A DNA stretch of 38,937 bases. It comes from Mogibacterium sp. (GTDB taxonomy: Bacteria; Bacillota; Clostridia; Peptostreptococcales; Anaerovoracaceae). Under the pieces are notes generated by a model that saw only the letters and a program-made list of their open reading frames with translations, was not told the origin of the DNA and ran no database searches. The position numbers were made by a program, and so were the translations under genes. Positions 1 to 38,937 of this stretch are shown piece after piece. Numbering within the stretch: the first letter of the stretch is position 1; every line of letters starts with the position of its first letter. The DNA is taken from assembly GCA_017431685.1 (NCBI GenBank), contig JAFRKO010000013.1:1-38937 (forward strand). The letters run 5' to 3'.

Positions 1-123
1 TAAGGTGCAGGAACATAGGCTGTGTTATTCACTTGATACTTTTGCCTACCGCTTGCTAAAGGCGGTATTCTTCATTAACCGCGTCGCCTTTATTGATTGT
101 GCGCTGGCGACTTCTGGGCGCAC
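1..123 (-). mobile_element. 5' end of a second group II intron, cut by window edge
   Basis: On the minus strand the virD4 reading frame is normal up to Gly-Asn-Cys. At base 123 it then switches abruptly to a sequence beginning GTGCGCCCAGAAG, which fits the GUGYG 5' consensus of bacterial group II introns. The residues that normally follow in VirD4 (Asp-Glu-Phe-Leu) are absent. The joint is exactly between codons. Only the first 123 bases of the intron are inside the window, so its length and whether it encodes a protein are unknown. The call rests on the sharp loss of homology plus the consensus start. Confidence 0.7.
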
Positions 124-260
124 GCAGTTGCCTACGATCGACTCCCATTGCTTCTCGAACAGAGCCTTGAGCTGTGCCAGGTTCTGCAGGATAATGCTTA
201 CCGACACGCCTCTGGATCTCATGACCGAAAGGATCTTATCGAAGTCATCCGGCAGAGAGA
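124..260 (-). CDS. virD4: VirD4 coupling protein, middle exon between two introns
   Basis: This 137-base exon continues VirD4 after intron 1. It encodes Ser-Leu-Pro-Asp-Asp-Phe-Asp-Lys followed by the MRSRGVSVSIILQNLAQLK region, which is highly conserved in VirD4/TraG ATPases just after Walker B. Joining it to exon 1 restores the frame: exon 1 ends on the first base of a Val codon and this exon supplies the other two. The exon ends after Cys-439 of the joined protein, where the second intron begins. The rest of the gene lies to the left of the window. No start codon belongs to this segment; an apparent ORF reaching back to 339 is intron RNA. Confidence 0.85.
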
Positions 261-310
261 ATAGTGATAGGTAAGCCTCTGTTGTCTCCATCTCGGGCTT
301 TTCCCCCACT

Positions 311-350
311 CCACACCGTACGTGATAGTTTCCCATCATACGGCGTTCCC
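311..350 (-). ncRNA. Group II intron domain V (catalytic hairpin)
   Basis: The minus strand shows a hairpin whose basal helix pairs CCGTA with TACGG, with a GAAA tetraloop in its apical part. This is the standard shape of domain V, which carries the catalytic metal-binding core of group II introns. It lies between the maturase stop codon and the 3' splice site, as expected. A further short helix ending in CTTACCTATCAC just before the splice site would be domain VI with the branch-point A. Confidence 0.75.
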
Positions 351-367
351 CCGATAGCGTTATCCCT

Positions 368-2269
368 TTATGCTTGCGTGGTCTTGAATTGTATTGGTTC
401 GAGCCCTCTGTGGGCTCTCAGAGTATTGATTTTATCCCTTGCGTCCTTCTTGAATTTGTATCGCTTCAGGATTGCCTCTATTCTTCTCTCGCTATCTGTC
501 ATAACGAGATTGGCTATTCCCTTTTCTAAGATAATCAGATTTGCATAGGTATCATTTCTGACACCGTCTACGGGCTTGATGTGTATGCACCTCATATTAT
601 TGAGAGCAAGAGGGTTGTGCGTTACAGCACACTTGCCACGCTGTGCGATATACCGCGACAGCGCATTGTCCGCCATTTCAAGCGTTGGGTAGTTTTCCCT
701 GTCCTCTACAAAGTGCTTCATAACCTCAAAGCTGACCATATTCGCCCAGTCAGATTCCTTCCGCAGGTACTTATTGACTTCCCTTCGTTTGTAGCGCGGA
801 TATTCATACTGCACGTATCCTATTGGCAGTATTACTCGCCCTTTTATCCACCGCAGTTGCTTGGATTTGCCGTACTTTGCTTTTAGTGGCTTGCTCTCAA
901 TCTCTCCCTCTCTTTCAATCGGCAGAGATTTATTGTTATGGTTCATGCCGTTCTGCTTGCCCTTTACTCTGTAGGCTATTTCCGCAAAGTCCGCGGATAC
1001 CATTGTTGCCATGCAGTAGTATTCATGGACGCCCATTACAATCGAGTTGTATCTTGTGATGTTGGCGTCTATTTCATTTTGCTTCGCAGGGTCTCTGACA
1101 TCCTTCCATGCAAGTTTGAGCTTCTGTGTGACTTTCTCCTTGCTCTTGCCCGCTATGTGGGAGCGAATTATCCATTTGTTGCCCTTTGGTACGACTTTGA
1201 ATTTTATGCCCAGAAATGTCGTGTAGTTCTTGCGCAGATTCGTTATGCCCGACTTCTCCTCGCTTGTTTCAAGGTGTAGTTTCTCCTTTAAACACTTGGA
1301 TGTTGCGAACATTACTTTCTTTGCAGTTTCGTAGTCTCTGCAGAATATTTTGAAGTCATCGGCATACCTTACGATATACATCTCCTTCAATTCTGTGCTT
1401 GACCTTAACTTGTTCCATTTCGGGCTCCTGTCGATTACTCTGAAGGTGCCGTCACTGTTGTACTTCGGAAATTCGAGTCCGCTGATTCCCTCTCTGACCT
1501 TAAACATTTCCCATTGCCCTGCTATCCACCAATCGAGTTCATTGAGGACTACATTCGCTAACAGCGGCGACAGTATGCCGCCCTGCGGCGTTCCTGTCTC
1601 GGGTTCAATGATTATGTCCTTGAACAGTATTTCCGCTTTCAGCATCTGCTTGATTATTACAATCAGCTTTCTGTCCTGTATTCCCAATCCCCACAGTTGA
1701 TGGATTAGCTTGTTATGGTCGATGTTGTCAAAGAACCCGACAATATCCACATCCACTACAAAGTGCAGATTCTGCAGTTGCGCCATTTTATAGCATTGAG
1801 CAATGGCGTTTTGCGTAGACCTGTACGGTCTGAACCCATTGTTTCGCTCATGGAATTTAGCCTCACATATTGGTTCGAGTATCTGCAGTATGCACTGCTG
1901 AATCAGTCTGTCCCATATGCTCGGTATTCCGAGTGGTCGCATTTTGCCGTTATCCTTTGGGATCTCGGTTCGTCTTACCCGTCTTGGCTGATAGTATCTC
2001 AGCTTGTTTCTTACTTTTCTGATTACCTCGTCAACGGAGAGCCTGTGGATATGTTCTATAGTCTCTCCGTCCGTTCCTGGGGTCTTGCTTCCTCCGTTCT
2101 TGCAGATATTTCGGTATGCGAGCAAAATATTCTGTTCTGAGATAATGAGGGGCATCAGCCTGTCGAAGGTTTTGCCTTCCAAGCTGTCCTCGTAGAGTTT
2201 GTACCCTGTCTCCTTCGCTTCGTATCGCTCGGCGTTCCGCTCTGCTTTATTCACAATTCTTTTTGCCAT
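368..2269 (-). CDS. ltrA: Group II intron reverse transcriptase/maturase (LtrA type)
   Basis: This 633-aa intron-encoded protein copies and helps splice its host intron. RT motifs appear in order: NNGFRPYRST (143-152), the block around Asp-173/Asp-175 with FFDNID (179-184), GTPQGGILSPL (226-236) and the catalytic YADD (302-305). The maturase (X) region follows. A C-terminal HNH-like endonuclease region starts near residue 545 (GKCAVT, then CIHIKP and YANLIIL). It looks partly degenerate because the final His expected in HNH is replaced in IANLVM. The ATG follows AAAGGAG at a normal distance. The gene sits in intron domain IV on the same strand as virD4. Reverse transcription and maturation look intact; second-strand cleavage may be weakened. 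Confidence 0.95.
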   Translation of the reverse strand: MAKRIVNKAERNAERYEAKETGYKLYEDSLEGKTFDRLMPLIISEQNILLAYRNICKNGGSKTPGTDGETIEHIHRLSVDEVIRKVRNKLRYYQPRRVRRTEIPKDNGKMRPLGIPSIWDRLIQQCILQILEPICEAKFHERNNGFRPYRSTQNAIAQCYKMAQLQNLHFVVDVDIVGFFDNIDHNKLIHQLWGLGIQDRKLIVIIKQMLKAEILFKDIIIEPETGTPQGGILSPLLANVVLNELDWWIAGQWEMFKVREGISGLEFPKYNSDGTFRVIDRSPKWNKLRSSTELKEMYIVRYADDFKIFCRDYETAKKVMFATSKCLKEKLHLETSEEKSGITNLRKNYTTFLGIKFKVVPKGNKWIIRSHIAGKSKEKVTQKLKLAWKDVRDPAKQNEIDANITRYNSIVMGVHEYYCMATMVSADFAEIAYRVKGKQNGMNHNNKSLPIEREGEIESKPLKAKYGKSKQLRWIKGRVILPIGYVQYEYPRYKRREVNKYLRKESDWANMVSFEVMKHFVEDRENYPTLEMADNALSRYIAQRGKCAVTHNPLALNNMRCIHIKPVDGVRNDTYANLIILEKGIANLVMTDSERRIEAILKRYKFKKDARDKINTLRAHRGLEPIQFKTTQA

Positions 2270-3076
2270 AGTAATCGTCTCCTTTGGCGGAGATAGATTT
2301 TTTCATTTGTCTCACCACGACAGCTATGAAAATCTCCTTAGTGATTACCACGCAAACATCAGTAATAACGACTATCGGCTTGAGGCTATCCCTCCACCGA
2401 TTGTTATCACGGCTTCATCGGTACTGTGCCTCTACTCTCACAGCCATAAATGCACTTATTGTAGGGAGAAGCTTCTCCCCTTTTCGATACAACTATGGTT
2501 CTTCGTCGCCGTTACAGTCGGCTCCCATATTGGCTGCTTTCCACGTTCCGCATGACTTAGTATCGTCTCCACTTAGGCAATCCCTTTAGCCCTGCAGGCA
2601 TTATCCTCGAAATTTCTTTCAGCATACCTGCGCCCTGTAAGCGCAGAAGGCATTTCATACTAACAACTTTTACTTTGCCTCGCCTGCACACCTCATGGTG
2701 TCCCTGCATTTCTACAGGTCATTCGTTTAGAGCCGTACCTTCGGGATTTTTGTCAGACCGCCGATTTGGTCATTCTATCCATATGGAGACACCACCCGCG
2801 CTGTCACGCACACCCCACACCTCTGCGGAGCTTTCCTCGGCTTTACGTTAGGATGCGCTTCACGCGACTTCCCCGAGCTCTATAACCCCGACTGTCTGTA
2901 CTCAGTCGGCGCTATTCGGAGTATTAGTGAATCCCCTTCAAGGCGTTACCCTCTCATTTGAGATTTCAGTCATGCAGTTCTCTAAAACCACATTTTCAAT
3001 ATTCAATTGTAAACGCGACCTTAGGCTACGCTTTTGTCGGTTATTCCTACCGTTTTAGGCGTAGAACGTGTCGCAC

Positions 3077-4256
3077 CATTCGCAAACTCGTCCATGAGGA
3101 ACTGCACATGCACAGGGAGACTGCCTCCGTACTTCTTGTCAGCTACCTCAAACAGTTGCTGGAAGAGCTGAGTGTAGAGGATGCTCACAAGGAAATTGAA
3201 GCTCGTGTCGTTATCCGGGATGATAGCAAAAAGTGCTGTCTTCTCCTCCCCCAGCTTCCACAGATCAAGCTCATCGGTTATCGTGAGACCGGCAACACTT
3301 TCCAGATTGAACTTTTCAAGCCTTGCTGCCAGCGTGATCTGTATCGACTTCAATGTCTTTCCCGAGCCTGAGTGGTAGGCGTCGTAGTACTTCAGTGCTA
3401 TGTGATCCGGATCTGTCTTCCTCAAATCGAAGAAGAGTGTGTCAAGGGCACTAAGCGCTTTGCTGTCCTCCTCATCGACCTCTCCTGCTCTGATCATATC
3501 CATAACCATCGCGAAGTTCTGCTCTTCCTCCGGCGCCTCATATTTCAGATAGAAGATTAGAGCAAGCAGCAACATCTGAGCCGCAGTGTCCCAAAATGGA
3601 TCCTGGCTTTGCGCCCCCTTCGGAGTAGTGGCCTTAAAAAGATTCGTAACGAGTCTCTGAACATCATTGTCATCTCTAAGATACACGAAGGGGTTGAAGC
3701 AATGGCTCCGCTCCATTTGTATAAGGTCAAGCACTCTTAGTTTATAACCCTTTTTCAAAAGCAGCCAGCCAGTATCGCGAAGTATCTCACCTTTTGGATC
3801 CAAAATTGCAAGACTACAATTAGCCTGCATTACGTTTGGTTTTACAAAAAAACGTGTTTTTCCGGCACCGCTGCCACCTATGACCAGAACATTCAGGTTG
3901 CGCCTGTGTTTTCTACCATCAAAGCCTATCCTTACATTCTGTGTGAGGATCTTGTTCATGAAGTCAGGCTTCTGTCTGTACTTCCTGTTCACGGTCCTGG
4001 CATCGCCCCACTTTGCCGAGCCGTGCTCCTCACCGCGTCTGTAATTGCGGTGTGTGGATAACCAAATACCGATAGCCATAATATACATACTCAAACATAA
4101 TAATACAGCTCTCAGGCTGCAGTTTGTCCAGTGTATTCGCATCGGGTATTCGAAGATCATTCCCATCTGCAGTATCACATCGAATATGTTTCCTGTCCAG
4201 TATGGTGCGATCAGAAGGGCTGCCCACACTACCGGGATCGCTCCGATGACTGCCAT
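3077..4256 (-). CDS. virD4: VirD4/TraG type IV coupling protein, first exon
   Basis: This is the inner-membrane ATPase that links the relaxosome to the type IV secretion channel during conjugation. The exon encodes 393 residues plus one base. Hydrophobic segments at about 1-25 and 47-66 form the membrane anchor. Walker A GGSGAGKT is at 127-134, followed by the typical ILDPKGE block. Walker B FLMDEFAN is at 386-393, cut at its end by the intron. The frame is closed by a TAG upstream, and AAGGA about 8 bases before the ATG supports this start. It follows a 66-aa protein and the PcfB gene, the usual order in Firmicutes ICEs. The intact protein requires removal of at least two introns. Confidence 0.93.
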
Positions 4257-4275
4257 CAGAAGGTCGTCCTTCTGG

Positions 4276-4476
4276 TTACCTTGAGTACCCGTAAGCTACT
4301 CCTTTCTCAGCTGCCATCAGATTCCTCGGACCATACTCGATGATCTTCATGATGAGATCATCGATAGGATCAGTGGGGCGGTTCTCTCTGATCTGCTGAT
4401 TACGAAGGAGATTGAGAGCATTGATCAGGATGCCCTGCTCATACTCATCTATCTCCAGTTTTCTTGTTCTGTGCAT
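4276..4476 (-). CDS. Small conjugation-operon protein, unknown function
   Basis: This 66-aa charged, helical protein (MHRTRKLEIDEYEQGILINA start) has no signal or membrane segment. It sits between PcfB (3 bases upstream) and VirD4 (19 bases downstream) on the same strand, so it is almost certainly cotranscribed and probably has an accessory role in the transfer apparatus. The start has only a modest AGG signal (GTAGGAA) and may rely on translation from the pcfB stop. I do not recognise a named family. Confidence 0.6.
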   Translation of the reverse strand: MHRTRKLEIDEYEQGILINALNLLRNQQIRENRPTDPIDDLIMKIIEYGPRNLMAAEKGVAYGYSR

Positions 4477-4479
4477 TTC

Positions 4480-5391
4480 CTACCTGTCCCTTCCCGGCGC
4501 CTTTGGGATCGGCACCGCCTTCGCAGCATCACGAGCTGCATCCAAACCTTTGGAGACCACATCCTTTGCAAGCTCCCGTGCCTTCTCAGCCTTTGTTCTG
4601 GCGATCTCAGCTTTGTAGATATTCAGTTTTTCTCTGACTGACGGTCTGTCAGCTTTCCCAGGGAAGCCATTTGACCGGCTTGCTTGCGTTGAGCTTGGCT
4701 CGGACAGATGGCCTCGGTCTGTCTTTGCCAAAGAGGGGTTTATCTGAGGCTCTTCTTTCTTGGGGTCGTCCATGATACGCTGTCCCTCTCTCGGCTCTAC
4801 ATCATATGCAGGTGGAAGTCCTCTCTCAGGATCAGGCTGCACGCTTTCATCTGCAGAGTCACTGCGCTCATCAACGTTCATGGTGCGCTCACCGGCGGCA
4901 GGGCTGTGCTCATCAGCGGCCGTTCCGCCTCCGAGGGCCTCCTTCACCGATTTATCCTTCGGGAACATCTTGTCTTTGTCCCTCTGGATATCCAGCGACA
5001 CATCTGCTCTGTTAACGGTCGCGAGCTTGAATCTTTCCGTGATCCTCTGGATCTTGCTCGCATCCTCAGCCCTGGCAATGACATCTACCGCCGCGTTAGG
5101 ATCAGTGTTCTTCCTGTCCTTCAGTACGCAATAGAGAACACCGTAGCGTTTGGCCTCCTGCGAGAACTTCGCAAGATCCTTCTGTGTGATCGTATAGACC
5201 TTGAGTTCCTTGCCGGACTTCAGCATGGATGTCAGTCTCGCCTTGCCTTTCGTCTTCTGCTCCTGCTTGAGAGTCGCATATAAAAGAAGCGCGATGTTTT
5301 TCGCGCCGTTCCCCGATATCTTAGCTGCGACCTCCACTCCTTCAAGTGACAGCCTTACTACTTGTTCTGCCGCATCTCCTCCCGGATTCAT
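4480..5391 (-). CDS. pcfB: PcfB family (DUF3801) conjugation protein
   Basis: PcfB-type proteins act with the coupling protein PcfC/VirD4 in Gram-positive conjugation, at the relaxosome-channel interface. The N-terminal 145 residues match the family pattern: MNPGGDAAEQVVRLSLEGVE, then ALLLYATLKQEQK, then QKDLAKFSQEAKRYGVLYCV. The remaining half is low-complexity, acidic and Pro/Ser-rich, ending in a coiled, Lys/Ala-rich tail. The ATG overlaps the stop of the upstream Cys-rich gene by four bases (ATGA), and AGGAGG precedes it by about 11 bases. It lies directly between the relaxase block and virD4, the expected place. Confidence 0.85.
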   Translation of the reverse strand: MNPGGDAAEQVVRLSLEGVEVAAKISGNGAKNIALLLYATLKQEQKTKGKARLTSMLKSGKELKVYTITQKDLAKFSQEAKRYGVLYCVLKDRKNTDPNAAVDVIARAEDASKIQRITERFKLATVNRADVSLDIQRDKDKMFPKDKSVKEALGGGTAADEHSPAAGERTMNVDERSDSADESVQPDPERGLPPAYDVEPREGQRIMDDPKKEEPQINPSLAKTDRGHLSEPSSTQASRSNGFPGKADRPSVREKLNIYKAEIARTKAEKARELAKDVVSKGLDAARDAAKAVPIPKAPGRDR

Positions 5392-5576
5392 ATGGCCTTC
5401 TTCCTCCTTTCCTTAGTTCGCTCTTTCTTCAGCGATTCGTAATATGGGCAATATATCCCGATGACACGAAAGCTCTGTTTGCAATCCCTGTCACAGTCCT
5501 GACAAGTGCTGCAGTATGCGAGTTCCCTGTTGTCATCGAGGAAAAACGCCCACTCTCTTTCCTGTCGTTCTGTCAT
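5388..5576 (-). CDS. Small Cys-rich protein between relaxase and PcfB
   Basis: This 62-aa protein has a cysteine cluster, CSTCQDCDRDC with a further Cys in GIYCPYY, suggesting a small metal-binding fold. Its ATG overlaps the relaxase stop and its stop overlaps the pcfB start, both as ATGA. It is therefore translationally coupled and made in step with the transfer proteins. Small Cys-rich proteins at this spot are common in Clostridia ICEs, but their role is not known to me. Zinc binding is inferred from the Cys pattern only. Confidence 0.7.
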   Translation of the reverse strand: MTERQEREWAFFLDDNRELAYCSTCQDCDRDCKQSFRVIGIYCPYYESLKKERTKERRKKAI

Positions 5577-6919
5577 CGTCTCTCCTCTCTTTCTCTTTCA
5601 CGGTCGCAGTCGATTATGCCGAGGTTCTCTCTTACATGATCGGACCGCTCCTGTATCTCTCCGCACACCTTCAGCTCATGACGCAGCTGCCGGATCTCTG
5701 CAGTGAGCTCCTTCACGCTATCTCTCGCATTCGTGATCTCTGCCTCGGGGAGCGATCGCTTGGCTATAAGCCTCAGTTCATCACGCTCGTGACCTAGATC
5801 AGACATTCTCGATCTAAGCTCTCCCATAAGAGACGAAAGATCCTCATCAGTGTCCACATGGTACTTGCAAAGCAGTTTGGCCTGCTCGGAGTACTGATCG
5901 CACTTCAGAAGATCTTCTTTCAAAACTATATGGAGACGTGTAGGGTTTTGCCGGTACTTCGGCAGGTAGCCAAGCTCGTAGCAGTACCTGAGATAGAGTT
6001 TCTCAAGGCCACTGCGCCCCATGATGTTGTCGATGCGCCTTCGGAGGTTGTAGTGATTCGGTATGCGGTAGTGCTGACGCAGTCTCTCAGTCCTTACCGA
6101 TGGATCGTTCTCATATATCCTCCGCTCTATGCTCTCACGCGTATAATCACTGCCGAGCTGATGGATGCGGATAGCCTTCTTCCATCCCGGTGGCGTGATA
6201 GTCCAGTACTTGCGCTGCGGATCAAACCTGTAATTATAGCCGCGCTTTCTGAGTTCGGATTTGAACTCTTCGATCGTGAGACTCAGCGCGACCGATTCAT
6301 CGATCGCCTGCCTGGCCACGTTGTAGCGTGTTGGCATACCAGCCTTCTCCATCTTGTACACATACTGGCTAACACCTCTGCCTTTTGGATTGTCTACTAT
6401 CGACAGTCCGTGTTCACGGCAGATGCGGTCTGAGGTCTCACGAAGCAGCTTGTATGTGTCCCTACAGTCATGAAATTTCTTTCCATCTCTGAACGACACG
6501 CTATTGATCACAATGTGTGAATGGACACAATGTGAGTTTGTATGAGTGGCGACTACCATCTGGAATCTGTCGCCCCATAGTTCCTTCGCAAGCTGTACGC
6601 CGATGGCATGTGCCTCATCCGGTGTGACTTCGCCCGGAGCAAAGCTCTGGTATGCATGGTATGCAACATTGCCGCCGGTCTTGCGGAACCTTAGCTTGGT
6701 AGTATCGAACTGGTCACGTGCAAACTCCACGCTGCAGTTGATACCGGTAGTATAGAAAAGCTTTTCGGTCTTATCCTCATCAGCCGCGTAGGCAATAATA
6801 TCCGCCAGCGCCTGCTTCTCTGCCTCAGTGAACTCGCGCTGCGTCTTGTCGGGGTTAGCGATATACTCGAGCGGACTTCCTGCCCGGCCTCTGATGTTCC
6901 ATATCTTGGTAACAGCCAC
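5573..6919 (-). CDS. MOBP-type relaxase (relaxase/mobilization nuclease)
   Basis: This enzyme nicks one strand at oriT and stays covalently attached through a tyrosine, starting conjugative transfer. Near the N-terminus EYIANPDKT carries the likely catalytic Tyr (Tyr-19). HAYQSF follows at about 88, and the metal-binding histidines lie in THTNSHCVHSHIVIN at 126-135. The C-terminal half is coiled and charged. I chose the GTG at 6919 (Val-Ala-Val-Thr-Lys-Ile-Trp), preceded by GGGGTGAT and overlapping the MobC-like stop by one base. A TTG six bases upstream is possible. At 448 aa it has the usual length for the family. It is the first enzyme of the overlapping mobilization set. Confidence 0.92.
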   Translation of the reverse strand: MAVTKIWNIRGRAGSPLEYIANPDKTQREFTEAEKQALADIIAYAADEDKTEKLFYTTGINCSVEFARDQFDTTKLRFRKTGGNVAYHAYQSFAPGEVTPDEAHAIGVQLAKELWGDRFQMVVATHTNSHCVHSHIVINSVSFRDGKKFHDCRDTYKLLRETSDRICREHGLSIVDNPKGRGVSQYVYKMEKAGMPTRYNVARQAIDESVALSLTIEEFKSELRKRGYNYRFDPQRKYWTITPPGWKKAIRIHQLGSDYTRESIERRIYENDPSVRTERLRQHYRIPNHYNLRRRIDNIMGRSGLEKLYLRYCYELGYLPKYRQNPTRLHIVLKEDLLKCDQYSEQAKLLCKYHVDTDEDLSSLMGELRSRMSDLGHERDELRLIAKRSLPEAEITNARDSVKELTAEIRQLRHELKVCGEIQERSDHVRENLGIIDCDREREREERR

Positions 6920-7242
6920 TAGCAATCACCCCGCTTCGGCCTCAGGAACTCCTTCTCGATCGCGTTCTGGAACATCCGCCACTTCCTAGCTTCGGTCATG
7001 ACCGCGATTATATCCACAGAGTTCTCCGCCTTCATTGCAACTGCATCGATGCGGTCAGCGAACTCTCTTATAAGATCCATCGCACGCCAGAACCGATCAT
7101 CGATCTGCTGCGGCGGTGTATATCCGGCGATGCGCTGACGGATGAATTCGGATTCTGTCAGGCATGCCGCCTGAGCTTTCTGTTTGAGATCCCATTCCTC
7201 CTCCTTGCTCATCCACAGACTCTTTTTTACATTCCTTCTCAT
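6919..7242 (-). CDS. mobC: MobC-like relaxosome accessory protein
   Basis: This 107-aa basic protein begins MRRNVKKSLWMSKEEEWDLK and contains LTESEFIRQRIAGY, typical of MobC-like ribbon-helix-helix proteins. These bind at oriT and help the relaxase nick. It lies immediately upstream of the relaxase with a one-base overlap and immediately downstream of the candidate oriT. The ATG is preceded by GGAGC very close by and AGGAGGAG about 13 bases away. An internal ATG (Met-11) is possible, but the N-terminal KKSLW strand belongs to the fold. Confidence 0.8.
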   Translation of the reverse strand: MRRNVKKSLWMSKEEEWDLKQKAQAACLTESEFIRQRIAGYTPPQQIDDRFWRAMDLIREFADRIDAVAMKAENSVDIIAVMTEARKWRMFQNAIEKEFLRPKRGDC

Positions 7243-7334
7243 GCTCCTGTTGTGCTCCTCCTCTCATAATGTTCATGTGCTCCTGCACGTACTCCTACCT
7301 GCGATATGCGACGTACACCTATGCATATTCCTAC

Positions 7335-7410
7335 TCTTTGTTCGGCTGCTGCCGGGGGTCTGGGGGCTTGCCACCAGGTATGCCAGCGTCATGCGTCATG
7401 ACATCGGCAG
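7335..7410. other. Candidate origin of transfer (oriT)
   Basis: The 180 bases between mobC and the DUF3846 gene are non-coding and rich in structure. At 7381-7409 there is a symmetric hairpin: TGCC-agc-GTCATG-cgt-CATGAC-atc-GGCA, with matched arms and equal internal loops. Just left of it lies a G-rich tract with GGGGGTCTGGGGGCTTGCC (7345-7363). An inverted repeat beside a G/C-run, next to mobC and the relaxase, is the normal layout of a MOBP oriT. The nick position is not identified. Confidence 0.55.
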
Positions 7411-7422
7411 TGCTTGTTAAAC

Positions 7423-7851
7423 TTAGCGGGCATAGTCCCTCATCGATTCCTGCTGCCTAGGTACGTACTTCTCTGCGCGGATACCGTCCTTCGTTCTGAA
7501 AAATATCTCCGGCAGTTCGAACTTTTCGAGATACTTTTCTTCAAGCTCCGGAGGCAATGAAAGGAATCTTTCACTCTCGATTGGTGCGTAGCAAATAAAA
7601 AAGTCACCTGCAATTATGTCCTGCAGATGACCATCTTCATCAGTTATTCCCCGATTGAGAGGAAGCCCGTTCATTTTTCCTTCCTCATTGCATATGATTG
7701 CGACCTCATCTTCCCACGGCATATACTCTTCGATCAGACCGCCTACCACATTTTGCATCGACTCCAGACTGTCTTCGATCTTGACAACTGTGGCCCGTTC
7801 GTCCGGTTTGCAGAGTATGACCCGCATCGTTGTTCTGTTTTCTTCTGTCAT
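7423..7851 (-). CDS. DUF3846 domain protein
   Basis: This 142-aa soluble protein has the DUF3846 pattern: a short strand MRVILCKPDERATVVKI, then SMQNVVGGLIEEYMPW and EVAIICNEEGKMNGLPLNRG, then DIIAGDFFICYA. Such proteins are common on phages, plasmids and ICEs of Firmicutes; their biochemical role is not established. The ATG follows TAGGAGAAAGAAA. It is separated from the upstream merR gene by a likely terminator, so it may have its own promoter, and it ends just before the oriT region. Confidence 0.8.
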   Translation of the reverse strand: MTEENRTTMRVILCKPDERATVVKIEDSLESMQNVVGGLIEEYMPWEDEVAIICNEEGKMNGLPLNRGITDEDGHLQDIIAGDFFICYAPIESERFLSLPPELEEKYLEKFELPEIFFRTKDGIRAEKYVPRQQESMRDYAR

Positions 7852-7880
7852 TTTCTTTCTCCTACATAATAATTTGCATC

Positions 7881-7909
7881 AAAAAAGCCCGGCCGTTATG
7901 GTCGAGCCC
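7881..7909 (-). terminator. Intrinsic terminator after the merR gene
   Basis: On the minus strand GCTCGACC pairs with GGCCGGGC around an ATAAC loop (one mismatch, one wobble), followed by six T residues. It lies about 100 bases beyond the merR stop and just before the DUF3846 ribosome binding site. Confidence 0.5.
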
Positions 7910-8004
7910 ACATGTACAAGGTTCCATTACTGTCTCATTTCATCTGTGACCTTTAGACTTTTTACAACTTTTCCCTGAGAGGTTACCCAAAATGTCAGTG
8001 GATA

Positions 8005-8730
8005 CTATTCCTTGCAGTAATATTTTATTGCCTCAGCAGCATACTCCGCGGTACCCACACCCCCTGCATCATCGATGTTCTTTGTGAACTCTCCTCCGCC
8101 GGCATACATACTTCCAAGGCTGTAGAGGATCTCTTTTGTGCAGGTGTAGAAGTTCTCAGTGATATATTCCTGTACTTTTTTTACCTGAGCTTGAACGACA
8201 GAGTCAGCTGGATCTTTATCTTTCATCTTTCCAAATTCTGCGAGCATCGACATCAGCTGGTCGCCCATCGACCTCATCTCTGATAATGTCCTGTTACTGT
8301 TTTTGGCTTCAAACTCTTTGTATTCTTTCGTCGATTCCCAAGATTCTTTTGCCTGGCGAGCATATTCATCAAGTTTTTTGGTATCAAATGCCGTGAAGTC
8401 CATACCTCTTCCTCCAGTTAGCTGTATTCCGCGTGCCAGTGTGATCAAATTATTGATGTGTTCCCTTTTAAGCATCAGCAATTCAATCTGCTGCTTTAAT
8501 GCTCTATCCCTGTCAAAGTCCGGGCTGTCTATTATCTCCCGGATGTCTTTTAATGGGAACTCTAACTCCCGGAACAGCAATATCTGTTGCAGCTTTTCGA
8601 GATCTTTTTCATTATATAGCCGATAGCCGGCATCAGAGTACTCAGCTGGATGGAGCAGACCAATCTTGTCGTAGTACTGCAACGTTCGTATGCTCACACC
8701 CGTCAGTTTGCTTACCTCATGCACAGTCAT
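8005..8730 (-). CDS. MerR family regulator with TipAS-like effector domain
   Basis: This 241-aa regulator has an N-terminal winged helix (MTVHEVSKLTGVSIRTLQYY at 1-20), a dimer coiled coil, and a C-terminal all-helical TipAS-like domain (about 130-241, with SMYAGGGEFTKNIDD). TipA-type proteins sense drug-like or peptide ligands and activate their own promoter by untwisting a long spacer. A TTG start at 8760 in the same frame is excluded because it lies within the -10 element of the promoter at 8760-8790. The ATG at 8730 has GGAGG 12 bases upstream. The ligand is unknown. No other gene is clearly in its transcript because a terminator follows. Confidence 0.88.
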   Translation of the reverse strand: MTVHEVSKLTGVSIRTLQYYDKIGLLHPAEYSDAGYRLYNEKDLEKLQQILLFRELEFPLKDIREIIDSPDFDRDRALKQQIELLMLKREHINNLITLARGIQLTGGRGMDFTAFDTKKLDEYARQAKESWESTKEYKEFEAKNSNRTLSEMRSMGDQLMSMLAEFGKMKDKDPADSVVQAQVKKVQEYITENFYTCTKEILYSLGSMYAGGGEFTKNIDDAGGVGTAEYAAEAIKYYCKE

Positions 8731-8759
8731 AGTAACCGCAAGCCTCCTCCTCTGATTCA

Positions 8760-8790
8760 ACTATAGACTATTACGTAACGTCAGAGTCAA
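8760..8790 (-). promoter_or_regulatory. MerR-type promoter with 19-bp spacer
   Basis: On the minus strand TTGACT (8790-8785) and TATAGT (8765-8760) are separated by exactly 19 bases, the hallmark of promoters activated by MerR proteins. The spacer contains ACGTTACGT and is flanked by GACT and AGTC arms, giving a dyad a MerR dimer could bind. It lies 30 bases before the regulator's ATG, so autoregulation is expected. Confidence 0.75.
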
Positions 8791-8905
8791 TATTTTTCAG
8801 AGAATTATTTCTCTTTTTAAGTTCAGTTAAGAATTCAGTTCTATACTGCAATTGTCAGAACAAACGAGACAAAGCTTTTCTTCATAAAACTCCATACAAA
8901 TACCT

Positions 8906-8959
8906 ATGACACTCCAGCCCTGCAAGGAAATAGTGAACCTCTTGTAGGGCTGTTGTCAT
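8906..8959. other. Long imperfect hairpin between merR and the Toprim gene
   Basis: ATGACA at 8906 pairs with the matching bases ending at 8959, and CAGCCCT-g-CAAG pairs with CTTG-t-AGGGCTG. This gives about 17 base pairs with one small bulge and a loop of about 15 bases. No T-run follows on either strand, so it does not look like a simple terminator. It could be an mRNA 3' stabiliser or terminator for the Toprim gene that ends at 8974, or a single-stranded DNA element. Confidence 0.5.
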
Positions 8960-8973
8960 GCTTATGATTTCTT

Positions 8974-9954
8974 TTACCTCGGATAGTCTGATCTGTTCTG
9001 CCTCATCCTTTTCGAATGTTCACTCTGTCTGAGATTCATAAGATAGTCATTGCAATCCTTGCCATAAGGTGGTGGTTCATCGCGTATGATATATCTGTCC
9101 TGCAAATTCTCTGCAATTGCCTTTGAGGCATTTCTTCCGGCAAAGTCGTTATCCAGATGGAGTACTATCGTATTGATTTCCGGATGTCTCTCAAGGACAT
9201 TTGACAGAGCCGCCGGTGTTTTCATGCCTCGCTTATTTGGGCTTGGAGCGTATACCCCGCCAAGAGATACCATAGGCTCTGCTCTCCACACGTTGGTTCT
9301 CATCTTCATTATTGTCGCAAACGACAGCAGATCTATAGCTGATTCGAAAGCATGAATCGTTGTGCCTTTAGGTATGTCTACCCTGAAGGAGTAAGCTTTA
9401 TCCGATCCAACTGCCTCGCCCATGATCCTCTCACCATTTGTAGCCCGATAACACGCATATGCAGCCCTGCCCGATTCATCATACCCAACAAAGATTGCAT
9501 TATGATATGGAAGCGACTCATATAAAAGTCCCTCATCGATGCAGTCACGTATGATATCTCTGTCGATGCTACGACCAGTGAGATACCGTATCACTTCCAG
9601 ATTAGTCTCGGATCTTTCCGGGAGAAGCAGTTTCCTTTCTGTACAATGGTTTCCTTTATTGAAATTCTGAGGAGTTTTTAACTGTATATCTAAGTAGTTT
9701 TCTGTAAGGACAGCCATAGCATCAAGGAATTGCAGGCCCTTAACCTTGATCAGATAATCGAGCGCAGTGCTGCCGCCAATACCTCTACTCCACCAGTACC
9801 ATTTTCCATTGGACAGCTTGAGCGAATCGTGGGTCGCGGTACAGTACGTGTTTCCCCTTACATGCACAAGTTCGGTCGGTTCATATGTCTGCAGGTATGT
9901 CAGCAGATCTATCGATCTCGCCTGCCTGATTTGTTCCTCTGTGTAATACGGCAT
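8974..9954 (-). CDS. DUF3991/Toprim domain protein (primase-like)
   Basis: This 326-aa protein resembles the DUF3991-plus-Toprim proteins of Firmicutes mobile elements. The N-terminal part has a CHC2/primase-like look (LTYLQTYEPTELVHVRGNTY, then WYWWSRGIGGSTALDYLI). The Toprim region includes HAFESAIDLLSFA (catalytic Glu), VSLGGVYAP and IVLHLDNDFAGRNAS (the DxD-type acidic motif). It ends with YGKDCNDYLM. Toprim domains perform metal-dependent phosphodiester chemistry, and a role in priming element replication is inferred. AAGGGAGA precedes the ATG. Confidence 0.85.
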   Translation of the reverse strand: MPYYTEEQIRQARSIDLLTYLQTYEPTELVHVRGNTYCTATHDSLKLSNGKWYWWSRGIGGSTALDYLIKVKGLQFLDAMAVLTENYLDIQLKTPQNFNKGNHCTERKLLLPERSETNLEVIRYLTGRSIDRDIIRDCIDEGLLYESLPYHNAIFVGYDESGRAAYACYRATNGERIMGEAVGSDKAYSFRVDIPKGTTIHAFESAIDLLSFATIMKMRTNVWRAEPMVSLGGVYAPSPNKRGMKTPAALSNVLERHPEINTIVLHLDNDFAGRNASKAIAENLQDRYIIRDEPPPYGKDCNDYLMNLRQSEHSKRMRQNRSDYPR

Positions 9955-9984
9955 AAGCTATTCTCCCTTCTGTTTCGATGCAAT

Positions 9985-10012
9985 AAAAAACTGCAGGCGA
10001 TATGTCTGCAGT
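9985..10012 (-). terminator. Intrinsic terminator after the acetyltransferase gene
   Basis: On the minus strand ACTGCAG and CTGCAGT form a 7-bp stem with a 9-base loop, followed by TTTTTT. It lies about 25 bases beyond the acetyltransferase stop and closes the accessory block. Confidence 0.75.
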
Positions 10013-10037
10013 CGATGTAAGGAAAGGAAAGTATAGT

Positions 10038-10619
10038 TTATTCTTTATTAGCAGTAATCATTTTAAGGACTGTTGCCGGTACTCCGCCAACGATAACATT
10101 GGCAGGAACATCTCTGTTGACTACAGCTCCGGCAGCTATAACAGAGTTGTCGCCTATCGTTACCCCTTTTGTAATAACCACATTTGACCCGATCCATACC
10201 CTTTTGCCTATGTAAATTGGTGCCGGATACAGGATATGTCGCTTTTCCGGATCAATATCATGATCCAGTGTCGCCATAACGACATTATGTCCGACAAAGG
10301 TTTCATCACCTATGTATATACCACCCTGATCCTGAAACTTGCAGCCTGAGTTGATAAAAACATAGTCTCCTATAGCGATATTTTTTCCAAAGTCAGTGTA
10401 GAACGGCGGCTCTACTCTGAGACCTTTACCAACAGGTCTGCCTGTCATTTTCGAGAACAGCTCTGCTATTTCTGTTTCATCTTCATGCCAAACATTGTTG
10501 ATCTCGAAAAGAAATCTCCTTGTTTCCTGTATATGCTGCCTCATCGATAACACTATTTCAGGATCTTCTCCAAAGGGTTCTCCTTTGTCAAAGTGTTCCA
10601 ACAGTTCCTTAAGATCCAT
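10038..10619 (-). CDS. Sugar O-acetyltransferase (LacA/Maa family)
   Basis: This 193-aa enzyme would transfer acetyl from acetyl-CoA to a sugar or similar hydroxyl. It has the family's N-terminal helical cap and then a left-handed beta helix with hexapeptide repeats (IGDYVFINSGCKFQDQGG, IYIGKRVWIGSNVVITKG, IGDNSVIAAGAVVNRDVP). The catalytic His lies in ATLDHDIDPEKR. The ATG at 10619 was chosen because GGAGG is 10 bases upstream; the first in-frame ATG (10628) is only one base from GGAGG. It is the last gene of the accessory block. The natural substrate is unknown. Confidence 0.85.
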   Translation of the reverse strand: MDLKELLEHFDKGEPFGEDPEIVLSMRQHIQETRRFLFEINNVWHEDETEIAELFSKMTGRPVGKGLRVEPPFYTDFGKNIAIGDYVFINSGCKFQDQGGIYIGDETFVGHNVVMATLDHDIDPEKRHILYPAPIYIGKRVWIGSNVVITKGVTIGDNSVIAAGAVVNRDVPANVIVGGVPATVLKMITANKE

Positions 10620-10642
10620 ATTGTTCATACCTCCGCATCATG

Positions 10643-11227
10643 TCATCTTGTAAATCTTACGATATATGCACCAAGAACCTGCCTGCATGGAATTGCAGCT
10701 GCATTTTCTGCTGTGAGGTCAGCCTTTTCATATTCATGTTCAACGTCTTCGCGAAACGCCGGTAGTGTTTTTCCTATGCTGACACCATGTGCATCGCCTT
10801 CATTAAAATGCCAGGCAAATTCACAGTCGCAGAATTCCTTATTATTGGCGATTACTTCAGCTTCTCTGAATGCCTCGCTGCCTGACAAGAAGAAGCATCC
10901 GTCATTATCTTTCTCTGCAGGGCATCCGCCCTCTATGCCAACACCTGTATATATGAGTGTCAGAAATGGAGAAACGATTCTGACAGTCTTGCCTGTTCTT
11001 TCAAAAGATATGTCATCTTTTGAACTGTCCCAATTATCTATGTTGATCCATCCTCGCTTGCCGTAAGCCCGTACAGGAGTATTGAATTCCACGTAGACTT
11101 CTTTTTCATCTCTGATCTCAGCATTGATCCGAAGTACCGGCCGAAGGGACTCAAAACTATCAGGCAACATTGCCCTTAGTCTGTCCTGCTCTGCTCCATA
11201 TGCCATTACAAACTGCTCGATCTGCAT
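10643..11227 (-). CDS. Conserved hypothetical protein (194 aa)
   Basis: This soluble, beta-rich protein starts MQIEQFVMAYGAEQDRLRAM and contains VLRINAEIRDEKEVYVEFNT, ISFERTGKTVRIVSP and TGVGIEGGCPAEKDNDGCFF. I have the impression of a family widespread in Clostridia but cannot name it with confidence; an acetoacetate decarboxylase-like fold is a guess. The ATG at 11227 has GGAGAAG four bases upstream; a TTG five codons earlier is unlikely. It lies 23 bases before the acetyltransferase and 15 bases after the nuclease-like gene. Confidence 0.75.
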   Translation of the reverse strand: MQIEQFVMAYGAEQDRLRAMLPDSFESLRPVLRINAEIRDEKEVYVEFNTPVRAYGKRGWINIDNWDSSKDDISFERTGKTVRIVSPFLTLIYTGVGIEGGCPAEKDNDGCFFLSGSEAFREAEVIANNKEFCDCEFAWHFNEGDAHGVSIGKTLPAFREDVEHEYEKADLTAENAAAIPCRQVLGAYIVRFTR

Positions 11228-11242
11228 AAAACTTCTCCACAA

Positions 11243-11830
11243 TCAATCGTATATAGTATAGTCTCGTTCAAAGAGTTCCTCGCTGATCTGTTCATGCAAT
11301 ATCTCTGCAGGGATCTTTGCCATGAGTTTTTCCGCGATGAACTTCTTGCTCTTCTGTGCATATTTCGGCATCTTGTTTTCTGCCAGTATATGTGAGAATT
11401 CTGACTTCCACAGCAGACTCATCTTGTTCTGCAGCTTTGCCTTAGGATTTAGTTTTGCTTCCCTGACGCGGTAAAAGTCGACCTCTCCTTTGATCAGTTC
11501 GACCGAGATGATCCCCCAATGTGCCGGCACATGTTCTGCTGCATGATGAGCATGTGTTGATCCGACAACAAGATAGTTCTCGTCATAGAACTTATCATAG
11601 TATTTCACTTGTGTCGCAAGTCTCACGTAGCTGTCAGCATCACTTTTGATCTCAATGCCGCAGACTTTGCCAGGCAATACCATTACAACATCTGCGCGCG
11701 CCTTGCCAGTTACCTTCTCTTCAAGGAATCTGACCTTACCATGATAACGCTCCAGATAATCAAATAAAGGCTCACGTATATCTGCATCCAGAAGGGTTGC
11801 GTCACTCGACATAATGGATCCTGCTTTCAT
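11243..11830 (-). CDS. sce7726-like protein, PD-(D/E)XK nuclease-type fold
   Basis: This 195-aa protein has the core of a restriction-endonuclease-like fold: DADIREPLFDYLERY (helix), RFLEEKVTGKARADVVMVL (acidic residues in E-x-RADVV), then GIEIKSDADSYVRLATQVKYY with the E-x-K signature. These residues would coordinate Mg2+ for DNA cleavage. The family is common on phages and ICEs. Starts at 11830 and 11812 both have an AGGAT motif in range. It may act in DNA maintenance or defence; the target is unknown. Confidence 0.7.
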   Translation of the reverse strand: MKAGSIMSSDATLLDADIREPLFDYLERYHGKVRFLEEKVTGKARADVVMVLPGKVCGIEIKSDADSYVRLATQVKYYDKFYDENYLVVGSTHAHHAAEHVPAHWGIISVELIKGEVDFYRVREAKLNPKAKLQNKMSLLWKSEFSHILAENKMPKYAQKSKKFIAEKLMAKIPAEILHEQISEELFERDYTIYD

Positions 11831-11857
11831 CGAATCTATCCTGTTGGAATTAGCTGA

Positions 11858-12340
11858 TCACCAAATAAATGGAATCAGTTTTTTCGTCCTTTCCTTGTAT
11901 TCCCGGTATTCTTCACCGAAGTCCTGTTCAAGACGCTTCTCCTCGCTGCTTACCTGCACCATCATGACAGCAAAGAACAGTACGAACACCACTACAGCCT
12001 TCATTGAGCGAAGGTATATGAGCAATCCGATATAGTATACAAACACTCCAAGGAGCATCGGATTGCGGCATATCCTGTACGGACCATCCGTCATAAGATT
12101 ACTGGTTCTAGAAGCGACCTCATGATTGAATGCATCCATCGGGTTGCCTTTGCCGACTCTTTTCATGTATATGATAGTCCATATACTCAGACCGATGCCG
12201 ATAATTGCAAGCGAGATACATAATATGATCTGTGCAGCCCCAGCCTGTATGTCACCCGACACTCTCCACATAATCAGTGGGATCAGTATTACAAACAGTG
12301 CCAGCCCTATGAAATATCCAAGTATTTCTCTTCTTTTCAT
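11858..12340 (-). CDS. ICMT/PEMT-type membrane methyltransferase
   Basis: This 160-aa membrane protein has four or so hydrophobic segments and the conserved C-terminal block of isoprenylcysteine carboxyl methyltransferase-like proteins: GPYRICRNPMLLGVFVYYIG, then EEKRLEQDFGEEYREYKERT. That block binds S-adenosylmethionine and a lipid-like substrate. The start at 12340 was chosen to fit the family length; no strong ribosome site is seen, only AAAAAGG 13 bases upstream. It is 16 bases after the GNAT gene. The substrate is unknown. Confidence 0.75.
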   Translation of the reverse strand: MKRREILGYFIGLALFVILIPLIMWRVSGDIQAGAAQIILCISLAIIGIGLSIWTIIYMKRVGKGNPMDAFNHEVASRTSNLMTDGPYRICRNPMLLGVFVYYIGLLIYLRSMKAVVVFVLFFAVMMVQVSSEEKRLEQDFGEEYREYKERTKKLIPFIW

Positions 12341-12356
12341 TTCATGGTCAACCTTT

Positions 12357-12884
12357 TTACAAATCCATTCTTTTCTCAAACCGAAACATGCCATCCGGGA
12401 AATGCTCATCTGGTCCAGCCTCTATGTCAGAATCACTTGGATCAGGATGATGGCTGTTGTAGAACTCAACAATATGGAATCCGCAGCGGTTCACATAGAA
12501 ATGTATATTACGCTTTTCAAAATATGGAGTCACTGTTTCCCAGACTCTTACCTCCGGATGTAACTTTTCGACCTCGCACCAGGCAGCATAACCGATGCCC
12601 TTGCTATGGACACCCGGAGAAACGAAAAGTATGTCCAAATCACCGCGCTCACAATCGACTTTTATTATTACGCCCCCGATGGGTTCTCCGTCCTGCATGA
12701 TGCGGTAAGCCTCACCGCCATCGATCGACTTTTCGATCGTCTCCCGTGAGATGATCTGACCTTCATCTTCGAAGTGATCATCCCGTAACCCGAATTCCTG
12801 CAGGGCACCATAATTGAATGCCTCCTGATTGTCTTTTATAAATTGTTCTCTGTCTGATTCAGCAAGGGGTTTGAGTTCTATCAT
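12357..12884 (-). CDS. GNAT family N-acetyltransferase
   Basis: This 175-aa protein has a GNAT layout: MIELKPLAESDREQFIKDNQ at the start, AYRIMQDGEPIGGVIIKVD in the central strands, LDILFVSPGVHSKGIGYAAW with the acetyl-CoA pyrophosphate loop (HSKGIG), and NIHFYVNRCGFHIVEFYN in the last strand-helix pair. The acceptor is unknown. The start may be this ATG or the GTG nine bases upstream, which is better spaced from AGAAGG. Acidic and His/Asp-rich residues (HHPDPSDSD) lie near the C-terminus. Confidence 0.82.
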   Translation of the reverse strand: MIELKPLAESDREQFIKDNQEAFNYGALQEFGLRDDHFEDEGQIISRETIEKSIDGGEAYRIMQDGEPIGGVIIKVDCERGDLDILFVSPGVHSKGIGYAAWCEVEKLHPEVRVWETVTPYFEKRNIHFYVNRCGFHIVEFYNSHHPDPSDSDIEAGPDEHFPDGMFRFEKRMDL

Positions 12885-12894
12885 TATTATCACT

Positions 12895-13230
12895 TTACCT
12901 TCTGATGAATCTGTCATCTGAGATCAGATCCTCTGCTCTGTAATATCGTTCGACTGTCATGTGTATATCGTATTTCTCGCGCAGTGAAGCTATTGTCTCC
13001 ATCATAGGTGAGGCATGATGTGCATCAAGTGCTTCCTGGCTTTCCCATGAATCTATCAGAAGAACTGTGTCCGAATCCTCAAGTGACCAGTAGTATTCAT
13101 ATCGAAGATTTCCTTCCTCCGCTCTGATCGCGTCTATGGTACCGGATTCCTTCATCTCCTGAAGAAAGTACTTCACGCTGTTATTCTTTCCTGTATATCT
13201 GATATTGATCGTTATCCGCATATTACTCAT
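12895..13230 (-). CDS. ABM-family putative quinol monooxygenase
   Basis: This 111-aa protein matches the antibiotic biosynthesis monooxygenase (ABM) ferredoxin-like fold. It has MRITINIRYTGKNNSVKYF, then EEGNLRYEYYWSLEDSDTVL, then LIDSWESQEALDAHHASPMM. These dimeric proteins oxidise small aromatic or quinol compounds without a metal or cofactor, or serve as stress proteins. The ATG at 13230 follows GGGAG by five bases and overlaps the stop of the preceding gene by 8 bases, suggesting translational coupling. Confidence 0.8.
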   Translation of the reverse strand: MSNMRITINIRYTGKNNSVKYFLQEMKESGTIDAIRAEEGNLRYEYYWSLEDSDTVLLIDSWESQEALDAHHASPMMETIASLREKYDIHMTVERYYRAEDLISDDRFIRR

Positions 13231-13489
13231 TGATCTCCCTGTATAGTTTATTGATGCTAACCTGTGCATGCTCGGATATGTGTTTATTGATAAGCCTATC
13301 TCTGAGGTCTTTGATCGCGACCATCTCGTCAGCTACATCTTCCAGTCTATGCTTCTCTCCACCGATATAGCTTATCATTCTTTCGGCGGTAAATTCGGTG
13401 TTCATCTCAGCGCAAATCAACCGAGAGAACTCCTCCGGATATCCTTTTCTGAGCATCAAATCATATAGCATCTCAGTCTTGCTCTCCAT
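13223..13489 (-). CDS. Hypothetical 88-aa helical protein
   Basis: A small, charged, all-helical protein (MESKTEMLYDLMLRKGYPEE start, ISYIGGEKHRLEDVADEMVA in the middle). I do not recognise the family. It is embedded in the accessory operon: three bases after the Spo0A-C-like gene and overlapping the ABM gene by 8 bases. GGGAG stands 11 bases before its ATG. Confidence 0.7.
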   Translation of the reverse strand: MESKTEMLYDLMLRKGYPEEFSRLICAEMNTEFTAERMISYIGGEKHRLEDVADEMVAIKDLRDRLINKHISEHAQVSINKLYREINE

Positions 13490-13492
13490 CTG

Positions 13493-13687
13493 TCATGACA
13501 CTCCCATGACCTGATCCGCCATTTTTTTAAGAAACTCTTCCACAGATGGCTCACGATCTCCGAAAGTATTTATAAAGGCAGGTGATTTCTGCAGATATGC
13601 TTCATGTATAGACTTCTGCATCTCTTCTCTGACTTCTTCCTCAGAGACTCCATTCTGCAGGGCAACCTGCTTAAGGATGTCTTTCAT
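13493..13687 (-). CDS. Small protein resembling the Spo0A C-terminal domain
   Basis: This 64-aa protein (MKDILKQVALQNGVSEEEVR start, PSVEEFLKKMADQ end) matches small proteins of Clostridia annotated as Spo0A C-terminal-like. They keep a short helical segment but not the DNA-binding core of true Spo0A. A direct sporulation role is therefore doubtful. GGAGG lies six bases upstream of this ATG, which rules out the longer in-frame start at 13732. Confidence 0.7.
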   Translation of the reverse strand: MKDILKQVALQNGVSEEEVREEMQKSIHEAYLQKSPAFINTFGDREPSVEEFLKKMADQVMGVS

Positions 13688-13765
13688 AATCGTTCCTCCA
13701 ATAGTATTTCTTTCAACTTTCGTTTTATCCACATCAGCGAGATTGGAAACATCTGGCGATGAGAC

Positions 13766-14629
13766 TCAAAACAACGTCATTTGTTCAAACCTATCAGGCA
13801 TCTCCTGCATGTAGGTAAAGCAATCCTCAGGTGTATGAAGGATACCATGCTTTTCACATCGTTCATGGAAAACAGGCATCCATTCTGCACTTAAGTCGCT
13901 GACGACCTCATAACTGTTTCCGTATTTAGCCTGGTACTTTTGAGCCAGTCCCGGGAAATATCTGTTCAGTGCTCTGTAGTAGTATTCGCGATCCCCTTCT
14001 CTCAGTGTCATTCCCAGGTTCCAGCAGATGATGCCTTTTACGCCAGCATCGATGCACCAGTCGAGGATCTGATCAACGTTTTCTATTGTGTCCGTGAGGA
14101 AAGGAAGGATCGGCGTCATCCAGACTACAGTCGGGACATCTGCTTTCTGAAACTCCTTCAGAACCTCGTATCTTCGTCTGGAGTTACATACACCGGGCTC
14201 TAGTATTTTGCTCAATTCTTCATCTGCGATAGTCAGCGAGGTCTGAACGACCGCTTTAGCCTTCTGATTGATGCTTTGAAGAATATCCATATCACGTAAG
14301 ACCATGTCTGATTTGGTCAGGACTGCTGCGCCGAAACCGTATCTGTCGATCAGTTCCAGGCATCGACGTGTGATTTGAAGATCTCTTTCACACGGCTGAT
14401 ATGGGTCGCACATCGACCCCGTACCGATCATGATCTTCTTGCGTTTTTTGCGAAGGATCTGCTCAAGCAGCTCAGGTGCATTTTCTTTTACTTCTATATC
14501 TTCAAAAGAATGTGTGAACTGATAGCATTTGCTCCGGGAATCGCAATAAACGCAGCCATGCATACAGCCGCGGTATACATTCATTCCATTTGACTGTGTA
14601 AGAAGCGATTTTGCCTGTACAAAATGCAA
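13766..14629 (-). CDS. SPL-family radical SAM protein
   Basis: This 287-aa enzyme carries the radical SAM iron-sulfur motif as CMHGCVYC (Cys-x3-Cys-x2-Cys, about residues 22-29) and the family's GTGSMCDPYQPCERDLQITR segment. It resembles the spore photoproduct lyase-like/Rv2578c group, which uses S-adenosylmethionine to make a radical. Substrates of most members are unknown. The start is a TTG with GAGGTGAGGAAGGA just upstream. It lies 27 bases after the metallophosphoesterase gene and may act in nucleic acid repair or modification. Confidence 0.85.
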   Translation of the reverse strand: MHFVQAKSLLTQSNGMNVYRGCMHGCVYCDSRSKCYQFTHSFEDIEVKENAPELLEQILRKKRKKIMIGTGSMCDPYQPCERDLQITRRCLELIDRYGFGAAVLTKSDMVLRDMDILQSINQKAKAVVQTSLTIADEELSKILEPGVCNSRRRYEVLKEFQKADVPTVVWMTPILPFLTDTIENVDQILDWCIDAGVKGIICWNLGMTLREGDREYYYRALNRYFPGLAQKYQAKYGNSYEVVSDLSAEWMPVFHERCEKHGILHTPEDCFTYMQEMPDRFEQMTLF

Positions 14630-14656
14630 TCCTTCCTCACCTCTTTCTGCCTTTCT

Positions 14657-15367
14657 TCACTTGATTCCTTTGTATTCCCATGTTTCGGTATCAATCAACA
14701 GGAGATCTTCTGTTCCGATCGGGTCTCCATTCCTGTAGGTAGAGAACAGGTCGCAGGAAAGTACATTGCCAAGTCTGTCAATCTGCATCACAGGTGTATG
14801 TCCGACCACCTGCAGGATATCTGACTCTTTATACATTTTCTCGTTATAGTACTGCGGCCTGAACCAGAGCGGAGAGGCATCATCCCACATCTCTCTCATT
14901 CCCAGAGTGTTGATCTTGTCTATAACTGCATCGGTATCGTCATAATTAACATCCAATGCATAGTACTTTACGAATGCATGAGTTAGACCGCCGTGGCAAA
15001 ACAGGACGTTATCTATCCTGTGGATATATGCCATCTGATACCGATCCGGCAGTTCTCTTCGCAGAGCGCTGAGTTTCTCCTGGACTACAGGTATGGCGAG
15101 TGATGAAAAACCGCTCTCATACTGGATCCATTCATATGACAGATCATGATTGCCATAACACCACAGTGTATCCGGGAATTCCTTCTGGAACTGTATAGCT
15201 GCATCGAAGGTATCTTCATACAGTCCAAGATCGTATTCTCTGCCCCAGTCATCAGGTATATCCATAAGGCAAACTGCTTTCTCTGCAGCGTCATCTTTCA
15301 TTATTTCTGCCGCTCTATCAAACATCCATGGCTTCAGATGGACATCTGGTATCACTAATACTTTCAC
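14657..15367 (-). CDS. Calcineurin-like metallophosphoesterase
   Basis: This 236-aa protein begins VKVLVIPDVHLKP, giving the D-x-H metal motif, followed by WCYGNHDLSYEW (GNHD), VLFCHGGLTHAF and ILQVVGHTPVMQ (GHxP). These are the ligands of a two-metal phosphoesterase, probably acting on phosphoproteins or nucleotides. The second motif (GDxxD) is replaced by MDIPDDWGRE, so the Asp ligand is kept in altered form. The start is the GTG at 15367, seven bases after GGAGGG. It is the first gene of the ten-gene accessory block. Confidence 0.85.
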   Translation of the reverse strand: MKVLVIPDVHLKPWMFDRAAEIMKDDAAEKAVCLMDIPDDWGREYDLGLYEDTFDAAIQFQKEFPDTLWCYGNHDLSYEWIQYESGFSSLAIPVVQEKLSALRRELPDRYQMAYIHRIDNVLFCHGGLTHAFVKYYALDVNYDDTDAVIDKINTLGMREMWDDASPLWFRPQYYNEKMYKESDILQVVGHTPVMQIDRLGNVLSCDLFSTYRNGDPIGTEDLLLIDTETWEYKGIK

Positions 15368-15466
15368 TTCAAAACCCTCCTTGATTTCAGTGTATGTATC
15401 GCGGCATGCACAGCATGATTTTAACACACTGTGCGCCGCTGTTTGTGTACGTTTGAAAGAATCTGA

Positions 15467-15751
15467 CTATCTCTCGAAAGAGTCTCTTTCGGCACTCTGT
15501 CTCTGCTTTTCTCTTGCCCTCTGCGCAAGAAGCTGAGCGACTCTGATGCCCTGTTCCTCAGACATTGTGATGCCACGGGACATCCTTGTATGATCGGGTG
15601 ACCATTCGCGAATATCGAGCTTTGGCGCTCCGCCATTCCAGGATACGAGATTCAGTTCCCTTCTCCAGCCATTGTCGCTCGCAGCATCAAGTGCTCCAAT
15701 GAACTCCTTGATCTCAAAAGTCACTTCTCCGTTGTTGCTTTTTTCTGCCAT
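15467..15751 (-). CDS. YdbC/PC4-type single-strand DNA-binding protein
   Basis: This 94-aa protein has the PC4/YdbC fold pattern: VTFEIKEFIGALDAASDNGW, WNGGAPKLDIREWSPDH, then MSEEQGIRVAQLL. YdbC-type proteins are dimers that bind single-stranded DNA, suitable for an element with a single-stranded transfer intermediate. AGGAGG lies six bases before the chosen ATG. It follows the RadC-like gene by 23 bases and precedes the accessory block. Confidence 0.88.
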   Translation of the reverse strand: MAEKSNNGEVTFEIKEFIGALDAASDNGWRRELNLVSWNGGAPKLDIREWSPDHTRMSRGITMSEEQGIRVAQLLAQRAREKQRQSAERDSFER

Positions 15752-15774
15752 AAAACACCTCCTGTTCTTCCGAA

Positions 15775-16269
15775 TTATCTTTCCCATTCTCTGTTTTTTG
15801 GCCTCAACTGTTCCATAAGGCCTTCATTTCTGAAGCTGAATACCTTGTTTGTTCCTCCACCGACTATCACATGGTCTAAAAGCTTCAGGCCGATCAGGTC
15901 TGAGGCAGCAATCAGCCTTTTAGTAACATCCATGTCCTCCTGACTTGGCCGGAGGCTACCTGAGGGGTGCACGTGAAATACGAGCATACTCGCTGCATTC
16001 GACAGGATTCCTGACTTTACTACATTAGCCGGACTCACAAGTGAAGCGTCAAGCGTGCCTACGCTGCAGATATTGAAGTTGATCGGCTGCCCGTTGGTCT
16101 TCAGGTTCAGCACAGCAAAAACCTCTCTATCGTATGTTGCCAGTTCTTTTGCTATTACCTTCACTGCATCCTCCGGGCATGTGATCCGGTCTTCACTGTA
16201 CAGCGACGGCTCTTTAACCATGCGTATGTTCACTACCTGGATCTTCTCGTCATTTCTCTTTCTTCCCAT
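15775..16269 (-). CDS. RadC-like JAB domain protein
   Basis: This 164-aa protein is the JAB/MPN metalloprotease-like domain of RadC without the N-terminal helix-hairpin-helix region. The zinc motif is HVHPSGSLRPSQED (about residues 98-111), with a preceding Glu in REVFAVLNLKTNGQ. RadC-like JAB proteins are frequent on ICEs; their function is not proven, but anti-restriction or DNA-processing roles have been suggested. GGAGG lies nine bases before the ATG, and it overlaps the previous gene by 20 bases. Confidence 0.9.
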   Translation of the reverse strand: MGRKRNDEKIQVVNIRMVKEPSLYSEDRITCPEDAVKVIAKELATYDREVFAVLNLKTNGQPINFNICSVGTLDASLVSPANVVKSGILSNAASMLVFHVHPSGSLRPSQEDMDVTKRLIAASDLIGLKLLDHVIVGGGTNKVFSFRNEGLMEQLRPKNREWER

Positions 16270-16441
16270 CAGTGAACACCTCCATATCTATCGAATACAC
16301 CGTCCCGTCAGGCAACTGATCCACCAGTTTCCTTAATCTTGCAAGGTCCACGCCGTCAATAACTACCTGCCGCATATGTCTCGGTATATACTCCGGTTCT
16401 TGTGTTGCCGGCGCTGCTTCCGGCTCTATCATCATCTGCAT
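16250..16441 (-). CDS. Small hypothetical protein (63 aa)
   Basis: It begins MQMMIEPEAAPATQEPEYIP and ends LPDGTVYSIDMEVFTDGKKE. The region RQVVIDGVDLARLRKLVDQL may be a short DNA- or protein-binding helix. GGAAGGAGG lies six bases before the ATG, which defines the start. The first 86 bases overlap the end of the upstream gene in another frame, and its end overlaps the JAB gene. Family not recognised. Confidence 0.7.
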   Translation of the reverse strand: MQMMIEPEAAPATQEPEYIPRHMRQVVIDGVDLARLRKLVDQLPDGTVYSIDMEVFTDGKKEK

Positions 16442-16670
16442 CTGCCGCCTCCTTCCTCTCAGGCTTTGGATCCTCTCCGTCCATAAGCCATGCAAGCTCA
16501 CTGTGATTTGCCTTGATCGCATCCTGAAGATCGAATATGTTTGCCATCTCTCCGGTCAGACCGTTCTTGAGTATCAGTCTGCCATCGAGTGTCTTGATCT
16601 TGTTTGCCGTATCAAAGCCCTTATCTTTCAGCTTGTCCATGGTCTTCAGCTTCGTTCTGTCTATTGCCAT
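16356..16670 (-). CDS. Hypothetical 104-aa ICE core protein
   Basis: It begins MAIDRTKLKTMDKLKDKGFD and continues KIKTLDGRLILKNGLTGEMA, then IFDLQDAIKANHSELAWLMD. This resembles small proteins kept next to the JAB and YdbC genes in Clostridia ICEs; function unknown. AGGAGG stands just before the ATG. The C-terminal 30 residues are acidic, low-complexity and overlap the next gene by 86 bases, so a frame change there cannot be excluded. Confidence 0.7.
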   Translation of the reverse strand: MAIDRTKLKTMDKLKDKGFDTANKIKTLDGRLILKNGLTGEMANIFDLQDAIKANHSELAWLMDGEDPKPERKEAADADDDRAGSSAGNTRTGVYTETYAAGSY

Positions 16671-16809
16671 CTGTTTCCTCCTTCTTATGCCTTATTCCCA
16701 GTTGTCGCATTATTTCCGGAAGACAGTAACCGCAGAACGGTGCAAGTTTATTGCGGTAATTACAGTCTTCCGGGCATTGTATCTTCGGGTATTCCCACAG
16801 ATATCCCAT
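16621..16809 (-). CDS. Small Cys-rich protein, possible zinc finger
   Basis: This 62-aa ORF carries Cys residues as CPEDC and CGYC (about residues 12-16 and 26-29), a spacing that fits a zinc ribbon. The tail is polar. It begins two bases after the stop of the winged-helix gene and overlaps the following gene by 50 bases. No clear ribosome binding site is visible, so expression would rely on coupling. The Cys pattern is the main reason to keep it. Confidence 0.5.
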   Translation of the reverse strand: MGYLWEYPKIQCPEDCNYRNKLAPFCGYCLPEIMRQLGIRHKKEETDGNRQNEAEDHGQAER

Positions 16810-16811
16810 AT

Positions 16812-17132
16812 CTATGCTTTCATCAGGTCTTTGCCATAGCCTGTGAAGGCATAGCTGTGAGTTCGGTCAAATTTGCTTTCGTTGTACTCACCGACCTTGA
16901 CGACTCCTTCCCTGAGAAGTTTCTTAACTGCTGTCTGCACCATGTGCACCGTCAGGAACGGCAGGTAAGCAGTGATCCTTTTGTATGAAGCCCTGACCCA
17001 TGGGTATCCGTCTATATAAAATGCGGAATCCGCGTTTGCCTGGGCTTCCCACAGCTTTGAAGCCACGACAGCCGCATTGACTCCGCAGAGTCTTGCTATC
17101 TCTGTATTGAACTTTTTCTCTTTGTAGTTCAT
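16812..17132 (-). CDS. Winged-helix protein, possible replication initiator
   Basis: This 106-aa protein starts MNYKEKKFNTEIARLCGVNA and has RASYKRITAYLPFLTVHMVQ and TAVKKLLREGVVKVGEYN, which read as recognition helix and wing of a replisome-organiser-like winged helix. Such proteins precede replication genes on phages and ICEs. A DNA-binding role in replication is inferred. AGGAGGGG lies 11 bases upstream of the ATG. It is the first gene of the 17.1-15.5 kb maintenance run. Confidence 0.7.
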   Translation of the reverse strand: MNYKEKKFNTEIARLCGVNAAVVASKLWEAQANADSAFYIDGYPWVRASYKRITAYLPFLTVHMVQTAVKKLLREGVVKVGEYNESKFDRTHSYAFTGYGKDLMKA

Positions 17133-17224
17133 TTCTTCTGTTTCCCCTCCTACTGTCTCAAAAGAAAATGGAGCGGTCGCTGCTAAACTTCCGCCCCGTA
17201 TATCAGTTGTGGTTCATCTGGTTA

Positions 17225-20200
17225 TCAGGCAAACATTTCAGCATCTTCTTTGTCCTGTTTGCGTTTTCTTGCATACTCCTTTGCTACAAGCGCGAGCATG
17301 CTTGCCATTGCAGCCGCAAAGAGTCCTCCGTACAGCCAGAGCATATTGTTGTCGCCGGTCTTAGGCGGTACTCTCTTGGCTTCCCTGGACACCTTGACAG
17401 TCTGCCCTTCGTCCCTGAGATCCTTATGCTCTGCGACCTTTGTCACAGTAAACTTTGAAAGCTCTTCGCCTTCCTTGTAATCATTGACTCTGTACACAGT
17501 CTCGAATGCCACGAGCTCCTTCCCATCAAGGTTAGTCGTATCGATGATGAAGCTGATCTTAGCTGAGCCGTTTGGTCTCTTCGGCTGGAACGGTTCGCTC
17601 CATACTGTGACCTCATGACCATGCTCTACAAGCGGATCGCCTGTATCCTTCACCATGAGTGTGCCCTCAAATACATACCACTTTGAAGGATCAAGAGCCT
17701 TGTAAGTGATGGTATCGATGAGCTGAGTATCCTTGGCAGCTGCTACAGTCTTTTTGCCTGCGCCGTCTGCAAGAGACGTTCCGATCTCTGGCTTCTGCAC
17801 AGGAGTCTGGGCTACGTCATCCTTAGGCTCGAGTGTATCAGGTTCATCAGGATTATCCGGATTAGGATATGTCACATTGTCGCACTTAGCTGTGTTCCAG
17901 TAACCATCATGATCATCAGGCTTGTTCTTCTGGTACTCCCTGTTGATGTCGTTGCCCTTGGCATCCTTCGAGTCGGAGTCCTTAGCAGCGGCTGCAAGAT
18001 ATTCCTTCGCATCGTCGCTGACAACTGCCGTGTAGGTAGCGACTGCTTTTTCGCCCGGCTCAAGAGTGATATTCGCAATGAACTCATCTTTGCCCTTGTT
18101 GTTCCATGTGCCTTCACCGTCGAAAGTAACATCCTTCAGCTTAGGCACTGTAAAGTACTCAGGGTTCTGAGTGAACTGATCAGAGACATCCATCGTAAGA
18201 GCGATATTGCCGGTATTCTCTACATGGACTTCGTATTCGACTTCATCCTGTGCAAAGAAGCCGAACTTATCTCCTTTGGATGGTGCTTTTGTAGTACGGA
18301 TCTTGTACATCTCGTATGCAGGCTGCATGTGCTCCCATGTTACCGTCTGACCTTCGTCATCGATCTCCTCATGAGTAGCTGCAACATGTCCTTCCCTGTC
18401 AAATACCTTCTCAAATACTACAGTCTCCTTACCGTAGAAGCTGGTTGCATCGAATGTGAATGTGACCTTGACCTTGCCGTTTGACATGAAGGTCTTGAAT
18501 TCCTGTTCAGCAGTGATCTGCTTGCCGTTTATGTCCAGTACCGGCTGACCGGTTGCCTTGTCCATCAGGATTCCCTTTGCAGTGTAGGTCTCACCCTTCT
18601 TAAGATTCTTGTACTCGATCACATCTACAAGCGTGATCTCCTTCTGAGGTCTGATGTCCTTGTTCTCACCATTTACCGATGCAGTAGTCCCGATCTCAGG
18701 AACATCATCTGTAATGGTCTCGAGATCCACGAATCCGTTCTGGCTCTTCTGATCTACCGTGAAGTAGAACTTTTGAAGAATATATCCCTCGTTGTGCTCG
18801 CACGGCATCTCTTCAAGGATATATGAGTCGTATGGGAGGGCACCGAACTTGCTGTTCATTGCAGCCTTGTCTCCGAACTCGCCTGTACCGAACCATACTC
18901 CGTGCAGGATATCGTCTTTTCTCTTCTCAAGGTCAGCAGTCTTGATGTCTTCTGCTTCAAGCAGATCATCGAATGGGTTCTGTTTGCGTGCAGTGTCAGC
19001 GTCCTCATCTTCATCGAGGTCGCCCGTAGCTCTTCTGTCTTTTGTGGATAAGAAACCGTTTGCATCAGTTACGACTACGTGAGTCTCACCATTAGTCACG
19101 CTGATGATCTTGAATGGAACATACGAGAATCTCTCGGAAGTTGAATCAGCGATCTTTGTTCCCTGGACATCGGATCTGTACACATAGTCATCGAAAGTCA
19201 GAGCAGCTTCATGCTCATTGTCATCGAAGCTGACGATCACTCCGTCTTCTCTGATGGTAAACATGTGCTCTGTCTTGTCAGTGCGCTGGTAGCTTTCATT
19301 TGTCTTCGATTCACGGATCGTATAAGTTCCGTATGGCAGGTCATCTGCAAGAGTCTCAGCTGTATATGCCTTTTTCTCTTCGTTCCAGTGGACTGTGATC
19401 TTACCAACATCCTTACCTGTAGGAACTCTGAGAACTGTTCCATCCTCGAAGAGATCCTTTTTGGATTCAAGCTTCTTCCAGTCGACCTTGACTTCGGGAT
19501 CCCCAAAGTCTTTTCTTGCGACTACGTCTCTGCCGGATACGTTCTTGATGGTCATTACGATGCCGTCAAGATGTGCTCCGCCGAGAGCCTCGGACTTTAC
19601 AAGCTCCTTATCCCTCTTGATGATCTGTACTCCTCCTCTGATGACAGCCTCTCTGACCTTGTCTTCTGTAAGGTCTACGATCACTCCGTCCTCTCTGATG
19701 CGGAATGCTCTGGACCACTTCTCATTCAGGAGATATCCCTTGGATGGTTTGGTCTCTTTCATAAGATATGAGCCGTATGGCAAGTCATGATCACCGGAAG
19801 TCGCGATTCCGTCTGCATTTGTAGTGATCACAAGAGCAGCTTCGCCCTTGCCGATCTCCTTGCCCTTCACCATCACAGTCTCATTGGACTGATTGTAGAT
19901 GGTGAACTCAGCTCCCTTGAGGGTCGCATCGCCCTGGGCATAAGCCTCATCAAGGTCATTATCTATCTTGGCGAGCTTAACTCCGCCGCGGATGATGGTG
20001 TCATCGCCTTTGATCTTCTCGTTATAGGTCTTGACGTGAAGATTGTCCGTACCGTCTTCCGTGATCGTGACCTCAAGGATCTCATCATTGACAAGATAGC
20101 CCTCAGGTGCTTTGACCTCCTGGATCAGATACGTTCCGAGAGGATAACAGACCTTGCCATCCTTGTCCTTATACAGGGCATCACTGGTGAAACCATCTGC

Positions 20201-21394
20201 GAAGGTCGGATTCTGGCCGTTTATCCTGCCGTGTTCATCAGTTACAAAGTGCCATGTCCTGAGAGCTCCGTCAGCTGCCTTTGCTCCTCTCAGCATGACT
20301 TCCTGTGAATTCAGTCTGTCATAGTAGCTGAACTTATATACAGCTCCCTTCAGAGTGGCATCTCCCTCACCATGATCATGCGGATATCCGACAGGATTCT
20401 TAGTGAGAAGCAGTTCCACCAGATCAGTTATAGGTTCATCCTTGGCTGTAAAGGTCGTTGTTTCCTCAGATACGATCTTCACAGTGTATGTCTCAGGATC
20501 CTTAGCATACCCCGGAGGAGCATATGTCTCCTTGACTGTATATGTGCCTTCCATCAGATCGACGGTGTTGCTCTCTCCATTGGCATTCAGTGTCAGGGTG
20601 CCAGCTGCAGCACCGTTCTTGTCATAAGCGGTATACTGAGCCCCTTCAAGTGAATAGCAGTTGTTCCCATCAGTAATGGATGTGCGGTTTGAGACCTTCT
20701 TCATGTTGAGGTGTCCGGGAGCCTCCAGATATCCGACTACCATGTCCTGTACTCCATCCATATAGCAGATGAAGATCTTGAAGCTTTCAGGAACTGCTTC
20801 ATCGAAGTCTGCGTTTGTGTCGTAGAGTGCATTGGCGAGAGCCTTCGCTCTTGTCCACACATCACCGCAGGCAGAAGCGTGAGTACCTCCCCAGGTCGCC
20901 ATGTCGTTAGGCCTTCCGGCATATACATAGGCCAGGGCCAGATGAGCTACACCATAATCCTTTGCTTCATCACCGTAGTAGAACTGCTTTATTCCCTCGA
21001 TGTTTTTCTTGAAGCCCGGATACGAAGGCGAGTAGTACACGATGTTTCTGAGCGCGTTCCACTTGCCGGTATCGGTAGCGTCAGTGACCACCTTATCTAC
21101 CTGCACTGTTCTGGTCTGATCTCCTGACCACACAGGGGAGTTTTTATTCGGCTGCACGCAGATGGAAAAGCGGCTTCCGAGATCATCTCCGAGGTCGCAC
21201 TTGGCTGCGTTGCTGTAGCCTCCTTCACCCGGGCCGTAGTGCAGTTCCTTGTACCAGTGGACCGTATACTTGCTGCCCACTTTGCCGCTGAAAGCGCTTG
21301 CAGTCTCAGTCATCACAGTTCCAAGCATCATGATGAGTGCAAGCGTAATGGCGAACACTCTCGTGAACGCCTTGAAATACTTGTTGTCTGTCAT
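17225..21394 (-). CDS. LPXTG-anchored SpaA/VaFE-repeat surface adhesin
   Basis: This 1389-aa protein is exported and covalently attached to the cell wall. It has a signal peptide (hydrophobic core 13-28, cleavage near ETASA, 30-34). A VaFE-type N-terminal head follows (about 38-220, SICVQPNKNSP with Cys-79), then several SpaA/Cna-B domains (for example 243-310, 330-430, 480-560). Two VaFE repeats contain TVVFEKVF and LVAFETVY (about 925-1010 and 1210-1300). A PPKTG sorting signal at 1343-1347 precedes a membrane segment and a basic tail. The Lys and Asn/Glu pairs of Cna-B domains form intramolecular isopeptide bonds. AAAGGAG precedes the ATG. No sortase is seen nearby, so a host sortase must anchor it. 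It probably mediates mating contact or host adhesion. Confidence 0.93.
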   Translation of the reverse strand: MTDNKYFKAFTRVFAITLALIMMLGTVMTETASAFSGKVGSKYTVHWYKELHYGPGEGGYSNAAKCDLGDDLGSRFSICVQPNKNSPVWSGDQTRTVQVDKVVTDATDTGKWNALRNIVYYSPSYPGFKKNIEGIKQFYYGDEAKDYGVAHLALAYVYAGRPNDMATWGGTHASACGDVWTRAKALANALYDTNADFDEAVPESFKIFICYMDGVQDMVVGYLEAPGHLNMKKVSNRTSITDGNNCYSLEGAQYTAYDKNGAAAGTLTLNANGESNTVDLMEGTYTVKETYAPPGYAKDPETYTVKIVSEETTTFTAKDEPITDLVELLLTKNPVGYPHDHGEGDATLKGAVYKFSYYDRLNSQEVMLRGAKAADGALRTWHFVTDEHGRINGQNPTFADGFTSDALYKDKDGKVCYPLGTYLIQEVKAPEGYLVNDEILEVTITEDGTDNLHVKTYNEKIKGDDTIIRGGVKLAKIDNDLDEAYAQGDATLKGAEFTIYNQSNETVMVKGKEIGKGEAALVITTNADGIATSGDHDLPYGSYLMKETKPSKGYLLNEKWSRAFRIREDGVIVDLTEDKVREAVIRGGVQIIKRDKELVKSEALGGAHLDGIVMTIKNVSGRDVVARKDFGDPEVKVDWKKLESKKDLFEDGTVLRVPTGKDVGKITVHWNEEKKAYTAETLADDLPYGTYTIRESKTNESYQRTDKTEHMFTIREDGVIVSFDDNEHEAALTFDDYVYRSDVQGTKIADSTSERFSYVPFKIISVTNGETHVVVTDANGFLSTKDRRATGDLDEDEDADTARKQNPFDDLLEAEDIKTADLEKRKDDILHGVWFGTGEFGDKAAMNSKFGALPYDSYILEEMPCEHNEGYILQKFYFTVDQKSQNGFVDLETITDDVPEIGTTASVNGENKDIRPQKEITLVDVIEYKNLKKGETYTAKGILMDKATGQPVLDINGKQITAEQEFKTFMSNGKVKVTFTFDATSFYGKETVVFEKVFDREGHVAATHEEIDDEGQTVTWEHMQPAYEMYKIRTTKAPSKGDKFGFFAQDEVEYEVHVENTGNIALTMDVSDQFTQNPEYFTVPKLKDVTFDGEGTWNNKGKDEFIANITLEPGEKAVATYTAVVSDDAKEYLAAAAKDSDSKDAKGNDINREYQKNKPDDHDGYWNTAKCDNVTYPNPDNPDEPDTLEPKDDVAQTPVQKPEIGTSLADGAGKKTVAAAKDTQLIDTITYKALDPSKWYVFEGTLMVKDTGDPLVEHGHEVTVWSEPFQPKRPNGSAKISFIIDTTNLDGKELVAFETVYRVNDYKEGEELSKFTVTKVAEHKDLRDEGQTVKVSREAKRVPPKTGDNNMLWLYGGLFAAAMASMLALVAKEYARKRKQDKEDAEMFA

Positions 21395-21413
21395 TGCGTT
21401 TATCTCCTTTCCA

Positions 21414-21596
21414 CTAGATGCACATGAATGCGAGTATGATCACCGGCAGGCAAAGCGCTGCCATGATTCCGGTCAGGATCCAGCTGAGCCTGTTAGCTGC
21501 CTTCTCGCTGAGATAGAGCTGCATGCCCGCATCGTCAGTGACTATGATCACTTCGTCATTCGGTTCTTTGGTTTTCTTATCGTTGTCTTTCGTCAT
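21414..21596 (-). CDS. Small single-pass membrane protein upstream of the adhesin
   Basis: This 60-aa protein starts MTKDNDKKTKEPNDEVIIVT, a polar, probably cytoplasmic part, and ends in one membrane helix (about 40-60, LTGIMAALCLPVIILAFMCI). The ATG follows AAAGGA by six bases; a longer in-frame start at 21626 lies within the terminator area and is unlikely. It ends 17 bases before the adhesin ribosome site, so the two are likely cotranscribed. Function unknown; a role in adhesin export is only a guess. Confidence 0.7.
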   Translation of the reverse strand: MTKDNDKKTKEPNDEVIIVTDDAGMQLYLSEKAANRLSWILTGIMAALCLPVIILAFMCI

Positions 21597-21627
21597 AAAT
21601 CGTCCTTTCCCGCAATATCCGGGCACT

Positions 21628-21662
21628 AAAAAAGGCGCTCAGGTCATATAGACTTGAACGCC
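21628..21662 (-). terminator. Intrinsic terminator after the marR gene
   Basis: On the minus strand GGCGTTCAAGTC pairs with GACCTGAGCGCC (two wobble pairs) around a TATAT loop, followed by six T residues. It lies 33 bases beyond the marR stop and separates marR from the adhesin genes. Confidence 0.9.
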
Positions 21663-21694
21663 ATAGTTGTAAGAATATTGCGATTATTATAATT

Positions 21695-22264
21695 TTATTT
21701 CTCTGCTGTCAGTTTCTCCAGAAGAGCCAGCAACTGCTCCTTCTCCTCATCTGTCAGATTTCCGAACGCCCTGGAGAATTGCTCTTTTCTCTCATCCTCA
21801 AGCTCTGCTGCTCTCGCGGTTCCGAGCTCTGTCAGCGAGATCAGAGTGGCTCTCTTGTCATCCGGATCGACTTCTCTTTTTACATATCCGTCGCTCTCCA
21901 GCTTGGAGATGATCTCGGATACTGAGGACGGATTGATCCTGAGTTCCTCTACCAGAGTCTTTTGTCTGACTCCGCCTTCATAGCTTCCGATGATCCCGAG
22001 AAGTCTCTCTCTTGCAAATGCAGGGTTAGGTCCTCTTCCATGCATCGGTCCATGCCAAGGTCCATGTTCAAGTCCCGGCATCGGATGTCCTGCTTGCGGG
22101 CCGTGTCCTCCCATTGGTCCATGCGTCGGACCATGAGGCCCTTCATGTCTGCGGCAATGAGGTCCTCTGTGTTCTCCCTCATCGCTTTCTATGAATGCTC
22201 TGCGCAGTACGTGTGGCGCTCTCATGAGCTGCTCGAATAATCTCTCGTCTATAGTCTTTTCCAT
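21695..22264 (-). CDS. MarR family regulator with a His/Gly/Pro-rich insert
   Basis: This 189-aa regulator has an N-terminal dimerisation helix (1-28), then a long low-complexity segment (about 30-78) with ten His residues (for example GPHCRRHEGPHGPTHGPMGG). The MarR winged helix follows (FARERLLGIIGSYEGGVRQK, then PSSVSEIISKLESDGYVKRE, then DPDDKRATLISLTELG). The His-rich part may bind metal or only serve as a flexible linker. AGGAGG precedes the ATG. Its promoter carries two near-palindromic operators, and the gene ends at a strong terminator, so it is a single-gene, probably self-regulated unit. Confidence 0.9.
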   Translation of the reverse strand: MEKTIDERLFEQLMRAPHVLRRAFIESDEGEHRGPHCRRHEGPHGPTHGPMGGHGPQAGHPMPGLEHGPWHGPMHGRGPNPAFARERLLGIIGSYEGGVRQKTLVEELRINPSSVSEIISKLESDGYVKREVDPDDKRATLISLTELGTARAAELEDERKEQFSRAFGNLTDEEKEQLLALLEKLTAEK

Positions 22265-22318
22265 GTGTATTCCTCCTTCTGCGGATCTGCTTCATCCGCA
22301 TCGTATTATCAATATTTT

Positions 22319-22381
22319 ATTTCGGTACCAAAGTAAACATACTCGTCTTTCATATCTTTGTCAAGATATTTCGGTACCAAA
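22319..22381 (-). promoter_or_regulatory. marR promoter with two operator copies
   Basis: On the minus strand TTGACA (22364-22359) and TATGTT (22341-22336) are 17 bases apart. The near-palindrome TTTGGTACCGAAAT occurs twice, at 22381-22368 just upstream of the -35 and at 22332-22319 just downstream of the -10, with centres 49 bases apart. Bracketing of the promoter by identical operators fits repression by the MarR protein, perhaps with looping or two dimers on one helix face. Confidence 0.85.
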
Positions 22382-22511
22382 ATTAATTTACTTGTGGAGT
22401 AACATTATAGTCGATACTGTTATTCTTCTTCGGGTAGTAACTGGTAGTAAGAGAGGTGGGGTTGTAGGGGAGGAGACAGGAAAACATGCTCCTGATACGA
22501 CATGCGCATGC

Positions 22512-23462
22512 CTATCTGGCATCATCCCGGTCTCTTTGCCTATGCCGGTGTTTGGCGTAGTACTCCATGGCTGCTGCTATATAATCCTCTCTCTTTGAAG
22601 CCGGCAGATCCGGCGGGAACAGCCTTTTAAAGCGTTCTCCACTGAGCACTATGCGTTCTTTCTGGTTAGGCTTCTCCTCAAGCAAGATCGCCTCAATAAC
22701 CTCTGGAGTGAGTTTCTTCTCCACGCACATCTGCCTCATCCTGATCGCCTGTGCATGTGATGGTGTGCACTGCTCAGCATCCATACATTCCCATATGTGT
22801 CCTTGCTGGACTTTTGGAATGAACGATAATTCTATCGCCGGACGCATGGCCATCTGTCCCTCATCCACCATATCCAGGATCTCCGGAATAAGTTCTGTAA
22901 GACGAATATATCTGGAAATTGTTCTTCCGCTTTCTCCTGATGAATCTCCTAGAAGATCTCTGGTTTTCTCTCCCTCAAAAATGTGGACCATTTGTCCACC
23001 ATTTTTTAAGGGCCTTCCTGGCAGTCTCTTCATTGCCTCCATTCTCATCTTATATGCAAAAGCTTTTTCGCTCGGAAGGATCTTGGTCCTCTGGAAGTTG
23101 CTTTCCACCATAAAAATCGTTCCTTCATCACGAGTCATGTCCACGACTTCACATCTGAGTGTATCGATGCCTGCAAGCTCGCATGCTCTTAAGCGGCGAT
23201 GTCCGGAGAGCAGTTCATATCGTCCATCTTCTTTTTTTCGGACTGTAGCAGGAGTCAGTACACCGTTCTCTCTGATCGATTCGACAAGATTGAGCATGTC
23301 TTCATCATCTCTGACTTTGAACGGATGATCCGGGAACGGGTCGATCTCATCGAGAGGTATCTCGTATATCCTCTTGAGCTTCGCGTCGTCTCTCTCCTCT
23401 TGTGATGAAAACAGCTCATCGAGCGAGGGCAGCTTCATCTCTATGTCTTTCACGTTCGCCAA
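22512..23462 (-). CDS. parB: ParB/Spo0J-type partition protein
   Basis: This 316-aa protein has the ParB N-terminal CTPase fold: IPLDEIDPFPDHPFKVRDDE, then SIRENGVLTPATVRKKEDGR, LLSGHRRLRACELAG, and IFMVESNFQR. A helix-turn-helix with GESGRTISRYIRLTELIPEI follows. ParB binds centromere sites and stimulates ParA. The start is a TTG eight bases after GAGGTG, inside the end of parA (47-base overlap), so the two are coupled. The C-terminus is a basic, His/Arg-rich tail. Candidate binding palindromes lie 1.8 kb upstream. Confidence 0.92.
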   Translation of the reverse strand: MANVKDIEMKLPSLDELFSSQEERDDAKLKRIYEIPLDEIDPFPDHPFKVRDDEDMLNLVESIRENGVLTPATVRKKEDGRYELLSGHRRLRACELAGIDTLRCEVVDMTRDEGTIFMVESNFQRTKILPSEKAFAYKMRMEAMKRLPGRPLKNGGQMVHIFEGEKTRDLLGDSSGESGRTISRYIRLTELIPEILDMVDEGQMAMRPAIELSFIPKVQQGHIWECMDAEQCTPSHAQAIRMRQMCVEKKLTPEVIEAILLEEKPNQKERIVLSGERFKRLFPPDLPASKREDYIAAAMEYYAKHRHRQRDRDDAR

Positions 23463-24234
23463 GCTTCATCACCTCTTTCGTCAGTTGTTCATAAGCAATT
23501 GCCGGCTTCGAGCCTTTGTCATAAGCGAAGATGCTCATCCCTGCCTTGCTTGCCTCAGCTGCTTTTACAGCGACCGGTATCTGGGTATTGAAGATCCGGA
23601 TGCTCATGCCGTATTTCGTTCTGATGGTATTGATCACTTCCTTCGACAGGTTGGTCCTGCTGTCTACAAGCGTCATGACTATACCAGCGATCTTCAGATT
23701 CTCGTTAGTGTGGTTTCTGACCATATCTATGCTTTTCATCAGATGTGTCATCCCCTTTGTTGGAAGGTACTGTGCCTGCACCGGGATTATTACTTCATCC
23801 GCAGCCGTCAGTGCATTGATCGTGATCATACCAAGTGATGGCATGCAGTCGATAAGAATATAGTCGTAATCCTTTTTCACATCTTTCAGAAGGTTTGCCA
23901 GCACCTTTTCTCTGCTCATGGCGTTCACAAGCTGTGATTCCATAGAGGACAGATCAAGATTCGACGGGATCAGATCCACTCCTTCGGGATGATGCAGGAT
24001 AGTGTCCTGAACTACAGGTTTATAGTCCTGCGTTACCAGGTACATGAGTCTGCCAAGAGAGTGCTCAAGTGAGTCAGCCTCCCACCCCAGAGCCGAGGTC
24101 AGATCATTTTGCGGATCTGCATCTATCAGTAATACCCGTTTGCCTTCTCTGGCCAATCCGATCCCCAGGTTCAGTGTGGTCGTGGTCTTTGTCACTCCGC
24201 CTTTCTGGTTACATATCGCTATCGTCTTCGCCAT
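23416..24234 (-). CDS. parA: ParA/Soj-type partition ATPase
   Basis: This 272-aa protein has a deviant Walker A (CNQKGGVTKTTTTLNLG, near residues 7-23), RVLLIDADPQNDLTSAL (Walker A') and YDYILIDCMPSLGMITINAL (Walker B). It also has VIIPVQAQYLPTKGMTHL. ParA forms ATP-dependent dimers on the nucleoid and moves ParB-bound DNA. AGGAGG lies six bases before the chosen ATG; longer starts are unlikely. It has no N-terminal DNA-binding domain, so self-repression would need another protein, possibly the 138-aa gene upstream, whose end overlaps it by 26 bases. Confidence 0.95.
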   Translation of the reverse strand: MAKTIAICNQKGGVTKTTTTLNLGIGLAREGKRVLLIDADPQNDLTSALGWEADSLEHSLGRLMYLVTQDYKPVVQDTILHHPEGVDLIPSNLDLSSMESQLVNAMSREKVLANLLKDVKKDYDYILIDCMPSLGMITINALTAADEVIIPVQAQYLPTKGMTHLMKSIDMVRNHTNENLKIAGIVMTLVDSRTNLSKEVINTIRTKYGMSIRIFNTQIPVAVKAAEASKAGMSIFAYDKGSKPAIAYEQLTKEVMKLGERERHRDEAALAR

Positions 24235-24625
24235 CCGCATCCTCCTCTTCGCCATATACTTCCAGGCCAAGCAGGTAAGTCTCTATAAGCCCCGAATGAT
24301 CAAAGAACTGCTCCAGAAAATACCTGCCATTTTCCTCTGTGTATCCCGCAGCCGCAGCTCCCATCATCCCGGCGGAATCTTCCATACCGGCCATCATGAA
24401 CGCGACCGCAAGGAGGGCCATCGCTTCTTTGAACTCTCCTCTGGAATACAGCCCGAGGATGAGATTGCAGAGCAGGACCGTATGTGGAGCATCATATTCA
24501 AATTCTCCGGATTCATCAAAATCGATGGCTGTCATTTTAGCGATATAGTCCATCATAGGGCAGACACATTCCGCCTTTTCGCTCTTTTCTGTAACAACGT
24601 GCTTCTTCTTTCCTATATTGATCAT
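24209..24625 (-). CDS. Hypothetical acidic protein upstream of parA
   Basis: This 138-aa acidic protein starts MINIGKKKHVVTEKSEKAEC and contains VLLCNLILGLYSRGEFKEAM, AVAFMMAGMEDSAGMMGAAA and a very acidic tail. It is helical and Met-rich, with no named domain that I can see. AAAGGA lies seven bases before the ATG. Its stop overlaps parA, so it belongs to the partition operon. A regulatory or partition-accessory role is inferred from position only. Confidence 0.75.
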   Translation of the reverse strand: MINIGKKKHVVTEKSEKAECVCPMMDYIAKMTAIDFDESGEFEYDAPHTVLLCNLILGLYSRGEFKEAMALLAVAFMMAGMEDSAGMMGAAAAGYTEENGRYFLEQFFDHSGLIETYLLGLEVYGEEEDADGEDDSDM

Positions 24626-24720
24626 TTTGTTTTCCTTTCTCCGTGTTCCGGACATAATAATTGGCCCTGCACCCTGTGTACAGAGCCATGTAATCCGGAA
24701 GCCGGAGAGGGGAGTCGATA

Positions 24721-24861
24721 TCAGTCAACAAATCTTATCAGGAGGTCATCTACAGCATCTGTGTATCTGCCTTCCGCAACAAGCTGGTTCTTGAGCTCAA
24801 CGAGAGCCATTACTATGATTCTGATCTCATCATACGAGAACTTATACTTAGATCTTAACAT
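24721..24861 (-). CDS. 46-aa small protein, first gene of the par operon
   Basis: The ORF encodes MLRSKYKFSYDEIRIIVMAL, then VELKNQLVAEGRYTDAVDDL, then LIRFVD. GGAGG stands eight bases before the ATG. Similar very short proteins (KFTYDE... AEGRYTDAVDELL pattern) recur in ICEs of gut Clostridia, which supports it being real. It is helical and soluble. Function unknown. It lies about 50 bases after the hairpin-plus-T-run element at 24912-24946. Confidence 0.7.
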   Translation of the reverse strand: MLRSKYKFSYDEIRIIVMALVELKNQLVAEGRYTDAVDDLLIRFVD

Positions 24862-24911
24862 CTCAGGCACCTCCAATCGCAATGATCTCAGTCTTCATGA
24901 TCATCGTAAAT

Positions 24912-24946
24912 AAAAAGAACGCGATCTGCAATTGTGCGAATCGCGT
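24912..24946 (-). terminator. Intrinsic terminator or attenuator before the par operon
   Basis: On the minus strand ACGCGAT and ATCGCGT form a perfect 7-bp stem with a 14-base loop, followed by TCTTTTTATTT. It lies 50 bases upstream of the first par-operon gene and about 80 bases downstream of the structured region at 25027-25153. It either ends a small RNA or attenuates the operon. Confidence 0.6.
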
Positions 24947-25026
24947 ATCGTTTGTTCGTATCATTTACAATGATTTATATGTACATAAAATGTAGCAAAT
25001 GAGGCATCTCATTCACGGGCAGGCGT

Positions 25027-25153
25027 TTGTGGGGATGACTCTCGCGAAGTCACAGGAGTCGAAGATGAGTTCGAATAAAAGAATAGCCTGGCAAGCCGTC
25101 TCCAATAAGAGGGACTTCGTTTCTCGTCATGTAGCACGAGACACCCCCCACAA
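25027..25153. ncRNA. Candidate structured RNA or ssDNA element
   Basis: Four nested helices and one side hairpin are visible: TTGTGGGG (25027-25034) with CCCCACAA (25146-25153); CGAAGTC (25045-25051) with GACTTCG (25113-25119); GGAG (25055-25058) with CTCC (25100-25103); and the hairpin TCGAA/TTCGA (25059-25074). CTCGT/ACGAG (25123-25140) forms a separate hairpin in the outer junction. No convincing protein gene crosses the region, although short frames exist on both strands. If made as RNA from the minus strand it would be followed by the terminator at 24946-24912. It could also be a single-strand replication origin. I cannot match it to a named RNA family. Confidence 0.5.
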
Positions 25154-25223
25154 TTCCTCCTTCACCCCAGCGTACACCGGCGTTTTCCAGCGTTATGCGG
25201 CGAAGTGCCGAGAGGCCTAAAAT

Positions 25224-25237
25224 GTTGAAATTTCAAC
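25224..25237. repeat. Palindrome GTTGAAATTTCAAC, copy 1
   Basis: A perfect 14-bp palindrome. A second copy with one changed end base lies 96 bases away. Position near parAB suggests a ParB site (parS); position on both sides of a tRNA-like core suggests recombinase arm sites instead. Confidence 0.6.
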
Positions 25238-25246
25238 GAAAGTCGG

Positions 25247-25282
25247 TAAAACAAAGGACCTCCGGAATCACCCGAAAGTCCT
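25247..25282 (-). terminator. Intrinsic terminator after the tRNA 3' fragment
   Basis: On the minus strand AGGACTTTCGG pairs with CCGGAGGTCCT over 11 base pairs, counting two G-U pairs, with loop GTGATT, then TTTGTTTT. It begins six bases after the tRNA-like CCA end, the usual distance for a tRNA gene terminator. Confidence 0.8.
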
Positions 25283-25288
25283 CAAAAA

Positions 25289-25311
25289 TGGAGCTGATGG
25301 GGGGAGTCGAA
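25289..25311 (-). other. tRNA-Thr 3'-end fragment, probable attachment core
   Basis: The minus strand reads TTCGACT (T-loop), CCCCC (T-stem), CATCAGC (acceptor strand), T, CCA. This is the 3' end of a tRNA whose 5' acceptor strand would be GCTGATG, as in many Firmicutes tRNA-Thr genes. The other half is missing: the bases before the T-loop do not provide the GGGGG T-stem partner or any anticodon arm. A 3' tRNA fragment at the edge of a conjugative element is the classic mark of a tyrosine-integrase attachment site. Confidence 0.65.
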
Positions 25312-25332
25312 CAAATCAGCAATTTTGAAACC

Positions 25333-25346
25333 GTTGAAATTTCAAG
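25333..25346. repeat. Palindrome GTTGAAATTTCAAG, copy 2
   Basis: Second copy of the 25224-25237 palindrome, with one end base changed. The two copies lie on opposite sides of the tRNA-like core. Confidence 0.6.
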
Positions 25347-25565
25347 GAAGGAGAGACGTCCCTCACGCGGTGTATTCAAAAGTGTATCCAAAAACTATTA
25401 TATGCAATATTCTTTCTGCCTGTTTGTGCTATGATCAGGACATGCGTAACATTGATAATGGGATGTCCCTCAATCATAGTCATGAAGTCCTTGCGCTTCG
25501 GACCACAAGCATATTCGCTATGCCCGCTAAAATGAAGAAATGCGTCATCCATGTTTGTTCCCAAA

Positions 25566-25979
25566 TTACACAGTATTATCTATGAGAAAATAGCTTCGCT
25601 CATCATATTCCCTTTTTCTGCCAATTGCATAGCAAGTCTTTTTCTTTATTTCCTCTATTTCCTCATCTGTAATAGGTTTTGCTTTTACTTCCCTACTAAC
25701 CATATCCATCATATAAATATCATGGTGGCAAAACACAAATAATGTTGAATACCTTCTCTCAAAACAAGCGCACTTACTCTCAATGCGATCCATTATCTCA
25801 GGAGCACCCTTGTCGAAAAGAAACGAATCCGAGTCATTAACGAATAGCCCATCAATAGAATAGTATTTATAATTTCTACTATTTAGACGTTCAGTTTTTT
25901 TAATTACTGATTGTATTGTGTTTTCAAAGTCTAATTGACGTAGTGAGAAATTGAATCGGGGTTTGTGGGGTATGTTTTT
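25566..25979 (-). pseudogene. Start-less open frame, gene remnant
   Basis: A continuous frame of about 138 codons follows directly in frame after the TAA that ends the sigma-like fragment. It contains NYKYYSIDGLFVNDSDSFLF and IYMMDMVSREVKAKPITDEE. No ATG, GTG or TTG occurs until Met at 25793, more than 60 codons in, so it is probably the 3' part of a gene whose start was lost. It could encode a 75-aa protein from 25793, but no good ribosome site is seen. Family not recognised. Base composition is more A+T-rich than its neighbours. Confidence 0.45.
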
Positions 25980-26120
25980 TTATATTTTTTTCAAAAAGTT
26001 TTCGATTTTCTCCTTTGCCAGTTTTATTGAGTCCCGGACAGAAGTGAAATCCGCATTCTCGGCATCAGCAATTTCTCTGTATGTCATGCCTTCATAAATA
26101 AATGTCGAAGAATCTAGCAA
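25980..26120 (-). pseudogene. Sigma-70 region 4-like fragment
   Basis: The frame reads DSSTFIYEGMTYREIADAEN then ADFTSVRDSIKLAKEKIENF and ends LKKI-stop. The YEGMTYREIADAE...SVRDSIKLAKEKI pattern is that of the helix-turn-helix of small sigma-like regulators on Firmicutes mobile elements. The upstream half is missing, and the frame runs into the end of the XRE gene. An internal ATG at 26087 exists but would give only 35 residues. Likely a decayed or recombined remnant. Confidence 0.5.
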
Positions 26121-26292
26121 TTTTAATCGCAGTGCTCAATTTGAAATTCATAGATCCATTTAATAAAGCCGGGAGATCATTTCTGCTATATCCAGTTTGT
26201 TTCTCAAACTCGATATTAGATAGATGATTTCGCTCAAGGAGAAACTGAACATTTCTTCCGAAAACTATTAATTCCGAGTAATAATCATTCAT
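26092..26292 (-). CDS. Short XRE/Cro-type helix-turn-helix protein
   Basis: This 66-aa protein (MNDYYSELIVFGRNVQFLLE start) has an XRE-like five-helix plan: LSNIEFEKQTGYSRNDLPAL as the helix-turn-helix and STAIKIARFFDIYL as the last helix. Usually a few more residues follow this helix, so it may be clipped by the junction with the sigma-like fragment, which overlaps its 3' end. GAAAGGAAATTAC precedes the ATG, and a TATAAT box lies about 30 bases upstream. Confidence 0.6.
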   Translation of the reverse strand: MNDYYSELIVFGRNVQFLLERNHLSNIEFEKQTGYSRNDLPALLNGSMNFKLSTAIKIARFFDIYL

Positions 26293-26321
26293 ATGATGTA
26301 ATTTCCTTTCTTTCCGTCTTA

Positions 26322-26390
26322 ATTATATGTTTGTTTGTAAATTGCACAGTTGACTTGCAGTACGCATTTTGGGTAGAATAGTTGACTTTA
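26322..26390. promoter_or_regulatory. Divergent promoter region with AGTTGACTT repeats
   Basis: On the plus strand TTGACT (26350-26355) and TAGAAT (26374-26379) are 18 bases apart and point to the truncated gene at 26483. On the minus strand TATAAT (26327-26322) faces the XRE gene. The sequence AGTTGACTT occurs twice, about 31 bases apart (from 26349 and 26380), and may be the XRE operator. Confidence 0.45.
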
Positions 26391-26419
26391 AACAGTCATT
26401 ATCGAGGGTTTATGACAAT

Positions 26420-26474
26420 AAAAAAAGCCGAGATCAATCTCGGTATAAAAAACCGCCATCGTAGTGATGACGGT
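26420..26474 (-). terminator. Two tandem intrinsic terminators
   Basis: Reading the minus strand, ACCG-t-CATC pairs with GATG-g-CGGT (26474-26452), followed by a T-run. Then CCGAGA and TCTCGG (26443-26428) pair around a four-base loop, followed by TTTTTTT. No minus-strand gene now lies just upstream, so they look like leftovers of a lost gene or a barrier to transcription into the junction zone. Confidence 0.65.
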
Positions 26475-26482
26475 AATGGAAT

Positions 26483-26944
26483 ATGTCAGAGCTGGGGGAA
26501 CTATCTGCGGAAAATGGCGAAACGGAATTCTCCCACATACCGGACTGGTATGAGTGGGAGCGTTCATGTGTCAGGAGTGAAGTCGAAGCGGGAACTTACA
26601 ACAGCGGAGAACTTTGTGTGACCGTGGACAGTCTGCCGAACGCGCTTGGATTTATCCGGCTCGGCGAAGGCATTCTCGTCCACAATATGGATGGTTTTGT
26701 CGTCCGCGGGATCGACCGTGACGGAGATGAATTTCTGATGGAAAAAGACGTGCCTTCCCTCTATTCCTACCACATCGAGTACGACTATCTGGGCAAGCAC
26801 GGTGACTGCGTCGACCTCAATACGCTTGAAGACATCTGGTACATCTTCCCGCATGGGACAGATTTCTCCGTGACCAAGATGGCGCTTGCAACCGAAGAAC
26901 TCTATCAGCACTACTGGCGGCAGAAGAAGGATCCGCTAAGCTGA
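26483..26944 (+). pseudogene. C-terminal remnant of a lysophospholipid acyltransferase-like gene
   Basis: The 153-aa frame contains IPDWYEWERSCVRSEVEAGT, LPNALGFIRLGEGILVHNMD, and YLGKHGDCVDLNTLEDIWYI, then PHGTDFSVTKMALATEELYQ. From memory this matches the C-terminal extension of Clostridia proteins annotated as 1-acyl-glycerol-3-phosphate acyltransferase. The PlsC catalytic part (HxxxxD) is absent: an in-frame stop lies three codons before the first ATG, and the tandem terminators are just upstream. I infer that the 5' half was lost at the element junction. A stand-alone small protein is the alternative. G+C content is higher than in the A+T-rich junction DNA next to it. Confidence 0.55.
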
Positions 26945-27003
26945 TCCCCCAATATGTCCGGAACATCTACAATAGATTATTAACTTCGGTTCCTCTTCTC
27001 ATC

Positions 27004-27037
27004 GAAAACAGCAACGAGCTTTAAAGCTGCGTTTTAT
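27004..27037. terminator. Bidirectional terminator between convergent genes
   Basis: AACG-AGC and GCT-g-CGTT pair around TTTAAA, with an A-run on one side and a T-run on the other. It lies between the plus-strand remnant and the minus-strand hydrolase and overlaps the latter's stop codon. Confidence 0.5.
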
Positions 27038-27987
27038 TCCATGATCCTTTCTGCGAATGCTCCGACTACTGCGTTGAATTCAACAGGCCTTTCGCGGGAA
27101 GCGTTGTGGCCGCATCCCGGAAGTACGCAGATCTCGCCATTTGGCGTCATCGAATTGTACAAGCTGGCAGCCTCCGGAGTTCCGCTGTCGTACTGTCCGC
27201 AGATATAGAGGATCGGGATTTTGATGCTGCTCAGAAGCACTGTTGAATCATGCCCCTTCAAGGTTCCTGTGCAAGAGAATTCCGATGGACCCCACATATA
27301 GTTGTAGACTGATAACCCCGTGATCGTATGCTGCGATTCCGGATCAGCCGGTGTACCGTCATTTGCTCCCGCTACCCGGCTATTGAAATTAGCGGAATAT
27401 ATCTCATTGACCATTGCATATCTTGGATCATCCTCGAAAATACCCGATTCCTCGCATTCACGAACGATCTGCCAATATTCCTCGCCTTTGTCCAGAGACT
27501 TGATCAGCCTCTCAGCATCACTGCACCACTGATCAACATTGAGGAACGGTCCATCCAGTACTATACCCTTGAGCCCTTTTGGCTGCCTGGCTGCAGCATA
27601 CTCAACAGCAAGCATTGTTCCCCATGAACGGGCAACAATCATAAACTCAGCGAAATCAAAGAAGTCTATTACAGTCTGGACTTCATTGACGAAATGGTCT
27701 ATTGTCAGATACTGTCTGGCTTCTTCTGAAGTAGTGATATTATCAGCGAAACCAGACCCTTTGCTACCAAGCTGGTTATAAATCACGACCGGATGTTTTT
27801 CGGCAAGTGCAGTCTGCTTGAAGAAGCATAGTCCCGTACTGCCTGGCCCGCCATGAAGGAAAACAATCGGAATTCCGGGTTTCCCTTTGCCATAGTAATG
27901 GTAGAAAACACTACCACCTTCAACGGGAATGAATCCCTCTTCCTGCCCTTCAGGCCACCCTTTGCTGTAAATAGTCTCATTATCCAT
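27034..27987 (-). CDS. Proline iminopeptidase-like alpha/beta hydrolase
   Basis: This 317-aa serine hydrolase would remove N-terminal proline or act on related small amides. The oxyanion segment is FLHGGPGSTG (about 44-53). The nucleophile elbow is ARSWGTM, with the catalytic Ser after Arg. The acid is probably Asp in ICGQYDSGTP and the base His in GCGHNASRE. The usual first Gly of the elbow is Ala here, and DQxGxGxS is changed to NQLGSKGSG, so substrate range may differ. GAGGATATGATTT precedes the ATG. It lies downstream of the DUF6092 gene (about 20 bases). Confidence 0.85.
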   Translation of the reverse strand: MDNETIYSKGWPEGQEEGFIPVEGGSVFYHYYGKGKPGIPIVFLHGGPGSTGLCFFKQTALAEKHPVVIYNQLGSKGSGFADNITTSEEARQYLTIDHFVNEVQTVIDFFDFAEFMIVARSWGTMLAVEYAAARQPKGLKGIVLDGPFLNVDQWCSDAERLIKSLDKGEEYWQIVRECEESGIFEDDPRYAMVNEIYSANFNSRVAGANDGTPADPESQHTITGLSVYNYMWGPSEFSCTGTLKGHDSTVLLSSIKIPILYICGQYDSGTPEAASLYNSMTPNGEICVLPGCGHNASRERPVEFNAVVGAFAERIME

Positions 27988-28006
27988 AAATCATATCCTC
28001 AATTAT

Positions 28007-28270
28007 TTATAGCAGATCCACTGTCTTTTCTACTACTCTGTTAAGCATTTCCGCAAACGCGTCAGGAGATGTAGAGTATCTACCCTTATTCTCTTCAATA
28101 TCATCCGCGATCGCTCTTAAAACAGCATTATCCGGATCCTGTTTAAGCATATACTCTGTGAGTTTCTGCGCAGCTGTTATCATTCTGAGCGGCCCGTAAT
28201 TTGCAGGTTCATCGGTAAGCCCCGCAGCGCTGGTCGCCATGTAAATCAACAATTCAGTAAGCCCGTCCAT
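28007..28270 (-). CDS. DUF6092-like small protein
   Basis: This 87-aa helical protein (MDGLTELLIYMATSAAGLTD, then EPANYGPLRMITAAQKLTEY) fits the DUF6092 pattern (SA-x-L-x-x-EP-x-x-YGP-x-R). Function unknown. Its ATG shares a base with the nitroreductase stop (TGATG), so translation is coupled and a functional link to that enzyme is likely. Confidence 0.65.
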   Translation of the reverse strand: MDGLTELLIYMATSAAGLTDEPANYGPLRMITAAQKLTEYMLKQDPDNAVLRAIADDIEENKGRYSTSPDAFAEMLNRVVEKTVDLL

Positions 28271-28809
28271 CACTTGCCCTCCGTATCACTGGTATTCCAT
28301 CCATTCCACTGCAGGATCTGATCAAGATCCTTTCTTTTGCGCTCTCTGGGTTCCCCATCAGGGTATCCAACAGAAATCAGGATCTCGATACGAAGTGTAT
28401 CCGGAATTCCAAGAAGTTTGCGAACCGCTCCATCATTGTAACTCTTAATCACACACGTTCCAAGGCCGAACTCGAGCGCCTGCAGAATAATATTCTCAGC
28501 TGCCATGGAAGCATCCATCATACAGCCATATTCAATGCTGTTCTTGCTGCCTTTACTGGCTACTTCTTCAAGATCACTGGCAATGACAATGATTGCGGTT
28601 GGTTTGCCGCTCATCCCGGGACAGTAAAGATCCAGCTTTCTTACCAGATTCTGGTTATCTGCAACGATAAATCTCCAGAACTGTGCGTTGCTTGCGGACG
28701 GGGCCAGCGCACCCGCACGGATAAGCGACAGAAGGATCGATCTGTCGACCGTCTGCGAAGTGAATTTGCGTATACTTCGTCTTTCTTCGATTGCTTTAGA
28801 AATCTTCAT
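28270..28809 (-). CDS. Nitroreductase family flavoprotein
   Basis: This 179-aa protein shows the FMN-binding family pattern: MKISKAIEERRSIRKFTSQT (Arg cluster), LIRAGALAPSASNAQFWRFI, and AENIILQALEFGLGTCVIKS, then ISVGYPDGEPRERKR. These dimeric enzymes reduce nitro, quinone or enone groups with NAD(P)H. GAAAGGATATATAAAT precedes the ATG. It forms a pair with the DUF6092 gene and lies downstream of the AEC transporter with a 57-base gap that holds a short A+T-rich hairpin (GAAAAAGC/GCTTTTTT type). Confidence 0.88.
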   Translation of the reverse strand: MKISKAIEERRSIRKFTSQTVDRSILLSLIRAGALAPSASNAQFWRFIVADNQNLVRKLDLYCPGMSGKPTAIIVIASDLEEVASKGSKNSIEYGCMMDASMAAENIILQALEFGLGTCVIKSYNDGAVRKLLGIPDTLRIEILISVGYPDGEPRERKRKDLDQILQWNGWNTSDTEGK

Positions 28810-28865
28810 ATTTATATATCCTTTCTATCGAAAAATGAAGAAAAAAAGCCATGCTTTTTCGCCTT

Positions 28866-29813
28866 CTATACAAATGTGATCAGAACGAACAACAGCGGAA
28901 TGCTCAGAAGGCACCCGGTCGTCGTTAAGAACACGTTCGTCGCTGCATATTCAAGATCAAGATGATATTGCTCAGCCAGAACGCAGCTGATGGTAAAGGT
29001 CGGGGATCCGGCAATCAGCATGAGGATTATGCTTTCGGTCTCAGGCATAAACCTCGAAGTGACGAGATAGACGACGAACGGTACCACGATGAGTTTGCTT
29101 ATAGTGAGAATAGATGAATTTTTTATAGTAGTAAGATTCCCCTTCTCCATATAGCAGATGACAGCGCCTACGTAGATCAGGCCCAGGCAAAGGCTTGCAT
29201 TCCCCAGTTCATCGCTGACAGCCAGAAAAGGCTCAGGCAACCTGACAGAAAGCGAGTTCAGGATCAGCATGCCTACAATGGCAACCATGATCGGATTTAT
29301 GAACTTCTTGCCAATAATTGCCAGTTTGGATCTTCCGCCATTGTCGACTCCCTGAGAGAAGAATGAAAGCGCCAGAGTCCATGCTGTAAGCGTATCTACA
29401 GCGGAGCAGACAGGGATATACTGCTGTCCATCCTCGGGCGTGAAAAGTGTCATGATAAGAGGAAGCACGATAAAAGCGTAATTGCCTCCTACCATGCTTC
29501 CACGATGAACATTGCCGGATCTATGATCGAGTCTTAGAAGCTTACTTACCAGAACTCCAGTCAATGCAAGCAGAAAATAGCCAAAAAGCTGCCATCCGAC
29601 CATCCTGCGAAACTCAAGCAGATCCATCACAGACGTAGCTTGCTGGTTCATTATCGATATGATAAGAAGCGACATCGCAACATTGATCAGGAGTCCTGAC
29701 AAAGTTGGCAGGCCTTCTTTTTTGATTACCCCGAGCTTCGAGACCACGAAACCGATCGCGATGAGGATAAGGAACCTCAGAAGCTTGGGGATAAGTATCA
29801 TCAGATAATCCAT
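28866..29813 (-). CDS. AEC family transporter (auxin efflux carrier-like)
   Basis: This 315-aa membrane protein has about ten hydrophobic segments in two halves, starting MDYLMILIPKLLRFLILIAI. It contains the family's Asn/Pro-rich crossover features (GGNYAFIVLPLIMTLF and GSPTFTISCVLAEQYHLD). AEC proteins move small organic acids, often malate or amino-acid-derived anions. AGGGAAA precedes the chosen ATG; longer forms overlap the racemase gene and lack a membrane-protein start. As last gene of the peptide cluster it may export or import an end product. Confidence 0.85.
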   Translation of the reverse strand: MDYLMILIPKLLRFLILIAIGFVVSKLGVIKKEGLPTLSGLLINVAMSLLIISIMNQQATSVMDLLEFRRMVGWQLFGYFLLALTGVLVSKLLRLDHRSGNVHRGSMVGGNYAFIVLPLIMTLFTPEDGQQYIPVCSAVDTLTAWTLALSFFSQGVDNGGRSKLAIIGKKFINPIMVAIVGMLILNSLSVRLPEPFLAVSDELGNASLCLGLIYVGAVICYMEKGNLTTIKNSSILTISKLIVVPFVVYLVTSRFMPETESIILMLIAGSPTFTISCVLAEQYHLDLEYAATNVFLTTTGCLLSIPLLFVLITFV

Positions 29814-29832
29814 TTTGATTTCCCTGGTCTCT

Positions 29833-30522
29833 TCAGTCCCCTGTATTTCTGTATTTCTTACGAATGAGTTCGTGATATGCAAAAGCACCCTCCGCGATGA
29901 CCGGATCGACCACAGGCAGTCCTGTCTCACGTTCTATCAGACCGGCTATGCCTATCGTAGACATGCCTGTACATGCAAGAGCGATGACACCGCAGCCGGC
30001 TTCTTTGATCCTGCGCGCACACTCCAGCACACCCCTCTTGCCCTCATCGGAAAGAAGATCAAGAGTACTGTTTACTTGGTTTATCTTTTCATACAAAGCG
30101 ATCTTGCCCTCGGCATTGCTAAGATATGCTCTGGGCGGTCTGTCCGTGATCCCGATCACGCCGATCCTGCTGCTGTACCGAAGTGCCATGGCTACAGTCG
30201 TCTCTCCCCCGCCAGCAACAGGCAATTCAGGCATTTCTTCCCTGATCATATCTACTGCCGGATCATCAGCACAGCTAACAAGGATCATGTCCTTATCTGC
30301 AAAGCCCTGCGCTGCTTCTACTATCTTAGGCAGTGCCTTAGCAAGCGTCTCATCGTCATGTATGCCTTCCCATTGATCAGGTATGCAGATGCTTTCAACA
30401 TTGATTCCGGGATAGTTTTCCATGATAAGACGACCATGCGTATCCACAAAGTATTGATCGTTGCTTGTGAGCACGCGGATCAGCCCCACATCAAGGCTCG
30501 CATCAAGTCTCTTATTGTTCAT
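29833..30522 (-). CDS. Asp/Glu/hydantoin racemase-like protein
   Basis: This 229-aa protein has the two-domain racemase fold with paired cysteines. The first lies in MILVSCADDPAVDMI and the second in GVIALACTGMSTIGIAG, where Asp/Glu racemases and hydantoin racemases carry their two catalytic Cys. It includes AGGGETTVAMALRYSSRIGV and LPVVDPVIAEGAFA, which resemble hydantoin racemase. It would invert an alpha-carbon without cofactor. The ATG lies inside the end of the preceding NicX-like gene (11-base overlap), so the two are coupled. Substrate unknown. Confidence 0.8.
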   Translation of the reverse strand: MNNKRLDASLDVGLIRVLTSNDQYFVDTHGRLIMENYPGINVESICIPDQWEGIHDDETLAKALPKIVEAAQGFADKDMILVSCADDPAVDMIREEMPELPVAGGGETTVAMALRYSSRIGVIGITDRPPRAYLSNAEGKIALYEKINQVNSTLDLLSDEGKRGVLECARRIKEAGCGVIALACTGMSTIGIAGLIERETGLPVVDPVIAEGAFAYHELIRKKYRNTGD

Positions 30523-31459
30523 ATACAAAATCCCCATCCTTTATTACCAGAAGATCATCAAGATAAAGAGTCGGTTTCAGCACGATCCCGTCCATATGAC
30601 AGTCGGCCTTATTGATTCCACCGAAAGAAGCATTCGTGCCAAATGCGACATGTACGGTGCCGTAAACTTTTTCGTCCTCCAGAATGATTCCGTTCAGAAT
30701 GGCCGCATCGTTAGTTCCAATCCCAAGCTCAGCCACAGTTCGATTGTTGTCATTCGCCAGCAGGATGTCCAGTTTGTCTGCATCCTCACCTTCGATAGAC
30801 TCTATCTTTCCATTCCTGATCACAAAATGAAGCGGAGATGATAGCTTTCCAACTCCTACCATAGAGCCATCAACAAGCAAATCGCCGTTCACACCATCCT
30901 CGAGAGGCGCTATATATCCCTCGCCCGATGGGAGATTCCCGCATTTTCCAGGCTCTCTATATACACCTGGACTTGCTACGCCGCGGCGGCCTTTAAGATC
31001 CAAAGTAAGCTTATATCCGTCCTTGAGAATGGTTGCTGTATCTGCATTTGTAAGCAATTCGGTGACTTTATCCGTCAGTGCTTCGACCCTGGAATAGTCC
31101 GCTGTCATGGCGCCGTTACCAAACATCTCTTCAGTAATTCCAGGCATCGTGGCAACTCTGACCCCCTTAGCCTGCGCGGCGATCTTTGCATTGGTATGTG
31201 TGATCGATTTTGCAGTAGGCGCAAGTACAACATCGGCTGCCAGCATTGCCTGTGCTACACATTCAAGCGGCTCCTCACCTGAGACCTTGCCCTCCGGCAT
31301 CAGCATAAGCACCGACTCATTACCTAAAGATCTGGCACTTTCATATAATGCAGTGCCTATTGGAAGTTTTGCGTCATCAGTAACGATAAGAACCTTCTCT
31401 CCAGGTCTAAGACCCATACACCCTGTCAGAATATTCCTGCCGATCTCTTTTAATTCCAT
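30512..31459 (-). CDS. NicX/M29-family metalloprotein, copy 1
   Basis: This 315-aa protein belongs to the group that contains aminopeptidase T (peptidase M29) and 2,5-dihydroxypyridine dioxygenase NicX. It has MGLRPGEKVLIVTDD near the start, GRRGVASPGVYREPGKCGNL in the middle and GTVHVAFGTN...CHMDGIVLKPTL at the end. His-270, His-288 and Asp-290 look like the 2-His-1-Asp metal triad known from NicX. Function could be peptide-bond cleavage or ring opening. AAGGAAACAATT precedes the ATG. It lies between DUF1177 and the racemase gene. Confidence 0.8.
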   Translation of the reverse strand: MELKEIGRNILTGCMGLRPGEKVLIVTDDAKLPIGTALYESARSLGNESVLMLMPEGKVSGEEPLECVAQAMLAADVVLAPTAKSITHTNAKIAAQAKGVRVATMPGITEEMFGNGAMTADYSRVEALTDKVTELLTNADTATILKDGYKLTLDLKGRRGVASPGVYREPGKCGNLPSGEGYIAPLEDGVNGDLLVDGSMVGVGKLSSPLHFVIRNGKIESIEGEDADKLDILLANDNNRTVAELGIGTNDAAILNGIILEDEKVYGTVHVAFGTNASFGGINKADCHMDGIVLKPTLYLDDLLVIKDGDFVYEQ

Positions 31460-31501
31460 AATTGTTTCCTTTTATCCTCGACTAATTATCTTTATTTCCT
31501 T

Positions 31502-32446
31502 CTATTCTCTGCCCTTGGTCTGCAGATGCTTCATTGAGCCATACTTATGTACGATCTTCTCGTACTCTTCTTTGTCGTAGAACTGACATTCCCCGCGGCC
31601 GAATGATTTTGCGACCTCAAGCATGAATCTCGCTGCCTCCTCAACATCGCATATATGAGTAGCGCCTGTTGCACAGCCCGGGACCGGCATCTCGGTCGTG
31701 ATAGCTACTCCTACGACCGGGGCAGGTGTTGCCGTGCAAGGCTGCAGCACGGAATTCAGATGGTAAAGGTCATTGCCATAAGGCGTAATATCCTGAGTGG
31801 TCAACGGGAAAACATAAGGCAGCCTTCCTGTCGTGATCTGCATGATATCCAGCAGATCTTCAGAAGTTTTGAGTATGTAGCCTTCCTTGACAGTTGGTGA
31901 AATCGCAAAACCACGTGTATTGATAACGCGGTTTCCCTTGGTCGTATCAACGGAAAGGATCGCGTCAAGATCATCAGACACTTCCTCTTTGTTGACCTGC
32001 GCGATCTCAACAGGTGATCCCATGAAAGCGACAGGCTTGTGAGGCTGAGTCGGGGCTACCGGGCAAATGTGCGTGGAAATCAGCACATCACCTTCAAGCG
32101 CATCGCCCTTCTTTCTCATATCCAGGATCTTTGCAGCGATCGCAAGAGCACACAGAGCGCCATCACCATCTGATACAAAGCCTATTCTTTCAGGTCTTGC
32201 GCCGATCCCCCCAAGACGCCCGAGAAGACCGATGGTTGGCGCTTCGCCCCCTACTGTCTTCCCTTTGGTTCCCGGGATACGGATCTTGATCATGTCAGTT
32301 TTTCCGTCACCATTTTCACCCTTTAATTCATATACGTCAATATCCGCATCCGGATCAATGACGCGCAGATACTCTTCCATCGCAGCACCGTTCGCATAGA
32401 TGCTGTCAAGGATATCGTATATTTCCAGGATCTGTTTCATCAACAT
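31502..32446 (-). CDS. DUF1177 family protein
   Basis: This 314-aa soluble protein matches DUF1177: MLMKQILEIYDILDSIYANG, then GEAPTIGLLGRLGGIGARPE, ISTHICPVAPTQPHKPVAFM, and GVAITTEMPVPGCATGATHI. The His and Asp residues in STHICP, FVSDGDGA and GATHICDVEE could bind a metal, and the layout recalls M20/M42-type peptidases, but I have no proof of activity. AAGGAG lies nine bases upstream. It follows the PepV gene after a strong hairpin. Confidence 0.82.
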   Translation of the reverse strand: MLMKQILEIYDILDSIYANGAAMEEYLRVIDPDADIDVYELKGENGDGKTDMIKIRIPGTKGKTVGGEAPTIGLLGRLGGIGARPERIGFVSDGDGALCALAIAAKILDMRKKGDALEGDVLISTHICPVAPTQPHKPVAFMGSPVEIAQVNKEEVSDDLDAILSVDTTKGNRVINTRGFAISPTVKEGYILKTSEDLLDIMQITTGRLPYVFPLTTQDITPYGNDLYHLNSVLQPCTATPAPVVGVAITTEMPVPGCATGATHICDVEEAARFMLEVAKSFGRGECQFYDKEEYEKIVHKYGSMKHLQTKGRE

Positions 32447-32482
32447 GATATTTTCTCCTTATGATTGCTTGAATAAAATAGG

Positions 32483-32528
32483 AAAACCCGGAGACCCAGA
32501 GTTTTTATGGGTTTTCTGTATCTCCGGG
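32483..32528 (-). terminator. Strong hairpin between pepV and DUF1177 genes
   Basis: CCCGGAG pairs with CTCCGGG, and ACCCA with TGGGT inside it, giving a long stem. On the minus strand it is followed by TTTTCCTATTTT. It could end some transcripts after pepV or lower expression of the downstream genes. Confidence 0.7.
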
Positions 32529-32538
32529 CCGATTGAAA

Positions 32539-33930
32539 TCACACTTCCGGTCTTAACAGTGCATACAATGCCTGCGCATACAGTTTCGATGCCATAATGA
32601 ATTCTTTGATGCCGATGAACTCATTTGCTTCATGGGCCAGTTCCTTTTCATAAGGAAAAACAGGTCCGAACGATACGAAGTTAGTGACATCACGACAGTA
32701 GGTGCCTCCGCCGATCGTGATAGCTTCAGCTTTTTCACCAGTCATCTCGTTATATACTCCCAGCAGAGTTTCGACCAAAGGTGCTTCCTTAGGTATATAA
32801 AGAGGTGGTCTCATCTGCCAGTACACAGGATGGAATCCATATTTCTGACAGTTTATATCTGTCGTTTTCCATATCTGTTCAAGGTCTATATGAACAGGAC
32901 AACGAAGATCGACCTTCAGTTCAGATATTCCGTTCTCAAACCGGATGACTCCCAGGTTCATGGTAAGTTTCCCCGAAAGCTGGTCCTCACAGGCTATACC
33001 GATATTCTTTCCTTCCCATCCATCAGCATAAAGTGAATCGAGCGAAGTAAAGAATTTCTTTGCGTCATCGCTGAGGCCATTGACATCTTTCATGAATGCC
33101 AGCATAGGCAGTATCGCGTTCTTCCCGAGCCATGGCTGCATAGAATGCGCACTGACTCCGGTGAATGAAAGCACCAGAGCTCCGTCTTCCCATGCATGCT
33201 CTCCACCAAAGCTGTCCGCTACTTCCTGCAAAGCCTCTTTGCTCCCTTTCAGCCAGACTTTAGCCAGATTCGGAACTGCATTCACTACTGTCCCCCCAAC
33301 AATCTTTTTGACGATTACAGCTGTTCCATCAGCCTGTTCTACAGGATGAGTTATAGTGTAACGGATTATGCCTTTTTCAGCATGGATCACCGGAAAACTA
33401 CCATCCGGAGAGAATCCTATGTCCGGACACTTCTCTTTAGTCAGATAATACTTGATGCACTCATGACCGGTCTCTTCATTGCAGCCGATTATGTGGTTGA
33501 TATGACCATCCAGCTCAAGCCCGCTCTCCTTAATAGCTTTCATGGCATACATTGCTGATATGAGCGGTCCTTTGTCATCAACCGTTCCCCTGCCATACAT
33601 CCTGCCATCCTTGATAACAGGATCAAACGGATCAGTGAGCCAGTTATCGTCGACCGGTACTACATCAGCATGGCAAAGCATACCGACCTCACGGCCGCTG
33701 CTTCCATATCTGACGGAAGCGGCATAACCGTCATAATCCTTCGCCTCGAAACCGAGTTCCTCTGAAATTTTGATGACCTCGTCCAGTACATCCCGGGCTC
33801 CTTGCCCGAAGGGGGCGCCTGGGCCGGCTGTGTCAGGATCAAAGATGCTCGGGATCCTGACCAGCCTTTTGAGGTCCGCTATCATATCTTCCTGATAGCT
33901 TTCAATCAAATCGTTTAATTTTTTTTCCAT
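32539..33930 (-). CDS. pepV: PepV-type M20 dipeptidase
   Basis: This 463-aa metallopeptidase cleaves dipeptides. Zinc ligands are visible: LCHADVVP (His and Asp, about 88-90), GRGTVDDKGP (bridging Asp and neighbour), GCNEETGHE (catalytic Glu pair), FSPDGSFP (Asp) and ELAHEANE (terminal His). The middle holds the dimerisation/lid domain as in PepV/Sapep. AAGGCAATTTATA precedes the ATG at 33930; a longer frame upstream overlaps the NicX-like gene and is unlikely. In this cluster it would complete hydrolysis of imported peptides in the cytosol. Confidence 0.93.
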   Translation of the reverse strand: MEKKLNDLIESYQEDMIADLKRLVRIPSIFDPDTAGPGAPFGQGARDVLDEVIKISEELGFEAKDYDGYAASVRYGSSGREVGMLCHADVVPVDDNWLTDPFDPVIKDGRMYGRGTVDDKGPLISAMYAMKAIKESGLELDGHINHIIGCNEETGHECIKYYLTKEKCPDIGFSPDGSFPVIHAEKGIIRYTITHPVEQADGTAVIVKKIVGGTVVNAVPNLAKVWLKGSKEALQEVADSFGGEHAWEDGALVLSFTGVSAHSMQPWLGKNAILPMLAFMKDVNGLSDDAKKFFTSLDSLYADGWEGKNIGIACEDQLSGKLTMNLGVIRFENGISELKVDLRCPVHIDLEQIWKTTDINCQKYGFHPVYWQMRPPLYIPKEAPLVETLLGVYNEMTGEKAEAITIGGGTYCRDVTNFVSFGPVFPYEKELAHEANEFIGIKEFIMASKLYAQALYALLRPEV

Positions 33931-33952
33931 TATAAATTGCCTTGGTACCTGA

Positions 33953-35026
33953 TCAGTCTTCGTATCCAGGCAGGCCCATCTTTCTGCAGAACTCTCTTGC
34001 CTTAGGATCAAGATATACACCATCCTGCTCGAAGACTACTCCGTCAAAGATGAGTGTCGGCTTTACGATAGTTCCATCTGTGTGGCTCGGAGCATCCCAC
34101 TTCTCGCCCATAATAGCCGCGCCCTGACTTCCGATTCCGAATTCAGCTCCGCCGAATACACGCTCGTCCTCTACTATCCTGCCTGTAGGAGCCTTGACTC
34201 CAGGATTGAATCCCAGCGAATAATGAGCAAGTCTGTAAGATTCCGGACAATTGAATGATGCCATCCACTCAGCAAGTCTCTGAGCTTCCTTGCCTCCCTC
34301 GATATTGGTAACTACACCATTTTCAAGAGTCAGCTTGATAGGTTCATTAAGTTTGCACAGATCTGCAGGTGGCCAGATAGCGCCGTCGAAGACAAGCGTT
34401 CCGTTGATAGTAGATTCAAGCGGGCACCATGAGATCTGTCCACCGAGCATATATGGATATCCGTCGACACAGTATTTCTGTCCTGAGTGACGGACTTTTC
34501 TGCCACTCTCATATGCAACGAGGTCTGTGCCGTTTGCAGATTTGATCTCGATCTTATCTACTTTCTCGATGGTCGCTTTGAGATATTCGCCGAATTCTAC
34601 CATCGCGTCATATTTGACATTTGCAACACATCTTACAAGCATGTCTACATCGATACCTGTCAGGCACATGTAGCGTACTCTTCCATGCGCAATGACTTTC
34701 TGCCAGGACGGTGTATGCTGTACCGTCTGATAAGCGCACTCAAGCCATACATCGGCTTCCATAGCTGCTTCCTGGATCATTGTAGGCGGATCCATCAGTG
34801 AGAGTGGTGCCGTAGGGTATGTCGCTGTCACCGGTATGCAGTCAAGTGCATAAGCAGCTGCCGCAAAAGCATCCATTACACGCTTATCCGAAGATGTATC
34901 ACCAGTGATGAGTACATTAAGTCCCGGTTTGACAAGCATTACATCGCGTAAGAGAACCATAGCGCCCTTGAATGTTTCCAGCTGCAAGTACTCGTCTCTT
35001 GCTTCAAAACCCAGATTGAGTTCCAT
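33953..35026 (-). CDS. NicX/M29-family metalloprotein, copy 2
   Basis: This 357-aa protein shares the plan of copy 1 (LVKPGLNVLITGDTSSDKRV early; VFGGAEFGIGSQG and SHTDGTIVKPTLIFDGV late) but is longer at both ends. His-315 and Asp-317 of the metal triad are kept, but the first His, which in copy 1 lies in GTVHVAFG, is replaced here (GGAEFG). It may use another ligand, bind a different substrate or be a partner subunit. AGGAGG precedes the ATG. It lies 22 bases before the pepV start and 58 bases after the transporter. Confidence 0.8.
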   Translation of the reverse strand: MELNLGFEARDEYLQLETFKGAMVLLRDVMLVKPGLNVLITGDTSSDKRVMDAFAAAAYALDCIPVTATYPTAPLSLMDPPTMIQEAAMEADVWLECAYQTVQHTPSWQKVIAHGRVRYMCLTGIDVDMLVRCVANVKYDAMVEFGEYLKATIEKVDKIEIKSANGTDLVAYESGRKVRHSGQKYCVDGYPYMLGGQISWCPLESTINGTLVFDGAIWPPADLCKLNEPIKLTLENGVVTNIEGGKEAQRLAEWMASFNCPESYRLAHYSLGFNPGVKAPTGRIVEDERVFGGAEFGIGSQGAAIMGEKWDAPSHTDGTIVKPTLIFDGVVFEQDGVYLDPKAREFCRKMGLPGYED

Positions 35027-35084
35027 TAATAGTGCCTCCTTTTTTTCTTCTATCGATTTATTTTGAATTATTTATATAAAATTT

Positions 35085-36683
35085 TTACTTCTTCAAGGAT
35101 TTGCCAAGTGCCAATGTTGAAGAGAAGAAGCTGTACAGCGCTGAACCTGCGATAGAGCCTGCCGCGAGTATGTACATGATGCTCTGTCCCTTCTCGCCCT
35201 TCCACTTGATCACGATGACTCTTATGATAAGAGCTGCTATAGTAGTGATACCTGTTATCGTGCTTCCTACCAGAAGACCTGTTGCAAGGAGTACTCCGAG
35301 CTGTTTGTTAGGGCCTCCTATGAACTGGATGATCGCACCCGGTACAGCCCAGATCACGAGCCACTTAGCGATTTCCGGTGAAGAACCTGCTTCAATAGTT
35401 GTAAGGAACGTACGTGATACAGGAGCGAACAGATCAGCTGCGAAATATGTCTTATAAACAACTGCCACAACGATCATAGCTACTACGAATGAGATGACCT
35501 CTGAAATATATTGTTGCTTACGTCCTTCTTTCTCAAATTCAGGATCTTCTCCGCCTCCTCTGAGGATATATCCGCACTTGAGGTCATAAGCCATATCTGA
35601 GAATGCAGGTCCTGTCGCTGATGTATAACCTGCAAGAATCGCAAGGCCAAGTGGCGGGAATCCTGCAAGCATACCTACGATCAGGAAGATAAGAGCGGTT
35701 GCGAATCCAGGGAACCATCCGGAGTGCATGGCTGCCATACCGATGATCAGTTCTGATGCGATAGCTGCAAACGCTGCGTAAAGTACCCAGAATACGAACT
35801 GCAGGAATCCCATCTGCTGGAAGAAGCCGCAGAATATTGCAAGTACAAGAGCTACTGCAACGTATGCTCCGTAACCGCCAAAGATAGCCTTCTTCATATC
35901 CTTCATGCTGGATGTGAACTTGCCTGCTACAGAGTCGCTTCCGCTGTCCTTCTTGAACAGCATCATGAATACCTGAATAAGAGCTACAAGGCCGGCACCG
36001 ATCATGATTCCGTGCGGTACGTAGTACTGACCCATTGGGAATCCAAAGTCATTAGAAAGACCAATCGCAAGAGCACCTACGCCGAATGCGCTGAGTGCCC
36101 AGATGTCGCCGATCCAGGCTACGCCGAGGATATCCATCGGGATCCCGAATAAAGCTTTGCCGGCAACGCCGCCGGCAATACCAACCAGCAGCAGGAAGGC
36201 ATGCTTTGTTTGTCCAGCGCAAGCCTTGATCGTCTCAGCGGCTGCTACTCCAGGAGGCCACGGCTCTGCTGCAGGGAACATTTCAGTATCGAATGTCTTA
36301 TATAAGATGGTTGCGTCTATGATGGATGCAATCGTGGCACCTACAAGCATCGGGACTACAAGTCCCGGTTCTCCGAGCAGGAACGGGATGCCAATTGCAA
36401 GGATCAAAGAGTTTGCTGTACAGAATGTAGCGCCCGAAATATTAGTCTGTACGAGATTCTGGACGTTGATATCTTTGAATTTCTTAAAGATACTTACCGG
36501 TATCCTTGAAATAATGATCGCAAACAGCGCGCCGATAATCGACGTATTCGTACTGATACCAATACGAACGATAACCTCAAGACCGATAATCGAGCCAAGA
36601 ACAGCAAGTATTATATTGAGTATGAGAACACTCGGATCCAACGCTTTAGGATGTTGCCTTAGGTTCTTTTCATTTTCGTTCAT
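35085..36683 (-). CDS. OPT family oligopeptide transporter
   Basis: This 532-aa protein has about 13-15 membrane segments and OPT-type features: NLVQTNISGATFCTANSLIL, EPWPPGVAAAETIKA, and GLSNDFGFPMGQYYVPHGIM, then FIGGPNKQLGVLLATG. Bacterial OPT members import peptides or related compounds using the ion gradient. GGAAGGAG lies eight bases before the ATG at 36683. It is the second gene after aroM and the entry point of the pathway. The length is short compared with yeast OPTs but normal for bacteria. Confidence 0.9.
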   Translation of the reverse strand: MNENEKNLRQHPKALDPSVLILNIILAVLGSIIGLEVIVRIGISTNTSIIGALFAIIISRIPVSIFKKFKDINVQNLVQTNISGATFCTANSLILAIGIPFLLGEPGLVVPMLVGATIASIIDATILYKTFDTEMFPAAEPWPPGVAAAETIKACAGQTKHAFLLLVGIAGGVAGKALFGIPMDILGVAWIGDIWALSAFGVGALAIGLSNDFGFPMGQYYVPHGIMIGAGLVALIQVFMMLFKKDSGSDSVAGKFTSSMKDMKKAIFGGYGAYVAVALVLAIFCGFFQQMGFLQFVFWVLYAAFAAIASELIIGMAAMHSGWFPGFATALIFLIVGMLAGFPPLGLAILAGYTSATGPAFSDMAYDLKCGYILRGGGEDPEFEKEGRKQQYISEVISFVVAMIVVAVVYKTYFAADLFAPVSRTFLTTIEAGSSPEIAKWLVIWAVPGAIIQFIGGPNKQLGVLLATGLLVGSTITGITTIAALIIRVIVIKWKGEKGQSIMYILAAGSIAGSALYSFFSSTLALGKSLKK

Positions 36684-36713
36684 TTTCTTTACTCCTTCCC
36701 ACAAATCTACCTG

Positions 36714-37388
36714 TCACTGTAATCCGGCTATAACTTCACAAGCAGTTCTTGCAAGGACTGTCCTGCAAAGCAAGACCGGCAGACCTGTTGCTTTTGCAAC
36801 GATCTCTTTGGCTTTGACGGAGAAACCGATGCAGTCCATGACCACAAGATCAGCCTCTACGTCTTTTGCTTTTGCCGCAGCCTCCTCGACCTCAGACATC
36901 GGTCCGTAAGGATTAGCAGCGAATGGATATATTTCATCCATTACCGGCCCCCAGTGTCTGTACGCCTGTGAGAGCTGCTGCTCATCAGGCGTGATAACTA
37001 TGAGCCTTTTGCGTGGTGTCAGTGCAGCGGCAAGTCCATCAAGGACTTTGCCCGGATATATCACAGGCACTCGCGCTTTGAAAAGAGGGAACTCGCCGGC
37101 ACACATGACCATAATCACTGCGGCTCCCTGCTCCTCTAATGCAGTCACGCATTGCTGCATACGCTCTGCTATATACGATTCGCTGAATTTTGCAAAAGAT
37201 CCATCATTCAGTCTTGATACGAGGAAATAGTCCCCTTCTCTAGGCACCATGGCAGCGATATCCTCCTTGCTCAATCCGTCTAATGCCCCCATTTGCAGCA
37301 GTTCGACTTCGTCACCGATTATTGGCATAATATCCGGTGTCACATCGACTCTTGGAGATTGACCGATAGTTACAGCCCCGATTTTCAT
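36714..37388 (-). CDS. AroM family protein
   Basis: This 224-aa protein matches AroM: MKIGAVTIGQSPRVDVTPDI, QMGALDGLSKEDIAAMVP, and ARTACEVIAG near the end. It has two Cys at racemase-like places (IMVMCAGEFPLF and VVMDCIGFSVKAKE), so an isomerase role of the Asp/Glu racemase type is possible. In E. coli the aroM product has no firm function. AGGAGG precedes the ATG. It heads the catabolic operon, opposite the LysR gene. Confidence 0.85.
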   Translation of the reverse strand: MKIGAVTIGQSPRVDVTPDIMPIIGDEVELLQMGALDGLSKEDIAAMVPREGDYFLVSRLNDGSFAKFSESYIAERMQQCVTALEEQGAAVIMVMCAGEFPLFKARVPVIYPGKVLDGLAAALTPRKRLIVITPDEQQLSQAYRHWGPVMDEIYPFAANPYGPMSEVEEAAAKAKDVEADLVVMDCIGFSVKAKEIVAKATGLPVLLCRTVLARTACEVIAGLQ

Positions 37389-37483
37389 CTAATCCACCTC
37401 CTCTGTTTCTAAGATGTATTGTATGCCTAAATGAACAATATCACCATTCTTCCATAAATGAAAATTTTAAATATTTTGCGATC

Positions 37484-37500
37484 TATAAAATTATGTTATA
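37484..37500. promoter_or_regulatory. Candidate LysR-binding dyad
   Basis: TATAA-N7-TTATA forms a 17-bp inverted repeat with the T-N11-A form expected of LysR-type sites. Outer arms ATCTAT/ATAGAT extend it. It lies in the 199-base gap between aroM and lysR. A possible -10 for aroM (TACAAT) is on the minus strand near 37424. Confidence 0.5.
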
Positions 37501-37587
37501 CTCATAGATGAAGAGTTGCCTTTTTTGACCGAATGGTCTGTTATCTGAGTTTGAAAACATATGAATTATATGAAAGCGAGGCGCAAA

Positions 37588-38499
37588 ATGATCGATTACA
37601 GGACCGAAACATTCATGACTCTTTGCGGGACGAGAAGCTACACACAGACAGCAAACATTCTGAATATCACGCAGCCTGCGGTATCCCAGCATATACGTTT
37701 TCTTGAGAATCATTATGGTGTGAAATTAGTAGAATACAAGGGGAAGCAGCTATATCTCACCCCTGAAGGAGAGTTTCTGAGAAGAGAACTTAGCAAGATC
37801 ATTTCACTTTCGAAAAGTGTCGAGAAGCGAATAGCTGAAATCGAAGGATCAGATAAATACAAGAAAGTAGTTTTTGCTTCGAATATGACTATGGGTGAAT
37901 ATCTGCTGCCTAAGATGGTATCTGACTATATGAAGCTCCATCCGGATTACCGTATCTGTTCATATATTGCATCAGGTAAAGAGATGCGCCAGCTGATAAG
38001 TGAGGGGGAAATTGATTACGCGATTGTAGATATATATGCTGTGCCGGACGGCATGGAAAAGGAATTATTTATTCAGGATTACCTCAGATGCGTCTGCAAC
38101 CCTGCCCACCCTCTCGCGGGTAAAACGGCTTCACTCAAAGAGCTGATCAAGGAGAATGTTATTTCCCGCGAGCATAATGCTGCAGCTAATAACGTTATCA
38201 GCCAGGTATTTGCAAGGCATGGGTTTGACTGGAACAAATTCAAAGTAGAGATCGAGGCAGGCAGTATGCTGGCCATAGAAGAATATCTGCATGAAATCGA
38301 AGCGATATCATTCATATATGAGATTGCTGCAGCCAGAGCTACACAGCACGGCCAGGTCTCACGAATAGAAGTTCCGGAGCTGACAGATCCTATCGACTAC
38401 TTCTTCGTGTACCCGGACAAAAGCTGCCTCTCCGAAGAAGCTGCCAATTTCATGAATTACTGCAAAGAATACGCAGATAAACAAATGCAAATGCTGTAG
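37588..38499 (+). CDS. LysR family transcriptional regulator
   Basis: This 303-aa regulator has the winged helix (MIDYRTETFMTLCGTRSYTQ, then TANILNITQPAVSQHIRFLE), a linker helix, and a substrate-binding domain with two subdomains from about residue 90. It is the only plus-strand gene in this part and diverges from aroM, so it probably senses the cluster's substrate. The ATG at 37588 follows GCGAGG by about seven bases; an upstream ATG at 37561 lacks a ribosome site. The ligand is unknown. Confidence 0.92.
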   Translation: MIDYRTETFMTLCGTRSYTQTANILNITQPAVSQHIRFLENHYGVKLVEYKGKQLYLTPEGEFLRRELSKIISLSKSVEKRIAEIEGSDKYKKVVFASNMTMGEYLLPKMVSDYMKLHPDYRICSYIASGKEMRQLISEGEIDYAIVDIYAVPDGMEKELFIQDYLRCVCNPAHPLAGKTASLKELIKENVISREHNAAANNVISQVFARHGFDWNKFKVEIEAGSMLAIEEYLHEIEAISFIYEIAAARATQHGQVSRIEVPELTDPIDYFFVYPDKSCLSEEAANFMNYCKEYADKQMQML

Positions 38500-38803
38500 G
38501 CAACGGCCATCCTACTTTTTTTGACAGTTCTATCTTACAGATATACTTAGAGAGATCGTCGATGATGTATTGAATTCTCTTATCTGTATTATTCATACTG
38601 TTAGTTTTGTATTACGTTTCAGATACGAGAAAACTCTGGACTTGCTGAAGAGCAATCACGTTTGTAAAATCATATGTCAGCATTCTTTCTGTTTTATCTG
38701 CTTTTCTGTAATAGTTTCTGAATTAACATCAAACAATAGCAAAAGAAGACGGAAAACCTCTCTGTCATAAGATAATTATGAAAAAAAACCGGCCTCGTTA
38801 GGG
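38500..38803. other. Non-coding stretch, nothing recognised
   Basis: About 300 bases after lysR with no ORF that has a ribosome binding site or family pattern. A+T-rich. No terminator directly follows lysR. Confidence 0.5.
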
Positions 38804-38843
38804 CAGTGTTCATAAAACAGTAGAGACTGAACAATGAGCACTG
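38804..38843. other. Nested hairpin near window end
   Basis: CAGTGTTCAT pairs with ATGAGCACTG (one G-U pair), and CAGT with ACTG inside it. No gene is attached. It might be part of a small RNA ending at the 38871-38919 terminator. Confidence 0.45.
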
Positions 38844-38870
38844 TCACTAATGGATTGGCGAAAATGAAAT

Positions 38871-38919
38871 AAAATACCGAGTACTATGGGATCACACCCC
38901 CACAGTACTCGGTATTTTT
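38871..38919. terminator. Strong bidirectional intrinsic terminator
   Basis: AAAATACCGAGTACT pairs with AGTACTCGGTATTTT, with further TGGG/CCCA pairing, loop ATCACACC, and a T-run. The A-run on the other side makes it work both ways. Confidence 0.9.
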
Positions 38920-38937
38920 ACTTATTGCCGTACCGGC

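Follow-up and report, generated by a model that had tools for sequence, protein, structure and literature searches.

What is the use of an operon in which an oligopeptide importer and peptidases stand beside two racemase-like proteins, a DUF1177 protein and both subunits of a cyclodipeptide-oxidase-like (CDO-like) enzyme? Such an operon lies on contig JAFRKO010000013.1 of the gut-type bacterium Mogibacterium sp. (GCA_017431685.1), and all coordinates given here are positions in the window, that is, the whole stretch of 38,937 nt that was analysed (Table 1).

The gene run and its near-copies

A preliminary description of this DNA had named eight of the genes together with a divergent LysR gene, and profile matches place every one of them where it had been put. 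The extent of the unit had been drawn too short: a CDOA-like, a CDOB-like and a proline-iminopeptidase-like gene had been overlooked, and the run consists of eleven neighbouring minus-strand genes (27034-37388), with the LysR gene on the plus strand. All intergenic gaps within it are 92 nt or less; the CDOA-like and CDOB-like genes overlap by 4 nt, and 19 nt separate the latter from the proline-iminopeptidase-like gene. The starts of the OPT (taken as ATG 36683), PepV and AEC genes are our own reading of the upstream sequence. A promoter scan gave 14 sites where shuffled sequence led us to expect 22, and 21 terminator-like sites were seen against 9.8 expected.

Table 1. Features of the run, its regulator and the block shared with two other genomes
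Feature	Position	Strand	Evidence
AroM	36714..37388	-	PF07302 E 2e-76; racemase superfamily, Cys96 and Cys186
OPT-family oligopeptide importer	35085..36683	-	PF03169 E 6e-20, residues 228-531 only
M29a, M29/NicX superfamily protein	33953..35026	-	NicX 7cn3 E 5e-9; H268, H315, D317
PepV-type M20 dipeptidase	32539..33930	-	NF005591 449 bits, cut-off 435
DUF1177	31502..32446	-	PF06675 E 2e-138; predicted zinc-aminopeptidase fold
M29b, M29-like	30512..31459	-	PF02073 E 8e-10; E180, E244, H270, H288, D290
RAC, hydantoin/Asp/Glu racemase family	29833..30537	-	PF01177 E 3e-22; 2eq5 E 1e-55; Cys89 and Cys189
AEC-type membrane carrier	28866..29813	-	PF03547 E 1e-19
CDOA-like, nitroreductase-fold subunit of CDO-like enzyme	28270..28809	-	PF00881 E 2e-27
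CDOB-like subunit, 88 aa	28007..28273	-	PF19585 E 1.5e-23; EPxxYxxxR kept
Proline-iminopeptidase-like alpha/beta hydrolase	27034..27987	-	TIGR01250 192 bits, cut-off 168
LysR-type regulator, divergent	37561..38499	+	PF03466 E 3e-28, PF00126 E 3e-15
Block common to window, L076 and L077	26655..38542		~99% nucleotide identity; outer limits 26477-38583

The window shares a 12-kb block at about 99% identity with two other loci, L076 and L077, in genomes whose rpoB regions are 85% identical. The LysR gene falls within the block in both loci, and the flanks show no match between the window and either of them. One flank of the L077 block holds an amidohydrolase gene.

Conservation of the gene set

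Is such a combination of genes more than chance? Co-occurrence in other genomes had been proposed beforehand as a check. Among 398 genomes of the phylum, DUF1177 occurs in 46, AroM in 41 (counted at E < 1e-10, weaker matches in 4/45 genomes being excluded from the co-occurrence table) and both in 36, and in 28 of these 36 the two lie within 5 kb. In 82 DUF1177 contexts, counted without the near-copies L076 and L077 and without L073 and L175 (one partial record, duplicated), the partners are AroM (55), M29-like proteins (37), DUF917 (37) and a racemase (36), and the importer beside DUF1177 is OPT in 33, of the ABC dipeptide type in 19 and both in three; 19 contexts have none of these partners or importers. 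Because of this co-occurrence, the 5-kb proximity and the context counts, the gene set is more than a chance assembly. It is a conserved unit in which the peptide importers, OPT and ABC, are interchangeable between loci, and the import of peptide type that had been expected is supported by OPT in the run and by the ABC dipeptide importer in other genomes.

The genome-level association between CDO and DUF1177 is weak, and nine CDO places without a nearby DUF1177 have M29 or M29a (7), an ABC peptide importer (6), DUF917 (6) or RAC (2). PucR-type regulators occur in 42/126 directons, a count that includes L076 and L077. Other neighbours were taken from directons with a core gene or SBP5, the window and the loci L073, L076 and L077 being left out. 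Of the proteins there with a length of 120 aa or more, 59 had a similar ORF in another locus; two were dropped for frame length, and 57 were scanned. As 25 of the 80 matched families are listed, single hydantoinases may stand among the others. Among those listed are at least two PF02133 purine/allantoin permeases, at least two CN_hydrolase proteins and at least two LD-carboxypeptidase-like (S66) proteins.

Racemase-like proteins and the question of hydantoins

AroM (PF07302, 256.5 bits; cut-off 23.8) and RAC have the hydantoin racemase 2eq5 as their best solved match, and each has two invariant cysteines, C96/C186 in 79/79 rows for AroM and C89/C189 in 62/62 for RAC (near-copies included). For both proteins, which had been called two-Cys racemase-like from the outset, the two-Cys racemase fold is supported and racemase activity is predicted; the superfamily fold is also found in decarboxylases and maleate isomerases. 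Within the Asp/Glu-racemase superfamily, NozR of the nocardioazine pathway is described as isomerising diketopiperazines with two catalytic cysteines (PMC10156859). RAC and AroM are like it by that description, but NozR is a biosynthetic enzyme of an actinomycete, and the closest solved structure to RAC is 2eq5.

The match to 2eq5 also fits the main rival explanation, which we consider unlikely but to be taken seriously: catabolism of rings of the hydantoin or thiohydantoin type, such as those that arise from carbamylated or thio-modified amino acids, in which RAC and AroM would be hydantoin racemases and ring opening would partly depend on enzymes encoded elsewhere. Such substrates are proposed in PMC11055893, and the DUF917 partners of DUF1177, which are (S-methyl) thiohydantoin desulfurase-like, the PucR-type regulators, the permeases and CN_hydrolase proteins and the amidohydrolase at L077 would suit them. 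The genome also has a D-hydantoinase/dihydropyrimidinase over cut-off. It is to be noted, however, that this enzyme belongs to a selenium-dependent purine cluster on a contig (C28) other than that of the operon, that neither Hydantoinase_B (control detected in 6/14) nor DUF917 was found in the genome, that the one DUF917 representative tested scored 283 and 278 bits against desulfurase cut-offs of 440 and 450, and that the run carries peptide-type importers and peptidases. Profile scans of the eleven genes revealed neither a hydantoinase nor an allantoinase. A purine/allantoin reading was rejected, since no such enzyme is among the eleven genes and the purine cluster is elsewhere.

The CDO-like pair

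The best solved matches of CDOA are NdasCDO (9exv_A, E 3e-24), AlbA (8uc3_A, E 2e-20) and a nitroreductase (3g14_A, E 2e-20). In our reading of the alignment it keeps the FMN-contact residues R28, R29, R32, S58, N59, S145 and R181 of NdasCDO; the FMN-linking Cys is absent, D99 being aligned to C115 of AlbA (C121 in NdasCDO). The EPxxYxxxR motif of CDOB, whose residues in NdasCDO-B are E32, P33, Y36 and R40 (PMC11760959), is present in 19/19 rows, in which L073 and L175 are one record and L076 and L077 are near-copies of the window. The pair thus resembles NdasCDO and AlbAB (PMC11760959, PMC11055893) in having two subunits with overlapping genes, in the FMN-contact Arg, Ser and Asn and in the E-P-Y-R of CDOB, while it differs in the FMN-linking Cys and in that a search of the genome gave no CDPS match, the control of that search being silent too. 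With CDOA of PF00881 and CDOB of PF19585, it falls into the non-CDPS CDO-like class, and dehydrogenation of cyclic dipeptides is predicted.

Might the operon then serve not to degrade cyclic dipeptides but to make or tailor a modified one as a natural product? CDO and NozR-type racemases are tailoring enzymes of known diketopiperazine pathways (PMC11055893, PMC10156859), but the covalent-FMN Cys that our CDOA lacks is described as conserved only in CDOAs of CDPS clusters (PMC11055893). Biosynthesis, which we hold to be quite improbable, also fits poorly with the importer and the peptidases that the run encodes; the CDPS search gave no match, but with a silent control this absence is not usable as evidence.

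No described pathway had been known for this set of genes, and this was right only in part. Around non-CDPS CDO-like genes, CDOA and CDOB of the same two families occur outside biosynthesis with AroM, PF01177 racemases, DUF917, OPT and peptidases, also in anaerobes such as Blautia, Clostridium and Thermococcus, and hydantoin/allantoin or secondary metabolism has been suggested for them (PMC11055893). The main text of that paper differs in having neither DUF1177 nor aminopeptidases, and its clusters include DUF917, of which this genome has none that could be found.

Putative metal-dependent hydrolases and peptidases

DUF1177 matches PF06675 at 460 bits (cut-off 25) over profile positions 5-272 of 272. 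Its fold is predicted to be of the zinc-aminopeptidase type, the non-catalytic transferrin receptor being among the fold matches. Of its candidate metal ligands, D93, D95, H136, D167 and H229 are conserved in 68/68 rows, H126 in 66/68 and H264 in 61/68. Profile comparison gave no match of DUF1177 to M42, and against PDB a single match at chance level (E 0.22).

Both M29-like proteins had been called NicX/M29-type, but they differ. They share a superfamily with PepS, AmpS, AmpT and NicX, are shorter proteins than these, and the similarity of M29b is low (profile E 8e-9 to PepS, 1e-14 to NicX). M29a has no Pfam match; its H268, H315 and D317 stand at the positions of NicX H265, H318 and D320, the ligand triad of NicX (H268 was mapped by NicX alignment, H315 and D317 through M29b), and Q197, H268 and E295 occupy three of the five aminopeptidase columns. 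M29b, on the other hand, keeps all of these E, E, H, H, D columns, the metal ligands of AmpT, in alignments to PepS, AmpS and NicX; they are invariant in 28/28, and it has Glu in place of NicX H265.

Cleavage of pyridine or dihydropyridine rings by NicX-type dioxygenases would draw on the triad of M29a, on its alignment to NicX and on NicX being the best solved match of M29b and its relatives too. NicX is an O2-using enzyme, however, while the genera nearest in the NicX-like gene are anaerobes; only M29a has the triad, and no other pyridine enzyme was recognised among the eleven genes. Beyond likeness to NicX nothing speaks for pyridine rings as substrate, and we keep this earlier suggestion as a very faint rival.

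The expected M20 dipeptidase is of PepV type by NF005591 and by the subfamily model TIGR01887 (430 bits over a cut-off of 208), while the equivalog model TIGR01886 is not reached (333 under 632). The iminopeptidase-like protein does not reach narrower models, e.g. NF045945 (131 of 400). The run holds two dipeptide-type peptidases. Could the substrates be linear peptides with D-residues, from cell walls or aged proteins, with the racemases working on residues that are free or still part of a peptide? OPT, both peptidases, the ligand columns of M29b and the S66 proteins among the listed neighbour matches are consistent with it. We nevertheless find it improbable: the CDO-like pair is left unexplained, in M29a three of the five ligand residues of aminopeptidases are missing, and the Calpha-H of a ring should be easier for a cofactor-free two-Cys racemase.

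A proposed catabolic route for cyclic dipeptides

The best explanation, a nearly even call that we favour tentatively, is that the operon is inducible and serves the catabolism of cyclic dipeptides (2,5-diketopiperazines) or of dipeptides closed into a very similar ring. From the gene identities, their conservation as a unit, the predicted folds and the catalytic residues kept, we infer a substrate, an order of steps, the ring-opening enzyme and the cargo and direction of AEC as follows. LysR would sense the compound and OPT would bring it in; RAC and AroM would invert Calpha stereocentres by two-Cys proton transfer, and all stereoisomers would thereby reach the form accepted by the hydrolase. 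The CDO-like flavoenzyme may make or remove a Calpha-Cbeta double bond of the ring, which a metal-dependent hydrolase, probably DUF1177 and/or M29b and possibly M29a, would open. PepV and the proline-iminopeptidase-like enzyme would cut the linear dipeptide, and AEC would move an organic-acid product, in or out.

This cyclic-dipeptide reading is preferred because the run encodes the two subunits of a CDO-like enzyme, CDOA having the characterised NdasCDO as its best solved match; because NozR isomerises diketopiperazines with two cysteines and RAC and AroM keep both cysteines and fold; because OPT and ABC importers interchange and two dipeptide-type peptidases are present; because DUF1177 has a predicted aminopeptidase-type fold, and M29, importer and DUF917 genes are near CDO places without DUF1177; and because the purine/hydantoin cluster of the host is separate. 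It also agrees with the drawn scheme of microbial diketopiperazine breakdown, a ring hydrolase and then a dipeptidase, in which the ring-opening enzymes are unclear; the excerpted text of that source gives no gene cluster (PMC3852281).

New with respect to the main texts searched in one open-access library are the DUF1177 core and its predicted fold, the two M29 subtypes, the interchangeable importers, the separate purine/hydantoin cluster and the 12-kb block. A wider proposal is possible, if rather doubtful as a whole: mostly anaerobic bacteria would share a widespread, mix-and-match system for import and breakdown of cyclic dipeptides of any stereochemistry, in which AroM and RAC would act as diketopiperazine epimerases, DUF1177 as a new kind of hydrolase for cyclic dipeptides with the fold of zinc peptidases, and the CDO-like flavoenzyme as an O2-independent dehydrogenase or, in reverse, an enamide reductase. 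Cyclic dipeptides are common in organisms and foods (PMC3852281), and the genes for their breakdown are largely unknown. If the cyclic-dipeptide reading holds, the places encoding DUF1177, at least 586 in one collection of species genomes and many with partner genes, become candidates for this chemistry, CDO-like enzymes outside biosynthesis acquire a catabolic meaning, and AroM and DUF1177, families without a known role, gain testable ones.

Composition of the operon

When the ORFs of the window, contig C34 of a draft genome of 2.74 Mb, were scanned with Pfam and NCBIfam, a run of eleven genes was found in the order of AroM, OPT, M29a, a PepV-type dipeptidase, DUF1177, M29b, a hydantoin-racemase-like protein (RAC), an AEC carrier, a nitroreductase-fold protein, an 88-aa protein, and a proline-iminopeptidase-like hydrolase, M29a and M29b being two M29/NicX-like proteins. 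Intergenic gaps are at most 92 nt, two gene pairs overlap, and a LysR gene is divergent from the run. All the eight genes listed in the preliminary description are present, but the last three of the eleven had been overlooked, and these alter the picture of the cluster.

What is the nitroreductase-fold protein? Its top match among solved structures is 9exv_A (E 3e-24), and 9EXV is a cyclodipeptide oxidase (CDO) from Nocardiopsis dassonvillei according to PMC11760959; its match to AlbA (8uc3_A, E 2e-20) is equal to that to a plain nitroreductase, 3g14. This CDOA-like gene overlaps by 4 nt with that of the 88-aa protein, which matches PF19585 (E 1.5e-23), the CDOB family in PMC11055893. The match of the 88-aa protein to the solved CDOB relatives, 9exv_C and 8uc3_D, is weak (E 0.003) and ranks below three designed helical proteins. 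All 19 CDOB-like rows retain the residues E, P, Y, and R that PMC11760959 singles out in CDOB; among these rows, L073 and L175 are one record, and L076 and L077 are near-copies. Since the position of the covalent-FMN Cys is aligned with D99 in the CDOA-like protein, and this Cys is conserved solely among CDOAs of cyclodipeptide synthase (CDPS) clusters according to PMC11055893, the pair is predicted from sequence to be a CDO-like enzyme of the non-CDPS class. Two loci encode longer CDOA-like ORFs without a separate CDOB call, which are possible CDOA-CDOB fusions.

Coordinates of features in the window and in loci from other genomes (L-numbers)
Feature	Sequence	Coordinates	Strand	Basis or identity
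Eleven-gene run	window	37388 to 27034	minus	Pfam/NCBIfam scan of ORFs
Shared block, operon + LysR, ~12 kb	window	26477-38583		98.9-99.1% identity
Shared block	L076	3733-15660		98.9-99.1% identity
Shared block	L077	3774-15838		98.9-99.1% identity
Putative integrative conjugative element	window	368-23462		
Adhesin-like surface protein, 1389 aa	window	17225-21394		
DUF1177	L145	9866-10816		
~280-aa family member	L046	8422-9282		
Binding-protein family member	L136	1733-2758		
CDOA-like ORF, 290 aa	L085	13141-14013		
CDOA-like ORF, 324 aa	L170	5294-6268		

Conservation of the DUF1177 neighborhood

The preliminary description had made its cluster depend on recurrence of AroM, DUF1177, NicX-like proteins, and OPT in other genomes, and co-occurrence is indeed seen, of AroM with DUF1177 among 398 genomes of the phylum and of AroM, M29 types, or OPT with DUF1177 among 82 contexts. 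DUF1177 is present in 46 of the 398, and AroM in 45 at E <= 0.001 or 41 at E < 1e-10; if only the latter matches are counted, the two are found together in 36 genomes (Fisher p 1.3e-36, odds ratio 250). By hand count from coordinates, AroM is less than 5 kb from DUF1177 in 28 of these 36, 43 kb apart in one, and on a separate contig in seven.

Genomic contexts, none longer than 20 kb, were collected around DUF1177 in the 45 other genomes that have it besides the host and at the best 80 of at least 586 DUF1177-encoding places in a named collection; these 80 are biased towards proteins related to that of the window. Families were assigned with profiles made from the clusters found. For the 68 contexts that extend 9 kb to each side of DUF1177, the table below gives how many hold each family at a given distance and how often, within 6 kb, the family is on the strand of DUF1177.

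Neighbors of DUF1177 by distance and strand
Family	0-3/3-6/6-9 kb	DUF1177 strand within 6 kb
AroM	44/1/0	45/45
M29	29/1/0	30/30
DUF917	29/4/1	35/37
RAC	24/7/3	30/31
OPT	19/9/1	26/28

AroM occurs on the same strand within 9 kb of DUF1177 in 55 of the 82 contexts having at least 6 kb on each side, the window included; M29 types and DUF917 do so in 37 each, RAC in 36, an M20 peptidase in 26, and a CDOA-like protein in 6. An importer is found in 49, with OPT present in 33 and an ABC dipeptide importer in 19, 3 contexts having both, and core families are absent from 19. On an Alicyclobacillus contig (L145), five DUF917-profile matches lie on the strand of DUF1177 and within 9 kb of it. Blautia caecimuris DSM 29492 (L084) and Blautia schinkii DSM 10518 (L090) are among the relatives in culture that carry such a related cluster. 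The family of about 280 aa represented in L046, which has 10 relatives, occurs in 11 DUF1177 directons, immediately after DUF1177 in 6; for its representative, neither Pfam nor NCBIfam gave a match. In six loci (L136 and five others), the gene immediately upstream of DUF1177 belongs to a family represented by a binding protein of the NMT1/TAXI type, possibly another importer type.

Two proposed modules and a possibly movable block

PF19585 is found in 11 of the 398 genomes, namely 4 of 46 with DUF1177 and 7 of 352 without (p 0.03). Of nine CDO places without nearby DUF1177 (L166-L174), 7 carry M29 or M29a, 6 an ABC peptide importer, 6 DUF917, and 2 RAC. We therefore read the loci as two overlapping modules with a common importer, M29 proteins, RAC, DUF917, and M20, to which one adds DUF1177 and AroM, and the other the CDO-like pair. 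The cluster in the window then reads as a hybrid of the two without DUF917, of which a profile search positive in 2 of 14 control genomes found no match in the genome of the window. The same two controls only, Haloferax volcanii and Sulfolobus acidocaldarius, are positive for DUF1177.

The block of operon and LysR is shared with L076 and L077, two entries in a collection said to have one genome per species. No similarity was found on either side of the block in any of the three contigs, and the rpoB region of the L076 genome is 84-85% identical to that of the window's genome, against about 99% in the block; no rpoB was found in the L077 genome. The simplest reading is that the unit was recently transferred horizontally, with a caveat of binning or assembly error as L076 and L077 are labeled as MAGs. 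Transfer as one block is also a reason to count the CDO-like pair, LysR, and the iminopeptidase-like gene as parts of the unit.

Genes for an IstB protein of the IS21 type and for a GntP permease occur in the flanks of L076 and L077. The left part of the window, with a reverse transcriptase, a T4SS coupling protein, a relaxase, a Toprim protein, a radical SAM protein, and ParB, looks like an integrative conjugative element. The adhesin-like surface protein of 1389 aa carries domains of the T-Q ester and SpaA types, and its match to a thioester domain falls slightly short of the cut-off. Two contigs of the window's own genome, C33 and C64, are 100% identical across 5130 nt in the rpoB region, by assembly duplication or contamination.

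Possible substrates

Such clusters have already been published, naming AroM, PF01177, DUF917, OPT, and peptidases, and that paper favors hydantoin/allantoin-like substrates or secondary metabolites (PMC11055893). Hydantoin-type substrates, rather than cyclic dipeptides, are the main rival to our proposal, and the frequency of DUF917 in DUF1177 contexts (37/82), PucR-type regulators among the neighbors, and a few neighbors of purine/allantoin-permease and CN-hydrolase families speak for them. However, importers and peptidases of the run are of peptide type, and the host has a selenium-dependent purine catabolism cluster on a separate contig, C28 (L205), with its own dihydropyrimidinase beside ygeW, arcC, ygeY, xanthine dehydrogenase, yqeB, ygfK, and ssnA.

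In one open-access library, no paper was found on genes for cyclic-dipeptide catabolism or on the function of DUF1177, a word met there in a single paper, on fungal DUF1996. Ring-opening enzymes for diketopiperazines are described as unclear in PMC3852281, in which the scheme drawn goes from a ring hydrolase to a dipeptidase. What the analysis shows is the identity of the genes, conserved residues, predicted folds, and co-occurrence, and from these we infer the remaining steps of a cyclic-dipeptide pathway. Most likely, OPT would import a small ring compound of peptide-like nature, whose stereocentres RAC and AroM would equilibrate, and the CDO-like flavoenzyme would put in or take out a Cα-Cβ double bond. 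The ring might then be opened by a metal hydrolase, with DUF1177 or M29b as the preferred candidate. Breakdown of the dipeptide would be completed by PepV together with the iminopeptidase-like enzyme, and AEC would transport an acid. For the variant in the window, this gives a testable functional proposal.
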